From: Schizophyllum amplum
Taxonomy: Eukaryota; Basidiomycota; Agaricomycetes; Agaricales; Schizophyllaceae
Assembly (NCBI GenBank): GCA_007026445.1
Contig: VDMD01000035.1
Location: 124,001-188,000 of the forward strand
DNA: 64,000 nt
Direction of reading: 5' to 3'
The translations under genes and the position numbers were made by a program. Positions 1-64,000 of this stretch are shown in pieces (within the stretch, counting starts at the first letter, position 1; every line of letters starts with the position of its first letter). The notes under the pieces were generated by a model. It saw only the letters and a list, made by a program, of their open reading frames with translations, had not been told where the DNA came from and searched no databases.

Positions 1-194
1 TGCGTCTTACTCTCCTGAAGCACACTCTCAATTCGCCGGCACACCCACCGCGTCAAACCGCTCGCCACCTCCATCGCTCACTACCTGGACTTGAAGCTAT
101 ATCACCCTCACACACCCCTCCCAGTGCCGCGCTCACTGCTCCCATGTCACTCTCCGGCCTATTCGCACCCCGCTGAACAATTTGGACGCCGGTG

Positions 195-310
195 GTATGG
201 CTGTATGCTTACGGGGATATGGCCGCGTGCTTACGGGGATATGGATGCGTGCTTACGGGGATATGGACGTATGCTTACGGTCCATAGGATATGGACGAGT
301 GCTTACGAAA
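195..310. repeat. Minisatellite, ~25-bp unit, about 4-5 copies
   Basis: Imperfect tandem copies of a unit containing GCTTACGGGGATATGG, separated by short variable sequence. The last copy is broken by an insertion (TCCATA). No coding potential is evident. Confidence 0.8.
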
Positions 311-384
311 ATAGTTCCAGAACTATGACGTGCAAGTACCCTGCGCGCCCGGGGGATGGCGCCTTGCGAGACAAGGAGCGCGCC

Positions 385-705
385 TTCTAGCAGAGTGACG
401 ACCACGTCGTTTGGCGGCGTCTAGGCGACGACCACGGCGTCTAACGAGGTTCTTCTACCGTGGGGAAGGTCCGCAATTTCTAGCAAAATAAGTCCAGGGA
501 TTGATTATTTCTCTGGTGCAGCAAAATCTGACGCGCGCGCGACTTCTAGCAGGAAGAGCTGCTCCGGGAATTCCTAGCAGGACGCACTGCACTGCTCCGC
601 GGGACGCGTTTCTAGCAGGATGCGCTGCCCCGAACTTCTAGCAGGACGCCCTGCTACGGGGCTCTTCTAGCTAGACGAGCTGCTTCGCGCTTCTAGCAGC
701 GCGGG
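385..705. repeat. Degenerate repeat tract built on CTTCTAGCAGGACG
   Basis: The core TTCTAGCAG recurs about nine times at irregular 20-60 bp spacing, usually followed by a G/C-rich stretch ending in CTGC. The spacing is too irregular for a simple satellite. It looks like an old, diverged tandem repeat. Confidence 0.65.
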
Positions 706-789
706 ATGTCGGCGCAGCGGACCCCGGCTTGCTCGGAGGCGAGCGGGGCGGGCGGAGGCGAGCGGCCCGTGAGGATCCCTCTTGGTGGC

Positions 790-965
790 GGTGGCGTGGC
801 GCGTGTTGCGTGCCAGAGGTGGTGCGCGCCAGGGGTTGGTGCGCGACAGGGGTGGTGTGAAGCTCGGTGCGTGCCAGGGATGTCGCAGTGCTTGGTGCGC
901 GCAGGAGATGTCGCGGTGCTCGGTTTGCGACAGGGATGTCGCGGTGGTTCAAATTGGTGCAGACC
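790..965. repeat. Degenerate GGTGCGYGCCAGGG / GATGTCGCGGTG repeat tract
   Basis: Short imperfect repeats (GTGCGYGCCAGGG, GGGATGTCGCGGTG) occur several times. The tract continues beyond the transposon at 3211 onward (GGTGCTCGCTGCG copies), so the transposon inserted inside it. Confidence 0.55.
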
Positions 966-976
966 AGTTATGGTGC

Positions 977-1371
977 ACCTGTGCAGCACGACTCCTGGAG
1001 CTAGATAGCTCGGTATACTGGGGTGGGTTGTCGGAGCTAGCTAGCTACCCGATCGCACCTGTCCTCAGTCCCAGCCAAAGCCCTAGGTCCTAGCCAGTTC
1101 TCGTGGGCTTGCAGCAACGCGTCTGGCGTCCCGGCCTATATACCAGTGTCCCGGCCCTAGTCCTAGGGTCCTGGCCGAGTCTTGGGCACGGGATACGACG
1201 GAGGAAGACGAAGACGCTGAGTCCCACCATCCCGCCTTGTCCCCGCGCCTGTCCCGGCGTCCCGGCGTCCCAGCTTGCGGTGACGATGACGTCGCAAGTC
1301 GAACACTCAAGCACGTGATTGCCGCGCGTCGTCGGCGTCGGCGACGCGCTCAACTACAAGCTCACGCTGCT
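977..1371 (+). repeat. Left terminal inverted repeat
   Basis: This is the reverse complement of about 2796-3210. It contains internal short repeats (CCTAGGTCCTAG, CCCTAGTCCTAGGG) and a TATATA word. Similarity falls off around 1330-1371, where the right arm has about 20 extra bases. Confidence 0.92.
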
Positions 1372-2795
1372 CCCTTGGACGCCGTGTCTGCCACCCTCCG
1401 ATTTGCTGCACCTTACATTGAGAGGTCATGGAAGAGTCAGCCTATATTTTACATGTATCTAGAATATGCATTGAAGTGGTCGAGAGGAGTGGACACATCA
1501 TCACATGGGGTCAAGCTATAAGGTCGCGGAAGAGTGCCAATGCAGGTGTCAGAGGTACGGAGAGTGCATAGGTTGACCGGGACGAGTAGCTCGGGAGAAT
1601 GGCCCTGCATAGAGTCTGCACAGCTCGGCAACCCTCGCCACCGACACATCAGCACAACGGGGAGTAGACATTCTATCTACACATCCGCAGGTTCACATGT
1701 GTGTCTGCTCAGTGTATACTGCAGAGAGTTCTAGAATAGCGGGGCGACAAGCAACTGGACTCAGGAGGCGGCGAGAGACAGAGAACAAGAGTGACGTCAC
1801 GCCATTGTGGCGCGCAGCGGCGGCCACTTGCGAGCGCGTTGAGCGAGGACAGCGCTTCGCAGTCCACTCGGCAGCGCTCGGTAAGGTCGAGCAAAATTTC
1901 TCATACATGTACTAGTATAATAAGACTTTGACTGTAGCCCAGGTTCCACTCCGATGTCCTTTCCGCGCTGCCGGTGCTCGTGCATACACTACCTCGAGCG
2001 GCTTTCTGCCTGATTCTGATGGTCTATGTGCATTCCAAGCCTTTGAACTTCCTCAAATAGACGCCATATGCTTATTGAACATACACAAGAAAGGATGATG
2101 TGTGCCCTAAGAGAGGGTGACACCACAAAGCACAGGACAAGTTGGTAAGTACAACTCAATTCAGTGGTTGCCCAACGGCGTACGAGTTGTCGAATCTGAC
2201 TTTCGGAAGTGCCTCAGACCGGATTTCAGCTCACGAGCCTCAATATTGAGTGTCCCCCCATCTATTCCGCCAGGTCCGACACCCTGCTTTGCATTTGCTC
2301 GACCTACAGACGTTGCCGAGAGCAACGGCGAAGGCAGACCGGCAACGCGGCCAGTGGATGAGCGCACGAGAAGAGATACAGTCGAGGTCGAAACATGTAT
2401 GTATACATGTTGGAATATCTATCCTGAGTTTCCGAGCCTTGCCGTGGAGAGGGTGTAGTGCAGGACGCCGTGAACGTCTTTCAGAGGGCGCGCAGGCGAG
2501 CGCATCAAGCGCATCAAGCGCATCAATGATGCGCCGTCACCTGCCCATTGTAGCTCAATCCCTCGTGCACTCAGCGCAAGCCAACGCGCGCTTCGTCCCC
2601 GCGGCTCTTTTAGACAGTCCGCCAGCAGGATAGAATCGCGCTACGATGCCATTTGCAGAAGACTATAAGGATAATGCTGCGCTATACCTCTATATTTTCG
2701 ATGAGCTGAACATGATATACTGAGTTGCTGGTACCCTTTGAAGGATAATGAGCACATCAAGCATTATATAGTATGTATATACATGCTTATACTGC

Positions 2796-3210
2796 AGCAG
2801 CGTGAGCTCGTGGTTGAGCGCGTCGCCGACGTCGACGCCGACGCGGCGGCGTACGCGACGCGCGGCGGTCACGTGCTTGCATGTTCGACTTGCGACGTCA
2901 TCGTCACCGCAAGCTGGGACGCCGGGACGCCGGGACAGGCGCGGGGACAAGGCGGGATGGTGGGACTCAGCGTCTTCATCTTCCTCCGTCGTATCCCGTG
3001 CCCAAGACTCGGCCAGGACCCTAGGACTAGGGCCGGGACACTGGTATATAGGCCGGGACGCCAGACGCGTTGCTGCAAGCCCACGAGAACTGGCTAGGAC
3101 CTAGGGCTTTGGCTGGGACTGAGGACAGGTGCGATCGGGTAGCTAGCTAGCTCCGACAACCCACCCCAGTATACCGAGCTATCTAGCTCCAGGAGTCGTG
3201 CTGCACAGGT
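2796..3210 (-). repeat. Right terminal inverted repeat
   Basis: This is the mirror of the left arm. It ends CTGCACAGGT at 3210 and is followed immediately by the second copy of the 10-bp target duplication at 3211-3220. Confidence 0.92.
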
Positions 3211-3220
3211 GTTATGGTGC

Positions 3221-3911
3221 TCGCTGCGTATCAGCGGCGTGCTCGCTGCGCACCGGTGACGGTGCTCGTTCAATTCTACTCAGTAGGAGGGACGCTGGTG
3301 TCGGGTCCGTGCGGGTGCTTATCATTTACGATGGCGCACAGCTCGTACCAAGGGCGGGGCTCCGTACATCGGGGAACGTTCCGTGCATTACTTTGGCTGT
3401 TCATTCAAGCTTGGATCACTAGCACTGGAGCTGAAACTTAGATGGCTTGCAGCACTCCGGGCATCGCCAATGGCAAGTACGGAGCGACCGGAATAACGAT
3501 TTCACAGTTCCCTACTTATCTGGCAGATATGTAAGCTAAGAGTATAAGTCCATGTATACCAAGGGGTGTAGTAGTGGATAGCGGGCAGAGAAGCGCTACG
3601 AGCCTGCGCGACCATACATGTCGGTCACCAAACGACTATGGTTCGATTTATCACGTTCTGGTCACGAGGAATCGAATTTGCCACGAGCTTTGACCCGTTT
3701 GGGGACAACGCTCGCTTCTTTCTTGCTTCTTTCACTGTCCGTCAATCTCGCTCTAGGTATTATTTCCGTCTTCCGGCCCATATTCTCGATCATGTAAACG
3801 TTCTTGCTATAGGAACTCTCCAGTGCGGCGGTTCGACTCCAGTGACCTTCGACTTCGCCGGCCTCGCTCTCGCCCCGAGCTTCCACCTCCCCGCCCGTTG
3901 TCGCATCTACT
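3221..3911. other. Gene-free stretch upstream of the F-box gene
   Basis: I see no convincing gene. Near 3645-3675 lies a segment (GTTCGATTTATCACG then GTCACGAG) that recurs before the second F-box gene near 7667-7692, so it is probably promoter sequence of the F-box family. A short open frame at 3638-3961 overlaps the F-box start and has no features of its own. Confidence 0.5.
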
Positions 3912-5762
3912 ATGGCGAATATCAGGATCCCTCTCGCGGAGATAGAGTTATCCAGGATTAAGGCGCAGCTTGATGGGCTCTCTCAGCGACGCACTGAGAC
4001 ACAGCGCATTATAGACGACATGCAACGGCTGAAGGACGCGATGGATCTGGAGGCTCAAGAGCTGGAACGGGAGATGCGGGAGCTCGAGATGCAGCTAGTT
4101 CCAGCCAACTGGCTTCCCAACGAAATCCTTTCTCGGATCTTCGTCATGGTCAACGAATACGACCTGGACACAATCGTCGAAGCTCCGAACACGGACGCCA
4201 ACCAGCCCGTCATACTATCCCATGTCTGCTCGCGATGGCGGCAGCTTGCTCTCGCGCAGCGAGAACTATGGAACCTCATCCATTTGCGTGCCGCTCGCTA
4301 CAGAGGCCCGTTGGGCCTACGGCACGCATTGTCTGCTTACGTGGAACGCAGTGGAGGGCTGCCGCTGGACGTTGTTTTCGTCGCGCCGCCACATATGGAG
4401 GCAATTGTAGAGGTCCGCTTGATCAATCGCTTGATTGAGCTGGTCAACAAGCCGCGCTCCCAGATGAAGAGCCTTGTCGTGCGGTGCGAAAATGAGCTCG
4501 CCATGACAGACGTGTTCCAGAAGCTCGACTTGCGCTCTGCTGATTTCCGCCCGAGCCTCGAACATCTCGACCTTGCACTGGCGTCCACCTCTGCCACCTC
4601 TTCGGTGCTGGGGATCGACCTACAGAGTCGTGAAGCGGCTACTCTGCTGAAGTCGACACTCGCAAACTTGCGCCTCGAAAGAGTGCAGATGCGCTTCCTG
4701 CCCTCGTGGACGTTCACCAGCCTCCGATGTCTGAGGCTTTCTTACCCGCAAACCACGCGTTCTGATGTTCGTCGTGCTTTACGGATGTCGGACCTACGTG
4801 CAGCCCTTGCATGCTCAGGACAACTGGAGCAGCTCTGCTTGTCCGACGCCGTCCCTGCGTTCGATGTATCGCCCGATAGATACAACGAGCTTCTCGCACT
4901 TCAACGCGTTCGTCATTTCGAATGGTCATACCCTCGCTTTGACGACGTGCAACGACTTCTCTGCTTCTTTGACTTTCCGGCACTCACGGAACTCGATATC
5001 TCTGTCGTCCCGAGCATTCCCGTGGAAACCTGGATTGTAGGATCAACTACGACGCAGTGGGTCCAGCCCGTCGGATATAACACTGTGCCGCTACCCAACC
5101 TGCAGACGCTCACGCTCACCTGCCTCGATAATTCGACATGCACATTGCGCCAGTGCGTCCTTAGTAAGCTTCGACGGTTGGAGTTCATCGGCGGAACGGC
5201 GCGCCTCGACTACGTCCTTCGCGATCCACGTCTGCCGCACCTCACCCATCTGCTGTTCGCGGACGTCAATATCGACTCAGGCAATGCCGGCGCGCTGCTT
5301 GGCTATGTCCCGCAGCTCGAGTCGCTCACGCTCGAGCGTGTTACGCATGTAGACGCGCTGCTGCTCGCGCTTCGCAAAACATCGGACGCGCTTGTGCAGG
5401 ATGCCCTTGGGAACTTCGTCCAACTGCGCAGCATGCCGTGTCCGCAGCTCGTGGAGATTATACTCTGGTGCTGCTCAGATGTAACAGCGCGCGTGCTCAT
5501 CGAGACCGTCCGCTGCCGGAACGAGGAGGAACCGGAAGCCAATTCGACCCCTTACAGATTCGGAAGACCGACGGCGGGTCGCCTCGTCAAGCAGATACCG
5601 GGCAAGCGGTCGGATGTTGTCACTCAGCGCCCGTGCAAGATTACGAGCGTTCGTGTCGAAGGTTGTCGGGGAGTGACCCCGCACAGCAGCGCGGTTTCAA
5701 CTTTGTTAGACCTGGGCGTACAGGACGCCACGGTTGTTTGTGGCGACGAAGGAGCTGAATAG
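3912..5762 (+). CDS. Coiled-coil / F-box / LRR protein, copy 1 (intact)
   Basis: This is a single-exon protein of 616 aa. Residues ~1-65 are charged and heptad-like (coiled coil). An F-box-like domain follows at ~67-120, containing NWLPNEILSRIF and LSHVCSRWRQLA, the usual Skp1-binding helices in basidiomycete F-box proteins. The remainder has spaced leucine-rich segments (LRLERVQ, LPNLQTLTLTCL, LPHLTHLLF, LESLTLERV) consistent with degenerate LRRs. F-box proteins act as substrate receptors of SCF ubiquitin ligases; the substrate is unknown. The start ATG gives the coiled coil shared with the copy at 7939. A CK1-like kinase gene follows 336 bp downstream on the same strand, as it does after copy 2. 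C-terminal residues (DLGVQDATVVCGDEG) are conserved between copies. F-box family assignment is firm; function is inferred. Confidence 0.88.
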   Translation: MANIRIPLAEIELSRIKAQLDGLSQRRTETQRIIDDMQRLKDAMDLEAQELEREMRELEMQLVPANWLPNEILSRIFVMVNEYDLDTIVEAPNTDANQPVILSHVCSRWRQLALAQRELWNLIHLRAARYRGPLGLRHALSAYVERSGGLPLDVVFVAPPHMEAIVEVRLINRLIELVNKPRSQMKSLVVRCENELAMTDVFQKLDLRSADFRPSLEHLDLALASTSATSSVLGIDLQSREAATLLKSTLANLRLERVQMRFLPSWTFTSLRCLRLSYPQTTRSDVRRALRMSDLRAALACSGQLEQLCLSDAVPAFDVSPDRYNELLALQRVRHFEWSYPRFDDVQRLLCFFDFPALTELDISVVPSIPVETWIVGSTTTQWVQPVGYNTVPLPNLQTLTLTCLDNSTCTLRQCVLSKLRRLEFIGGTARLDYVLRDPRLPHLTHLLFADVNIDSGNAGALLGYVPQLESLTLERVTHVDALLLALRKTSDALVQDALGNFVQLRSMPCPQLVEIILWCCSDVTARVLIETVRCRNEEEPEANSTPYRFGRPTAGRLVKQIPGKRSDVVTQRPCKITSVRVEGCRGVTPHSSAVSTLLDLGVQDATVVCGDEGAE

Positions 5763-5897
5763 GCAAGTGTATGACTGCGGCAATCAGCATAGCTTAACAG
5801 ACTTGACTACAGGTACGAGAAAGTAAACGTTGGGCATAAAGAATGGTGTCTATCAGTATGATAGGCTCAGCGAGTCTCTACATACCATCCGGCCACC

Positions 5898-6000
5898 TTC
5901 GATTCTTGACAGTTGATCACAGGAATGCACGTGTTTGCGGCGTGACGCGCCGGGACCGATTAGTAGGTACTTGCGTAATCTGACCGGCAGCGTCCTCGTT
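5898..6000 (+). promoter_or_regulatory. Conserved upstream block with CACGTG before kinase copy 1
   Basis: CACGTG lies at 5928-5933, within GGAATGCACGTG followed by GGCGTGACGCG, about 166 bp before the kinase ATG. The same words occur before the other three kinase copies at 128-162 bp. CACGTG is an E-box, a typical bHLH/Cbf1-type binding site; binding itself is inferred. Confidence 0.6.
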
Positions 6001-6098
6001 TCTCCTGCATGGCCGCCATCGCACCCTTGCCTACCGCTCTCACTGCCCCCGCGTCGCCGAGATCCACCACTCGTAATATACTGGTTTGATTCAGCGCC

Positions 6099-7475
6099 AT
6101 GCTTGTGAAAATGGACCCAAAGGACCTCATAGCGAGCGGAGGATATGGTGAACTCTCTCATTCCGGTGAGACGTATTCCCGACAACATCCTGACTGTTCC
6201 ACGACAGGCAGAATCTACGCCGGGCGTGTGATGAACGAGTCCGCGCCACGGGTTGTCGCAGTGAAGAAATCTCGTATCACTCGCTTGGTGGCCGTTATGA
6301 AAAATCCGATGCTGCGTCACGAAGCGTGTGCGATGCTGGCTCTTCGTGGTGAGTTTGTCTCTTCGGCCCTTATTTTAATGTAGCCCGATCTGACTCGCCA
6401 ACGCAAGGCCACCCAAGCATCCCGGAAGCGTACGCCTGGGGAAGGACTCAGATATTTGAGTATCTGGCTCTAGAAATGCTTGGCGATACCATCGATATGT
6501 CGCTCTGTCTCGACGAAGGCCTTACTATGCAAAATCTCATCGCGTTGACTTGCCAGATGGTCAGTCTGCAATCTCATTTTGAGCGCGATGGATGTCCGTA
6601 TTAATTCCTCTGTTCGCACCTCAGCTCGACGCACTCGCGCATGTCCACTCACACCATATCGTACACTGTGACATCAAGCCTGACAATTTCCTCTTCAACC
6701 TAAACCCTGCCGTTGGGCAGATCAAGCTGATCGATTTCGGTATATCAAGAGTCTACCGCAATCCCGCTACTTTGGAGCACGTCCGAGAACGCACGATGCC
6801 TCGCCATATCGGTAGCAGAAGCTACATAAGCCTGAACGTACATAACCATCACAGTGAGTGCTGCCCTCAGTCTGGAAGTATTGGCGTAGACGCTGGCTAA
6901 ACACCAGAATAGATCCATCACGTCGTGATGATATGGAATCGCTGGCGTATACCATCGTCACTCTTCTCTGTGACGGGCTCCCGTGGGCTCACCGTGAGGT
7001 GCAATCGCGCGACGTCTCCGCGGTGAAGCAGACGTGGACCGGCACTGCACTGTGCGCCGGCTATCCTCCCGTTTTTGGCGCCTTTGTCGACTACGCCCGC
7101 TCCTTGACCTTTCAGGAAACACCCGACTATGCTTCCTGGAGGCGTCAATTTCTAGCTGTCGCTCCCAGCATTCGTGGCGACAGGCCACTTTATGACGAGT
7201 CCCATCAGGGACCAACAGTGGGGAAGCACCAATGGCAAAACCGACCAGCGTCTTCCATTGATTCTTTCCGTACGGCGCTCGTCTCTCAAAAATCTGAGCG
7301 CGAGTATGTGCCGCCCGGAACAAGAGGATGGCTTCCCACGTCAACCTGGGGGCTCCCTTCGTCGGTGGCGGACGAGGACCTCATTGGCGACGAGAAGCAG
7401 ACCGTGCGCGAGCAATTGGATCGAATTGAAGAGCCTCCGATGGACGAGGAGGATTTCGAAGAAATGGTTGAGTAG
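6099..7475 (+). CDS. CK1-like protein kinase, copy 1
   Basis: Five exons (6099-6147, 6208-6348, 6408-6559, 6625-6853, 6913-7475) encode 377 aa. The kinase core is complete: glycine loop ASGGYGRIYAG, VAIK-type lysine in VVAVKK, an alpha-C glutamate in RHEACAML, catalytic loop HCDIKPDNFLF, LIDFGIS for DFG, and SRRDDMESLAY, the hallmark of the casein kinase 1 family in the activation/EF-helix region. The C-terminus is acidic (DEDLIGDE ... EEMVE). All residues needed for catalysis are present, so an active Ser/Thr kinase is expected. Exon lengths of 49, 141, 152 and 229 nt are identical in all four copies. The gene lies just downstream of an F-box gene. CK1 kinases often prime proteins for SCF recognition, so a functional link is possible but unproven. 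Confidence 0.9.
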
Positions 7476-7938
7476 CTTCCTTCTTTGTGTCTACGAGAAT
7501 GCGAGATACATATGTGTCTTCCTTCGTTATCCTAATGCACACTGGGGTTATGAATGGACCCTCGGGTCGTCGAGAGCGATATGATCGAGTTATGTAGCGC
7601 TGGCAGTCTGCGCCAGCCCAAGTACCTACACAGCTTAGCGCCAAACTTTGAGAAACCGATCGTTGTTCGATTTACCACGTGATAGTCACGAGAAATCGGA
7701 GAGATCCGAACCCGCCATTTTGGCTCGTTTGGGAACAAAGGTCACATCTTGTTTCTTTCACTGACTCGTAACCATCAAACCCCGTCCAGGTAGTATCTTT
7801 CGCGGCTAGACTCCTTCGTACACTCTCTGATAGTTTGCCCATCTCATCATAGAGCTTCCAGCACTGGAATCGTGACCCGCGACTTCGCTCCTGCAGCCCT
7901 GCTTGGACCCAGCTTGGACCCCTCTCCCACTGGCCACT
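7476..7938. other. Intergenic spacer between module 1 and module 2
   Basis: No gene is seen. Near 7667-7692 it contains the F-box promoter-like segment (GTTCGATTTACCACG, then ATAGTCACGAG) also found before copy 1. Confidence 0.5.
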
Positions 7939-9764
7939 ATGGCAAATATAAGGACACCTTTCGTGGAGATAGAGTTATCAAGGATCAAGGCGCAGCTCGA
8001 TAGTCTTTCTCGCAGACGCACCGATACCCAGCGGATCATAGACGAGATGCAGCGACTGAAGGATGCGATGGATTTGGAGATCCAAGCACTGGAACGCGAG
8101 ATGCGGGAGCTCGAGCTGCAGCTTGTCCCGTTCAACTGGCTTCCTAATGAGATCCTTGTCCGAATCTTCTTCATGGTTAACGAATACGACCAGGACACGA
8201 TCATCGAAGCTCAGGACACGGACACTTTCCAGGCCGTCATGCTATCCCATGTTTGCTCGCGATGGCGGCACCTCGCTCTCGCTACGCGAGAACTGTGGAC
8301 TCTCATCTACGTGCGTACCGCTTGTCATAGGGACTCCTCCTGCCTACGATCCGCATTGTCTGCTTTCGTGGAACGGAGCGAAGGACGGCCGCTGGACGTC
8401 GCCTTCGTTGCGCCGCCACATATAGAGGCTGTCGTCGAAATCCGCTCGATCGATTATTTGATCAAGCTTGCCAACACGTCGCCTTCTAAGATGAAGGGCC
8501 TTGCTTTGCGATGCGAAAATCAGCTCGCGATGAAGGACGTGATTCAGAAATCGACTGCCGCTCTGCCGACTTTCGCACAAACCTCAAACATCTCGAACTT
8601 GCGTTAACATCGACCGCGTCCAGCTCTTCGATATTAGGAAGCAACGTGCAGAGTCGAGAAGCAGTCACTCTGCTGAAGTCGAAGCTCGCAAATCTGCGGC
8701 TCGAACGAGTGCAGTTGCGCTTCCTGCCCTCGTGGTTATTCACCAGTCTCCGATGCCTGAGGCTTGCATACCCGCCGACCACGCGTCTGACTGCTCGCCA
8801 TATATTACGGATGTCGGAGCTACGTGCAGCCCTTGCATGCGCAGGACAGCTCGAGCAGCTCTGCTTGATAGACGCCGTGCCGGTCTTCGATGTCTCGCCA
8901 GACAATTACCACAAGCTTCTCACACTCAAACGCCTCAGGCGTCTCGAATGGTCATATCCTCAGTCCGACGACGTGCAGCGTCTCCTCCACTTCTTCCACT
9001 TCCCATCCCTCGTCGAACTCGACATTGCTGTCGTCCCGGGCATGCCAGATACCATCGACCCCTCGATTTTGGGACCAAACGCGACTCTGTGGGTCGAGCC
9101 CGTCGAACATCGCGCCGTGCCGCTACCCGATCTACAGACGCTCACGCTCAGTTGCCTTGAGGGCTCGACATGCACATTGCGCCAATGCATTACCGACAAG
9201 CTTCAACACGTGGAACTCATTGGCGGTATGGGCCGTCTCGACTGGGTCCTTCGCGATCCACGTCTACCGCACCTCACCCATCTACTGCTCGCGGATATCG
9301 ACGTTGACTCCAATAACGTCAACGCGCTACTTTCCTATGTCTCGCAGCTCGAGTCGCTCACGCTCGAGCGCGTCACGCAGGTAGACGCACTGTTGTTAGC
9401 GCTCTACAAGACGTCGGATACGCTTGTGCAAGACACCTTCGGGAACGTTATCCATTTGCGCAGTATGCCCTGTCCGCAGCTCAAGGAGATCATACTCTGG
9501 TGCTGCTCAAACGTAACATCAGAAGTGCTCATGAGCACGGTCTTCTGGCGGAATATGGCAGAGTGGGAAAACGATCTCGGAGGGGCATCGGGCAGTCGCC
9601 TGGGCAAACGGGCGGATGTTATCATCCAGCGCCCGTCCCAGATCACAAGCGTCCGGGTCGAGGGCTGTCGAGGAGTGACACCGCACAGCAGCGTGGTTTC
9701 AACTCTGCACAACCTGGGCGTACAGGATGCCACGGTTGTTTGTGGCGACGAAGGAGTTGAATAG
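7939..9764 (+). pseudogene. F-box / LRR protein, copy 2, with a 1-nt frameshift
   Basis: This paralogue of the gene at 3912 has the same coiled coil, F-box (NWLPNEILVRIFFMVN, LSHVCSRWRHLA) and LRR-like body over the whole length. The reading frame runs from the ATG at 7939 through the F-box. At about 8550, in the sequence encoding KDVIQK, one base is missing compared with copy 1. The first frame then runs into a stop at 8607, and the homologous protein continues in another frame (about 8553-9764) to the same C-terminus. Without correction the product would be a ~220-aa coiled-coil/F-box protein lacking LRRs, which could still bind Skp1. A sequencing error at this single site cannot be excluded. 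Confidence 0.82.
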
Positions 9765-9904
9765 GTACTGTACCTATATGATTGCGGGCAGTCACGGTAA
9801 CAAGCATAGCTTGATGGACTTAGCTATAAATATAAGACAATGATTGTCCGGCAAATAAGTGGTGTCTAGCAGTACAATAGGCTCGGCTAGTCTCTACATA
9901 CTTC

Positions 9905-10030
9905 TTGGGCCGCCTTCGATTTTTGACAGTTGAACACAGGAATGCACGTGTTTTCGGCGTGACGCGGGACCGATTAGATACTTGCGTAATTTAACCGGCA
10001 ACGTCCTCGGTTCTCCTCCATGACCGTCAT
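9905..10030 (+). promoter_or_regulatory. Conserved upstream block with CACGTG before kinase copy 2
   Basis: CACGTG lies at 9945-9950 in GGAATGCACGTG followed by GGCGTGACGCG, 159 bp before the ATG. The flanking ~120 bp is highly similar to 5898-6000. Confidence 0.6.
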
Positions 10031-10108
10031 TGCACCCTTGCCTACCGCTCTCACTGGTCCACGTCGCCGGGAACTACCACTCGCGGTATACCGGTCTGAA
10101 TCAACACC

Positions 10109-11480
10109 ATGCTTGTAAAGATGGGCCGGAAGGACCTCATGGCGAGCGGAGGATATGGTGAGCTCTCACGTTGGCAGATCTCCACAAATTGTGAATCGTT
10201 CCACGGCAGGCAGGGTCTATAAGGGACATGTGATGAACGAAGACGAGTCACGAGTTGTCGCAGTGAAGAAGGCTCGTATCACTCGCAGAGTGGCCGTTCT
10301 GAAGAATCCGATGCTGCGCCATGAGGCGTGTGCGATGCTGGCCCTCCGAGGTAACTTTGGGTCTTCATCCTGTACCGTGATGTAGACTAATATGCGTTGC
10401 TCTCGTAGGTCACCCCAGTATCCCTGAAGTGTGCGCCTACGGAAGGTCCCAGATCTTCGAGTATCTCGCTCTGGAGATGCTTGGCGAGACCATCGACACG
10501 CCGCTCGCATTCGAGGAAGGCCTTACTATGCGAAACCTCATCGCGCTAGTTTGCCAGATGGTGAGGTGTTCATTTTCATCTTGAGCACGATGAATCATTG
10601 TCTGCCTTCCGTCTATTATCTAATGCGAGTTCAGCTAGACGCACTGGCCCATGTCCACTCGCATCATATCATCCACTGCGACATCAAGCCCGACAATTTC
10701 CTCTTCGACCTGAATCCGGCCGTTAGGCAGATCAAGCTGATTGATTTCGGTATTGCGAGAGTTTATCGTAATCCCGCCACCTTGGAACACGTTCAAGAAA
10801 CTACGATGCCTCGTCATATTGGAACCAGAACCTACATCAGCCTGAACGTACACGATCATCACAGTGAGTGCTGCCATTCATATGCATATAGACGTTGGTT
10901 TAACACTCGGATAGATCCATCACGTCGTGATGACATGGAATCGCTGGCGTATTCGATCGTCGATCTCCTTTGTGACGGACTCCCGTGGGCCTATCTTGAG
11001 GTGCAATCGCGCGATGTCTCCGCGATCAAGCAGACGTGGGACGGCTCTGCGCTGTGCGCTGGTCATCCTGCCGTCTTTGGCGCCTTTGTCGATTACGCGC
11101 GGGCCTTAGCCTTTCAGGAAACACCCGACTACGCCACTTGGAGGCGTCAATTTCTAGCTGTCGCTCCCAGCATTGGCGGCGACAGGCCACTATATGACGA
11201 GTCCGACCGGGGACCAACAGTGGGGAGTCACCGATGGGAAAATGGACCAGCGTCTCCCATCAATGCTTTCCGAACGGCACTCGTTTCTCAAGAGTCTGAG
11301 CGCGAGTATGTGACACCCGGGACAAGAGCTTGGCTTCCTTATTCCACCTGGGGACAACCGTCGTCGGTCGCCGACGAGGATTTGATCGGCGACGAGCAGC
11401 GGACCGTGCGCGAGCACTTAGAGCGGATTGAAGAGGTTCCGCTGGACGACGGTGAGGGTTTCGAAAAGATGGTTGAGTAG
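10109..11480 (+). CDS. CK1-like protein kinase, copy 2
   Basis: Five exons (10109-10157, 10210-10350, 10409-10560, 10635-10863, 10915-11480) encode 378 aa. All catalytic motifs are present: ASGGYGRVYKG, VVAVKK, HCDIKPDNFLF, LIDFGIA, SRRDDMESLAY. The acidic tail (DEDLIGDEQRTVREHLERI, then EEVPLDDGEGFEKMVE) is conserved with the other copies. It lies 345 bp downstream of the frameshifted F-box gene and shares the CACGTG upstream block. A predicted active kinase of the CK1 group; the substrate is unknown. Confidence 0.9.
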
Positions 11481-11714
11481 CTTCCTTCCTGATGTCTCTG
11501 AGTATGTGAAGAATCTGTTGGTATTTTCCTTCGCTAAACTGATATATATACGGAAGTTGTGAAGGGACCTTTGTGTTGTCAAGAAAGTTATGCCCGGGTT
11601 CTGTGACACCAGCATCATTCACCAGCCCAGCGATCTACAGAACTTGCCACGATAGCTGCTCCTGAATTGCGGTGCGAATCGTAAGAGCATCAAGCACTGA
11701 ACACAGCGTCAAAC

Positions 11715-12250
11715 GCCAGAGAGGACAAGTAAGTGACGATCCACGCCTTCCCCTCGCTCGACGCGCTCCTGATCACTTCCGTCCGCCTCAGTTGATACTC
11801 TCTCGTCTGCGCACTCTATACGTCAGCACGATCTTCCCCTGCATAAAGTTCCAGAACGCCAGCTGCTTCACTAGCTTTGCCCATGCGTCGGGCGACGCCT
11901 AACACTTCTTGATCACACTCTCGCCGTAGCCGTCGTAGTACAGGCACGTGCAGATCGGGCGCGCCGACAAGCTCGTTGAGGCACGCATGGGGGCCTGAGT
12001 GGCGTCCTTGATGTTCGGATGATGGTGAAAGTGAGCTGGATGGGCTTGGGGAGGCAGGGGGAGGGCGAAGAGGGCCCGAGGTCGAAGGCGAGCACGAGTT
12101 CGTTCATGAGCAAGGGCGGGGTGCCGTCCGAGCAGGAGTACTCGCCAAGGAGGCCGGAGCAACTGCTGTGGAATACGATGACTGCGTAGTAGGTCAATAC
12201 GTGATCGACGGATGAAGGGGGGCGAGAAGTAGTGTGCGTGCAAAGCAGAT
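11715..12250 (-). pseudogene. Carnitine O-acetyltransferase fragment, decayed
   Basis: On the minus strand, several pieces of the C-terminal half of a fungal carnitine acetyltransferase appear in order but in different frames. These are GLLGEYSCSDGTPPLLMNE (around the family's GEHS/DGTP motif), LPKPIQLTF, YYDGYGESVIKKC followed by an in-frame stop, SPDAWAKLVKQLAFW, and SAQTREYQLRRTEVIRSASS (the family's ESAQTRKFQLGRTE region). The N-terminal half is absent above about 12250. Carnitine acetyltransferases move acetyl units between peroxisome, mitochondrion and cytosol; this copy cannot do so. It lies between kinase copies 2 and 3, probably carried in or broken by the local duplications. Confidence 0.78.
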
Positions 12251-12755
12251 GGGGACATCACTGACAACACGGCCTGGCAAAATTATCGATGCATAGGAGG
12301 GGGGTTTCGCAGAGTTGGGTCGTGGAGAAGTGGAGGGGGAAGGGGGAGCGAGACGGGGCGCACCTCGAGTCATTCGCGTGCGTGATCGAGCACGATAAAA
12401 GAAGCGCCGCTCCGCGTTACTGTGCTTGCATCGAACCGGCGGCTCTCGTGTTGGTGTTGTCGGGACTCAGTGATCTATGAAATATTTTATGATGTGCACA
12501 TTTTAACCGCGCACCCCCGACGAGAGCACGCGCCGGAGCTTGACTTGTGGGCGTAGGAGTCGATTCGTCGGGCTTCCATTCAGATTCTTCAGCCTCTGCG
12601 CTTTCCAGTTGTTTTGAATGCTTCCCACAGGATCGGTGATGGCGGTAGAGAGTTAAATCGCAGTCCGATCGTGCTGCTTCGCCTTGTTGTGGCGCGGTTG
12701 CATGGCGGACCACTTTGGTCCCACGTGATAGTCACAGTGATCGTGAGGCGGAATG
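12251..12755. other. Gene-free stretch upstream of kinase copy 3
   Basis: No gene is seen. At 12720-12735 the words CCACGTGATAGTCAC resemble the segment found before the F-box genes, suggesting an F-box gene once stood here and was deleted. Confidence 0.4.
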
Positions 12756-12761
12756 CACGTG
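12756..12761 (+). promoter_or_regulatory. CACGTG element before kinase copy 3
   Basis: GGAATGCACGTG followed by GCGTGAC, 128 bp before the ATG; a shortened version of the block upstream of copies 1, 2 and 4. Confidence 0.5.
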
Positions 12762-12888
12762 CAGCGTGACTCATTGACACATGACCAGCATTCCTTGCCT
12801 CCTCCCATCGCCATCCCCCCCTTTTCACCCTTCTCACTAGCTCACATCGCAGCGAGCCCTACTGGTGGCTTATAGATTTACTCATACT

Positions 12889-14265
12889 ATGCTCGTCAAA
12901 ATGGACTGCGACGACCTCATTGCGAGCGGAGGATATGGTGAGTTCTTATGCTTCAACGTGTAATTTCGACGTCTAAATTGTTCATTGCAGGCAGAGTCTA
13001 TGCTGGGCGGGTACTAAACGAAGTCGTACCACGGGTTGTCGCAGTGAAGAAGGCTCGCATCACTCGCTTGGTGGCCGTTATGAAGAATCCGATGCTGCGC
13101 CACGAAGCGTGCGCGATGCTGGCCCTTCGTGGTGAGTCCGTGTCTTTGTCCTGTATCCCAATGTAAACTAATTTGCGTCCCTCTCGTAGGCCACCCGAGT
13201 ATTCCTGAAGTGTACGCTTGGGGAAGATCCCAAATCTTCGAGTATCTCGCGATGGAGATGCTTGGCGAGACCATCGACACGGCGCTCCAACTCGAAGAAG
13301 GCCTAACCATGCGAAACCTCATCGCGCTAACTTGCCAGATGGTACGTCACCAATTCCTACTTTGAGCACGTCAGTTATGTAGCTGATCCATCTTTGTTTT
13401 TTTCCACCTCAGCTCGACGCGCTAGCCCATGTTCACTCTCATCATATCATACACTGCGACATCAAGCCCAGCAACTTCCTCTTCGACCGCAATCCTGCCG
13501 TTGGGCAGATCAAGCTGATCGACTTCGGTATCGCAAGAGTCTACCGCAATCCCGATACGCTGGCGCACGTTCAAGCAAGCAAGCTGTCTCGCCATATCGG
13601 CACCAGGACATACATGAGTCTACACGTACACAATAAACACAGTGAGTGTTGTTCTTCATCCGAATCATCGATACTAGTGCATGCTTTGGCTAATTATCGA
13701 AATAGATCCATCGCGTCGTGATGACATGGAATCGCTGGCGTATACCGTCGTCGATCTGCTCTGTAACGGGCTTCCGTGGGCTCATCACGATGTGCACTCG
13801 CGTGATGTCTTCGCGATGAAGCAGACGTGGGACGGCCCCGCCATTTGTGCCGGTCATCCTCCCGCCTTTGGCGATTTTGTCAACTATGCCCGCTCCTTGG
13901 CCTTTCAGGAGACACCCGACTACGCGACTTGGAGGCGTGAATTTCTAGCTGTCGCTCCCGGTATTGGCGACATGCCGGTTTATGATGAGTCCGACCGGGG
14001 ATCGACAGTGGGGACGCATCAATGGGAAAATGGATCAGCGGCGGCCGTTGGTCCTTGCCCGACGGTGTCCGTTTCTCAAGAATCCGAGCGCGAGTATGTG
14101 CCGCCCCGGACGCCTGGCTGGCTCCCTATGTCAACTTGGGGTGATCCGTCGTCGGTCGCGGACGAGGACCTTATTGGCGACGAGCGGCGGATTGTGCGCG
14201 AGCAATTGGAGCGGATTGAAGAGCCTCCGATGAACGAGCAGAAGTTTGAAAGGATGGTTGAGTAG
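12889..14265 (+). CDS. CK1-like protein kinase, copy 3
   Basis: Five exons (12889-12937, 12991-13131, 13190-13341, 13413-13641, 13706-14265) encode 376 aa. Motifs are ASGGYGRVYAG, VVAVKK, HCDIKPSNFLF (Ser replaces the usual Asp before the catalytic-loop Asn, a tolerated change), LIDFGIA and SRRDDMESLAY. The activation segment differs from the other copies (SKLSRHIGTRTYMSLHVHN). The acidic tail is conserved. No F-box gene precedes this copy. Confidence 0.88.
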
Positions 14266-14770
14266 CTTCCTTCGTGACTATGAGAACGTGCAAGATATAT
14301 CTGTGTCTTCCTTTACCATCCCCATACATATGAAGACTGTGGATGGGCCTTTGCGTTGCCCAGAGAGGTGCTGGAGTTTTGTGGCACCGGCAGCAGTCGC
14401 CAGCCAAAGTACCTACTTGGATTAGCGCTAATATCATATTGTCTTGCCGCAATGGTCATTCCCTGGTCGATCGCGAGTCCCGAGTCTCATCCTTTCTCAT
14501 GTACATGTCTCCTGCCGACGCCGACGTTGCCTAGACAAGATACTGGTGGCGGCGCCGGCCACTAGACAAGATACACATGTTCGTGTTTGTCTTGTCTAGT
14601 AACAACCATTCAAGACGTTCCTCTAGTTCACAAAGCCAATTGGCTGTCGGATTCCGTGACTCTTCTCTGACCAACAAGCCAGCTCGCATTGCAAACATAC
14701 GTTAGCTATAGATACAAGAAGGTAATCGTGAGTCTCGCACTGGGCACGATGACCGGTCGTATGGATGATG
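12889..14770 (+). repeat. Left arm of a large inverted duplication flanking the AA9 gene
   Basis: Kinase copy 3 and its ~500 bp of 3' flank have an inverted counterpart at 17530-19358. The 3' flanks share GCATTGCAAACATACG, then TTAGCTATAGATACAAG (about 14691-14724 here; reverse complement near 17594-17624). This flank is not seen after kinase copies 1 and 2. Confidence 0.75.
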
Positions 14771-15675
14771 TATGTAGCACGCCGGGCGAGTTATACGCAG
14801 CTGGACATGCGCTAGGCATTGTAAGTAAGTGATGTGCGTGAGTCAGTATAAGTGAAGAGTATCAGTGTGGGTAGAAGCGCGCGGCGCGAATCATGAGAGC
14901 CGCATCGCGCACTGGGCGCGTCGACCGCATCTCCTTCGATCGTGTCATGTTCTCGTCAATAGCCGCCGACGACGATACCTGTTCTTGTCTCTGGGAGACT
15001 CTTGTATCTAAGTACCAGCTCGCCGATGGAAAGGACCGATTTTGTGAGGCGTCCGATCGCGGTAGGCATCCTATGCGCCTTACATACCAAACGCCTTGTT
15101 TCCTTGCAACGCGGCAGCCATCCCTTACTCCCTTGGTCTCCTGTGGCGTCTTTTCATAAGGCGGAACTCAGACAGAGAATGGACCGACAGCGATCCATTT
15201 CGACTCGCTTGGGTTCGAGAGGTCCGTTGTCTTGCAGCTCGACTCTGCCAGACGAGGAAGAAGGAAGTAAATTATGGCATTGGCCAGACATCGACAGATG
15301 GCAGAGGCAGGCGGACAAGCGGCGAGCGAGCACAATGGCCCGGGCTCCGCATGCACGGGCAACGTGGCTAAAATAGACGAGCGAACAATGAGGTGTCCAA
15401 GCGGACAATGGAGACCACGTGACGTTCGAAAGCGGACAACAATGGTAAGGTTTCCTTTTTAGTCTCCGTTGCTCTTGACCGTTGCTTTTATCTCTCCCTT
15501 CCTCCCTCCCCCTTTGACCGCGTTTCCTTTCTGTGCTTGGATTTTGTGTATTGCTCTTGACCTTCCTTGCATTCGCGCCGGCCATTGTCTCCGACACCAC
15601 GACCCCACATCACAGCCACAGCGCCACGACCATTCATCCTTACGCCGTCACCGGGCCTCCACCGCCCCACACCCA
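14771..15675. other. Gene-free stretch between kinase copy 3 and the AA9 promoter
   Basis: No gene is seen. From about 15470 the plus strand is rich in C and T, as is common in basidiomycete promoters. Confidence 0.5.
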
Positions 15676-15683
15676 TATATAAA
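15676..15683 (+). promoter_or_regulatory. TATA box of AA9 gene 1
   Basis: TATATAAA, about 213 bp upstream of the ATG at 15897. The spacing leaves a long CT-rich leader. Confidence 0.55.
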
Positions 15684-15896
15684 GTAACGCACCCGTAAGT
15701 GTCGGCCCTACCCTCCCCGGCTCGTTGCTAACGTCCAGTCCTCCGTCCCTCCTTGACCCTCGCGACCCACGCCCGCGACCTCGCTCCTTCCTTCCCCTAG
15801 ACTTCGTCGCTGCGCGATCGACTGGCACGACTCCCTGTAGCATACCGAGCAGGAACAAACACATCCACGAAGACCAACATAACCATTACCACTACA

Positions 15897-17170
15897 ATGA
15901 AGTCCACCACCACCACCACCACGCTCTTCTCCCTCCTTGCCCTCGTCCCTCTCGTTGCCGCGCACGGCTACGTCGCCAGCGTCAAGATCGACGGCACCAA
16001 GTACGATGGCCCGTACGTCGGCGAGGACGGCGCGTACCCGATCCGCCCCATCAGCACCATCGACCCCATGAAGGGCGCCGACTACGCCGACCTCTCATGC
16101 GGCACGAACTCGTACGCCGTCTCCGGCGACGAGGACAAGGTGTACGCCCAGGCGCAGCCGGGCAGCGACATTGAGGTCTCGTGGATGGGCGGCGGCGGCC
16201 AGGCATGGCCGCACAACGTGTGAGTCATAAGTTCAGCGGGCAACATGGCCGCGGCGCTGACGCGAATCCGCAGCGGACCCATGCTTACATACCTCGCGCG
16301 CTGCGACGACGACGACTGCATGAACTTCGACTCGAAGGACGCGGAGTGGTTCAAGATCGACGAGGTCGCCATGAAGAAGGACGGCAGCGAATGGGAGCAA
16401 GCGGACCTCAGTGCGTCTTAAATCTGCTCTCTTCGTCAGCGTGTCACTAACCCCCCACCCCAGTGCAAGAGGAACCCGCCAAGGTCACGCTCCCCTCCAA
16501 CCTCGCCGCGGGCTCGTACCTGCTGCGCCACGAGATCATCGCGCTGCACATCGCCAGCGACGAGGGCGGCGCTGAGTTCTACGCCGGATGCGTGCAGATG
16601 AAGGTCGGCGGCTCCGAGACCGGCGCGCCGTCGGACTCCGACCTCGTCAAGTTCCCCGGCGCCTACAGCGACGAGGACCCGGGCATCTTGGTCAACGTGA
16701 GTATCGTACGAGACCCTGTGAGAGCGTTTGCTGACCCCATTTTCCAGGCCTTCTCCCTCGGCAAGAACGACTACCAGTTCCCCGGCCCTAACGTGTCGGA
16801 CCTGTCTGGCTCCTCCAGCGGCTCCTCGTCCGATAACGACGAAGGCGACGACGACGACAACAGCAGCTCCGCCAGCTCGTCGGGCGCCCACAGCTCCAAG
16901 ACATCCAGCGGCGCGCCGGAGGCAACGGGCGGCTACGACTCGGGGTACACGAAGAACAACTCGTGCTGTGAGTACTCGTTATCTGCAATGACGAGAGACA
17001 ACTTGCTGACTGCTCTCCCAGCTCTCAAGAAGCGCTCATCGGGCAACGTCAAGCGGTCGAACATGACCGGCGAGGACACCGCGAGCATCGAGTACGCCAA
17101 GGCCAAGCGCGGCCACCCGCGCGTGTACAGCCGCATCATGCGCGGCCTCGACTGGCGCAGCGTCTTCTAA
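15897..17170 (+). CDS. Secreted AA9 lytic polysaccharide monooxygenase, gene 1
   Basis: Five exons (15897-16219, 16274-16410, 16464-16696, 16748-16967, 17022-17170) encode 353 aa. A signal peptide (hydrophobic ~10-20, ending VAA) leaves His23 as the mature N-terminal residue (HGYV), the first copper ligand of the histidine brace. The second copper histidine lies in WPHNVGPMLTYLARC. The AA9 core continues with SYLLRHEIIALH, EFYAGCVQMKV and DYQFPGP. AA9 enzymes oxidatively cleave beta-1,4-glucans such as cellulose or xyloglucan outside the cell. After residue ~235 comes a Ser/Asp-rich linker and then a basic C-terminal tail (KRSSGNVKRS ... RIMRGLDWRSVF) instead of a CBM1. The gene lies between two inverted kinase copies. 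Family assignment is firm; substrate cannot be told. Confidence 0.92.
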
Positions 17171-17529
17171 ATGCGCTTCGTCTTTAACACGCCCTTCGTG
17201 CTTGCGACCCACCTGCCGGGGGCCTCGTATCTCCCCATCCCCGCGCCCTTCCACCCTCGCCGCGCCCCTCCATCTCCGCCGCGCCCCTCCATCCTCGCGC
17301 CCCTTGTCCCTCTGTAGCCCTACCACGCACTCATTGTATCCTCCATCCCCGGCTCCCTCATTGGTTATGTCTACTTATGCGGTCGCTTACTTATTCTCTC
17401 CGTTCCACGCTGCGCCCAGTGCGCGATGCTCTCATGATTTGCGCGGCGCGCTTCAAGTTCTACCAACACACTCACGTCACTTGCATACGCGTTACTTACA
17501 ATGCCCAGTGCATGACTACGCCCGGCGCG
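17171..17529. other. AA9 gene 1 downstream region
   Basis: C-rich 3' flank with CCCTCCATC-type repeats at about 17245-17310. No gene is seen before the inverted-duplication arm begins near 17530. Confidence 0.4.
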
Positions 17530-19358
17530 CCACATTATCCTCACTTACGACTTGGTCCTCGCCCAGCGCGGGGCTCACGATCATCCCCTTGTATCTATAG
17601 CTAACGTATGTTTGCAATGCGAGCAGGCTCGTTGGTCAGAGAAGAGGGGGATTCCAGCGAATTGGCTTTGTGCATGTGTTGAGGGACGGAAGACAAGGTA
17701 GAAATGAACTTGTTCATTTGGCTAGGCGGGGCCTTCCTCGCGAGAAGACATGAGAAAGGTTGGCACGACTACTTATTGTGGCAAGAAAATATGATATTGG
17801 CGCTAAAAGCTGAGTGGGTACTTTAGCTGGCGACTGCTGCCAGTGCCACAAAAACTCGTACTTCATAACTCGAGCCTTTCTCTCGAGACAAGTCGACGGT
17901 CCGTTCATCACGTCGATATATACCAGAATAAAGAAGGGAGACATCGACGCATCTCAAAGACACAGGAAAATAAGCTACTCAACCATGTTTTCGAACGTCT
18001 CCTCGTCCATCGGAGGCTCTTCAATCCGGTCCAACAGCTCGCGCACGGTCCGCTGCTCGTCGCCAATGAGGTCCTCGTCTGCGACCGACGAAGGAAGCCC
18101 CCAGGTTGACATGGGCATCCAGAGTCTTGTCCCGGGTGTTACATACTCGCGCTCAGACTTCTGAGAAACGAGCGCCGTTCGGAAAGGACCAATGGGAGAC
18201 GCTGGTCCGTTTTGCCACTGGTGCTTCCCCACTGTCGGTCCCCGGTCGGACTCGTCATAAAGTGGCCTGTCACCGCAAATGCTGGGCGCGACAGCTAGAA
18301 ATTGACGTCTCCAAGTGGCGTAGTCGGGTGCCTCCTGAAAGGCCAAGGAGCGCACGTAGTCGACAAAGGCGCCAAAGACGGGAGGATAACCAGCGCACAG
18401 CGCGGAGCCGTCCCACGTCTGCTTGATCGCGCAGACGTCGCGCGACTCCACCTCACGGTAGGCCCACGGGAGCCCGTCACAGAGAAGATCGATGATGGTA
18501 TACGCCAGCGATTCCATGTCATCACGACGTGATGGGTCTGTCTCGTTATTCAGCCAACGTCTACACGAACGTGGATGGCTTAGATCAAGGGCAGCACTCA
18601 CTGTGATGGTTATGTACGTTCAGGCTTATGTAGCTTCTGCTACCGATATGGCGAGGCATCGTGCATTCTTGGACGTGCTCCAAGGTAGCGGGATTGCGGT
18701 AGACTCTTGATATACCAAAATCAATCAGCTTAATCTGTCCAACGGCGGGATTCAGGTCGAAGAGGAAATTGTCGGGCTTGACGTCGCAGTGTACGATATG
18801 GTGTGAGTGGACATGGGCCAGCGCGTCTAGCTGCATTGGGAGTAACAGACCTGAGTGAGATGGTCTTTGTGCTCGAAGTGAAAATGAACACCTCACCATC
18901 TGGCAAACTAGCGCGATGAGGTTTCGCATGGTAAGGCCTTCGTCAAGATCGAGCGACGTGTCGATGGTATCGCCAAGCATCTCCAAAGCGAGATACTCGA
19001 AGATCTGGGTCCTTCCCCAAGCGTACACTTCGGGAATGCTTGGGTGGCCTATGATAGCCGTATATATCAATTTACGTTGCGGTACAGGAAGAAAGCATAA
19101 ACTTACCACGAAGGGTCAGCATGGCACACGCTTCGTGGCGCAGCATCGGATTTTTCATAACGGCCAATCGGCGAGTGATACGAGATTTCTTCACTGCGAC
19201 AACCCGTGTCGCGGCTTCGTTCATCACGCGGCCGGCGTAGATTCTGCCTGTGGTGGAACAGTTAGGACGTTGTCGGAAATACATACGTCTCACTCAAATG
19301 AGAGTTCACCATATCCTCCGCTCGCTATGAGGTCCTTTGGGCCCATTTTCACAAGCAT
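17530..19358 (-). repeat. Right arm of the inverted duplication
   Basis: Inverted counterpart of 12889-14770. It includes kinase copy 4 and the shared 3' flank. Upstream of the kinase this copy resembles copies 1 and 2 more than copy 3, so it is not a simple mirror of copy 3. Confidence 0.75.
17975..19358 (-). CDS. CK1-like protein kinase, copy 4
   Basis: Five minus-strand exons (19310-19358, 19107-19247, 18897-19048, 18602-18830, 17975-18537) encode 377 aa. Motifs present are ASGGYGRIYAG, VVAVKK, HCDVKPDNFLF, LIDFGIS and SRRDDMESLAY, with the conserved acidic tail ending ENMVE. Exon sizes match the other three copies. A CACGTG block lies 162 bp upstream at 19520-19525, and an F-box remnant lies further upstream, so the original F-box-then-kinase order is kept in inverted orientation. 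Predicted to be catalytically active. Confidence 0.9.
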
Positions 19359-19499
19359 GGCGCTGAAGCAGGCCAGTAGACCACTAGTGGTGGTTGCCGG
19401 CGACGTGGACCAGTGAGAGCGGTAGACAAGGGCGCAATGACCGTCATGGAGGAGAAATGTGGACGCTGCCGGTCAGTTTACGCAAGTACCTACTAATCG

Positions 19500-19600
19500 G
19501 TCCCGCGTCACGCCGCAAACACGTGCATTCCTGTGTTCAACTTCAACTGTCAAGAATCGAAGGTGGCCAGAAAGTATGTAGAGACTCGCTGAGACTATCG
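19500..19600 (-). promoter_or_regulatory. Conserved upstream block with CACGTG before kinase copy 4
   Basis: Read on the minus strand this is GGAATGCACGTGT followed by GGCGTGACGCGG, matching the blocks at 5898 and 9905. CACGTG is at 19520-19525. Confidence 0.6.
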
Positions 19601-19689
19601 TACTGATAGACACCACTTCTTATGCCCAAAATTCACTGTCTCGTATCTGTAGCTGAGTCTATTACATCAGCTATGCTTGTTATACTCTG

Positions 19690-19965
19690 ACTGCCGCGTT
19701 CATATATCTATTCAGCTCCTTCGTTGCCCAAACAACTGTGGCGTCCTGTACGCCCAGGTCTGAAAACCGCGCTGCTGTGCGGAGCGACTCCCCTACAGCC
19801 TTCGACCCAAACGCTGGCGATCTTGCATGGGCGCTGAGTGACAACATCCATCCGCTTGCCCGGTCTCTGCTTGACGAGGCAACCCGCCGTCGGTCTTCCG
19901 GGTTTGTAAGGAGTCCTTGTTCCTCACTGGAGGCCCGTAGAATATCTTGCAGTCTAAAGTTCAAC
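19690..19965 (-). pseudogene. F-box gene C-terminal remnant
   Basis: The minus strand matches the last ~250 bp of the F-box gene at 3912-5762. The pieces are the segment around the CRGVTP region, DLGVQDATVV before the terminus, and the VKQIPGKR region. Frames are broken and nothing upstream of it (coiled coil, F-box domain) is recognisable. It stands where the F-box partner of kinase copy 4 would be expected. Confidence 0.72.
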
Positions 19966-20124
19966 TTGTAGGTCCACCACGTGCTTTGGGCACGTGCCCA
20001 CCGCGCGTCATGCACTCGATTTTGCGCCCACGCCGACTTGCATCCGTCCACCGCCCCTCGTCGTCGTCGTCCTCTTTGCCATCATTAGTCACCCCTTAAC
20101 GGACTCTGAAACCCACTCCACGAC

Positions 20125-20349
20125 ATGGCCCGCCGCTCCGCACCCCCCAACTCCGGCCCCGCCTACATCGGGCGCATCCCCGTCACCGCGGCCGACGCCG
20201 ACGAGAGCGCGCTGTCGCGCTTCGTGCGCGAGGAGATCACCGCGCCGGAGAAGATTGCGGGCAACTTGAGCATCCTGACTGGTGTTACGGTCTTTCTTGC
20301 GGGCATCTTTGCGGTGCGGAGGTGGGGGGATTTGATGGTGCCGGTTTGA
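20125..20349 (+). CDS. Small single-pass membrane protein, 74 aa
   Basis: A single exon starting MARRSAPPNSGPAYIGRIP, with an acidic central part and a hydrophobic segment (ILTGVTVFLAGIFAV) near the C-terminus followed by RRWGD. The shape suits a tail-anchored or small organelle-membrane subunit. I do not recognise the family. It is short but has good codon character and a CCACGACATGG start context. It could also be the last exon of a longer gene, but no upstream exon is evident. Confidence 0.55.
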   Translation: MARRSAPPNSGPAYIGRIPVTAADADESALSRFVREEITAPEKIAGNLSILTGVTVFLAGIFAVRRWGDLMVPV

Positions 20350-22368
20350 GGAGAGGAGGTTTGGGTGGAGGAGGTATGGGAGGATGGAGGAGGGCTGGGA
20401 GCGTGGGGAACTGAACTGGAGTGGGAGACAGAGACGGGAGACCAGGTGCGCATGTATGCTGTCGACCTTGGGCCAGAACTGACCGGAGTTGCAGAAGCAC
20501 GCCGACCGCCGAAGTGCAGCGGACTCCCAGGGCACAAGCAACTTCGACACCACAGGTCCTCCTGACGCAGCATATATGCGGCCCACACAATATGCTGCGG
20601 CCCACATGACGACGAACACAGGCCTCAGCAAAAACCCAGCGTCCCCAAGCGCCATAGACGATGCCTACATACATTCCTAGCATATATGCTGTAATATCAT
20701 CTGGCAGCCCAGCGTCGATCCCGACTCCTCCCCATGTGTGCTTCAGCAAATAATCGGCCACTATCATGCCTCAGCGAGAGCGTCATCATCGTCTTTCCTT
20801 CTCTGGCTAGGATTTGGAGCAAGGCCAGAGGTCCCCTCTTGATGCTGAACGTCCTACAGGTGCAACCCAGAGTCTCGTGCTTGGAGCCGTCGACGGCGAT
20901 ACCAGCGTTTTTGGTCGGGTGAACAGGGAAGACAAAGCTCTACGGTCATCGCCATCCTGAGAGAAGAAAGGAAGGAAGGAAAGGGAAGGCCGCAACATCT
21001 TTTACATGTTCGCAATCTATGCAGCTTTTAGCAAGGTGAGGTCTGCTGACTCGTTCTGCCCAATCTACGGGCCCTCTCCCGCTGCTGTATGTACGTTCAT
21101 TGTTTGCCGTCTAGTGACATGATTGGCTGACATGCTTCATTTAGTCGGTGTGCTGGAGATCGTTCGGTGAATGCGCTGGATGTACTTCAGTAAATGCGCT
21201 GGAGCTCGTTCAGTGAACCCGCTGGAGTTCGCTCAGTGAATGCGCTGGAAGCAGTTCAGTGAGTGCGCTGGAGTTCGTTCGATAAATGCGCTGATGTTGT
21301 CCATCTCAGACGATGACTTCCTGCCCGTTCGGTTGACATGCTGACGCTGCCCGTCTAGGTGAGATGCTGACGCTGCCCATTGGGTCGACGCGCTAACACC
21401 GTTCATACAGTCCGCTGATGGTCCTCCGCTCGCGTAGCGGATGATCTTCCGCTCGGGTAGTGGTCGCCTTGCCGTTGCGCCTGCTCCATACACTCAGGCT
21501 AGTCGCGCGACAGAACTTCGAATTCGAGACGCCGCTAAGTCCGTATCCTCCGCTCTGCCTCTCGCATTCACTCCAACATAGTCATGCAGACGAACATAGC
21601 CACGCAGACGAACGCGGCCTGCCCCGTTCCAGCCCCGTTCTTGAATACCGCGCCTCCGATTCTCGAATACCGCGCCTCCGGCTCTCGAATACCGCGTGCC
21701 CGTCCGACGCCCCGTCCGACCCTCGGTACTACGCTATCGACTTTGGGGACCCCGCCGCCATCGACGTATCATCAACATATTGGGGAACCCTCGCCGCCGA
21801 GGTGGCAAATACGCACGACATGATCTTGGCGGACGGTCCGGGTTTTGTTTGAGTCTTCACCGCGACTGGTCAACGGACCACGGTTATCCTCCCCATCGCG
21901 GCAATTGTCTGACCATTGTCCCCAAATGAATACTCTCGTCTCCCCACAGAATACTCTTGTTCACATGGGCGGCGACGGGTCCGGGGTGGCGATGGAAGAA
22001 ATCAGCAAGGCACTCCATTCGATGGGAAATCAAACTCCTCCGACACAATGCACTCACTACATTGTCCGTCTACGGAATTCATTGACCGCTCACGAAAGGC
22101 ATTCACGCTCCTCCTACGGAAGGCACTCGATGCTGATTGGCCCCCGAAGCTTCTCTGTGCGAGTGGCGGCGTCATCCCCCGCGTCCTGCCCATGCTGGAC
22201 CGCGTCTCCCCGCAGGCCAGGTGACCCCAGCTCTTGCACAGATCAGGCGCTCGGGTGCGCATATCGGGGCAACTTCCAGCTGCATGTCAGGTGTCCCTCT
22301 GGGTATGACAGGCGATCTCTTGTACGGCGCGTATCAGGCGCCCTGCTGGCCGTGCCGGGGATCCCACG
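20350..22368. other. Gene-poor interval upstream of the lipases
   Basis: No gene is supported. A tandem repeat occupies 21165-21295. One open frame at 21460-21852 is discussed under rejected items. Confidence 0.5.
21165..21295. repeat. Minisatellite, ~27-bp unit, about 5 copies
   Basis: Imperfect copies of GCGCTGGAGNTCGTTCAGTG with variants (ACTTCAGTAA, GCTCAGTGAA). More diverged GCTGACGCTGCCC copies follow to about 21380. Confidence 0.8.
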
Positions 22369-22375
22369 TTTATAA
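22369..22375 (+). promoter_or_regulatory. TATA box of lipase 1
   Basis: TTTATAA, about 92 bp upstream of the ATG at 22467. Confidence 0.5.
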
Positions 22376-22466
22376 GCGCTGGGTGTGGATGCGCACAGCT
22401 GAGTGTCCCCGAACACCTCGAGCATCCCCGAGCACCTCGCGCACGCCAGCAGCGAAGCCAAACACC

Positions 22467-23753
22467 ATGCTGTCGCTGTTCCTGCCCGTCCTGCTCGCCA
22501 CCACCGCGCTCGCTGCTCCAGCGGCAGTGGTCGTCTCCAATGCGACGACGCTCATCAGCCGGGCCGCGACGACGCTCGTCAGCCGGGACGTGACGACGCT
22601 GACCGCGGACGCCATCGCGGGTTTCGCGCCCTACACCGAGTTCGCGGCGGCGGCGTACTGCCCTCAGGGGATCGAGACTTGGCAGTGTGGTGGTGAGTGG
22701 CTGCAGTCGGTGGTGTCGCCAGGATGGGGTACTGATGAGTTGCGCAGACTCCTGCACTGCGAACGGGGATTTCGAGCTCTACGGGTATGGTGGGGATGGT
22801 GGGGATGTGCAGTATTGTAAGTCGGAGCTTTCCAAAGTATCGCTTGTCCGCTCATGCAAGGGCTGCCCAGACTACCTCGGCTACTCGCCCTCCCTTCAGA
22901 CGATCATCGTCGCGCACCAGGGTACCGATCCCACCGAGCTGTACGTGTTGTCTTGCGACCTTGATTTTCCTCTTTGACAACGACTGAACATCGTCCAGGG
23001 AGTCCGTCCTCACCGATGTTGACTTCCCTCAGGACTCGCTCGATGCCACGCTATTCCCGGGCGCACCGACCGACGCCCTCGTGCACGGCGGCTTCCGCGA
23101 CGCGCAGGCCGACACCGCCGACATCGTCCTCGCCGGCGTGCGCGCGCTGATGGCCTCCTCTGGTACCTCGTCCGTCACCGCCGTCGGCCACTCCCTCGGC
23201 GGCGCGATCGCGGAGATGGACGCCGTATTCCTGAAGCTGAACATCCCGGAGGCGGTGGTGAACGCGGTGACGTTTGGGAAGCCGCGTGTGGGGAACCCGG
23301 CTTGGGCGGAGCTGGTCGACGCGAGCGTGGATAGCTTTAGGAGGGTGAACAATATGGATGGTAGGTGATGCTTGTGCACTTTGCTGGAAGGTGGGGCTGA
23401 TGGCTATGGGCGATGTAGACTTGGTCCCGATCCTTCCCGGGCGAGGGTTGGGATTTGCGCACCCTGAGGGTGAGGTGCATATTGTCCAGGAGGGCGAGTG
23501 GGTTGCGTGCCCCGGGAACGACGATGCGGATGACGAGGAGTGCACGATACAGACGGTGAGCGAGTTTTTGGTGTGCGACGCAAGGTAGGATGCTGACGTG
23601 TATCTTGGCGTACAGGTGCCAAATATCTTCGAGGGAAATGTGCTCGACCATGTATGTCCCCGCGATTCCTTCAAGCTCGCAATGGATTGCTGACCTGAAT
23701 TCCTCCAGCTTGGTCCCTATGCGGGAATCTATATTAGCACAATTACATGTTGA
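22467..23753 (+). CDS. Secreted class 3 (alpha/beta-hydrolase) lipase, gene 1
   Basis: Seven exons (22467-22692, 22748-22816, 22871-22940, 22999-23360, 23419-23555, 23616-23651, 23709-23753) encode 314 aa. A signal peptide (LFLPVLLATTALAAP) is followed by a Ser/Thr-rich stretch. The class 3 lipase fold is shown by YLGYSPSLQTIIVAHQGTDP (oxyanion region), the nucleophile elbow VGHSLGGAIAE (catalytic Ser), KPRVGNPAWAE, the catalytic Asp in DDLVPILPG, and the catalytic His in DHLGPYAGIY near the C-terminus. It hydrolyses ester bonds in acylglycerols outside the cell. It is a tandem paralogue of the gene at 24870, with four shared intron positions and two that differ. Family assignment is firm. 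Confidence 0.92.
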
Positions 23754-24869
23754 AGGGTACAACGTTGAAGACGACTACGGTCGAATGCCTATGGGCTATA
23801 TGTAGTATATGCGCATCTGTCTGTTGACAGGGGACAAGTGAGCCATCTATTGACTTGTATTTGCATCCATACCTCACGTGACCGACGGCACGTTTTGAAA
23901 CTCCGCTTTTGACTTTCGCGCTCAAGCTCTCTGTCCTGAACGCTCATCAGTCTACACCAAGTCTACCTCGAAGTTGCCAAATTTTTCTAGACAATGGGGG
24001 ATGGGTCCTTCGGGAGACCCAAGGATATTCGGATTCCGAAACCGTGCGACACGTTCGGGTAAGTACGCATGACGTGTCCATGTTGAACTTTCCGCATGGT
24101 TTGATGTTTGTCTACAGGGAAGTCGGATGAGCAAATGCGGCTGCGCGTATGGTCAATGCTCTGTCTATCATCTATCTACCCTGGTTTTCTTACGAGCCGA
24201 ATTCTTCTTCCCACCTTCAGGCAGGCAGACATGCGGCAAACGCGATCATGGCGAGCCTATAAGCCGTTCAAGCATTCAATGTCACTCATCTCAGATCCTA
24301 TTCAGTCTCCGTCAATACCCTCGCTGCTGAACTAACGCGGTAAATACCTCCTCCTACACAAGCATGAGTCTAACCACTTTATATAGCGGCCATTGCAGCT
24401 TATCCGCAACGATGTCGCCTTCCCCAACGAACAGAGTGACATATATAGACGTAAGGGGACCAACCGCGCGGTCTTTCCTCTCGCTGGTTACTTACCTTGC
24501 TCAACTCTTCGGCGTACGCGACTTCATTTTACTCGTCGGCGTCCCTGCCCGCATGTGCAAGCCCGCGCCCGCGCAACCATCCCGAGAGTGTGCGGTGCCC
24601 GTCGCGAGGACCTGCTCGCCTGTGACCATACTTACCCGCATTCTAACCGCACACCGTCTCCTTACGCGATGTTGAAGTAGCCAATGAAAGGGATATCTGC
24701 CATCGGGCTGGCCGTTATCGGCCGTCTGGCGCGTACGCGGGGCGCCTGGACAGTCAGCACACCATGCATACTTATACCTATTGCGGGATATTGTGAGGGT
24801 AGGATCCCCTCATTCATCCCCTCCCCGTCTCCAACGCGCTTCGAGCCCAGCCGCCTGCGCTAGTCCGCC
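23754..24869. other. Spacer between the two lipases
   Basis: No gene is supported. Open frames at 23909-24130 and 24364-24680 are short and featureless. Confidence 0.5.
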
Positions 24870-26073
24870 ATGCTGTCGCTCATCACACTCATTACACTTC
24901 CACTCTTTGTCAATGCCGCACCGCGACCAGTTCGTCGCGCGACGGACCTGAGCACGCAGGATATCGACGGCTTTACACCCTTTACCAACTTTGCACTCGC
25001 TGCGTACTGTCCGGATAACATCGGTACTTGGGAATGCGGGAGTACGGCTGGCTTCTGTGTTTACTGCCGTCGTCGTGCTGACTCTTCATATTAGCCTCCT
25101 GTGAGGCGAACTCCGACTTCGAGGTGTCTGCCAACGGGGGGGACGGCGCAGATATCCAGTATTGTACGTCGCAATGGGTCACGAATGCAGGCTTGCGCTG
25201 ACGATGTCACAGATTACATCGGCTACTCCCCGTCGCTACAGACTATCATTGTCGCTCATCAGGGTACCGATCCGAAGGAACTGTGCGTTCCTCTCTTTGT
25301 CTCTCATATCTTATGTCCTAAGCACAATTTCAGGGAGGCTGACCTGACCGACATCGACATCCCACAAGATGTAGTGGATGAGACGCTCTTCCCAGGCCTC
25401 GATGATGATGTCCTGGTGCATGAGGGTTTCCGCGACGCTCAAGCGCAGACCGCGGGTGCGGTGCTCGACAGCGTGAAGAGCTTGCTTGCCTCGTCGGGTT
25501 CGAACGTGATCACCGTCGTCGGCCACTCGCTCGGCGGCGCGCTCGCGGAGCTAGACTCGGTCTTTCTGAAGTTGAACTTGCCTGACGCGACAGTGAACGT
25601 CGTGACATACGGCAAGCCGCGTGTAGGTAATGAAGCGTGGGCGGAGGCGGTTGATGCGACGGTACGTGGCCGCGTTGGACACGCGCGATCTGTGCTGATT
25701 GCGTCGCTGCAGGTCGACTCCTTTAAGCGGGTCGACAATATGCACGATATGGTCCCTATTCTGCCCGGGAGGGGGCTCAACTTTGCGCACCCGGAGGGTG
25801 AGATACATATTGTGGACGAGGGCGTTTGGGCGGTGTGTCCAGGTAAGCTGCGCAACTCTTCCTTATTGTGTGTCCCTTCTGACGGGAATGGCTTTCAGGC
25901 ATCGACAACGCGGATGATGACGACTGTACGATCAAGACCGTTCCGAACATCTTTGACGGGAGCATTGCCGACCATGTGAGTCTACTGATTGATGTGCGCT
26001 AGAGCAGTTTGCTCACAGACGCCCACAGCGCGGCCCCTATAACGGGATCTACCTGACCAGCAAGAACTGCTGA
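24870..26073 (+). CDS. Secreted class 3 lipase, gene 2
   Basis: Seven exons (24870-25041, 25095-25163, 25213-25282, 25334-25661, 25713-25842, 25899-25975, 26029-26073) encode 296 aa. A signal peptide (MLSLITLITLPLFVNAAP) is present. The same fold and triad as gene 1 are seen: YIGYSPSLQTIIVAHQGTDP, VGHSLGGALAELDS, KPRVGNEAWAE, HDMVPILPG (Asp) and DHRGPYNGIYL (His). It lacks the Ser/Thr-rich N-terminal stretch of gene 1. The intron at 25662-25712 is 51 nt and stays open if retained, so a 17-residue longer form is possible. An internal Asp-rich stretch (IDNADDDDC) precedes the last exon. Confidence 0.92.
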
Positions 26074-26426
26074 GTATGTATAACTGTATTTATGAATGTG
26101 ATTTGTGCACGTACATATGTGTACGACGGCATGCAAGGATAGCATGTATATACCAGAGCCGATGATATTTATTGATGGGCGCATGTCTGCTAGTCACAGG
26201 CTCTGTAAGTATGTACAATAGTAGCACACGGAGGCTTTAGAAAGTTCTGCTTAGGTTTCCAAAACGAATGTTGAACCGTTTGGCGCAAGTGGAGAACCAG
26301 GAAATATCAGACTACATGGCGTTACATTCATCCAGCTTTTGCATCCAACGGAGGAATCCACTCTGAGTCCAACCAGAGTGCACTGTCCAAGGCCCTCCGC
26401 GTTAGCGTTCATGGCAAACAAATGAT

Positions 26427-26432
26427 AAAAAA
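26427..26432 (-). terminator. Pol III terminator of the tRNA
   Basis: Six T residues on the minus strand begin immediately after the discriminator base of the tRNA. Confidence 0.6.
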
Positions 26433-26531
26433 TGTCCGTAGCCGGATTCGAACTGGCGGCTCCTCGGATCAGAGTACGTATGTAATACGCGAATCCACAA
26501 CGAGGTGATTTAACCCCTAATCGATACAGAC
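26433..26531 (-). tRNA. tRNA-His (GTG) candidate with a 27-nt intron
   Basis: On the minus strand, GTCTGTA pairs with TACGGAC to form a 7-bp acceptor stem (one G-U). The D arm is GATT-AGGGGTTA-AATC, and the anticodon stem is CCTCG/CGAGG. The loop begins TTGTGG, giving anticodon GTG. A 27-nt intron sits one base after the anticodon, the standard place for nuclear tRNA introns. The T arm is GCCAG-TTCGAAT-CCGGC with one A-C mismatch. A T6 tract follows directly, as for a Pol III gene. The mismatch leaves open a weakly functional or pseudo tRNA. Confidence 0.68.
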
Positions 26532-27134
26532 TTGCGTTGTGTATAGTGGCAAAGGACTATATCCAGCAAAAGCAAAACCACCTCTTCACTTCAGGTTGGT
26601 CTAATACTATCATTACTACTGATTCCTTCAGTCGTAATTATCTGATGGTGCACATATGCACTACTTAACTCTCTTTCAGTCATCCTGGAACTGGCTTACA
26701 GTGATCGGAGTCAAGCCCAACTTCTTGATCTTTTACTCTCACGGCATACCATGGACCTCCAGCGACATATGTAATGCAGTGCATCGACTCCCCAACTAGC
26801 GGTCCACTGCTATCGTGGGCATGCAGCAGAGCCGTTAAGCACGGACTTGCGCATGTCTTCTCACTGTACCACATCCAGATTGAAGGCTGAGGCATCGAGT
26901 TTCGCAGAAGCTTGAGGGGAAGAATGGCCGTCTGGATGACGACCTGGTCTCGATAACATTTACTGCTCCGCGTGCATCGGCGCTGAAGCGCTGACCGCTG
27001 CAACGAGCGGTTCCTGATGGATTGTTTCACACAGCAGAATCAGTACACGGTCACGAATTTGCGATCATCAATCCGGAGGCATGAAGAGACGCGCGTATCG
27101 GGTACACGCGTCTCTCTCTCTTCCTTCACCTTCA
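26532..27134. other. Spacer between the tRNA and the ABC transporter
   Basis: No gene is established. A minus-strand open frame (26680-27030, 116 aa) ends in ITYVAGGPWYAVRVKDQEVG, which reads like protein. I could not assign it or find flanking exons. Confidence 0.35.
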
Positions 27135-27140
27135 TATAAG
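27135..27140 (+). promoter_or_regulatory. TATA-like element of the ABC transporter gene
   Basis: TATAAG, about 57 bp before the ATG at 27197. Confidence 0.4.
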
Positions 27141-27196
27141 TGAGTAGTTCATCAAGAGCGGCCTACATATATACTCATAAGCATTTCCAGACCCCG

Positions 27197-30100
27197 ATGA
27201 ATGCGGAGCTCATCGTGGTATACGCGTCTCTCTTCTCCATCGTCTCTTTCGCGTTCAAGGCTGCTTGCCGTCTGTGGATGACAGGAAAGGATGACGCGTC
27301 GCCAGTGCTCAACAAGTCGGTCTACGCCCTCAAAGGCGTCGGCATCTTTCGCTTGGCCAGGTTTATAGGTTGTGTTGCACTCCTGGGAGCTTCGGCTGCG
27401 TCTGCTGCGATTTCGCAGTCGTGGATTGACGCTGCACTCTGCGCCTCCTTCGTCAGTGTATTTTTCCCCGTGCATATGCATGCTACTGACTGACTGTCGT
27501 TTCAGTGCTACGCGTGTGTACTCGCTTTCGTATCCGCCGCTCGCTTGCATGTCTCCCCTGCTGCCACCGCTCATTTGAACGCCCTCCTTCTCATCGCGTT
27601 CGGCGTTCTTGCTGTGCCAGACCTTGCTCCCTTCGCCATGCGTGATAGGCATCCTACGGAGGCTGAAAATGCGCTTCTATGGGTTATTATTGCGCTGCTT
27701 TTCTTGAACGGCGTTCTTATCCCGTTGATTACGCCGAGGGTTCATACTCCTGTCAATCTGAAGGTACTGCCGTGTTCGTATGACCTTTATTCTCCACCGT
27801 TGAACGCATGACAGAATCCATGGCCTGCCACTGTAGAGCAACAAGCGTCCATCTTGTCCGTTGCGACATTTTCGTTCTTGAATCCTGTCATTTCGCTGGC
27901 CAAGAATAAGCCTGACCTTGCTCTGGATGACCTGCCGCCTGTCGCGGACACGGATGACGCGGAGCATTTGATGGCGAAGAGCTTCGAAGTAAGGTGGCTC
28001 ACCTTCGGCCTATCGATATTCTTATGATTTACTACAGACCCTCGATATACTTGGTGGCAAGCGCCGGAGGCATATTTTCTTTGGGCTGTTGAGGGTCTTC
28101 CGACTTGAGTACTCGCTCTTGGTACTCTCTCTTGTCATTCAGGTCCTGGCAAACTTTGCAGCGCCGCTGGGCTTAAACCGTATACTCTAGTACGTCTCGT
28201 CGTTTATGCCTTATAACGCGCTGATTGTGCCGCAGCTACTTCGAGCAGGGACAGGAGAAGATGACGATGCGCCCGTGGTTTTGGATTAGCCTCCTCTTCG
28301 TGGGGCCGACGATAGGATCTTTCGCGCTGCAGTGGTATATTCATCTTGCAGTAGGCAACTCATTTGTTCTCCTATTCCGCTTAACCGAATTGCCATATAG
28401 ACGCGTACAACCATCCGCGCAGAAGCTATCGTCACGCAGCTGATATACGAGCATGCGCTGAGACTTCGAATTCAGGCTGGCTTGGGCGAGCAGTCAACGA
28501 ACGAGGACTCAGAGCGTCGACCCGACAAAAACAATTTCCTAGGCCGCCTCAATACGCTGGTGACGACAGATCTGCAGAACATCATTAACGGCCGCGACTT
28601 CATCTTGATCCTGGTCTTCATTCCCCTGAATGTGATAATTGGCATCTCGTTCTTGTATTCGATTCTGGGGTGGAGGTATGGTGCCTTCCTCGCTTATACG
28701 ATGCTTGAAGGCGATGAACCACGTCCCTAGTGCATTCGTGGGCCTGGCCGTCATCATCGCTACCCTTCCCGTACCGACAATCTCGGCCAAGATGATCCAG
28801 GAAGTCGACAAGGAACGTCTGCGCCGTTCAGACGCTCGAGTACAGAGCATCACCGAAGGTTCGTCTCTTTCCTACTTAGCTAAACTTACGCTGCTAAGCG
28901 CCATGAATGCAGTCCTCAGTATTGTCCGGATGGTCAAGATCTTCGGCTGGGAGCGCAAGATGAAGGACAAGGTCTCGCAACAGCGCCGCGCCGAGCTCAC
29001 CGTCTTACTCCGCAGACGCATCACTGAGAAGATAAGTGACGTGATCGTCTTCTGCATCCCCGTCGTCGTCATGCTGGCGACGTACACAACCTAGTGGGTT
29101 TTGTCTTATTTCTTGCATCGACATGATAGCTCACCCCGATACAGTGTATGCACTCCACCAACGTCCTCCGAGGAGACACTGACGCACCGCAGACCCTCGT
29201 CATGAAAGAGGCCCTCAGCGCGTCTATCGTATTCAGCTCCATGACTGTCTTCGACATTTTGCGCGAGATGATTGGCCTGAGCATGTACATTATTACGTCG
29301 GCCACGACGGCGAAGGTCTCGATGGATCGCGTCGACGCGTTTTTGAACCTTAAGAACGTTGGTCGTTCTTCTTGATTGCACGTCATTACCTAACGGCCTT
29401 TACTCTCAGTCGGACCTCCTAGACGCGCTCGACATATCCCGCGACGTCCAGCCTCCAGCGGCTCCTCCGTCAGAGGGAGTGGTAGGGTTCCGAGATGTAA
29501 TCTTTGCGTGGTCGGACGACGTCGGTTCCTTCAAGCTGTGTGCGGATGAAGAGGTCGTGTTCAAGACAGGGAAGGTAAACCTAATCGTTGGTCCAACGGG
29601 GTCAGGGAAGACGTCGTTAGTCTCGTTTATTTCCCGTCTGACCTTCAAGCTAAATTCCCCAGTCTCCTTATGGCTCTTCTCGGTGAGTCCACCGTGATCT
29701 GCTAAGCACGTGATTCAAGCTCTATCCAGGCGAAATGCGATACGCGCCTATCACCTCTGCTTCTTGGGTCCAGCTTCCTCGCGAGCACGGTATTGCATAT
29801 GCGGCGCAAGAATCTTGGGTCCAGAGCGACACGATCAAGGTGCGTGCGCTTTCCTGTACCAAGCACGCTGTAACCTTACCTTGTTTTGCAGAACAACATC
29901 CTCTTCGGAGCTCCCTACGATGAAGAGCGCTACAAGACAGTCCTGTATCAATGCGCGCTGGACCGCGACCTCACCCTTTTCGATGCGAAGGATGGGACCG
30001 AGGTCGGCGAGAAGGGAGTCACTCTCAGCGGTGGGCAGAAGGCACGCGTGACTCTCGCGAGGGCGGTATACTCGAGGTATGGACGAAGTCATCCGACAAT

Positions 30101-33100
30101 TTGTAATCGGCTGATACATCATGGATAGCGCGAACATTCTTCTGCTGGACGATGTCTTGGCTGCTTTGGAGTGTGTATCTGTGTCTGACGATAAGTTGCT
30201 AGTCCTGATTCGCGTCCACCCAGTGTACATACGGCGAAATGGATCGTTGAGAAGTGTCTGTCTGGATCGCTGGTCAAGGGACGTACAGTCCTCCTTGTGG
30301 TGAGCTCTAGTCTCTCCGCGGATAGGGTATGCTTATAACGCTCCCTGATCCAGACGCACAACGTCGCGCTTGCGCAGCCTCTCGCCGATGCCGTGGTGGC
30401 GGTCTCGAATGGACGAGTTACCCTGGATGATAATTTTGCGATCGCCGTTACACATGACACTACCCTCGCGCAAGAGCTGGAACGTGATCAGAATTTCATA
30501 GAGAGGGATGAGGAGCAGACCGACGACTTTGCTCACGAAGCAGCGGAGAAGGAACCCAGTGTTGGGAAGCTCATCCTCGCTGAGGAGGTTGACGTCGGCC
30601 GCATCAGCTGGGACACGCTCGTCACATATTTGCGCGCCGCAGCTGGCTCGAAATTGCCCTTATTTCTGGCCGCCTGGATCGCCATCGTCAGCTTCGCGGA
30701 TGTCATCCACGCCGGGTCTACGTGGTATCTGGGATATTGGGCGTCACAGTATGAGACCCATGACCCCAGCGAGGTCAACGTGTCCGGGTTGGTTTTATGG
30801 CTTTTATCTTCATTGGGCTGGGGAGTTGGCTGATGGATACATAGGTATCTTGGGGTATACGGGTTACTTCTTCTGGCGCAAGTTGTCGCTGTTTTTGTCG
30901 GCTATCTCATTCTTGTTCTAGGGGGTTTGCGTGTGTCGAAGGTCCTGCATGACACGTTGATGGACAGCGTGTTGGGGACAACATTAAGGCGCGCTCTACT
31001 CTCTACTCTCTAATCCATCTCGCCGTCTCATCGTCCGGAACAGATGGCACGATCAGACACCCTCTTCGAGAATACTTGCACGTTTCACCGCCGATATGGC
31101 TATGCGTATGTTCACCTAATCTCTCATTATCTGGATCTCACTGCTAACTACTGAAAACCCCCTACAGTGGACACCGAACTCCCTCGCGACATGCAGTTCA
31201 TGTGCCAACTCACCGTCGGCCTTATCGTCAAGCTCGTGGTCATCGTCATCATCACACCTCTCTTCCTTGTCTTCGGACTGCTCGTTGGCGTCGGGGGAAT
31301 GGTCCTTGGCTCGACGTATATGCGCGCGCAGATGCCCGTGACGCGTGAGACCACCAAGGCGAGGGCGCCAATTCTTGCGCAGTATGTAGCCTTTGAGTTT
31401 CTGCAGCGATGTGATTGCTGACGGCCGCTTAGCTTCAATGCATCGATGGCGGGTTTAGGTGCGTATGACGTGGGTTTTTATGTTTTTGGCTGATGCTCGA
31501 CTTGTCCATAGTGTCCATCCGCGCCTACGGGGCGCAAGAGAGCGTCAAATACGCGTCGACACAGCGCATTAATCGATACACGCGTGCAGCCAGAGTATCC
31601 TTCGATCTGCAGCGCTGGATTACGGTGAGGTGTGTGCATTTGGGCCATAGTCATATCTGGGCATACTTTGCTACGGAGATCGTCGTTGCTGACGCTTGAA
31701 TTACAGGATGGACGCCATCGGCGCTGCATTCGCCACGCTCTTGGCTATATATTTAGTTTACTTCAAGAGCGCCGGCGAGATTGGCGCGAACGCGACGGGG
31801 TTCTCGTTGAATATGGCGGGTGTGTGTTTGACTTCGCGTGATGAAGAAGTACTGAATATTCTGATTGGCATAACTCAGTTGGCTTCAGCGGCATGGTCCT
31901 CTTTTGGGTCCGCATGATGAACATTCTCGAGGGCGATTGTGAGTGGGAATATTACCTGTATCTCTATCCCACTGACCGTTCTCCCAGGCAACAGGTAAGG
32001 GCGTTTTCCTTCAAACTAGCGGAGTCCTATATCTAGGTGACTCCCACCAGCGTCGAGCGCATCAACCAATATTTGAAGATCGAGCAAGAGCCCGCAATCT
32101 CGTCGACAGGGAATCCGCCTGCATCACTGGCACTGGACGGCCACCCGCCGGCCTCCTGGCCTGCCAGTGGCGAGCTCGACGTGCGCAACCTGTCCGCGTC
32201 GTACTCGAAGGGCGGCCCCAAGGTCCTGCGCGGCCTCTCGTTCCATATCAAGTCTGGCGAACGTGTGGGTGTGGGTGAGTGGGATATTTTGTTCGATTAG
32301 TCGGATACGTCCGAAGGGCGCCTTATGCTGTGTGACGCATGAATGGTGCCGTTCAACGGAAGCGACAGTCGTGGAGGGGAACGGGTTATGGAAATTCCGA
32401 CCCGCGCACAACTTTTACGGTCACGTGCCCGCCAGGGCACCGTCCCGAAGTCAGGTTGTGAGCTGGTTAGGTTAGGTTCGTTAGGTTCAGGTTAGGTTTA
32501 GGTTGGTTAGGGTTAGGTTGGTTAGGTTTAGGTTGGTTAGGTTGGTTAGGTTGGTTTGGGTAGCAGGTATGTCATTATTTTGTCCTGCAGAATCGTAATA
32601 AAAAGTCACTAAAGTTGTGCGCGCGCTGCGATTCCCGGGTTATGTCTGTTGAACGAGTTGCTCCACCCCTTCAACCGACCACCCACCATTACACGACTGA
32701 CCCCTGTCACCCACAGTTGGCCGCACCGGCGCCGGAAAAAGCTCCCTCAGCCTAGCGCTTCTCCGCTGCATCCAGACGGAGGGCGAGGTGTACTACGACG
32801 GGCTGGACACGAGGACGGTCTCCCTGGAGGCGCTGAGGAACAGTATCACGATCATTCCGCAGGTGGTGAGTGGGAGTGTATCATTTCGGTGCTCGCGGCG
32901 GGTTGTTGTTGTGCTCCGGGGTCTTTATTGCGCTTCTCGGTCTTTGTTGTGCTGTAGGGCTTGATTGTGCTGGCGAATGTTTGTTGTGCTCTCGCGTCAT
33001 CGTTGTACTGGCGGGCCTTTGTTGCACTGGCGGATCTGCTGGCCTGTCTCCCCATAATTTTGCTGTGTCTTCTGACTACGTGCCGACTCACCACCAACCC

Positions 33101-34189
33101 ACAGCCCGAGATGATCAGCGGCTCCCTGCGCGAGAACCTGGACCCCTTCGGCGAGCATGACGACGCGGCGCTGAACGATGCCCTACGCGCCGCGGGGCTG
33201 TTCGCACTGCAGGAGGACGCAGGTGTGTCGAGTATGACAGCTGCAGCAGACGCGACGCAGGACACCACCGTATCGGATTTGGTGAATTTAGGGAACCAGA
33301 CAATAGCGAACTCAGGGAACAAGACAACGGCGAACTCAGGGAACCAGACAACGGCTGTAAACCTCAACCTCGACACCCACATTGCCTCCGGCGGCTCCAG
33401 CCTCTCCGTCGGGCAGCGGCAGATCGTGGCGCTCGCGAGGGCGCTGGTGAGGAGGAGTCGGGTGCTGGTGCTGGATGAGGGTGCGTGGATTGTTGAAAGA
33501 TTCTTTTCTCGTCTCTGTGATATTTTGGAGAGGTTGGGCTCGAGACTCAGCTGGTATCGGTTTCTTGACGTTATACTGACGACGATGTCCTCTCCTTCAC
33601 AGCTACGTCCGCGATCGGTGAGTCTATTTACTTTAGATTGACTATTATCCGAATTCCTTGGTCGCCGTCCCACTTTCGTCGTCCGATCTCCAGGCTCCTA
33701 GTCGCCTTCCGACCTTCTGAGTCGTCACTGACCTCTGAGACGGACAACACAGTACTAACGCATCCTTCTCAGACTACCGCACGGACAGTATCATCCAGTC
33801 GTCCCTCCGGCGCCAGCTGGGCTCCGACGTGACGCTGATCGTCATCGCGCACCGGCTGCAGACGGTGATGGATGCTGATAGAATTGTGAGTGGGAGAGTT
33901 CGAGTGTTTCACGCGCTTCCCTGGCGTCCCATACCGCTGTTTACCCCATCCTGCTTAAGTACCACCACCTCGCCCCGTTCTGCCTGCTTATCACCCCAAT
34001 GACCCCTGCTGACCACCCCAATGACCTCTCGGCTGACCACCCCTCACCCTCTAGATCGTCCTCGATGCAGGCAAGATCGTCGAGTTTGATACCCCGCGCG
34101 CGCTCCTGTCGCGCCCCGAGGGGATTTTTGCGGCGCTGGTGAGGGAGGCGCCGGATAGGGAGAAGCTGGAAAGGGTCACGGTCGAATAA
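27197..34189 (+). CDS. Full-length ABCC (MRP/YOR1-type) ABC transporter
   Basis: A multi-exon gene (roughly 25 or more introns) with the order TMD0-TMD1-NBD1-TMD2-NBD2. Hydrophobic N-terminal helices (27197-27770) are followed by the first transmembrane block (about 27830-29370). NBD1 has Walker [10 protein letters not shown], signature [16 protein letters not shown] and Walker [12 protein letters not shown]. The second membrane block spans about 30600-31910, including [18 protein letters not shown]2 has Walker [32 protein letters not shown], signature [15 protein letters not shown] and Walker B VLVLDEATSAI, then VIAHRLQT. The stop is at 34187-34189. ABCC proteins export conjugates, drugs or metabolites across plasma or vacuolar membranes using ATP. 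Very small exons occur (20 nt near 29670, 15 nt at 33603-33617). The intron 32275-32716 is 442 nt and carries telomere-like repeats; 32866-33104 is another long one. The start ATG is the first in a good frame; GTG at 27140 is not a eukaryotic start. Confidence 0.9.
32464..32560 (+). repeat. Telomere-like GGTTAG repeat inside an ABC transporter intron
   Basis: About 12 irregular copies of GGTTAG / GGTTTAG / GGTTAGG lie inside the intron 32275-32716. It is close to the fungal telomere unit TTAGGG but mostly lacks the third G, so it is a variant or degenerate interstitial repeat. Confidence 0.85.
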
Positions 34190-34609
34190 GGAGGAGTTGG
34201 ATGATAACTGCGGCAGTCGGGTGCTGGTGGTAGAAGCGGACAGAAGGGTGAAAGAGGACGCGCTACGGCGTAGGATACTGGGACAGCATTATGTGGCACG
34301 GTACACTGTACTGGAGGCTTTACTAATGCAGAATATCGTGGTGGAGAGATTAATGAAGATTTTTGTCAGGGCGAGCGCGGCGGGCCGTAGCGGAGGTTTC
34401 ATCGCCAGCACTGTTGAGGGCAGCCTCGACGAAAAATGGGTGGACGGGAGGTATGTAGAGCAGAGCAGTCGCCATCGGACCCGCGCGGTTGCTAATAATA
34501 AAAGTCTATCGCTGAACATTATTTCAATCGTGACTGCCATGGGTGCCTTCTCGTCCTCGTAAATTCTTCCCATCATCGTGAATACAATGAATGACACGCC
34601 GCGCACGAG
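34190..34609. other. Short spacer; 3' flank of the small-gene copy
   Basis: From about 34380 the sequence resembles 59150-59410, the 3' flank of the intact small gene, so the duplication that made this copy included ~230 bp of downstream sequence. Confidence 0.5.
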
Positions 34610-35169
34610 CTAGAACGTATCCATATGATACCATTGAGTCCTGGCATCCTCCTCCTTCCCCGTCGCCGCCTTCGCTTTCGCGAGGAACTCCGGGTTGCTG
34701 GGACGCTCCAGCTTCCTCCGTGTCGTGTTGTCGGAGACGTTGAGAAGCACCTCGTAATGCTGCCCCAAACGTTTGTGGGTATAGTTCAGGTCGTCACGAC
34801 TGTGCATGCGTGGATTGACGTATCATTATATTCACTGCAGCCCAGGATCTGTTGAGTTCACTGACCTCCCTCCTCCAGCTTCCCAGCGGTCCCAGACGGT
34901 GATCAACGCATTTGTGTGTCCCTTGGTGCTGCCAAATCTGGCCATAGACATGGCCTCCAGTTCTTTGTCGGTGAAGATCCAGCCCGGCGTAGCATTATTT
35001 ATCTGGGATAGAGGTCCCCGACTCGCGTTCGGCCAACCCGCCAAGTTCGCAGTTTGGGGGTTTCGTCCACGACGTAAGGGAATCCGCCTCGTGAGTGCGT
35101 AAGGACGGGACTGAAGGGATGTAGTAAGTCGACAACTGCGAGCTGTACTAGAGCGACGCACAGGGCCAT
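34610..35169 (-). pseudogene. Small unknown gene, copy A, broken
   Basis: Minus-strand copy of the gene at 59410-59945. The first small exon (ATG GCC CT) and the second exon (FPYVVDETPKLR) are recognisable. After GDLYPR the frame hits a stop created by extra bases where the intact copy reads YCYGW. The last exon is recognisable (DLNYTHKRLGQHYEVLLNVS ... FLAKAKAATG). The product would be truncated at ~39 residues. Confidence 0.75.
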
Positions 35170-35382
35170 GATGACGGTTTGAAGCAACGATTCAGGGCAC
35201 GAGGACGAAGAGCTCTCATTGCAATGGACTTTCTATAGCTAGCCTTCTGAGCTCACGCGCGTTATCACTCTATGGTCCTTGTCTAGAACCGACCAATGCA
35301 CTCAGGTCATCTACTGGGCGCAAGCCTGTATCTGTATGGTGTATTTGGACATCACGTATGGTGTGATCTACAATCGTCGACG

Positions 35383-35666
35383 ATGGCTAATTCCCCTCCG
35401 AGTCGTCATCGCGTATCATCACCTCCGTCACATCCCCTCATACTCGTCCCCCAGTACGGCATCTTTCGGAGCATCTGGGACTTTCAAGAGCCGAATCCTT
35501 CGGCGGACGACGAGGAACCAGTGAGGCCAACCAGTACAACGAGGACACCTTTGATGAGAGCCATCCCGCCAATCCGGGCCGGGCGCGTTGGACTCAGTAT
35601 GGCGACCTGCTAAGACGACTCGGCGCCCGCCACTCGCCCGACCCAACTCGCGATGACTATCCATGA
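35383..35666 (+). pseudogene. Possible broken small gene
   Basis: One frame reads MANSPPSRHR ... IWDFQEPNPSADDEEP. A second frame continues SEANQYNEDTFDESHPANPG ... RLGARHSPDPTRDDYP to a stop at 35666. Together they read like one protein with a frameshift near 35520. I recognise no family, and this may be chance. Confidence 0.3.
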
Positions 35667-36029
35667 CCATCAATGTCCATCGTCCAACTCGCGATGACCG
35701 CGAATGACAGGGAGACGAGGAAAAGAGCAATTGTACAGCCGACGGTCTCGTGGACTGTTCTTGGAGTGACCAGCGAAGTGGCTTGCTGGCATAATGAAGC
35801 GTGCTTGGTATAACATAACGTGCTTGATTGGTGCGCGAGCATGAGCTAGATGACCTCGAGCATGAGCTGGAAGACCTCGAGCATGAGGCCGAGAGTGCTG
35901 CACAAAGATGGTCTGCCACGTCTGGCTGAGAACCGACATGGTGAGCACGTTGGCGGGGACCGGGTGAGAAGACGAGGGAGTCGGAGGGCGACAGCGGGAG
36001 ACTGGACGATCGTCCGATGTGCGATGGAG

Positions 36030-36130
36030 TATCCGACCGCGGCGCGATGGACACAGTAGCCGACCGCGATGGACTCGGTAGCCGACCGCGATGGACTCTG
36101 TAGCCGACCGTCATGGACTCGGTAGCCGGC
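36030..36130. repeat. Minisatellite, ~23-bp unit (GATGGACTCGGTAGCCGACC), 4 copies
   Basis: Near-perfect tandem copies with single-base variants (ACACAG, ACTCTG, CCGGCC). Confidence 0.85.
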
Positions 36131-36179
36131 CGTCATGGAGTATCCGAATGTGATGGAGTATCCAGGGAGTATCCGACCG

Positions 36180-36240
36180 TGATGGACGACCCGGGCGCGA
36201 TGGACGACCCGGGCGCGATGGACGACCCGGGCGCGATGTC
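36180..36240. repeat. Minisatellite, 18-bp unit (GATGGACGACCCGGGCGC), 3 copies
   Basis: Three perfect head-to-tail copies; the unit contains a CCCGGG palindrome. Confidence 0.88.
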
Positions 36241-36399
36241 ATGAAGCATCCGACTCCAATGGCTCGAGGACATATCCGACCGAGGTGCGATGGAATCGCT
36301 CGGCGTACTGCGAGGGCGTGCGGTGTGCGACGTGTATATTTTGTGGCCCTGGGGACGTGCGGCATCCGGCGCGGAGTCCAGACGCTAGGTGGCTGCGAA

Positions 36400-36475
36400 C
36401 GCGATGGTGGACGGATGGGCATGCGATGGGGGACGGATGGGCATGCGATGGGGGACGGATGGGCATGCGACGCTA
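36400..36475. repeat. Minisatellite, 22-bp unit (GATGGGGGACGGATGGGCAT), 3 copies
   Basis: G-rich tandem copies, two perfect and the first slightly diverged. Confidence 0.85.
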
Positions 36476-36659
36476 GACGGACGCGAATGCCTGTGTGCAG
36501 CCTGCAGTGGACGCGACGCTGTCAGTGAGCTGGCGGTAGACGCTGTCAGTGAGCTGACGGTACGGTAGACGCGACAATTAACGGATGTGGGCGGCTGAGA
36601 ATGCGTCGCGGACCGGATGTGGTCCTGAACGCGACACATTGGGTGCTGAACGCGAGACT

Positions 36660-36760
36660 GTTCAAGGGTAGACGTCGCGCGGCTGTTCGAGTGTAGTCGC
36701 GAGGCTGTTCGAGTGTAGACGCGAGGCTGTTCGAGTGTTGACGCGCCTCGGACCATGGGC
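36660..36760. repeat. Minisatellite, ~22-bp unit (GCGAGGCTGTTCGAGTGTAG), 4 copies
   Basis: Tandem copies ending at GAGTGTTGACGCG. Confidence 0.82.
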
Positions 36761-37139
36761 GGTTGTTCGCGCCGAGTAGCGCCGACCATAGGTAATTGTG
36801 GACGCGACCTGGACTTGCGAGAGCCGGCGCAGGTGTCGAGGACCAGGGGACGAACTCAGATAGTCCACCATGTGGGCGGCGTTATGCGCAGTTCATGATC
36901 GTGCGATGGGGTCGCTTGCCCGTCGACCTGCCGTCGACTCGAGCGCGTCACTGCACGTGAACTCAAGCGCGTCATTGCACGTGTGTCGTACACGCGCAAA
37001 GGTCCACGTGTGTCGTACACGCCCAAAAGTCTGTCACGTCAGCTCGCCGCCCGGTCACATTGAAGTTCAACTTCATCTTCGGGCAAATGTGAGGGCTCAG
37101 GCGACGCAAGTAGGCAAGGAGACGTAGATGAGCAAGTAC

Positions 37140-37215
37140 GGGTAAGTCGAGGGAGTGGATATGTCCATATACGAAGTGGATATGTCCATAGACGAAGTGT
37201 ATATGTCCAGTATAC
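37140..37215. repeat. Minisatellite, ~21-bp unit (GTGGATATGTCCATATACGA), 3 copies
   Basis: Three copies with variants (CATAGACG, CAGTATACG). Confidence 0.8.
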
Positions 37216-38719
37216 GACGTGCTATAAACTATGGAGTGGTAGACCAGACGCGCCGTGGCAGACGGAGCATGGCGCCGAGCAAGGGGTACTTGGTCAGGTG
37301 AGGACAAGAGGGCTGGGCGAGGAGGGGCGAAGGGCTGGTCGGGCGAGGACGAGAGGGCTCATCGAAAGGGGGGCAAATGGCTGATGCTAGGACGCAAAGG
37401 GCTGAGGCTACGTAGGACGCGAGGAACTGAACCTGGGGGCCAAGGGCTGAACGTGGAGGTGGACATGGGGTGAGCGAGGACAAGGGGTGAGCGAGGACAA
37501 TGGGTGAGCGAGGACAGGCTATGCTAGTGAGGCAAGGTATGCGAGCAAATGGTACCAGACACGCGGAACGACGACTGTCCGAATAATCCACGACAAGCGG
37601 CAAGCGCGGGACAACGGGCGCCCGCCGGAGGACGTGCAATGGAGCGGTTGTGCAGCTGATGGTCTGAGACACAACCGGTGCTACCACCACCACCAGCGCG
37701 GGTGTCCGGCTGGTGGCCTCGTGAGCATTTCTTGGTGACATGGTTGGGCGCGAGGGAGGTGGAAGACCGAGAGAAGTAGAACACCGAGCGAGAGGTGGAA
37801 GGCCGATAGAAAATGGTACACTTTTTGCCGACTTGTGGAGGAGGCCGTTTCGCGGTGGCGGTGGCGACGGTGAGAGGTGGCGCTGGTTATGTGGGGGGAG
37901 CGGACACGCCTCGGGTTGCGCCATGCTCGTCCTGGGGTGTTCATGTGTGTGGTACTTTACGGCATAATTGAACGCGGATCGGCGAAGCAAGATGCGAAGC
38001 AAGGGCGAGAACAAGGCGAATAGACAGAAGCGAGGGCGAACGAATAGGAAGCAAAGGCGAAGAGAGGCGAGCACAGGTTTCGCGCGAGAACTTGGCGGGC
38101 GCGCATTCAACCAAGGTCGACCCTGGGGCGCGTGACCTGCCCCAGTGAGAATGGAGGAGACAAAGATGAATTGACGAGGGGAAGATGACAGGGCGCGCGC
38201 CGGATGCCAAGACTGCCGGTAGCCGGTATGCGAAGGGGACGGACGAGGGGGGACGGACGAGGGGGGGGCGGAAGAGGAGGGCAGAGAGAGTCAGACCAGG
38301 GAGAACAACGAGGACGAGGGCGGTGGTGAAGACATGGGGAGACGATGCGAAGAACACTGTCAGCTGTTGTGGGTGATGGTGGTGGTGGTTCTGAAGCGAT
38401 CGACTTGGGCAGCTGACCGGTGACGCGTGCGCGTGATCGGGTGACCTTGACAGCGGCAGGCCATGCCGCGGCCGGGGAAAAGTTATAAGTGTGCCGCTGC
38501 CGAGGCCGGGGTTTCTTTGGACTCCCATCTGCCCCTTCCCTGCCGAGCGCGACAACAGCAGCCCGCCCGCATTCAGACTCGACGGCAGCGACGACAGCGA
38601 GTTTACCCCCCGGCATCGACGACTTCAGCCCCGGCATCGACGCGAGTTCACCCCCCGGCACGACGCGAGTTCACCCCCGGCATCACCCTCGGCATCCACC
38701 CACACACGCCCCGACAGCA

Positions 38720-40985
38720 ATGTCCATGAAGCAGGATATCGAAAAGGGCGAGGTCGAGACCACGCAGCAAGTCGAGGCCACGCCGCCGTCGCGCGCTAAT
38801 CTGCAGTATGCACCCAATCACAACGGCGCGAATGGTCAGTGATCCCGCCCCGTACCCCGCCCCCCGCATTCCACGTCGCCCCCCGCATGTCCGCTAACCC
38901 TCTTCCCCAGGCTCTGCGTACCCACCCCGCCCGCTCCCCGGCAGCCACATAGCGAACCCGGGCACGCTCGGCCTCTTCTCCTTCGCCTCCACCACCTTTG
39001 TCCTCTCCATGTACAACGCCCGCGTCCGCAGCATCACAGAGCCCAACGTCGTCGTCGGCCTCGCGCTCTTCTTCGGTGGGATAGCCCAAATGTTGGCAGG
39101 GATGTGGTGAGTTTTGCGCGCGTTCTGTATTCATTGTCTGTTTGATCACCTCGCCACCTTGATCACCCGGCCACCTTGATCACCCGGCCACCTTGATCAC
39201 CCCGCCACCGTGACCTGATCGCCCCGCAACTCCCCGCTTCCCCACTTCTTCCCGTCGACCCTGTCTGCCACCGCTCTCTGCCACCGCTCGCCCAATGCTG
39301 CCTAAACATATCCTAACCTAAACCTCTCAGGGAATTCCCCCGTGGCAACGCCTTTGGTGCTACCGCCTTCACCTCCTACGGTGCCTTCTGGCTCTCCTAT
39401 GCCACCATCCTCATCCCCAGCTCGGGTATTGGGGCGGCGTATGTGGGTGAGTAAGGAGGATATTAATTGGTTTCGTTTATCATCTCTTTTTCTCTCCAAT
39501 GCTTTCGCTTTCTCATCTGATTTCGATTTCTTACTTCCCTTTCGCCTTCTCACTTCCCTTGCGCCTCCTCACTTCCCTTGCGCTTCATCACTTCCCTTGC
39601 GCTTCATCACTTACACCTCCAACCTTAACTGACACCTTCAATCTTGACTGACACCTCCAGTCTTGACTGACACCTCCGACCTTGACTGACACATCCCTAG
39701 GTACCGCGGACGCGCCCATAGCCGGCGGTGAGGCGATGTTGGCGGACGCGATTGGCATCTACCTGATGATGTGGATGATGGTCACGTTCTTTTTGTTGTA
39801 AGCATTTCCACTAGTATTTTCGGCCATTCGCCTCTTTCCGGCCTTTCGACTCTTTCCAGCCTTTCGACTCTTTCCACCCTTTCGACTCTTTCCACCCTTT
39901 CGACTCTTTCCGGCCTTTCGACTCTTTCCACCCTTTCGACTCTTTCCAGCCTTTCGACTCTTCCCAGCCCTTCGACTTTCTAGGTCGGCCGGTTCTCTTC
40001 TACTGTTTAGGTTGTCCGGTTATTTCTACTCTCCAGTCGTCCGGTTATTGCTTCTCTCTAGTCGTCCGGTTATTTCTACCCTCCAGTCGTCCGGTTATTT
40101 TTCCAGCTCAATTATTTTCTACAACCCTATACTGATCACTCAACCCTATGCTGATCACGAATCCCTTCACTGATCACGAATCCCTATGCTGATCACTCAA
40201 CCCTATACTGATCACGGATCCCTATACTGATCACTAATCCCTTTACTGATCACGGATCCCTTTACTGATCACTCAACCCTATACTGATCACGAATCCCTC
40301 AACAGCATCGCCTCCCTGAAGCGCCCCGTACCCTTCGCCGCCCTCTTCGGCATGCTATGCCTCACGTTCCTGCTGCTTGGGGTGGGCGAGTTTAATGCGG
40401 CGCCGAAGTGAGTTTTTGACTCTTTGTTGATTGTTTATTTCTCGCTGTGTGTTTCTTTCTCGTTGATTCTGCTTTGACACCCTCGTTGATTCTGCTTGGA
40501 CACCCTCGTTGATTCTGCTTTGACCCCCTCGTCAATTGCGCGTTCCATTCTCCCATTCGCCTCACGCATCTGTGCGCCACGCCTCTTGCTTCGCGACCCA
40601 TCCGTCCTACATCTTCTCGCATCCCTCCTGCATCTTCTCGCATCCCTCCTGCATCTTCTCGCATCCCTCCTGCATCTTCTCGCATCCGTCCTGCATCTCG
40701 CCCGCACCTTATGCCTACCTCCCTTTCCCGTGCTAACCCACCTCCCTTTCCCGTGCTAACCCACCTCCCTTTCGCATGGCTAACCCACCCTCCCTTTCGC
40801 ATGGCTAACCCACCCTCCCTTTCGCATGCTAACCCACCCTCCCCAGCGTCACCCGCGCGGGCGGCATCACGGGCGTCATCACCGCGTTTATCGCGTACGG
40901 CATCGGGCTCTGCGAGCTGGTGGGCTGGCCGCTGGGCCCGGTGCCGTGGAAGGACGAGGCGAGGGTTTTGGGGAGGTTTCCGTGA
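38720..40985 (+). CDS. GPR1/FUN34/YaaH-family acetate transporter
   Basis: Six exons (38720-38834, 38911-39106, 39331-39446, 39701-39797, 40306-40407, 40847-40985) encode 254 aa. After a polar N-terminus (MSMKQDIEKGE) comes the family signature IANPGTLGLFSFASTTFVLS (the NPxxLGL motif), then about six hydrophobic helices. Further conserved segments are GNAFGATAFTSYGAFWLSY and LADAIGIYLMMWMMVTFFLL. The family includes yeast Ady2 and Aspergillus AcpA, which move acetate and ammonium across the plasma membrane. All splice joins keep frame. Four of the five introns are unusually long for this genome (224, 254, 508 and 439 nt) and consist largely of tandem repeats reaching the 3' splice site. Family is confident; substrate is inferred from relatives. 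Confidence 0.9.
39150..39215. repeat. Intron-2 minisatellite (CACCTTGATCACCCGGC)
   Basis: About four 17-bp copies within the intron 39107-39330 of the acetate transporter gene. Confidence 0.85.
39530..39700. repeat. Intron-3 minisatellites, reaching the 3' splice site
   Basis: Four ~19-bp copies of CTTCCCTTGCGCCTCCTCA are followed by about five copies of CTTGACTGACACCTCC. The last copy, CTTGACTGACACATCCCTAG, contains a CTGAC branch-point word and ends in the AG acceptor used by exon 4. Confidence 0.85.
39815..40305. repeat. Intron-4 minisatellites, three arrays, reaching the 3' splice site
   Basis: About 9-10 copies of CCTTTCGACTCTTTCCA (39818-39980) are followed by about four copies of CTCCAGTCGTCCGGTTATT (40000-40105). 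Then come about nine copies of CTGATCACNAATCCCTATA (40125-40300). The last unit ends CTCAACAG, the acceptor of exon 5. The first array stays open in one frame only because of its repeat structure. Confidence 0.88.
40450..40846. repeat. Intron-5 minisatellites, three arrays, reaching the 3' splice site
   Basis: Three copies of CTCGTTGATTCTGCTTTGAC are followed by five copies of GCATCTTCTCGCATCCCTCC. Then come about five copies of GCTAACCCACCTCCCTTTC. The last copy, GCTAACCCACCCTCCCCAG, has a consensus CTAAC branch site and is the acceptor of exon 6. Confidence 0.88.
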
Positions 40986-40999
40986 GTGGGGGGGGGTGA

Positions 41000-41590
41000 T
41001 TGTGACGGGGGGGGCGATTATGGGGGGAGAGGAGGCGGGGGAAGGAAAGATGGGAGAAGGGGGGAGGCGAAGACCTACCCGACGGATACCCAGCTACGGC
41101 TACGTGCAACCTGACGACTGCGACTGCGGCGAGGCGCGACCATGGCCAGTGCGACCCGACGATTGCGTGCTACGTGCGACCCTCGACCACCGTGACTGCG
41201 GCGAGGACCATGGCCAGTGCGACCTCCGACGACTACGACTGCGCTACGATTTCAGTGTACATCTTGAATGTGTATTTTGTATCATTGTTTTCTTTGACTT
41301 TTTGTGCGTGTTTGACTTTTTGTGCATGTTTGACTTTTTGTGCGTGTGCGAGGGTGTTGTGAGATGAGTAGATGGGGAGGGTGGAGAGTGAGGGTGAGGT
41401 GGGGGGGGAGAAGGGGTGAGGTGCGGGGGAGAAGAGGGGGTGAGGATGGTGAGTGAGAGGGAGAAGAGGGGGTGAGGTGGGTGAGGGGGGGAGGGTGGGT
41501 GATGTGGGAGATGGGAGCGACGAGGGCCTTTTATACTCATATGGTCACCGACCGGCGTCCGGGGAAGCCTGGCGGGGAGGTCCTATAGGC
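41000..41590. repeat. Dispersed repeat, copy 1
   Basis: Shares blocks with 43550-44020: GGCTACGTGCRACC, CAGTGTACATCTTGAATG, TTGTATCATTGTTTTCTTT and ACCGACCGGCGNCCGGGGAA, in the same order. A purine-rich tract is inserted or expanded in this copy. Confidence 0.75.
41360..41520 (+). repeat. Purine-rich (G/A) tract
   Basis: About 150 nt of almost pure G and A with T breaks (GGTGAGGTGGGGGGGGAGAA and similar). Many runs of three or more G make G-quadruplex or triplex formation possible. Confidence 0.75.
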
Positions 41591-42360
41591 GATGCGTTGC
41601 ATGGACTCGGTGAATCCTGCCGGAGACGTTGTATAGGCGATGACCGACGAAGATAAGCGGGCAGGCGCGATCCGAGCCGGGGGAGGATGGTGGTCGGTGG
41701 GGGAGGTACTCATGAGTCGGTGAGTCGGTGAGTCGGTGAGAGGCAGAGGTCACGTGGGAGTCGGAGGGGGTCTGGAAGGGGGCTGCGTGGGTGTTGGTGG
41801 CTAGGTGGTGGCTTGGTGGGGGTTGAGGCCTCGGAGGCGTGGGCAAGTTTGAGTTCGGAATGATCCGACTTACGTGCGCTCACGTGCGCCGGAAATATCC
41901 AATTGTTGCCTGAATTATTCAGATGGCAGTGAATTTATGGACTCTTCTCGTGTCCGCTCATGCAACCACAGCAAAACCACAGCCTTCATACGTTCCCTTC
42001 GGACGCGTTGACGCTGCTTCGAGATAAATGTTTCTTTATCGACCGTATCGGGCACAGCTGTCAAATCGGAAGAAGCGCGCCTGTATATGTGCACCCCACA
42101 CCTGCGACGTAGGACTTTTTTTGGCTTCAAGTGGCTCGTGCGTCTTGAGCTCCTTCATGTCCGACGGCAGCGAGATGAACTGGGCGACTTCTGCAGTCAC
42201 CTAATCGCCAACTTCTGTAGTCGCTCAACCGCCGACTTCGTGCCGAACGCGTGTTCGCCCAACCCACCAAGACGTCCCACGACTCTAAACTTTCGCTGCC
42301 TGCTACTGGCTCATCAGCTGCCTCCTACTCTGATCAGCGAGCCCTCGTTTGCCCTCGATC
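41591..42360. other. Promoter-side stretch before BTB gene 1
   Basis: No gene is seen. GAGTCGGTGAGTCGGTGAGTCGG (three GAGTCGGT units) occurs at about 41713-41740. Confidence 0.4.
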
Positions 42361-43507
42361 ATGACAGAACCGCGCACCAAGGTCGCGGACCTATGGTTCG
42401 AGGACGGCAACCTTGTCATCGCGGCGCAATCGCGCCTGTTCCGCGTCCACAAAGGCGTCATATCCCTGCACGCAGCGGTGATGAAGGACATGCTGTCTGT
42501 TCCGCAACCTGCGGAGCAAGAGAACCTGGAAGGAGTACCCCTCGTCACCTTACCCGACGATGAATGCGATATGGAGCACTTCCTGCGAGCCATGTATTTT
42601 CCTCAGTAAGCTTCACTAGTTGACTCTACTGAAATATCGCGGATGACCATGCTATAGAACATTCTTGATGATACCCTCAAGCGGCGCGTGGCTGAGAGAG
42701 CTACTCACGGATACATCTGAGAGAGCCACGCCCTTGTCCTTTGACGTGCTGCTGGGCGTTCTTCGACTATCTCACAAGTACGACGCGCCGATACTGCGCA
42801 CACACGCACTGCGTCATCTCGCCGCGGTCGTTGCTGGTAGAAAGTATGGTAACCTGCTGCAACCACCCTCCGTGGATCTCCCAGTGCGCACGCATGAGTC
42901 GCTCGCCCCACTCAAGGCACTCATTTCCTTCGCGCGAGAAGTACACGCGCTATGGCTCCTACCGCATCTGCTCTACTGGGCCTCACACTACCCGGCCCAG
43001 CAGCTCGCCGTACCTCAGACGTGGAAGGGCCGCCAATGCCAGCTTTCCACCATCGATCTCGTTGCTTGCTTCGCAGGCTACCAGCATACAATAGTTGGTG
43101 ATCCCGATATTGCGCCTTTCAAGTCGGACCCCTGCGAGGTGGATGACTGCCTTTGCAACAGGTTATCACCAACTCACTATAAAGGCCACAATCGATTTCT
43201 TGAGTCGCCTTTCACCCACTCTTGGGTCCTTGTGAGGGAGTCGAATGATGGGATGCGGTGCTACGGTATGAGAGAATCCGCCTACCGAAAGTGGAAGGGC
43301 AAGATGTGGGCCCAGATTCCTGCGGCTTATGATCTGCCGTCGTGGGATGAGCTAAAAAGTATGCTGTGTGCAGACTTGAATATGTCGGCGGAGGATGTTG
43401 TATGTGATCATCTCATTGAGCATCACGAACGGGCCGAGCTGACACTTTTTTGGAGGACTACTTTGGTTTCTTCGGACATTGGCACAGAGGGCACGGCATA
43501 CCTGTAG
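42361..43507 (+). CDS. BTB/POZ-domain protein, gene 1
   Basis: Two exons (42361-42605, 42658-43507) encode 364 aa. Residues ~8-140 read as the basidiomycete-type BTB/POZ domain: LWFEDGNLVIAAQSRLFRVH, LHAAVMKDMLS, then FDVLLGVLRLSHKYDAPILR. BTB domains mediate dimerisation and can link substrates to Cullin-3 ubiquitin ligases. The rest has a conserved region with several Cys (CEVDDCLCNR) but no other domain I can name. The paralogue at 45733 is similar throughout, apart from a longer C-terminus here (ERAELTLFWRTTL ... GTAYL). The start ATG is the first in frame and is conserved in the paralogue. Confidence 0.85.
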
Positions 43508-43549
43508 CGTGCTACTAGGACTAGGAGAGCTTCAAACACGAGCTCTTGG
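43508..43549. other. Short BTB gene 1 3' flank
   Basis: Nothing notable before the dispersed repeat begins. Confidence 0.3.
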
Positions 43550-44020
43550 GTGGTGAGGCGGGAGGGACGTTAATGGGGTGAGGAGAGAAGGGAGAGCAGG
43601 CGACGACCTACCCGATGCATGCCCGACGACCGGCCGGTGCTACCCTCGACTACGCCTACGGCTACGTGCGACCCGACAACTGCGTGCGACCCTCGACGGC
43701 GGCCGCGACCAACGACGGCGATTACGGCCAGTGCGACCCCGACAACTACGCTACGAATTCAGTGTACATCTTGAATGCGTAATTTGTATCATTGTTTTCT
43801 TTCCCTTTTCGTGCGTGTATGCGTGTGCGCCGCGAAGATGTGTGAGGGAGGTGCTGGGTGAGGCGGAGGGAAGATGTGGGAGGATGGTGTATGGGAGATG
43901 TGAGCGTGAATGAGCTGGTGGGTGAGGCGAGGTGGAGGCCTTATATACTTACGCGGCCACCGACCGGCGACCGGGGAAGCCTGGCGGGGAGGGCGGATGT
44001 GCGGTCGGTGAACGGGGCTG
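43550..44020. repeat. Dispersed repeat, copy 2
   Basis: Second copy of the element at 41000-41590, lying just downstream of BTB gene 1; copy 1 lies upstream of it. The two copies thus bracket BTB gene 1 in direct orientation. Confidence 0.72.
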
Positions 44021-44805
44021 CCTATCAAGGAGGGTGGATGTGCGGTCGTGCTAATGTAGCTCCGAGTCCGTGACTCGCAGCGGTGAGCACTGAGCGCGTC
44101 TTCGAAGTTGAAGAATTGTCGTAAGTTAAAGTAGAGACCCCGTGATCGTAGAAATGCGTGCCGATCACGTGGCGTTTCGAACCTTCCAGTTTTGCTTCCG
44201 CTCCTTACTTACTTGCCTACCACGGACCACCACGCCTCGCGCGCATACTTTGCGCTGGCGTGACTCTCATCATGCGAGATAATCATCTGAGCACGCACGG
44301 ATGTCGGGGCGCGTAATGCACTTCTAGGTCGTTCATGCCGGTACAGTGTCCCAGAAAACGATGAGGAACTAACGATGTTATCGGTGCGTGGTGATCTGTC
44401 TGGATATTCACCTCTGCAGATTCCCTTGGTGTCTTCGTTGTTGAGCAGTTCACGTGTTGAAATCCACCGTCGAGCTACTACCGCGAGTAGAGTCTTTGCC
44501 TCGAAGTTCCCACTCGAGTTTCTTACTCACCGCCTTTGCCTCCGAACAGCCATTGAATATGAATTCTTCAGCCATTAAATCTACCAGCCATTAAATCGCC
44601 GCCTCGCGGGAATCTTCCAACACACACTTCATATATTATCAGTGTTCAATCCTCCCAGTCACCGCCTCTATGCCACGACCTCGCGCGCGCCACGAGCAAG
44701 ATGAATGGACTACAGTTTTTCAAAGTAGACTGATCATTCTTCGCTACCTTGCGCACCACGCGATGGACAACAGCTTTCTTTGTGAGTCGACTGATTATCC
44801 CACCC

Positions 44806-44812
44806 TTTATAA
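44806..44812 (+). promoter_or_regulatory. TATA box supporting the ATG at 44901
   Basis: TTTATAA lies 89 bp before ATG 44901. It falls inside the longer open frame that begins at 44670, which argues for the downstream start. Confidence 0.5.
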
Positions 44813-44900
44813 GTCGCTAGCCACCACCCTCCCATCGCCCTTTTCGCCCACGTTCCGACACGTTCGACTGCCCCCAAACATCATCACCACTTTTGGGATT

Positions 44901-45620
44901 ATGTCTGACTTGGAAGCCACCGCAGAGAGCCAGGATGTTGCGAGGGACCGGGTCCTTGAGAACGTCGGGCACACCACTGTCGATCTCCCCACCACTTCAC
45001 CGGGGCCAACGACATCGCCGGCGGCAGTCCCTACTCACGCCGTAGGTGCACCCAACAATGAGATCGGCAACGGTTCGGGGACGGCCCACCGCCGTGATTG
45101 CTACAGCTTCCTCATCGACAAAGCCTTCGGCGCCACAGCCACCCAGTTCCCGATGTATTGCCTGGGTCTCGCCTGCGGTACAGCTTTGGGCGTCATGTTC
45201 ACCCTCGTCGGGCAGCAGGTCCTGCTTGCGGCGCGCGGCGGGTCTTGGGCTGTTGCACCGCACATCGTGGCGCGCATCGGCGCCGTCGGCGGCAGTATCG
45301 CCTCGCTGGTGTTGTTGGCGGTGGCTCTTGCTCTCGAGTGGCACTACAGGCCCAGGACGGAGGATCGTTTCTTTATATGTGTAACGGCGAAATTGTTGGT
45401 CCCCTCGCTTTGTTTTGGGCCTGCCGCTGGCGCCCTCGGTTGCCTCGTCCTCAACCTCGATGAGGATAGTGGGCTAGCCGCTGATCAGGCTGGTGTTGCG
45501 GGTCTTGTTGGCAGTGCTGTGCTCGTCGGAGGCAGCTTCGTTCTGTCTTTGCTATACGAGTACCACATTTTCTGTTTTCTATGTGCTTTCGCTACATATA
45601 ACCAGCATAACCAGTGGTAG
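44901..45620 (+). CDS. Predicted membrane protein, about four TM helices
   Basis: A single exon of 239 aa from ATG 44901; the frame is open back to another ATG at 44670 (316 aa). The acidic/Thr-Ser-rich N-terminus (~60 aa) is followed by hydrophobic segments around FPMYCLGLACGTALGVMFTL, GGSIASLVLLAVALAL, LVPSLCFGPAAGALGCLVL and VAGLVGSAVLVGGSFVLSLL. I do not recognise a family. It lies between the two BTB paralogues and ends only ~110 bp before the second one. The downstream start is preferred because of the TATA box at 44806. Confidence 0.65.
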   Translation: MSDLEATAESQDVARDRVLENVGHTTVDLPTTSPGPTTSPAAVPTHAVGAPNNEIGNGSGTAHRRDCYSFLIDKAFGATATQFPMYCLGLACGTALGVMFTLVGQQVLLAARGGSWAVAPHIVARIGAVGGSIASLVLLAVALALEWHYRPRTEDRFFICVTAKLLVPSLCFGPAAGALGCLVLNLDEDSGLAADQAGVAGLVGSAVLVGGSFVLSLLYEYHIFCFLCAFATYNQHNQW

Positions 45621-45732
45621 TGCTCTCGGTAAGAGCCCCACATGGCCCGGCATTGTCCGAGAGGGCGCGTGTGAAACCGCTTACATAGACGTCACCGTAC
45701 TTGTGCCGAGCTCGTCTTCAACGCTCTTCATC

Positions 45733-46806
45733 ATGACAGGAACGCGCACGAAGGTTCTGGACCTGTGGTTTGAGGACGGCAACCTGGTCATTGCAGCGCA
45801 ATCGCGCCTGTTCCGCGTCCACAAAGGGGTCATATCCCTGCACGCGGCGGTGATGAAGGACATGCTGTCTCTTCCGCAACCTGCGGAGCAAGAAGGTGAA
45901 GAGAGCATGGAAGGAGTACCCCTCGTAGTCTTCTCTGACGACGTGGGCGATATGGAGCACTTCCTGCGAGCCATGTATTTCCCTCAGTAAGCTTCCTAGT
46001 TGACCCTATCGAAAGATCGCGGATAATCACGTTATAGAACATTCTTAATGATAGCCACCAACGCCGCGTGGTTAAAAGAGCTACTCGCGGATACATCCGA
46101 GGGGCCGTTGTCTTTTGACGTGCTAGCAGGCGTTCTTCGGCTTTCTCACAAGTACGACGCGCCGATCCTGCGCACACACGCACTACGCCATCTCGCTGCG
46201 GTCGTTGTTGGTAGAAATTATGGTCATCTGCTGCGACCACCCTCCGTGGATCTTCCAGTGCGCACGCATGAGTCGCTCGCCCCACTCAAGGCACTCATAT
46301 CCACCGCGCGAGAAGTACATGCGCTGTGGATCCTACCGCATCTGCTCTACTGGGCTTCACTATACCCGGCCCAGCAGCTCGCCGCACGTCAGATCTGGAA
46401 GGGCCTCCATTGCCAGCTTTCCACCATCGATCTCGTTGCGTGCTTCGCAGGCTACCAACATACGATACTCGGTGATCCCGATATTGCGCCTTTCAAGTCG
46501 GACCCCTGCGAGGTGGATGACTGCCTTTGCAAAAGATCATCGCCAAATCACTATAAAGGCCATAATCGATTTCTCGAGTCGCCGTTCACACGTTCTTGGG
46601 TTTTTGTGGGGAAGCTGAATGATGGGATGCATTGCTACGGTACGAGAGAATCCGCGTACCGAAAGTGGAAGGGCAAGGTCTGGGGACAGATTCCTGCGGC
46701 TTATGGCCTGCCGTCGTGGGATGTCCTGAACAGTATGTTGTGTGCAGACTTGGATGTCTCAGCAGATGTCGTAGGTGGTTGTCTTATCGAGCGCTGCGTG
46801 AGCTGA
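45733..46806 (+). CDS. BTB/POZ-domain protein, gene 2
   Basis: Two exons (45733-45986, 46038-46806) encode 340 aa, closely similar to the gene at 42361 (LWFEDGNLVIAAQSRLFRVH, LHAAVMKDMLS, FDVLAGVLRLSHKYDAPILR). The intron is at the same place and phase. Three residues are inserted after the QPAEQE segment (GEES). The C-terminus is shorter and ends VVGGCLIERCVS. This is probably a recent duplicate that kept its open frame, so both copies are likely functional. The role is unknown beyond the BTB fold. Confidence 0.85.
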
Positions 46807-47640
46807 TAGTATGGTACAGGACCGGCAAGGGCCATCTTGGATGAGAGCATCTGCATCACTTGTGGTGTGCTATTAGGGGAGTAGATTCGGCAAATGCGAT
46901 TGAAATTTTGTAACTGTTTCTCGAAGCCTCTATGACGCATTCACATCCCGCCTTCTCATTCATCTTTCTCGCGTTCTGCACTCCAGAAACGGCCTTCAAA
47001 GAGCTGGCATGGGCATGGATGGTACTTATTGTTCGGAGATCTTCAGTAAGTGGGCACGGCTGCCGGCCTCCAGGACGTACTCATCACAGCTAGGTGGTGA
47101 GGAAGCAGATCCGAGAGCAAGGCTCACACACATTGCACAGCGCTACAGCTGACATGACGGACGGCCTGCGGACTTGGCGGGATTCTAGCATAAGTAAGTG
47201 GTGCACTTCTGACTTTCAAGTCCTCGATATCTTTCATCAGATGTGGGATACGAAGGGTGAGCGCCTCTCATCGGTCCCAGATGGTGAGACTGATACTTTT
47301 CTGCAGCGCTCGCGCCGAGCGTCGGTCTTCCTCGGACGAGCGCACCGAACTCGGGGCGGGCGCGTCGGCCCTACTGGCGAGCGCGCCGGCCGTCTCGATT
47401 CGTCCAATGTTGGCGCTCAGCCAACTGATCATTCCGTTGTCGGAAGTCGCGCTCGTGGAGTAGAGAACGCTGTGCTCCGCGTGAGTTCCTCGCGCACTTT
47501 GCAGGTATAAGAAGGTGCCTCGTAATCCGGAACTCTCACATTCACCCCCGTTCCGCCCTCTTCCTTTGGCACGACTTCATTTTATATATTTATCGACATT
47601 CTTTCATTGACGCCTGCTCGTTTCGCAATCACCTTCCCTC
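46807..47640. other. Spacer upstream of AA9 gene 2
   Basis: No gene is supported; the open frame at 47094-47510 has no recognisable domain. TATAAGAA at about 47508 and TATATATT at about 47583 are possible TATA boxes for the AA9 gene. Confidence 0.45.
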
Positions 47641-49513
47641 ATGAGGAACTCCCATAGCTTTCTCGCCGGCCTGGCGGTCGCGCTCCTTCCCTATGTCGCT
47701 GCGCACGGATACGTCTCCAGTATTACAATCGACGGCAAGAAGTATGATGGGCCGTATATCGAAGAGTGTGAGTCTTTCGCCTTCTATCCTCCCTCTCTGA
47801 CCTTCTGCTCACTCATTCTGACAGCCGGCTCTTTTCCCATCCGCGGCATCAAGTCCATCGACCCCGTTATGGGCACCGACAGCAAGGACATTCGGTGCGG
47901 CCCGGGCTCGAAGGCGGCGTCCAAGCACGCGGACGCGCGCCCGGGGAGCGAGCTGGAGGTGAAGTGGTCCGGCGGTGGCGGGCAGAAGTGGCCGCATAAC
48001 GCGTGAGTAGACGGTCCTTCCGTTGACGGCGTAGTGAAGGATACCGATACTGAAGGATGTCCTCTCTCTTTCAGTGGTCCCATGCTCACGTACCTGGCGC
48101 GCTGCGCGGACGACGACTGCACGAAATTCGACGCCGCGGATGCGCGGTGGTTCAAGATCGACGAGGTTGGCCTGCGCAAGGATGGCAAGACCTGGGTGCA
48201 GGAGGATCTGAGTGAGTCGGCTGGTCGGCGCGGTGTCTCTTACCTAGTAGTGTGGGTGTGCTCATGATTTCCACGTAGTGAAAGGCAAGCCCGCGAAGCT
48301 CACGCTCCCCGACACCCTCGCCCCGGGCGCGTACCTCCTGCGCCACGAGGTCATTGCGCTGCACGAGGCGAACAAGAAGGGCGGCGCGCAGTTCTACCCA
48401 TCGTGTGCGCAGATCAAGGTCTCTGGCGAGGAGACGGGCGAGCCGGCGGAGGACGAGCTTGTGGACTTCCCGGGCGCGTATAAGGATACGGATAAGGGGA
48501 TTTTGGTCAATGTGAGTGTTGTGCCCTCTCTCTGCTCCTTCCAAGCTTTCGTCGACTTCTTCTGTTTCTCCCTTGCCATTTTTGCTGACACGGTTTTCCA
48601 GCCTTGGGAGGTTACCCTCAAGTCATACGTATTTCCGGGCCGGCCATTGCGGCCTTTGTCGAGGGTGGCGCGTCGAACGCGAGCATGTCGGCGTCGCCCA
48701 GCGCAGTGGCATGTCGGTGTCCCCTAGCGGCACTACTATGTCGGGGTCGCCCACCGGGAGCATGTCCCAGGGTGCGGGTTTCTCCTCGCCTAGCTCCTCA
48801 CCGGAGACCACCGGATACACAGGCGGCGGGGCGGGCTTCTCGAGTGATATGGGGTACTCGATGGGGGCGCCACGCCAACGACTTCGTATGACAGCACACC
48901 GTCATCCTCCTTCACTAGTGTGGGCCCGTCGTCTTCTTTCACTAGTGTGGGCCCGTCGTCTTCGTTCACCAGTGTCGGATCGTCTCCCTCGGAGGGGAAT
49001 GGAGAGACCACGCTTGACTCGACCGGCAACACGCCCGCCACGACGGACATGAGCGATTCGCCCTCGGCTGGCACGTCTGCCTCGCAGTCGGGCGCCTCTC
49101 CTTCGAGCGACATGTTTGTCTCGCCTTCCGGTGACGCGGCCGGCTCGCCCTCCGCCTCCCAAAGCAGCCCTACAGCCCCGACAGTCCCTCTGCCGACCCA
49201 TATGATTGGCGGTCGTGACGGATCCCCGGAACCAGCCTCTGCCCCCTACTGCTCTCCCCTCTCCCCGGAATCAGCCTATGGCCCTGGCTCTATTTGCTAC
49301 TCGACTGGAATCGTCGACCGCGCTCTGCCGCATACGTCGGGCGTCATCACCCTGCGTGAGCAGCCCACCCGGACCGTCTACCCCTTCACCACCCAGAGCG
49401 TCGTCCCTTCCACTTGGGACGAGCTTCCCAGCGGATGGATGCTGGCGAATCATTTCCTCGTCCAATACGTCCCGGCCCTGACCGGGCCTGGGTGGAAAGC
49501 GCGAGTACCCTGA
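47641..49513 (+). CDS. AA9 lytic polysaccharide monooxygenase, gene 2, with Ser-rich frameshifted tail
   Basis: Exons 47641-47767, 47825-48002, 48075-48211, 48279-48511 and from 48602 on. A signal peptide ends VAA, leaving His22 (HGYV) as the first copper ligand. WPHNAGPMLTYLARC holds the second His. The core continues AYLLRHEVIALH, QFYPSCAQIKV and KSYVFPG, so the AA9 catalytic domain is complete. Beyond ~48640 the protein-like sequence changes frame about three times: GPAIAAFVEGGASNAS, then GMSVSPSGTTMSGSPTGS, then SSSFTSVGPSSSFTSV onward to 49513. This would be a ~270-residue Ser/Gly/Thr-rich extension if joined. As read, translation stops at 48727, after a short Arg-rich tail. Either the tail is decaying or the G/C-rich repeats contain sequencing errors. 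The domain is paralogous to the gene at 15897, with shared intron sites. Confidence 0.82.
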
Positions 49514-50143
49514 CACCACAAGCGCTTTGCCCGAGTCCTCCGCCTATATCACTTGGAAGCGGGACGAGCATACGTCTACTGGCATCGCTGCTCGGGGTTT
49601 TCGGTGTCGGATACTAGGTTCCCTGTCCATACGTCGACTGGCATTTTTGACGCCCGGGCGACAGAGAAGGTGGAGGAAACCAGTCGGACAAGAGCAAGCG
49701 CGCACACGACCGCATGGTGCGCCAGCGGCGGGCGTGAAGGAGCGTCGATCTCACTACGCGCATGAGCGGGAGGATAGATATATGGACACAAGTTTGGCCG
49801 TAGCCAGATGCATCTGTACATGATCCAAACACTCGTTGATCTTCATATTTATCTGACGGTGAAGGGCGCGCCTATAATTTATATATTGTATTCTTGAAGC
49901 CTGTGCTGTCCGATCTTTTTGTGCCCACCTCATCTGGCGCTACCAGCTGTTGGCGTGCATCTGTTCGCTGCGAGACAGAGACCTACCCTTCATGGTGGAT
50001 GTACAGCGACTACGGCCTGGAAGAAGATCCGACACGAGTCAGTCCAAGGGTTTGACCGGCGAGCCCAACTCAACTTCCAGTGAAGCCCGGATCCGACGAC
50101 GATGCGCGTGACGTCATTTCCCGTGACTCCCATAACCTCGACC
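49514..50143. other. Spacer after AA9 gene 2
   Basis: No gene is seen. A trace of further coding-like sequence in yet another frame (ESSAYITWKRDEHTS, about 49530-49575) may belong to the AA9 tail. Confidence 0.35.
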
Positions 50144-52297
50144 ATGAACTCACTGAGAATCGACCAGTTCACAGCGTGGATTGAGACGGACGGCGTCGCG
50201 CTGCCGGTGTACGACGCAACGACGGACGCGGCAGGGAAGTCAGCGACAGCATGGATCGCGTCCGAGGCTGGAAAGGTGAGTGATTGCTTTTGCTATCGTC
50301 TGCGTCGTCTCACTGCGTTCCACGCAGTCCTTCATCGTATGCTGGCAGGACACTGCATGCGCCTTCGATATCGTGGGCAAGGCTACTGTCGATGGCCACA
50401 AGTGCGGGTCGGCGGTGCGCAAAGCGTCCTCCGGCCGGAGCAAAATCACTCTCAAGGGCGTGCGTGTATCCGACATCTGTATACGCCCGTTCGTGTTCGC
50501 GCCACTAGCCCTCACCGGTGCGTCTCGCTGATAGATCAGTAGGACTCTGCTGACTACTCCATGCTTGAACGCAGATGACGACCGGTATCTCGACGTTACC
50601 CTCAACGGCCTCGGCGACATCTGTCTGAAGATACATCATGTGAAGAACCTCGTTAGGACCCCATTCGTCGCTATGTCGGGGCAGTCCATGGAAGCTCCCA
50701 AAGTACACGAGCGCGCAAAGAAGGCGGGAGGACATCACGTTCAGTGCGTCAACCACGAAACTTTACCCTCCCTACCCCCGTCTACTTATACGCACCGTTC
50801 ATCTTCGTCCCACAGACTGGGCACCCAGACCCGCACGCACAAGTACCGCCGAACTACGTTTGAAAAGGTCGCCCAAGTTGCCGAGTTTACTTTCCACTAC
50901 CGGCCGTTGGGTGAGTCTCGGGCTGAATTGTCGTCCATAAGCTGGGTTGTTGGTCGACTGACTGGGTTGTTCAATTGTGGTCTGTCCTTGCAACACTTCG
51001 AGCAATGGTACACGATTGTCGCTACAACTCTCGACTGAGCTCCGCCTAGCACGACTGCAGGCCGACGGCATTGCACCACTGGCCGAAGGCGCTGCTCATC
51101 GAACGCAGATCAGGTCGATGAACCCGGAGACGCGGCGCGGATACGGGAGTTGGAGGTGCGTGTGTGTCTTCTCGTCCTGTTCCACGTGTGTCCCTCGTTA
51201 TGTGCGTGCGAAAGATGATCCTTGGACTACGCGTTCTGGAATCTGCGCTGCATCTGTGCTTCACGACGAGTGTTTCTCGCGCTTCACGTGGCCCGTGCAT
51301 CATGCTTCAATTCATCCATGCATCATGCTTCAGTTCACCCACGCATCGTGCTTCAACTCAATCAGTTCTCGCGCTTCACGGCGACTAGTACTGATCTCGC
51401 GAACAGTCTGAGCTCGCTGCGCTGCGCGGCCATCATCCTACACAGCACGCCCAACGTCCTGCACAGCACGCCCGGGCCGAGACAGGAGGAGCAGTCAAGC
51501 GGGAGGTGAAGCGAGAAGGGGATACGAGTCTGGGTGAGGTGATTGATCTGACGGAGGTGCGTATTGTCTGCACTTATTCTGTGTTGCTCGTCATGAAATT
51601 CTTGCTTATCGTGAAGCTCTTGCTCGTTGTGAAGCTCTCGCTCGTCATGAAATCATTGCTCTTCGTATCAACTTGTTTGCCGTGAAGTTGCTTTTCATTT
51701 ATGGAGTTGCTTTCTTTGTTGTTTTGGAGGTTCCTTCTCGGTCATGGAGGCCCGATTCCTGGTTTATCGTAAACGTGTCGTCGCGTTCGTCCATTCCGCC
51801 TCGCGTCTCGTCGCCCTCTCAACCTCACGGCCAGCGGACCGTACTGTTATATGTTCTTGCTGGCCACCCCTTTTTCCCTTTCCCTTCGCCCAGTGTCATC
51901 CACGCAGTGTACATGCCTTCAGGGACATCCCCCTGTGCTTTCACACGACGCCTTTTACTGACGATTTACCTTGTTAGGTCAAACGAGAGGAACATCTCCC
52001 CATACACTACGCTGCGGACGGTGCGATCGATCTGACTTTGGTGCGTGAGCGTCCCTTGGACTTTTTACTTTGTTTGTGGCGCGTGGTGTCAGTCAGTGCT
52101 TGGCCCGTGGATCCTGCTGTTCCCCCTCGCTCTCCCTCGCCACATACATACCCATTCGAAGGAGAGCTTATCAGTGTAGCGCCGGTGCCTTCTTATACGA
52201 TGCTGATCCCGATTCCGACAGGACGATTGACGTGGTTGTTTGCGCGCGGCATATCATTATTTTTCGTATTATTGAGCGAAATGTCGCCATGAGTTAA
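50144..52297 (+). CDS. DUF7918-like protein of unknown function
   Basis: Exons 50144-50275, 50328-50517, 50575-50743, 50816-50910 and from about 51050 are supported by good splice sites. The N-terminal domain (LRIDQFTAWIETDGVALPVY ... KSATAWIASEAGKSFIVCW) and the later EFTFHYRPL then ADGIAP segments match my memory of the DUF7918 family, abundant in Agaricomycetes. Downstream, exon-like pieces give an acidic/basic tail (KREVKREGDTSLGEVIDLTE near 51480-51550; VKREEHLPIHYAADGAIDLT near 51978-52037). VIDLT is the consensus of SUMO-interacting motifs, suggesting nuclear or SUMO-linked function. The frame between 51100 and 51155 is uncertain: DAARIRELE reads in a frame other than the one reached by splicing. 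The 3' end is tentative. Confidence 0.6.
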
Positions 52298-52534
52298 GTG
52301 AGTGACACAAGCAAGAGGGGCTACGTCTTTACGCTGGTCAAGGAAGTGAGGAAGTAGATCTCTGTATTATAATATAAGATTGAATTATAAGTAGGTATTG
52401 TTCAAGCCATGCGTTATTGCCACAAATGTGCCATATATAAGTTGAGGCCAGCGGACAGTGAAACGCGCCGACAAGCGGCTTTCCTATCTCGTTGCTCGTA
52501 CCATTCTCGTCTTGTTCTACAACAGGTCTAAGGT

Positions 52535-52640
52535 TCTTTCTTGACGCCATTGTACCCGATTTGAACAGCCATTGTACCCGAACTGGAAGCATATGATGCC
52601 ATTGTGCGTGATTCCCTTAAATAAGCACCGTTATCGGCCC
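52535..52640 (+). promoter_or_regulatory. Shared promoter module with two CCATTGTACCCGA motifs (gene MGQ-1)
   Basis: CCATTGTACCCGA occurs twice at about 52547-52583, then CATATGATGCCATTGTGCG, then AAATAAGCACCGTTATCG. About 100 bp is highly similar to 53822-53925. It ends 30-40 bp before the ATG. Confidence 0.65.
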
Positions 52641-52670
52641 TTGCTTACCCAGTCCTTTCACCCTCTCATC

Positions 52671-53525
52671 ATGGGGCAACCTCAGAGCATGCTCATCGCG
52701 CCCGCGCCGATTCCGAGTAGCGTCGACGCCTCATACCCTGCCTACCTCGCCCTCCTTCCCCATGTGTTCTGGCTGGTCTTCAGCAAAGACGACATTGTCG
52801 AGCTAGTAGAGCTGTACCAGGCGCACCCGAGCCACCGCCGCGACCGCACGTTTTGGAACGCGTTCAGTCCCTCGTTGAACGTGGTCCTTGACTTTCTGGA
52901 CGAAGTCAATGTCCAAGCAACGCTTGATGCATATACGATGCTTGGATTGTACGAGCATGATGGGCTGTCCGACCGTAGCACGCCTGACCATAGCACGCCC
53001 CCCGACCATGGCGGAGAAATGCGGCCTGCCGTGGGCGAGTCTGTCGAAATCACTTCTGACGCATTTCCGAGGCTCGGACTGTACGACCACGGTGTGTTGC
53101 CCGACTGTAGCACGTTCAACCGCAGTACGTCCGCCGATTACGACGAAGAAATCCGGCGTACCATGGGCGAGTTAATCTCCTCCATAATTGATGCGCACGG
53201 GGAGGAGGCGAACGCAGACCCGCAGTGGCGCTTCCTCAAGCTCCGGGAGGTTTTGATAGACCACATGAAGCGCGCGTGGTCAGATATGCATATTCAAATG
53301 TTGGTCTTGCAAAACTTGTTTTCCCAGCATGGCGCTGGTTGGATCCAAGATTATGACGCTGCTCTGGAGAATCCTCGGAACTGGGCAGCGCTGAGAGATG
53401 GCCTGTTGCACTTGCAGGATGGCATGCTGCGGCAGGCCGGCATGCTGGCAGAGGCAATGAAAAATGGGGCGCGGCTGCTGGAGGCAGAGATGAATGCGGA
53501 GATTGAAAAGATGAAGACTAGATAG
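52671..53525 (+). CDS. Unknown protein with predicted N-myristoylation, paralogue 1
   Basis: A single exon of 284 aa from MGQPQSMLIAP. The open frame extends upstream to 52572, but the promoter module and conservation with the paralogue support 52671. Gly2 with Ser6 fits the N-myristoylation consensus, suggesting membrane attachment. Recognisable segments are FSKDDIVELVELYQAHPSH, FWNAFSPSLNVVLDFLDEVN and a helical C-terminus rich in Glu/Lys/Leu (LLHLQDGMLRQAGMLAEAM). A ~45-residue segment is duplicated in tandem within the protein (MLGLYEHDGL ... PAVGE and RLGLYDHGVL ... TMGEL); the paralogue has it once. The family is not recognised. Confidence 0.7.
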   Translation: MGQPQSMLIAPAPIPSSVDASYPAYLALLPHVFWLVFSKDDIVELVELYQAHPSHRRDRTFWNAFSPSLNVVLDFLDEVNVQATLDAYTMLGLYEHDGLSDRSTPDHSTPPDHGGEMRPAVGESVEITSDAFPRLGLYDHGVLPDCSTFNRSTSADYDEEIRRTMGELISSIIDAHGEEANADPQWRFLKLREVLIDHMKRAWSDMHIQMLVLQNLFSQHGAGWIQDYDAALENPRNWAALRDGLLHLQDGMLRQAGMLAEAMKNGARLLEAEMNAEIEKMKTR

Positions 53526-53821
53526 ATTTGGCAATGACTTCCGACGCGCTGTTGATTCGGGCCCGGGGTGCATAATTGAGCTTGTATACTGGCGTATAAT
53601 TCAGATAGTCGTCACCATGAGATATGATCACTCACCTTCAAATATTTCGAGTTTATTCGCTGATCGCGACTTGGGCGAAGGACAGTAGAGGTTCAATGCT
53701 GGGTAGGATGGAGGAAAACGAGCGATGTACAGTCACGCACAAGATTAAGGGGCGAGGAAGCAGCCGTGAGCGTGTAGGATATCTTCTAGGTTCAAAGGGC
53801 GTCTTTCTTTCCTATATCAGT

Positions 53822-53925
53822 TCTTCCCATTGTACTCGAATTGGACAATCATTGTACCCGAACTGGACACATATGATGCCATTGTGCGCGATCCCCTCAA
53901 ATAAGCACCGTTATCGAACCTCGCT
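53822..53925 (+). promoter_or_regulatory. Shared promoter module (gene MGQ-2)
   Basis: CCATTGTACTCGAATTGGAC and CATTGTACCCGAACTGGAC, then CATATGATGCCATTGTGCGCG and AAATAAGCACCGTTATCG. Same order as at 52535. It lies just upstream of the ATG at 53951. Confidence 0.65.
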
Positions 53926-53950
53926 TACCCAGTCCTTTCACCCTCTCTTC

Positions 53951-54700
53951 ATGGGGCAACATCAGAGTATGCCCATCGCGGCCGCGCCGACTCCGAGCAG
54001 CGTCGACGCACCGCACTCCATTTATCAGACCTTCCTTCCCCAGGTGCTCCTGATCGTCCTCTGCAAGCGCGACCTTGTCGCGCTAGCGGCGCAATATGTG
54101 GCGCATCCGAGCCACAGCCGCCGCGAACGCGCATTCTGGAACGCGTTCCGTCTCCCGCTGGATTCTGTCCTCAAATTCCTGGACGAGGTCAATATCGAAG
54201 CAACGTTCGAAGCGTTCGCGAGGCTTGGCCTGGACGAGCCGCAGGATTACCCCAGTACACAGCAGTTCGGCGCCGAGCGCGACACAGCGGCGTCATCCTA
54301 TGATAGTTCGTCTGTCTCCGATGGTCCCGACGAATACGACGTCCGCCGTGCCATAGGCGAGACTATCTCATCCGTTACGGGCGCGCACAGGGAGAGCTGT
54401 CACCAAAACCCGCGCGGGCGACGACTCGGCCGACGAAAGATTTTGATCCATATGAGATGCGCGTGGTTCAAGCTGCATATCAACATTATGAACTTGCAAA
54501 GGCAGTTTTTCCAGCATGGTCCTGATTGCTGTGCTGGACTGGCGTGGAATCTGGACTGGGTAGCGCTGAGGGATGGTATCTTCCAACTGGAGGATGGCTT
54601 GCTGCGGGAGGCCAGCATGCTGGCAGAGGCGAGGGAGGCTGGCAGGCTGCTGCTGGTGCTGGAATTGTATGACTTGGAGGAGACTCGGAAGACGAGGTAG
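53951..54700 (+). CDS. Unknown protein with predicted N-myristoylation, paralogue 2
   Basis: A single exon of 249 aa from MGQHQSMPIAAAP, in tandem with the gene at 52671. The MGxxxS N-terminus is kept. Shared segments are HPSHSRRERAFWNAFRLPLD, FLDEVNIEATFEAFARLGL and the C-terminal LRDGIFQLEDGLLREASMLA. It has one copy of the region duplicated in paralogue 1, with an Asp/Ser-rich insert (SSYDSSSVSDGPDEYD). Upstream in-frame ATG codons from 53624 are less likely starts because they precede the promoter module. The function is not recognised. Confidence 0.7.
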   Translation: MGQHQSMPIAAAPTPSSVDAPHSIYQTFLPQVLLIVLCKRDLVALAAQYVAHPSHSRRERAFWNAFRLPLDSVLKFLDEVNIEATFEAFARLGLDEPQDYPSTQQFGAERDTAASSYDSSSVSDGPDEYDVRRAIGETISSVTGAHRESCHQNPRGRRLGRRKILIHMRCAWFKLHINIMNLQRQFFQHGPDCCAGLAWNLDWVALRDGIFQLEDGLLREASMLAEAREAGRLLLVLELYDLEETRKTR

Positions 54701-55577
54701 ATTTGGCGGTAACTTCGTGGACGGCTCGTCGATATGTGCTAGTATCTTGTGGGGCGTAGTCAAGCTTCGATATTGTCGTGTAATGTGTCAATGGCTTGCA
54801 GTCACCGTGGGGGTGGAACCGTTCACCTCTGAGTCCGACTCCTTGAGCTCGGTTGCTGCTCATGACACTGGGTAGAGGTCACGAGCAGCTGTCAGGAACG
54901 AGCGCTCGAGCGCCGTGCAATCCGGGCAAACTTCAAAGTCATGCGCAAAACAAGGCGTCACATTGGTAAGCAAAGTATGCCTTCAACGCTACGGACTCAG
55001 ACTCGCACGCGACTCCAGTATGATCCTTCACATGGCTTTTGTTCGTTGAAAGATCAGAAGAAGCAGGATACAAAATTCAGCGGGAGGCCAACGAGTCAGT
55101 ATAAGCATAGCCAGAGTTCTGCAAGTGATGGGCCCGGTTTAGTAGCGGCCAAGCAAGTTCGATCGACGACAGGCTTCTTGGGCCGGACCGAGGCGCCGAG
55201 CCTACCCTCAACAAGTGCGCGCAGCGCGTGAAGGCGGCGACCTCTTCGCTTCTGCTTTCATCGGCCCTGCACCGACCTACAGGAATGAAACTCGCTTGTC
55301 TCAAAATATCCTCCACCCTTCAAGCTTCAGGGATTGTTGAAGACATTCAATTTGCTTCTACTCGTTGGAGAAGATACCTGCGAAAGGGCGCCCGCCGCGT
55401 CCTCTAGATCTCGCGGCACCAGAGTCCTTCGTCCCCCTCATGCTGTTTGCATTATCCCCCGTGCCGTTCACACACGCTCCTCCAGTTTTCACTAACTCTT
55501 CCCATTCGCATACCCCTTCCCTCGCCTTGTTCACACCTTCCCTCATCTCTCCATGCCTTCCCTTGCTCTATTTGCAC
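54701..55577. other. Spacer with no supported gene
   Basis: Nothing recognised. A short open frame at 54941-55231 has no domain features. Confidence 0.4.
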
Positions 55578-55705
55578 GCTCTTCGTCCCGTTCGCACATC
55601 CTCTCTCGTCTCGGCCGTTCGCACATCCTCCTTCGTCCCATTTTCAAATCCTTCTTCGTTTTGTTCGCACATCCTCCCTCGTCCCGTTCGCATCCTCGTC
55701 CATGT
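55578..55705. repeat. Minisatellite, TTCGTCCCGTTCGCACATCC unit, about 5 copies
   Basis: Units of roughly 29 bp with variants (TCTCGTCTCGGCC, TTTTGTTCGCAC). The open frame 55365-55721 over this array is a by-product of the repeat. Confidence 0.75.
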
Positions 55706-55795
55706 GAGAAGATTGGGCTGACGAGTGGTCTTCCGAACGCAGGTTGATCCGATGCTATTGCTCTGAACTCGGGCTTCCTTGTTGTTCTCAGTCGA

Positions 55796-56010
55796 GGCCA
55801 TTGTACTCGAAGCGTCGGCCACTGTACTCGAAGCGGCGGCCACTGTACTCGAAGCGGCGGCCACTGTATTCGAAGCAGCGGCTACTTGTACTCGAAGCGT
55901 ACAGCTATTGTGCTTACAGTTAAAGAGTCGGCCATTGTACCTGAATGCCGGTACAGCTATTGTACCCAATGAGTACGGCTATCATCCTCGAAGACACTGC
56001 CTCCGATGCT
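55796..56010. repeat. Array of the CCATTGTACTCGAA motif, about 9 copies
   Basis: Units of ~21-25 bp such as GGCCACTGTACTCGAAGCG. They match the motif that occurs twice in each of the two promoter modules at 52535 and 53822. The array is followed by GATGCTATAGTGCGTACTC and AATAAGCGAG, which resemble the rest of the module, so this may be a third, expanded copy without its gene. Confidence 0.75.
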
Positions 56011-56466
56011 ATAGTGCGTACTCTCCTCCAATAAGCGAGACAGTTGATCGTTGACCACCTACAGCTTTCTCGAGGATTGCACCCGCTCTCTCGATCTATC
56101 TTCGTCCTTTTCATTATATGGACGCCCTTCCCCGCCTCCCCCCTCAGAACGAGCTCTGATGCGCGAAGCGGTCATTCGTCCTCAATAACTCGGACGTATC
56201 ACGCTGCGGCCGGATATCCTTCGTGAGAGGATGTTTGGGCACCTCCTCTATCTTCCTACAGCTCAAAATACACACTCGCAGGATACCGTTGCCACGCTGC
56301 GATGAATTTCGTCACTGTCTAGGTAGGTACAGAACACACTGTGTAGATACAGAACCACCACGGTGTACGTACAGAACAAACTGACCTTGTTTATTGTATG
56401 TTCTTCTTTGTTTGTTCGGCTTCATTCTGATCGTCCTCGTGTCCTTCTTGCTCAGAGCCATCATCA

Positions 56467-57020
56467 TGTCCGTGTAAGTCGCTCTTTATCAGCTCGCGAA
56501 TGTCAACGTACTATATCATATAAACTTACTATATATTCCTTCAGTCCCGTCGTTACCCACTCGCGAACTTGCGGATTCCCCTACATCATGGACGAAGCCC
56601 CAAACTGCGGAGGCTGGTTGGCCGAACGCTTGGGGACCTCTATCCCAGATACTGCTACGGCTGGATCTTCACCGACAAAGAACTGGAGGCCATGTCCATT
56701 GCCGCATTTGGCCACCCCGATGGTGGCACAAATGCGTTGATCACTGTTTTGACCGCTGGGAAGCTGCAGGAGGGAGGTCAGTGGTCTACACTGGGCTGCG
56801 GTTGCTGATGCGTTGATTGACCCCACGCACGCACAGCGCCGACGACCTGGACTACACGCACAAGCGTCTGGGTCTGCACTACGAGGTGTTACTCTACGTC
56901 TCCGAGAACACGGCACGGAAGAAGCTGAAGCGTGTCAGCGACCCGGAGTTCCTCGCGAAAGCGAAGGCGGCGACGGGGAAGCAGGAAGATGGGAAGTGGT
57001 ATCACACGGATGTGTTCTAG
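56467..57020 (+). pseudogene. Small unknown gene, copy B, two 1-nt deletions
   Basis: Same three-exon layout as the intact gene at 59410: exon 1 56467-56474 (ATG TCC GT), exon 2 56545-56776, exon 3 56837-57020. Compared with the intact copy, one C is missing in the ACCCCCAAA run (about 56599) and one T in the GTTTTT run (about 56750). The frame in exon 2 is therefore broken twice. Exon 3 (DLDYTHKRLGLHYEVLLYVS ... WYHTDVF) is intact. Confidence 0.8.
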
Positions 57021-57732
57021 GTCATGCACGGCGGCGTGTCGTCGTCCATCATGTTTACGAGGACGGGAAGACTTTACGAGGACGAGCAGTCACGACTGAG
57101 ATGATATCCAGCGATTTCTTAACATGAGCAACCGCGCAGGCTTATAGCCCGACTGCTCTGCTATGCCTCCTGCCTACCCATCCTTCGTCGAGGCTGCCCT
57201 CAAGGCTGGCGATGAATTTCCGCTATGGACCGCCGCCTTAGACCACCTGAGTTACTTCCTTTCTATACGTCATTGCCGTACACTACGAGGCCGACGTATC
57301 TCTTCCACTTAGCACATGGTATATTCTCTTCCAGCGGCTTCGACCGAGTTGATATTGTGGCCCATTTGTGGGTGGTTGGAGGTCCCATGCTGAGTCAGCG
57401 CGCCTGTTAAGTACTGAATCGGTCGAACAGTCCACCTGTCTTCCGTCGTCAATGCACTCTCTCTCGCCTAGTTGTACCACTACAGATCGAATAAAAAGAG
57501 TAAATGTACATGTCTATCTCACATATACCACCAACGAACGAGCTTGCGTCCTCCGATCGACATATATTGGTGACTTCCTTCCGCTATGTCCTCGTCTAGG
57601 ATCTTCATTATCCTAACTGGACCTCCACTATCTTTGGATCATCATCCTATATGGACCTCCGCCATCCTGACTGAACCTCCATCATTCTAACTGGACCTCC
57701 GCCACCCTCTCCACTACCCGCTCACAGATCCA
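57021..57732. other. Spacer with small-gene 3' flank and short repeats
   Basis: The first ~200 bp matches the 3' flank of the small gene copies. CATCCTNACTGGACCTCC recurs about four times at 57600-57705. No gene is seen. Confidence 0.45.
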
Positions 57733-58948
57733 CTATCCGCTTGCGAACTTCTGCGTCCATTCTCGGCTCACGCGCTGCGCGTCCGTCTCGTCCTCCTTGT
57801 AGTGCTTCGCGACGTCGGTCGCGAGCGGGTCATCGGGGTTCGGGGCGGATAGGAGGGCCTGGGAGGGGAACATAGGCAAGGGAGGGTGATTAGGAGAGGG
57901 TGAGCGAGATATGGTGAGAGCGTGTGGGCAGGTGCGTGAGCAACAACAGATAAAATGAGGAGTAGAAAGTAGAAAGCAAAGGATGAGCATGCATATCTGG
58001 ACGTGAACTGCGAACGACGCACCTGAACGGAGAGCAGGACAGTACGGATCTGCAGGGCGGGAGACCATTTGTCCTTCAGGATGTCGAGGCAGATGCGACC
58101 GAGTTTGTCTGTAGGTTGTATCGAGGGTGATAGCAAGAGCATCGATGATGCGTGGTTATAGGTGGTACATGATCGTCGTGACGGCAATTGACCGAAATGA
58201 TTGGCGTGGAGCATGACGAGGCGCGCGATGGTAATGGATCGGGGTGGCGGATGGTGGAAGCCAGGCGGCGGGCGACAGAGCACAGGCGAGGGAATGCAAG
58301 TAGACGAGGGATAGGTCAGTCAAGGTGACGAGCTGCACAGAGTATGACAACGCACCGATGTTGGGGTGGTAGATCTTCGTCAGGAAGCGGACTTTCGGTG
58401 GTGCCATGGGGTACTCCTCCGGCAAGAACAGCTCGAGCTTGAATACACCTCCTGTATATGCTGTCAGTACATGCATGAACTCATCGAAACACTCGCGAGT
58501 AGGATCAGGGTAAACCGACGGGTTCATGGCGTAGCATAGGGACACGTCGCGCTAACGGTGAAGGAGGGAAGAGGGTACGCACGCTCAAAGGGACTGCCAT
58601 CTGGTCCTTGGATCGTTACGTCGAAATACCGCAAGTTGTCTTCATGCGGAGCGGCCGTGATTCCTGGTGCCGGATCTGCGACAAGACGCTCCGTCTCCTG
58701 CACCCGAATGTCAGTCCCGTCTCAATACCATCGTCTACCTTCCCCTCGAGAAGCATCGCAGAACACCAGCATAACATCCCTCCCAATCCCGAAGCGCACC
58801 ATGCACGCGACCCTCAGCGCGCTCGCTGGGCGTCCAGAGCTCCGAACATCTCGCTCACCTTGATGATCCGCTAGATAGCGTGCAGTCGATGTAAGTCTTC
58901 AACATACGTGTCTATGTTCCCGACTACGCCCACCTTGGGGAGAGACAT
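57733..58948 (-). CDS. ubc13: UBC13-type ubiquitin-conjugating enzyme (E2 N)
   Basis: Six minus-strand exons: 58934-58948 (15 nt), 58859-58870 (12 nt), 58583-58697, 58356-58451, 58023-58108 and 57733-57858. They encode 149 aa, the usual E2 length. The first two exons give MSLPKRIIK, as expected for UBC13. Family motifs follow: [37 protein letters not shown] with the HPN motif and catalytic Cys, [20 protein letters not shown] and [17 protein letters not shown]13 pairs with an MMS2-type partner to build Lys63-linked ubiquitin chains in DNA-damage tolerance. One residue (R in FERGVFK, usually G or D) depends on the splice site chosen at 58451/58583. A partial duplicate lies at 60010-60308. Confidence 0.9.
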
Positions 58949-59300
58949 CGGAAGTAAAGAGCAAGCAGCGTATAGTGAGAGGACAAGGGAGTCTTCGACC
59001 GATTCAGTAACAGGCGCGCTGACTCAGCATGGGACCCTCAACCACCCACAAATGGGCCACAACTCGGCGACAAGTCACATGTGCACGAGAGCATTCAATC
59101 TGCCTCGGAGTCGTAGTGTACAGAAATGGGTAGTCTAATGAGGCGGCGGTCCATAGCGGAGGGTTTCATCGCTAGTCTTGAAGCTTGAGGGCTCGACGGA
59201 GGATGGGTGGGCGGGAGGCAGAGCAGAGCACTCGGGCTATACATCTGCGCGGCTGCTTACAATAGAAAAATCGTTGGATATCATTTCAGTCGTGACTAGG
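58949..59300. other. Spacer between UBC13 and the small gene 3' flank
   Basis: No gene is seen. From about 59150 it is the conserved 3' flank of the small gene, also present near 34380. Confidence 0.4.
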
Positions 59301-59304
59301 TGAA

Positions 59305-59385
59305 AGCTCCCGTCCTCGTAAAGTCTTCCCGTCGTCGTAAAGTCTTCCCGTCATCGTAAAGTCTTCCCGTCATCGTAAACATAAT
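59305..59385. repeat. Minisatellite, 19-bp unit (GTCTTCCCGTCATCGTAAA), about 4 copies
   Basis: Lies in the 3' flank of the intact small gene. The other copies of the flank (near 34550 and 57050) have one or two units only. Confidence 0.85.
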
Positions 59386-59409
59386 GGACGACACGCCGCC
59401 GCGCATGAC

Positions 59410-59945
59410 CTAGAACACATCCGTGTGATACCACTTCCCATCTTCCTGCTTCCCCGTCGCCGCCTTCGCCTTCGCGAGGAACTCCGGGTCGCTGACACGC
59501 TTCAACTTCTTCCGTGTCGTGTTCTCGGAGAAGTAGAGTAATATTTCGTAGTGCTGATTCATGCGCTTGTGCGTGTAGTCCAGGTCACCGGGGCTGTGCG
59601 TGCGCGGGTCAATCAACGTATCAGTAACTGCAGCCCAGTGTAGACCACTGACCTCCCTCCTAAAGCTTCCCAGCGATCAAAAACCGTGATCAACGCATTC
59701 TTGTGGCCATAGGGGTGGCCAAATGCGGCGATGGACATGGCCTCCAGTTCTTTGTCGTTGAAGAGCCAGCCGTAGCAGTATCTGGGATAGAGGTCTGCAG
59801 ACGTTCGACCAACCAGCTTTCGCAGTTTGGGGGTTTCGTCCAGGATGTAGGGAAATCCGCTCCGCGAGTGCGTATCGACGGGGACGATACTGAAGGAATA
59901 TAAGTTGGCATTTGCGAGCTGATCAAGAGCGACTCACACGGACAT
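59410..59945 (-). CDS. Small conserved unknown protein, intact copy
   Basis: Three minus-strand exons: 59938-59945 (8 nt, ATG TCC GT), 59653-59889 and 59410-59593. They encode 142 aa. The protein starts MSVIVPVDTHSRSGFPYILD and continues PKLRKLVGRTSADLYPRYCY, GWLFNDKELEAMSIAAFG and NALITVFDRWEALGG. It ends with a basic region (TTRKKLKRVSDPEFLAKAKA) and WYHTDVF. There is no signal peptide or membrane segment. Copies at 34610 and 56467 are broken, so this is the only intact member here. The tiny first exon is deduced from conservation of the ATG and donor in all three copies. The family is not recognised. Confidence 0.72.
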
Positions 59946-60009
59946 GATGATGGCTCTGAGCAAGCAGGGACGCCGCGCTAAATGAGATGGTGTAAGAAGA
60001 GTAAAGTGT

Positions 60010-60308
60010 ATGTACGCTCCAGTGGACTGCCATTCCGGGCCGGTCCTAGTACGTCGAAATACCGCATTTTGTCCTCCGACTATTCATGCGGAGCGGCAGT
60101 GATTCCTGGTGCCGGATCCGCGACCAGACGCTCCGTCTCCTGCACCAGTATATATGTCAGCACCGTCTGGTTACCATCGTCCACCACCCCTCTCAAGGAC
60201 CATCGCAGATCGGAGCGCTAGCATAGCATCCCTCCCAACCCCAAAGCGCGCCCCACACGCGACTCTCAGCGCGCTCGCTGGGCGTCCAAAGCTCCGAACA
60301 TCTCGAGG
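60010..60308 (-). pseudogene. Partial duplicate of the UBC13 gene
   Basis: Matches the region of UBC13 exon 3 plus the following upstream intron (58583 to about 58850). The copy stops just before the 12-nt exon 2 and carries a small insertion in the exon (CCTCCGACTATTCATGCGG). No first exon or downstream exons follow. The break point near 60308 abuts the GH71 gene side. Confidence 0.82.
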
Positions 60309-60439
60309 TCGAGGTGGTTGCAAACGACACATACACATTCAAAGCCAGTGCGACTACTATGCAATGTGCACAGCAGCTATCCGTACAGAATCGAACTAAG
60401 GACATGCACGACGATCATACTAGTAGAGAACTCGAAGAA

Positions 60440-62334
60440 CTATACAGGAGGATTCGTCGGTGCCGCAGTTGCCCTTATAGTCGTCGTCGCCGGCGTCGTC
60501 GCCGCCGGACTCGCAGGCATCGAAGGCTGTGCCGCACACGCCGCCTTCAGCCCGCTCGAGAACCGATTCAGCCCATCCGGCCCCAGCCTGTCCACCATCC
60601 CCGCGGGCACCGTACCCACATACGCGTTGAAGTTATACAACCCGCACGGGCACGTATTCTGCACCGGCCTTAGGCTCGTCGCGGCCATCACCTGCTTCCC
60701 GCCGCGCGCGAGCGCGAAGGCCTGCGCGCCCACGTGGAAGGGCACGGCGAAGGCGGACGCGCCGGCGGGGGCGTCGAACACGTACGCCGTGCCGCCCGAG
60801 TTCACGGTCACGATCCCGGGCGCGGTGAGGAGGGGGACGACGAAGAGGGAGTCGGCGAGGGTGTCGTAGCCGTTGGGGCGGCCCAGGAAGTAGTTCCCGC
60901 TGGCGTTGTTGGCGGTGGTCATGGTGGTGTCCTGCGCGTCGCAGTTGAGGGATTTGGGCGTGGGGCGGTACCAGTAGATGAGCTGGTCGGCGGTGATGTG
61001 GGCGGTGGGGGAGGAGGCGCCGGCTTTGAAGGCGGCGATGAAGGGCTTGGCGAGGTCGAGCCAGCCGTTGTGCGGCCTGGTGATTTTGTGAGAGGGTGCT
61101 GGGGGATGCAAGACGGCGAGCACGTACATGTCGTTCACCCACTTCGAGGCGCCATCGTCGGTGTGCTTGGAGGAGAGCGGTGCGAGGTAGTGCGACTCGC
61201 CGTAGTCGTTCCAGGTGACGATCTCCACGAAGCGCGGCTTCAACTGCAGGATCTCGAGCCAGCGCTTGTAGAACAGCAAGTCTCCAGGGAATACCCAGTT
61301 CTTGCTGTACGACACTTCAGGCCCAAAGTGTGTCTGAAGCGTCATCGGGCGTTAGCTGAAGGTATCCACCGGACAATACACGAAGCATACGCACGGAGAA
61401 CCATCTGACATGGCAACGGGCGAGGGCGAAAAGGAATCACATGAGCAAACACCGACCCGTGAGCAGGCAATCACACTTACGGAGAGACCGCTGCGGCGAG
61501 GATTCAGTCAGTTGAATGGGATGATGAGACAAGCAGGCAAGATATCACTCACGCGCAATGTAGTCCTTGCCACCCAGTGCATTCACATACGCCTGATCAC
61601 CCTGGGCAACCGTTACCGTCCTGCCACCGCTGGGCGCCTTGTTGTTCCCGTTGTTCTGCCAGCCCATCCAGTTCAGCGCGCCGTCGATGGCCCCGAAGTC
61701 GCCCTGCCCGGGATGGAAGTTGGGTGCGAAGTAGACGTCCATGCCCGCCGCCGCGCGCAGGGCCCCTATGTTGAGGCCATCTCCGGCGAAGGAGGACGCG
61801 AACACCTGCAGGAGCGTCAGTGAACCGGATGAGGCAGCACACGAATCACACGAAGGTAACAAAGCGCACCTTGCCATCGACCTTGAGCTGCGCCGGTCGC
61901 GTCCCGTAGGCAGCGATTTTTTGGCCGACCGCGGTCGCCTGGCCGGTGTTGTACCAGTTGAAGTCGAAGGAGATGAAGACCTTCATGCCGTTGTTGGCCG
62001 CGGACTGGTACGCGTAGCCGAGCTGGGTGTCCGTGTAGGGGTCGACGCCGATGTTTAGAGCGAATGCGTCGATGCCGACCGCCTTCGCGCGCTGCATGTC
62101 CGCGTCGTAGTCGCCGGGACCCGTCCTGTCCGAGGTGATGCCAATCTATGAACAATGAGATGATGAGCTGAGTACAAAACGAGGACACGATGCGCTGACC
62201 ATAAAGTGGGCAAAGACGAGCCGGTTCTTGGCGGCATCGTCCTCCAGACTGGTCTCGTTGAGTGGCGCAGCGTGCGCGGAGAGTAGACTGCGACCTAGCA
62301 GCGAGGCGAAGAGGGCAAAGGTGGGGAAGTGCAT
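60440..62334 (-). CDS. Secreted GH71 alpha-1,3-glucanase (mutanase)
   Basis: Seven minus-strand exons: 62200-62334, 61870-62145, 61553-61805, 61491-61500, 61395-61404, 61128-61333 and 60440-61076. They encode 508 aa. A signal peptide (MHFPTFALFASLLGRSLLSA) precedes the GH71 domain: VFAHFMIGITSDRTG, DAFALNIGVDPYTDTQLGYA, KVFISFDFNWY, YFAPNFHPGQGD, YIAPVSPWFSTHFGPEVSYS, VTWNDYGESHYL and MPHNGWLDLAKPFIAAFKAG. The enzyme hydrolyses alpha-1,3-glucan, a fungal wall polymer. The two 10-nt exons are needed to read APVSPWFSTHFGPEV; without them the frame fails. The C-terminus ends in an Ala/Thr/Pro-rich stretch (PASPAATTPATTTIRATAAP). It could serve wall remodelling or attack on other fungi. Confidence 0.92.
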
Positions 62335-62371
62335 CCTAGATGTTGCTGCAGATCACAACCCCCCGTAAGCT

Positions 62372-62378
62372 CTTTATA
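62372..62378 (-). promoter_or_regulatory. TATA box of the GH71 gene
   Basis: TATAAAG on the minus strand, about 38 bp before the ATG. This implies a very short leader. Confidence 0.5.
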
Positions 62379-63564
62379 CTCGACGCTGGGCGCACGTAGA
62401 TCCGCCAGAACACGCACGAGGATGGCATGGGGACGATCTGCGAGCGGTGCTCTCCCAAAGCCCCCCCTCGAAGGGCAAGTAGACTTTGACAGGGACGACG
62501 CTGGCGAAGACGCGGGCCGCTGTGTTGAATGCATTGTTTTGCCGGGAACAGACGGGTGTGTGTCCGGGGCGATTCAGGGCCGGTTGGGGCCTCCTGCGCC
62601 GCACAGACGCTCGTGTTGCAGGACCTTGCGAAGAGCAACACCCGGACAGGTAGAGCGCAGGCGGTTCGGGATGGTGGGGTGTCGCATGACAGGAGAAGGC
62701 GACGCGTTGCCTCAGAATTGAGCAGCAGGGTCCGTCCGGTTGTGTGGCTACCAGAAAGAGGAAAGAAGGTCAATCGATGAAGGATTGGGAGAGCGACGCG
62801 GCATACCAGGGTTTCCGGTATATTGATGGTCGCGCTTCGTACTACCTGATCGTCCTTGCATCTTTCAGGTAAGCTTAACGCGCCCACAGCTATTGATGGC
62901 CCGGCGGCACCGAAGGGCGTTAGAGCGCACTCGGCGTCATCCAGTCACACGCTTCTCCTGAAGTCTTGCCTTCTCAAGATGAAGGTCACACCGACGACTG
63001 TAGCGATAGCCCAAAGCTAAGGAGGACCGGTGAGCATGCTTCTGGTGCCACTTCGAAGAACACGTACCCCAGATCCAGAGACTGCAGGAGTCAAGTTATA
63101 CCACGGCGGATGTACCAGGCCAGCCTCGGGATGGTATGCGCCGCGGTCTCACTTACAGCAGGTGAAGATCCCGGATGTCAGTAACGCGGGGCCTCGGACG
63201 ACCCCATTCCCGTGGCGTCCCTCTGCTCAACGAATCACATGCCGTACGAACTCACCAAAAGAAGCTGGATGTGACTAGGATCCTCGTCGAAGACAGTTCG
63301 AGGACATCTTCCTCAAACTGGTTGCTTCTTCACTGTGCCAAGGATTAGCAAGCGGCCCCGACACCCGCTGGTCAATGCAACCCCCACCACCGCCTGCAGC
63401 GATCCCGGCTCCCGCGCCGAAAACGACCCTTGACGGCCTCCTGCGCCGGTCATCCAAGGAGACCTCAGGCCTCGCCGTCCAATGCGATATTGAAAGTCGT
63501 GAATGCATTGAGTGATAAGTTATTGCAAAGTCTACTTAGATCAGCAAGTCCACTCGACCAGAGA
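62379..63564. other. Spacer between GH71 and the COQ1-like gene
   Basis: No gene is supported; open frames here are short and overlap on both strands without domain features. Confidence 0.5.
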
Positions 63565-64000
63565 TCAATGTGTCCGTTTGACGACCCGCTCCGTAAGCGC
63601 CGCGAGCGCCTCTTTTGCGTCGCTCTCCGGAAGCGGCTGGAGCACGTCGCGCGCTGCACGTGCGTATGCCAGGGCGAGCTCGCGCGTTCGCTCGACGCCG
63701 GATGAGCGCTTGACGAGGTCACGCGCCTGTGAGCGAGCGAGTTGTGATTATGAGCGAACGTGGTAAAAGCGCCGAGGGACTGTACGTACCAGCTCGACGT
63801 CCCCTTCGTTCTCGAACTTGCGCGCGATGAGGGGGCCCATCTCGGGGTACTCCTCCATGGCGTAGAGCGCTGGCCCCGTCGCGAGACCGAGCTGTAGATC
63901 CGCGCCACCGGGTTTGCCAAGGGTCGCATCCGAGACCTCGTAGTCAAGGATGTCGTCCTGTAGCTGCAGACTTGTCAGCTCGGGCCGAGCATTCAACAGT
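63565..64000 (-). CDS. COQ1-like polyprenyl diphosphate synthase, C-terminal exons (partial)
   Basis: Exons 63790-63963 and 63565-63726 on the minus strand, cut by the window edge. They read LQDDILDYEVSDATLGKPGG (the second Asp-rich motif of trans-polyprenyl synthases), ADLQLGLATGPALYAMEEYP and RKFENEGDVEL. After an intron they continue ARDLVKRSSGVERTRELALA and end LTERVVKRTH. This matches the mitochondrial synthase that makes the ubiquinone side chain. The acceptor before LQDDILD is at 63964; upstream exons lie outside the window. Confidence 0.85.

Follow-up and report, generated by a model that had tools for sequence, protein, structure and literature searches.

The Ato gene and its introns

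We analysed a 64,000-nucleotide stretch of DNA from the agaricomycete Schizophyllum amplum, also known as Auriculariopsis ampla. This stretch, hereafter the window, corresponds to positions 124001-188000 of contig C239 in a source assembly of 49.65 Mb and 309 contigs. It contains a gene of the GPR1/FUN34/YaaH family (acetate/ammonium transporter family), which we refer to as Ato. The encoded protein matches Pfam family PF01184 with an E value of 2.1e-66 and a score of 223.9 bits, as compared to a curated cut-off of 25, and this family membership suggests that it transports acetate. The closest database protein is S. amplum P0001, which is also 254 aa long, differs by the single substitution P32H, and aligns without gaps at every splice junction. 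Introns make up 1501 nt of the gene as compared to 765 nt of coding sequence, and 1014 of the intron nucleotides lie inside tandem arrays detected by TRF (Table 1).

Table 1. Coordinates of the Ato gene, its introns and arrays, and array-bearing introns at other loci. The window haplotype is described unless haplotype B is named; L020 entries are positions in that locus.
Feature	Coordinates	Strand	Description
Ato gene (GPR1/FUN34/YaaH)	38720..40985	+	6 exons, 5 introns, 254 aa; PF01184 match, database protein
Ato intron 1	38835-38910	+	76 nt
Ato intron 2	39107..39330	+	224 nt; 132 nt in haplotype B; 17-nt array at 39142-39213 in 5' half
Ato intron 3	39447..39700	+	254 nt; 271 nt in haplotype B
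Intron 3 upstream array	39528..39612	+	19-nt unit TTCTCACTTCCCTTGCGCC, 4.5 copies; no CTRAY
Intron 3 terminal array	39609..39696	+	19-nt unit, 5 copies; CTGAC in 4, first unit CTTAC
Ato intron 4	39798..40305	+	508 nt; 314 nt in haplotype B
Intron 4 first array	39823..39977	+	18-nt unit, 8.6 copies; no CTRAY
Intron 4 second array	39984..40100	+	25-nt unit, 4.6 copies; no CTRAY
Intron 4 terminal array	40125..40299	+	19-nt unit with CTGAT, 9 copies; 3 in haplotype B
Ato intron 5	40408..40846	+	439 nt; 464 nt in haplotype B
Intron 5 first array	40459..40532	+	23-nt unit, 3.2 copies; no CTRAY
Intron 5 second array	40599..40698	+	21-nt unit, 4.8 copies; no CTRAY
Intron 5 terminal array	40718..40843	+	23-25-nt unit with CTAAC, 5 copies; 5 in haplotype B
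Predicted ABC-transporter (PF00005) intron	33886..34054	+	CTGAC-bearing terminal units, 3 (window haplotype) versus 4 (haplotype B)
L020 intron	8368-8780	-	15-nt units of GCTGACTGGACATTT type, ending in GCTGACTGGACACGCAG; from gene finder
L020 neighbouring intron	8900-9198		array starts at donor: intron nt 2 (period 39), nt 7 (period 19)

Introns were predicted with a purpose-written gene finder, which recovers all five Ato introns, places the gene start 6 nt late, and overruns the stop. A further intron that it predicts at 40982-41093 conflicts with the database protein, whose end lies at 40985. Earlier settings over-predicted (1865 introns) and were replaced; the settings used here yield 294 introns in 225.6 kb, and 134 of these fail a coding filter, so filtered sets were used for counts of YAG, branch-site distances, and anchored repeats. 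The 225.6-kb sample behind all of the intron statistics, 40 kb of which is allelic, stands against a genome of 49.65 Mb and is made up of approximately 131.6 kb taken by position plus loci that came from sequence searches.

Terminal arrays of introns 3, 4, and 5

The original prediction held that a repeat array runs up to the acceptor in introns 3, 4, and 5 with the splice-site region as its final unit, that each intron has its own repeat, and that each unit carries a CTGAC or CTAAC branch-site word. The terminal TRF arrays end 4, 6, and 3 nt from the last base of introns 3, 4, and 5, respectively. In all three introns, the final repeat unit constitutes the acceptor region. The presumed branch-site adenine of the last unit lies 11 nt (intron 3), 18 nt (intron 4), and 14 nt (intron 5) from the intron end, and that of the penultimate unit lies 30, 37, and 38 nt from it. 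The terminal units of the three introns are unrelated sequences that share the same architecture within one gene, so each intron does have its own repeat.

For each intron, the 25 nt preceding the last three intron bases were scored against the best-matching upstream stretch, with dinucleotide shuffles as the null. In the window haplotype, this anchored match is 20/25 for intron 3, 22/25 for intron 4, and 18/25 for intron 5, the unit length of which varies by 1-2 nt; these scores are equaled in 0, 0, and 1 of 1000 shuffles. In the second haplotype, haplotype B, the corresponding scores are 20, 22, and 21 of 25, each equaled in 0 of 1000 shuffles. By the same measure, the acceptor region of intron 2 is not repeated (12/25, with 818 of 1000 shuffles as good). 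Acceptor-ending repetition in introns 3 to 5 is therefore not a product of chance, and the TRF ends and shuffle tests together bear out the predicted arrangement of array and splice site. The claim concerning the branch-site word holds for nearly every unit if it is widened to admit the CTGAT of intron 4, and it fails for the first unit of intron 3.

Copy number differs between two haplotypes

A second copy of Ato is found on contig C283 (haplotype B). It aligns with the window copy across all exons, and the intron differences fall largely in array stretches. The numbers of terminal units in the window haplotype versus haplotype B are 5 versus 7 for intron 3, 9 versus 3 for intron 4, and 5 versus 5 for intron 5. 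Both haplotypes retain the acceptor unit, with no more than one base changed (CCTAG/CCCAG in intron 3). P0001, the database protein of haplotype-B Ato, has the same splice junctions, and all five intron positions are common to both haplotypes.

Among 31 aligned predicted introns, the eight that contain arrays account for 655 of the 758 nt of length difference between haplotypes; these eight include the interval 40982-41093 (7 nt), which is not an intron according to the database protein. The remaining 23 introns differ by 103 nt together, with a median of 0. The Ato arrays thus have the hallmarks of intronic minisatellites or VNTRs, namely head-to-tail units of more than approximately 10 nt in at least three copies, with a copy number that differs between the two haplotypes of this one assembly.

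Short repeats are error-prone in assembly, and most of the gene models used here are predicted, so misplaced intron borders, or repeats that were collapsed or expanded during assembly, might be thought to have produced the pattern. However, two contigs independently carry arrays with near-identical acceptor units, database proteins support the junctions of haplotype-B Ato and of the L020 introns described below, and the pattern is found at further loci. An artefact of assembly or annotation is thus highly improbable.

Elsewhere in the window, approximately 4 kb at 27830-31852 make up the front of a predicted ABC-transporter gene. C283 lacks them at the collinear position, which reflects either a large presence/absence variation or an assembly effect. 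A predicted intron at 32275-32716 (442 nt) contains a degenerate telomere-like GGTTA/GGTTAGGTT repeat, and its 160-nt allele lacks the repeat. At 3900-19900, similar stretches on both strands, with roughly 76-83% DNA identity off-diagonal to haplotype B, form a local paralogue cluster.

Branch-site words and AG content of the arrays

In short predicted introns, CTRAY is present 8-50 nt from the intron end in 48 of 105 cases, and the distance from branch site to intron end has a median of 13 nt and a 5-95% range of 11-32 nt. Given that the other 57 lack CTRAY in this interval, the true branch-site consensus is looser than CTRAY. Measured from the intron end, the decoy branch words of the arrays fall at 27-170 nt, and almost all are farther away than the 11-32 nt range of the short introns.

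Ato introns 3 to 5, the ABC-transporter intron, and L020 together have a single YAG in the 488 nt that run from the first array branch site to the acceptor. The baseline is 265 in 10,240 nt for the 32 long predicted introns that remained once four array or Ato introns had been taken out. A similar count for seven loci fetched from elsewhere in the genome gives one YAG in 486 nt, where two of the loci (L035 and L046) were recognised by eye only and the count for L031 stops at the first AG (position 616), the gene finder having used an AG 8 nt further. Intron 4 has no YAG in the 167 nt from its first array branch-site adenine to the acceptor and 10 in the 310 nt upstream of its terminal array; the corresponding upstream stretches of introns 3 and 5 have 0 in 158 nt and 0 in 306 nt, respectively. 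This YAG deficit can come either from selection or from the copying of a stretch that was AG-free from the outset. The sole upstream CAG in the intron 3 array, at 39658-39660, is present in both haplotypes. Its use would add 40 nt to the mRNA and shift the reading frame, and it is therefore presumably unused.

The near absence of YAG over as much as 167 nt would be expected if the arrays were functional, that is, if multiple equivalent branch sites were kept by selection because they raise or tune the splicing of long introns. By simple count (p = 4e-5), the branch word is also better conserved than the rest of the unit, with mismatches in internal units of 3/110 versus 56/330 (window haplotype plus L020) and, in haplotype B, of 3/75 versus 28/225. 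Under a rotation control, however, the combined p value is 0.19, and we do not claim conservation of the branch word. The terminal array of intron 4 has nine units in one haplotype and three in the other, two of the seven intron 3 units of haplotype B read CTTAC, and most decoys lie past the usual distance from branch site to AG. Taken together, these observations make a selected function for the arrays quite unlikely.

Arrays at other loci

Acceptor-ending arrays are not confined to Ato. The terminal array of the predicted ABC-transporter intron has an anchored match of 19/25 in haplotype B (0 of 1000 shuffles) and 15/25 in the window haplotype (57 of 1000). At L020, an S. amplum protein in the database, P0121, extends across the junction of the array-bearing intron at 8368-8780 as well as the neighbouring junction.

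For CTGAC, we took the first 20 near-regularly spaced arrays, picked by eye among the first 100 of 430 genome-wide triple matches; this choice passed over irregular matches and three long satellite-like blocks. In 6 of the 20 loci, a predicted same-strand exon begins 8-50 nt past the final CTGAC when the model includes a branch-point term; the count is 5 of 20 when it does not, L028 being the locus that drops out. The control, which consisted of the opposite strand at these loci, gives 0/20. A second score drawn from the same coding model, with a threshold of at least 6, gives 4/20 versus 0/20 on the opposite strand (Wilcoxon p = 0.02). The cleanest case is L030, in which three copies of CTGACCACCATTGC are followed by an AG and an open, coding-like frame; the best AG by the second score lies approximately 20 nt beyond the one chosen both by eye and by the gene finder. 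Putative acceptor arrays at L035 and L046 were recognised by eye and stand outside the count of five to six. Since none of the exon pieces that follow the arrays in L030, L035, L040, and L046 has a Pfam match, these four acceptors are predictions made by the coding model or by eye. An interval at L016 (5740-5958) that scored in the wider intron set described below is probably a false intron. No acceptor is predicted at the end of 14-15 of the 20 CTGAC arrays, which tells in part against the original prediction. A degenerate satellite of approximately 1 kb, of CTGACCGACC type, lies at 1244213-1245315 of contig C1.

Tandem arrays cover 7.8% of predicted introns, 3.6% of intergenic DNA, and 2.7% of exons in the sample, Ato included. 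Directly after the acceptor arrays of L030 (from 544) and L031 (from 625), in the oriented sequences, there are in-frame coding tandem peptides (PDFTLDGIKP and TSDRMHFN; PAADQA and STMQAVS), indicating that tandem duplication reaches coding sequence too.

Is the acceptor end of introns preferred?

A stronger proposal is that the branch-site/3' segment is a preferred substrate for duplication, through R-loops, pyrimidine-tract slippage, or double-strand-break repair, and that introns grow mainly at the acceptor end. The recurrence of one architecture in three Ato introns with unrelated units, at L020, and at other loci speaks for such a dedicated mechanism, as does the higher array coverage of introns relative to intergenic DNA and exons. 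Among oriented arrays, a coding onset follows in 4 of 11 that have CTRAY in the unit and in 6 of 127 that do not (Fisher p = 0.004). However, two of the four positives are the Ato introns themselves, and the association is expected in any event, since any array at an acceptor includes a branch site.

Genome-wide word counts give the proposal little help. Triple clusters of CTGAC number 430 versus 473 for the reversed word CAGTC, and those of CTGAT number 165 versus 174 for its reversed word, so neither is in excess. CTAAC clusters do exceed their reversed word (392 versus 147), but by a hand count six telomeric or short-period blocks account for 66 of the 100 rows listed, and we place little weight on this excess for that reason.

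The position of repeats within introns bears on the proposal more directly. At a threshold of 17/25 in the filtered set, acceptor-anchored repeats are found in 4 of 37 long introns, as compared to 3.97 expected from mid-intron windows; with the Ato gene removed, the figures are 1 of 33 and 1.56. Donor-anchored repeats number 0/37 at 17/25, which favors the acceptor end, and one at 16/25. In a wider set of 65 introns there are five acceptor-anchored and no donor-anchored repeats versus 5.0 expected. The single case at 16/25 is the L020 intron at 8900-9198, whose array begins at the donor end; GTGAGT itself is not repeated, only the stretch that follows it. In view of this array, we do not claim a donor/acceptor asymmetry, and it slightly lowers the probability that we give to growth directed to the 3' end. 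Any part of an intron can thus hold an array, with the splice dinucleotides left outside it, and the counts show no preference for the acceptor.

The original prediction that introns grow by duplication of the branch-site/3' unit therefore stands insofar as array introns carry most of the length difference between haplotypes. It falls short with regard to a special mechanism, against which the word clusters, the mid-intron rate, and the repeats in exons and intergenic DNA all count. The data lend no support to a dedicated mechanism of branch-point duplication, and we regard growth directed to the 3' end as unlikely. Still less credence attaches to the full proposition that intron 3' ends are favored for tandem duplication and that the arrays act as copy-number-variable splicing modules, differing in length between haplotypes, that tune the expression of their host genes.

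Discussion

The arrays are probably the result of ordinary tandem duplication of the minisatellite type, which is tolerated in introns where the copies omit the splice dinucleotide. The occurrence of repeats in exons and intergenic DNA as well supports this reading, and the arrays have the look of side effects of a general tendency to tandem duplication, one that affects coding sequence as well. Weighing against it are the lack of an acceptor excess outside Ato, the CAG inside the intron 3 array of both haplotypes, the possibility that the scarcity of YAG was inherited with the first copy, the predicted status of the acceptors at L030, L035, L040, and L046, and the better conservation of the branch word by simple count, which could mean that the decoys matter but loses its significance under the rotation control.

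The array anatomy, its recurrence, the copy-number change between haplotypes, the constancy of the junctions at the protein level, and the scarcity of YAG are direct observations. The duplicated segment includes the branch-site word and the stretch that follows it and ends before the AG; in the mechanism that we propose, copies would be generated by slippage or unequal exchange. Each added copy gives the intron one more potential branch site, and the acceptor downstream remains the same. The spliceosome selects the first usable AG past the branch. It would keep to the last unit, in which 11-18 nt separate the branch-site adenine from the intron end, and to the first usable AG. AG-free copies would thus be invisible to the mRNA; the same mRNA and protein would be produced, and copy number could drift in a near-neutral manner. 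Copies that bring in an AG downstream of the branch site, or a full second donor, would change the mRNA and be lost through selection.

Intronic minisatellites and VNTRs consist of imperfect tandem units in several copies, the number of which varies between haplotypes. The arrays described here resemble them in their imperfect 15-25-nt units and haplotype-variable copy number, and differ in that the last unit is the branch site plus acceptor region and in that YAG is mostly absent from the unit. Another known feature of introns is the AG exclusion zone seen with distant branch points, in which AG is scarce from branch site to acceptor. The stretch from branch to acceptor is AG-poor here as well, but as many as nine branch words lie within it. 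Intron gain through tandem duplication, as outlined in the open literature, is similar in that 3' splicing signals, among them a putative branch site, form part of the duplicated stretch; it differs in that the duplication spans an intron-exon border and creates a new intron, whereas here an existing intron lengthens. No new intron position derived from a duplicated segment was found between the two haplotypes compared, in which the five positions are identical. Dispersal of the introner type was not found for the 16-mer CTTGACTGACACCTCC, the one unit searched genome-wide, which occurs at four exact places, two at this locus and two at its allele.

Two published systems are close in other respects. 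In canine LHX3, intron 5 is reported to be spliced poorly when it has lost one 7-bp repeat and is only 68 bp long (PMC3223203). There, as here, the copy number of an intronic tandem repeat alters intron size; the S. amplum introns, by contrast, are long, and their arrays are not known to affect splicing. For fungal stwintrons, it is proposed that a splice element inside an existing intron, the donor, undergoes a small duplication and that nested introns result (PMC7138796). Duplication of a splice element within a fungal intron is common to both, but it is the branch/3' segment that is multiplied here and the donor there. Among titles and the opening parts of abstracts in the open-access literature, we found no description of acceptor-ending branch-site arrays; subscription papers fell mostly outside this search, and it is a weak sign of novelty.

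Fungal introns, then, can grow by copies of a branch-site segment while the reading frame and the acceptor are left untouched. Fruiting-body RNA-seq of S. amplum already exists, in a study of developmental transcriptomes that covers the species (PMC8893723). With nine branch-site copies in one haplotype and three in the other, a single assembly provides a natural experiment on the choice that the spliceosome makes among equivalent branch sites, and the same pair of haplotypes also tests the maximum upstream distance at which a branch site can work.
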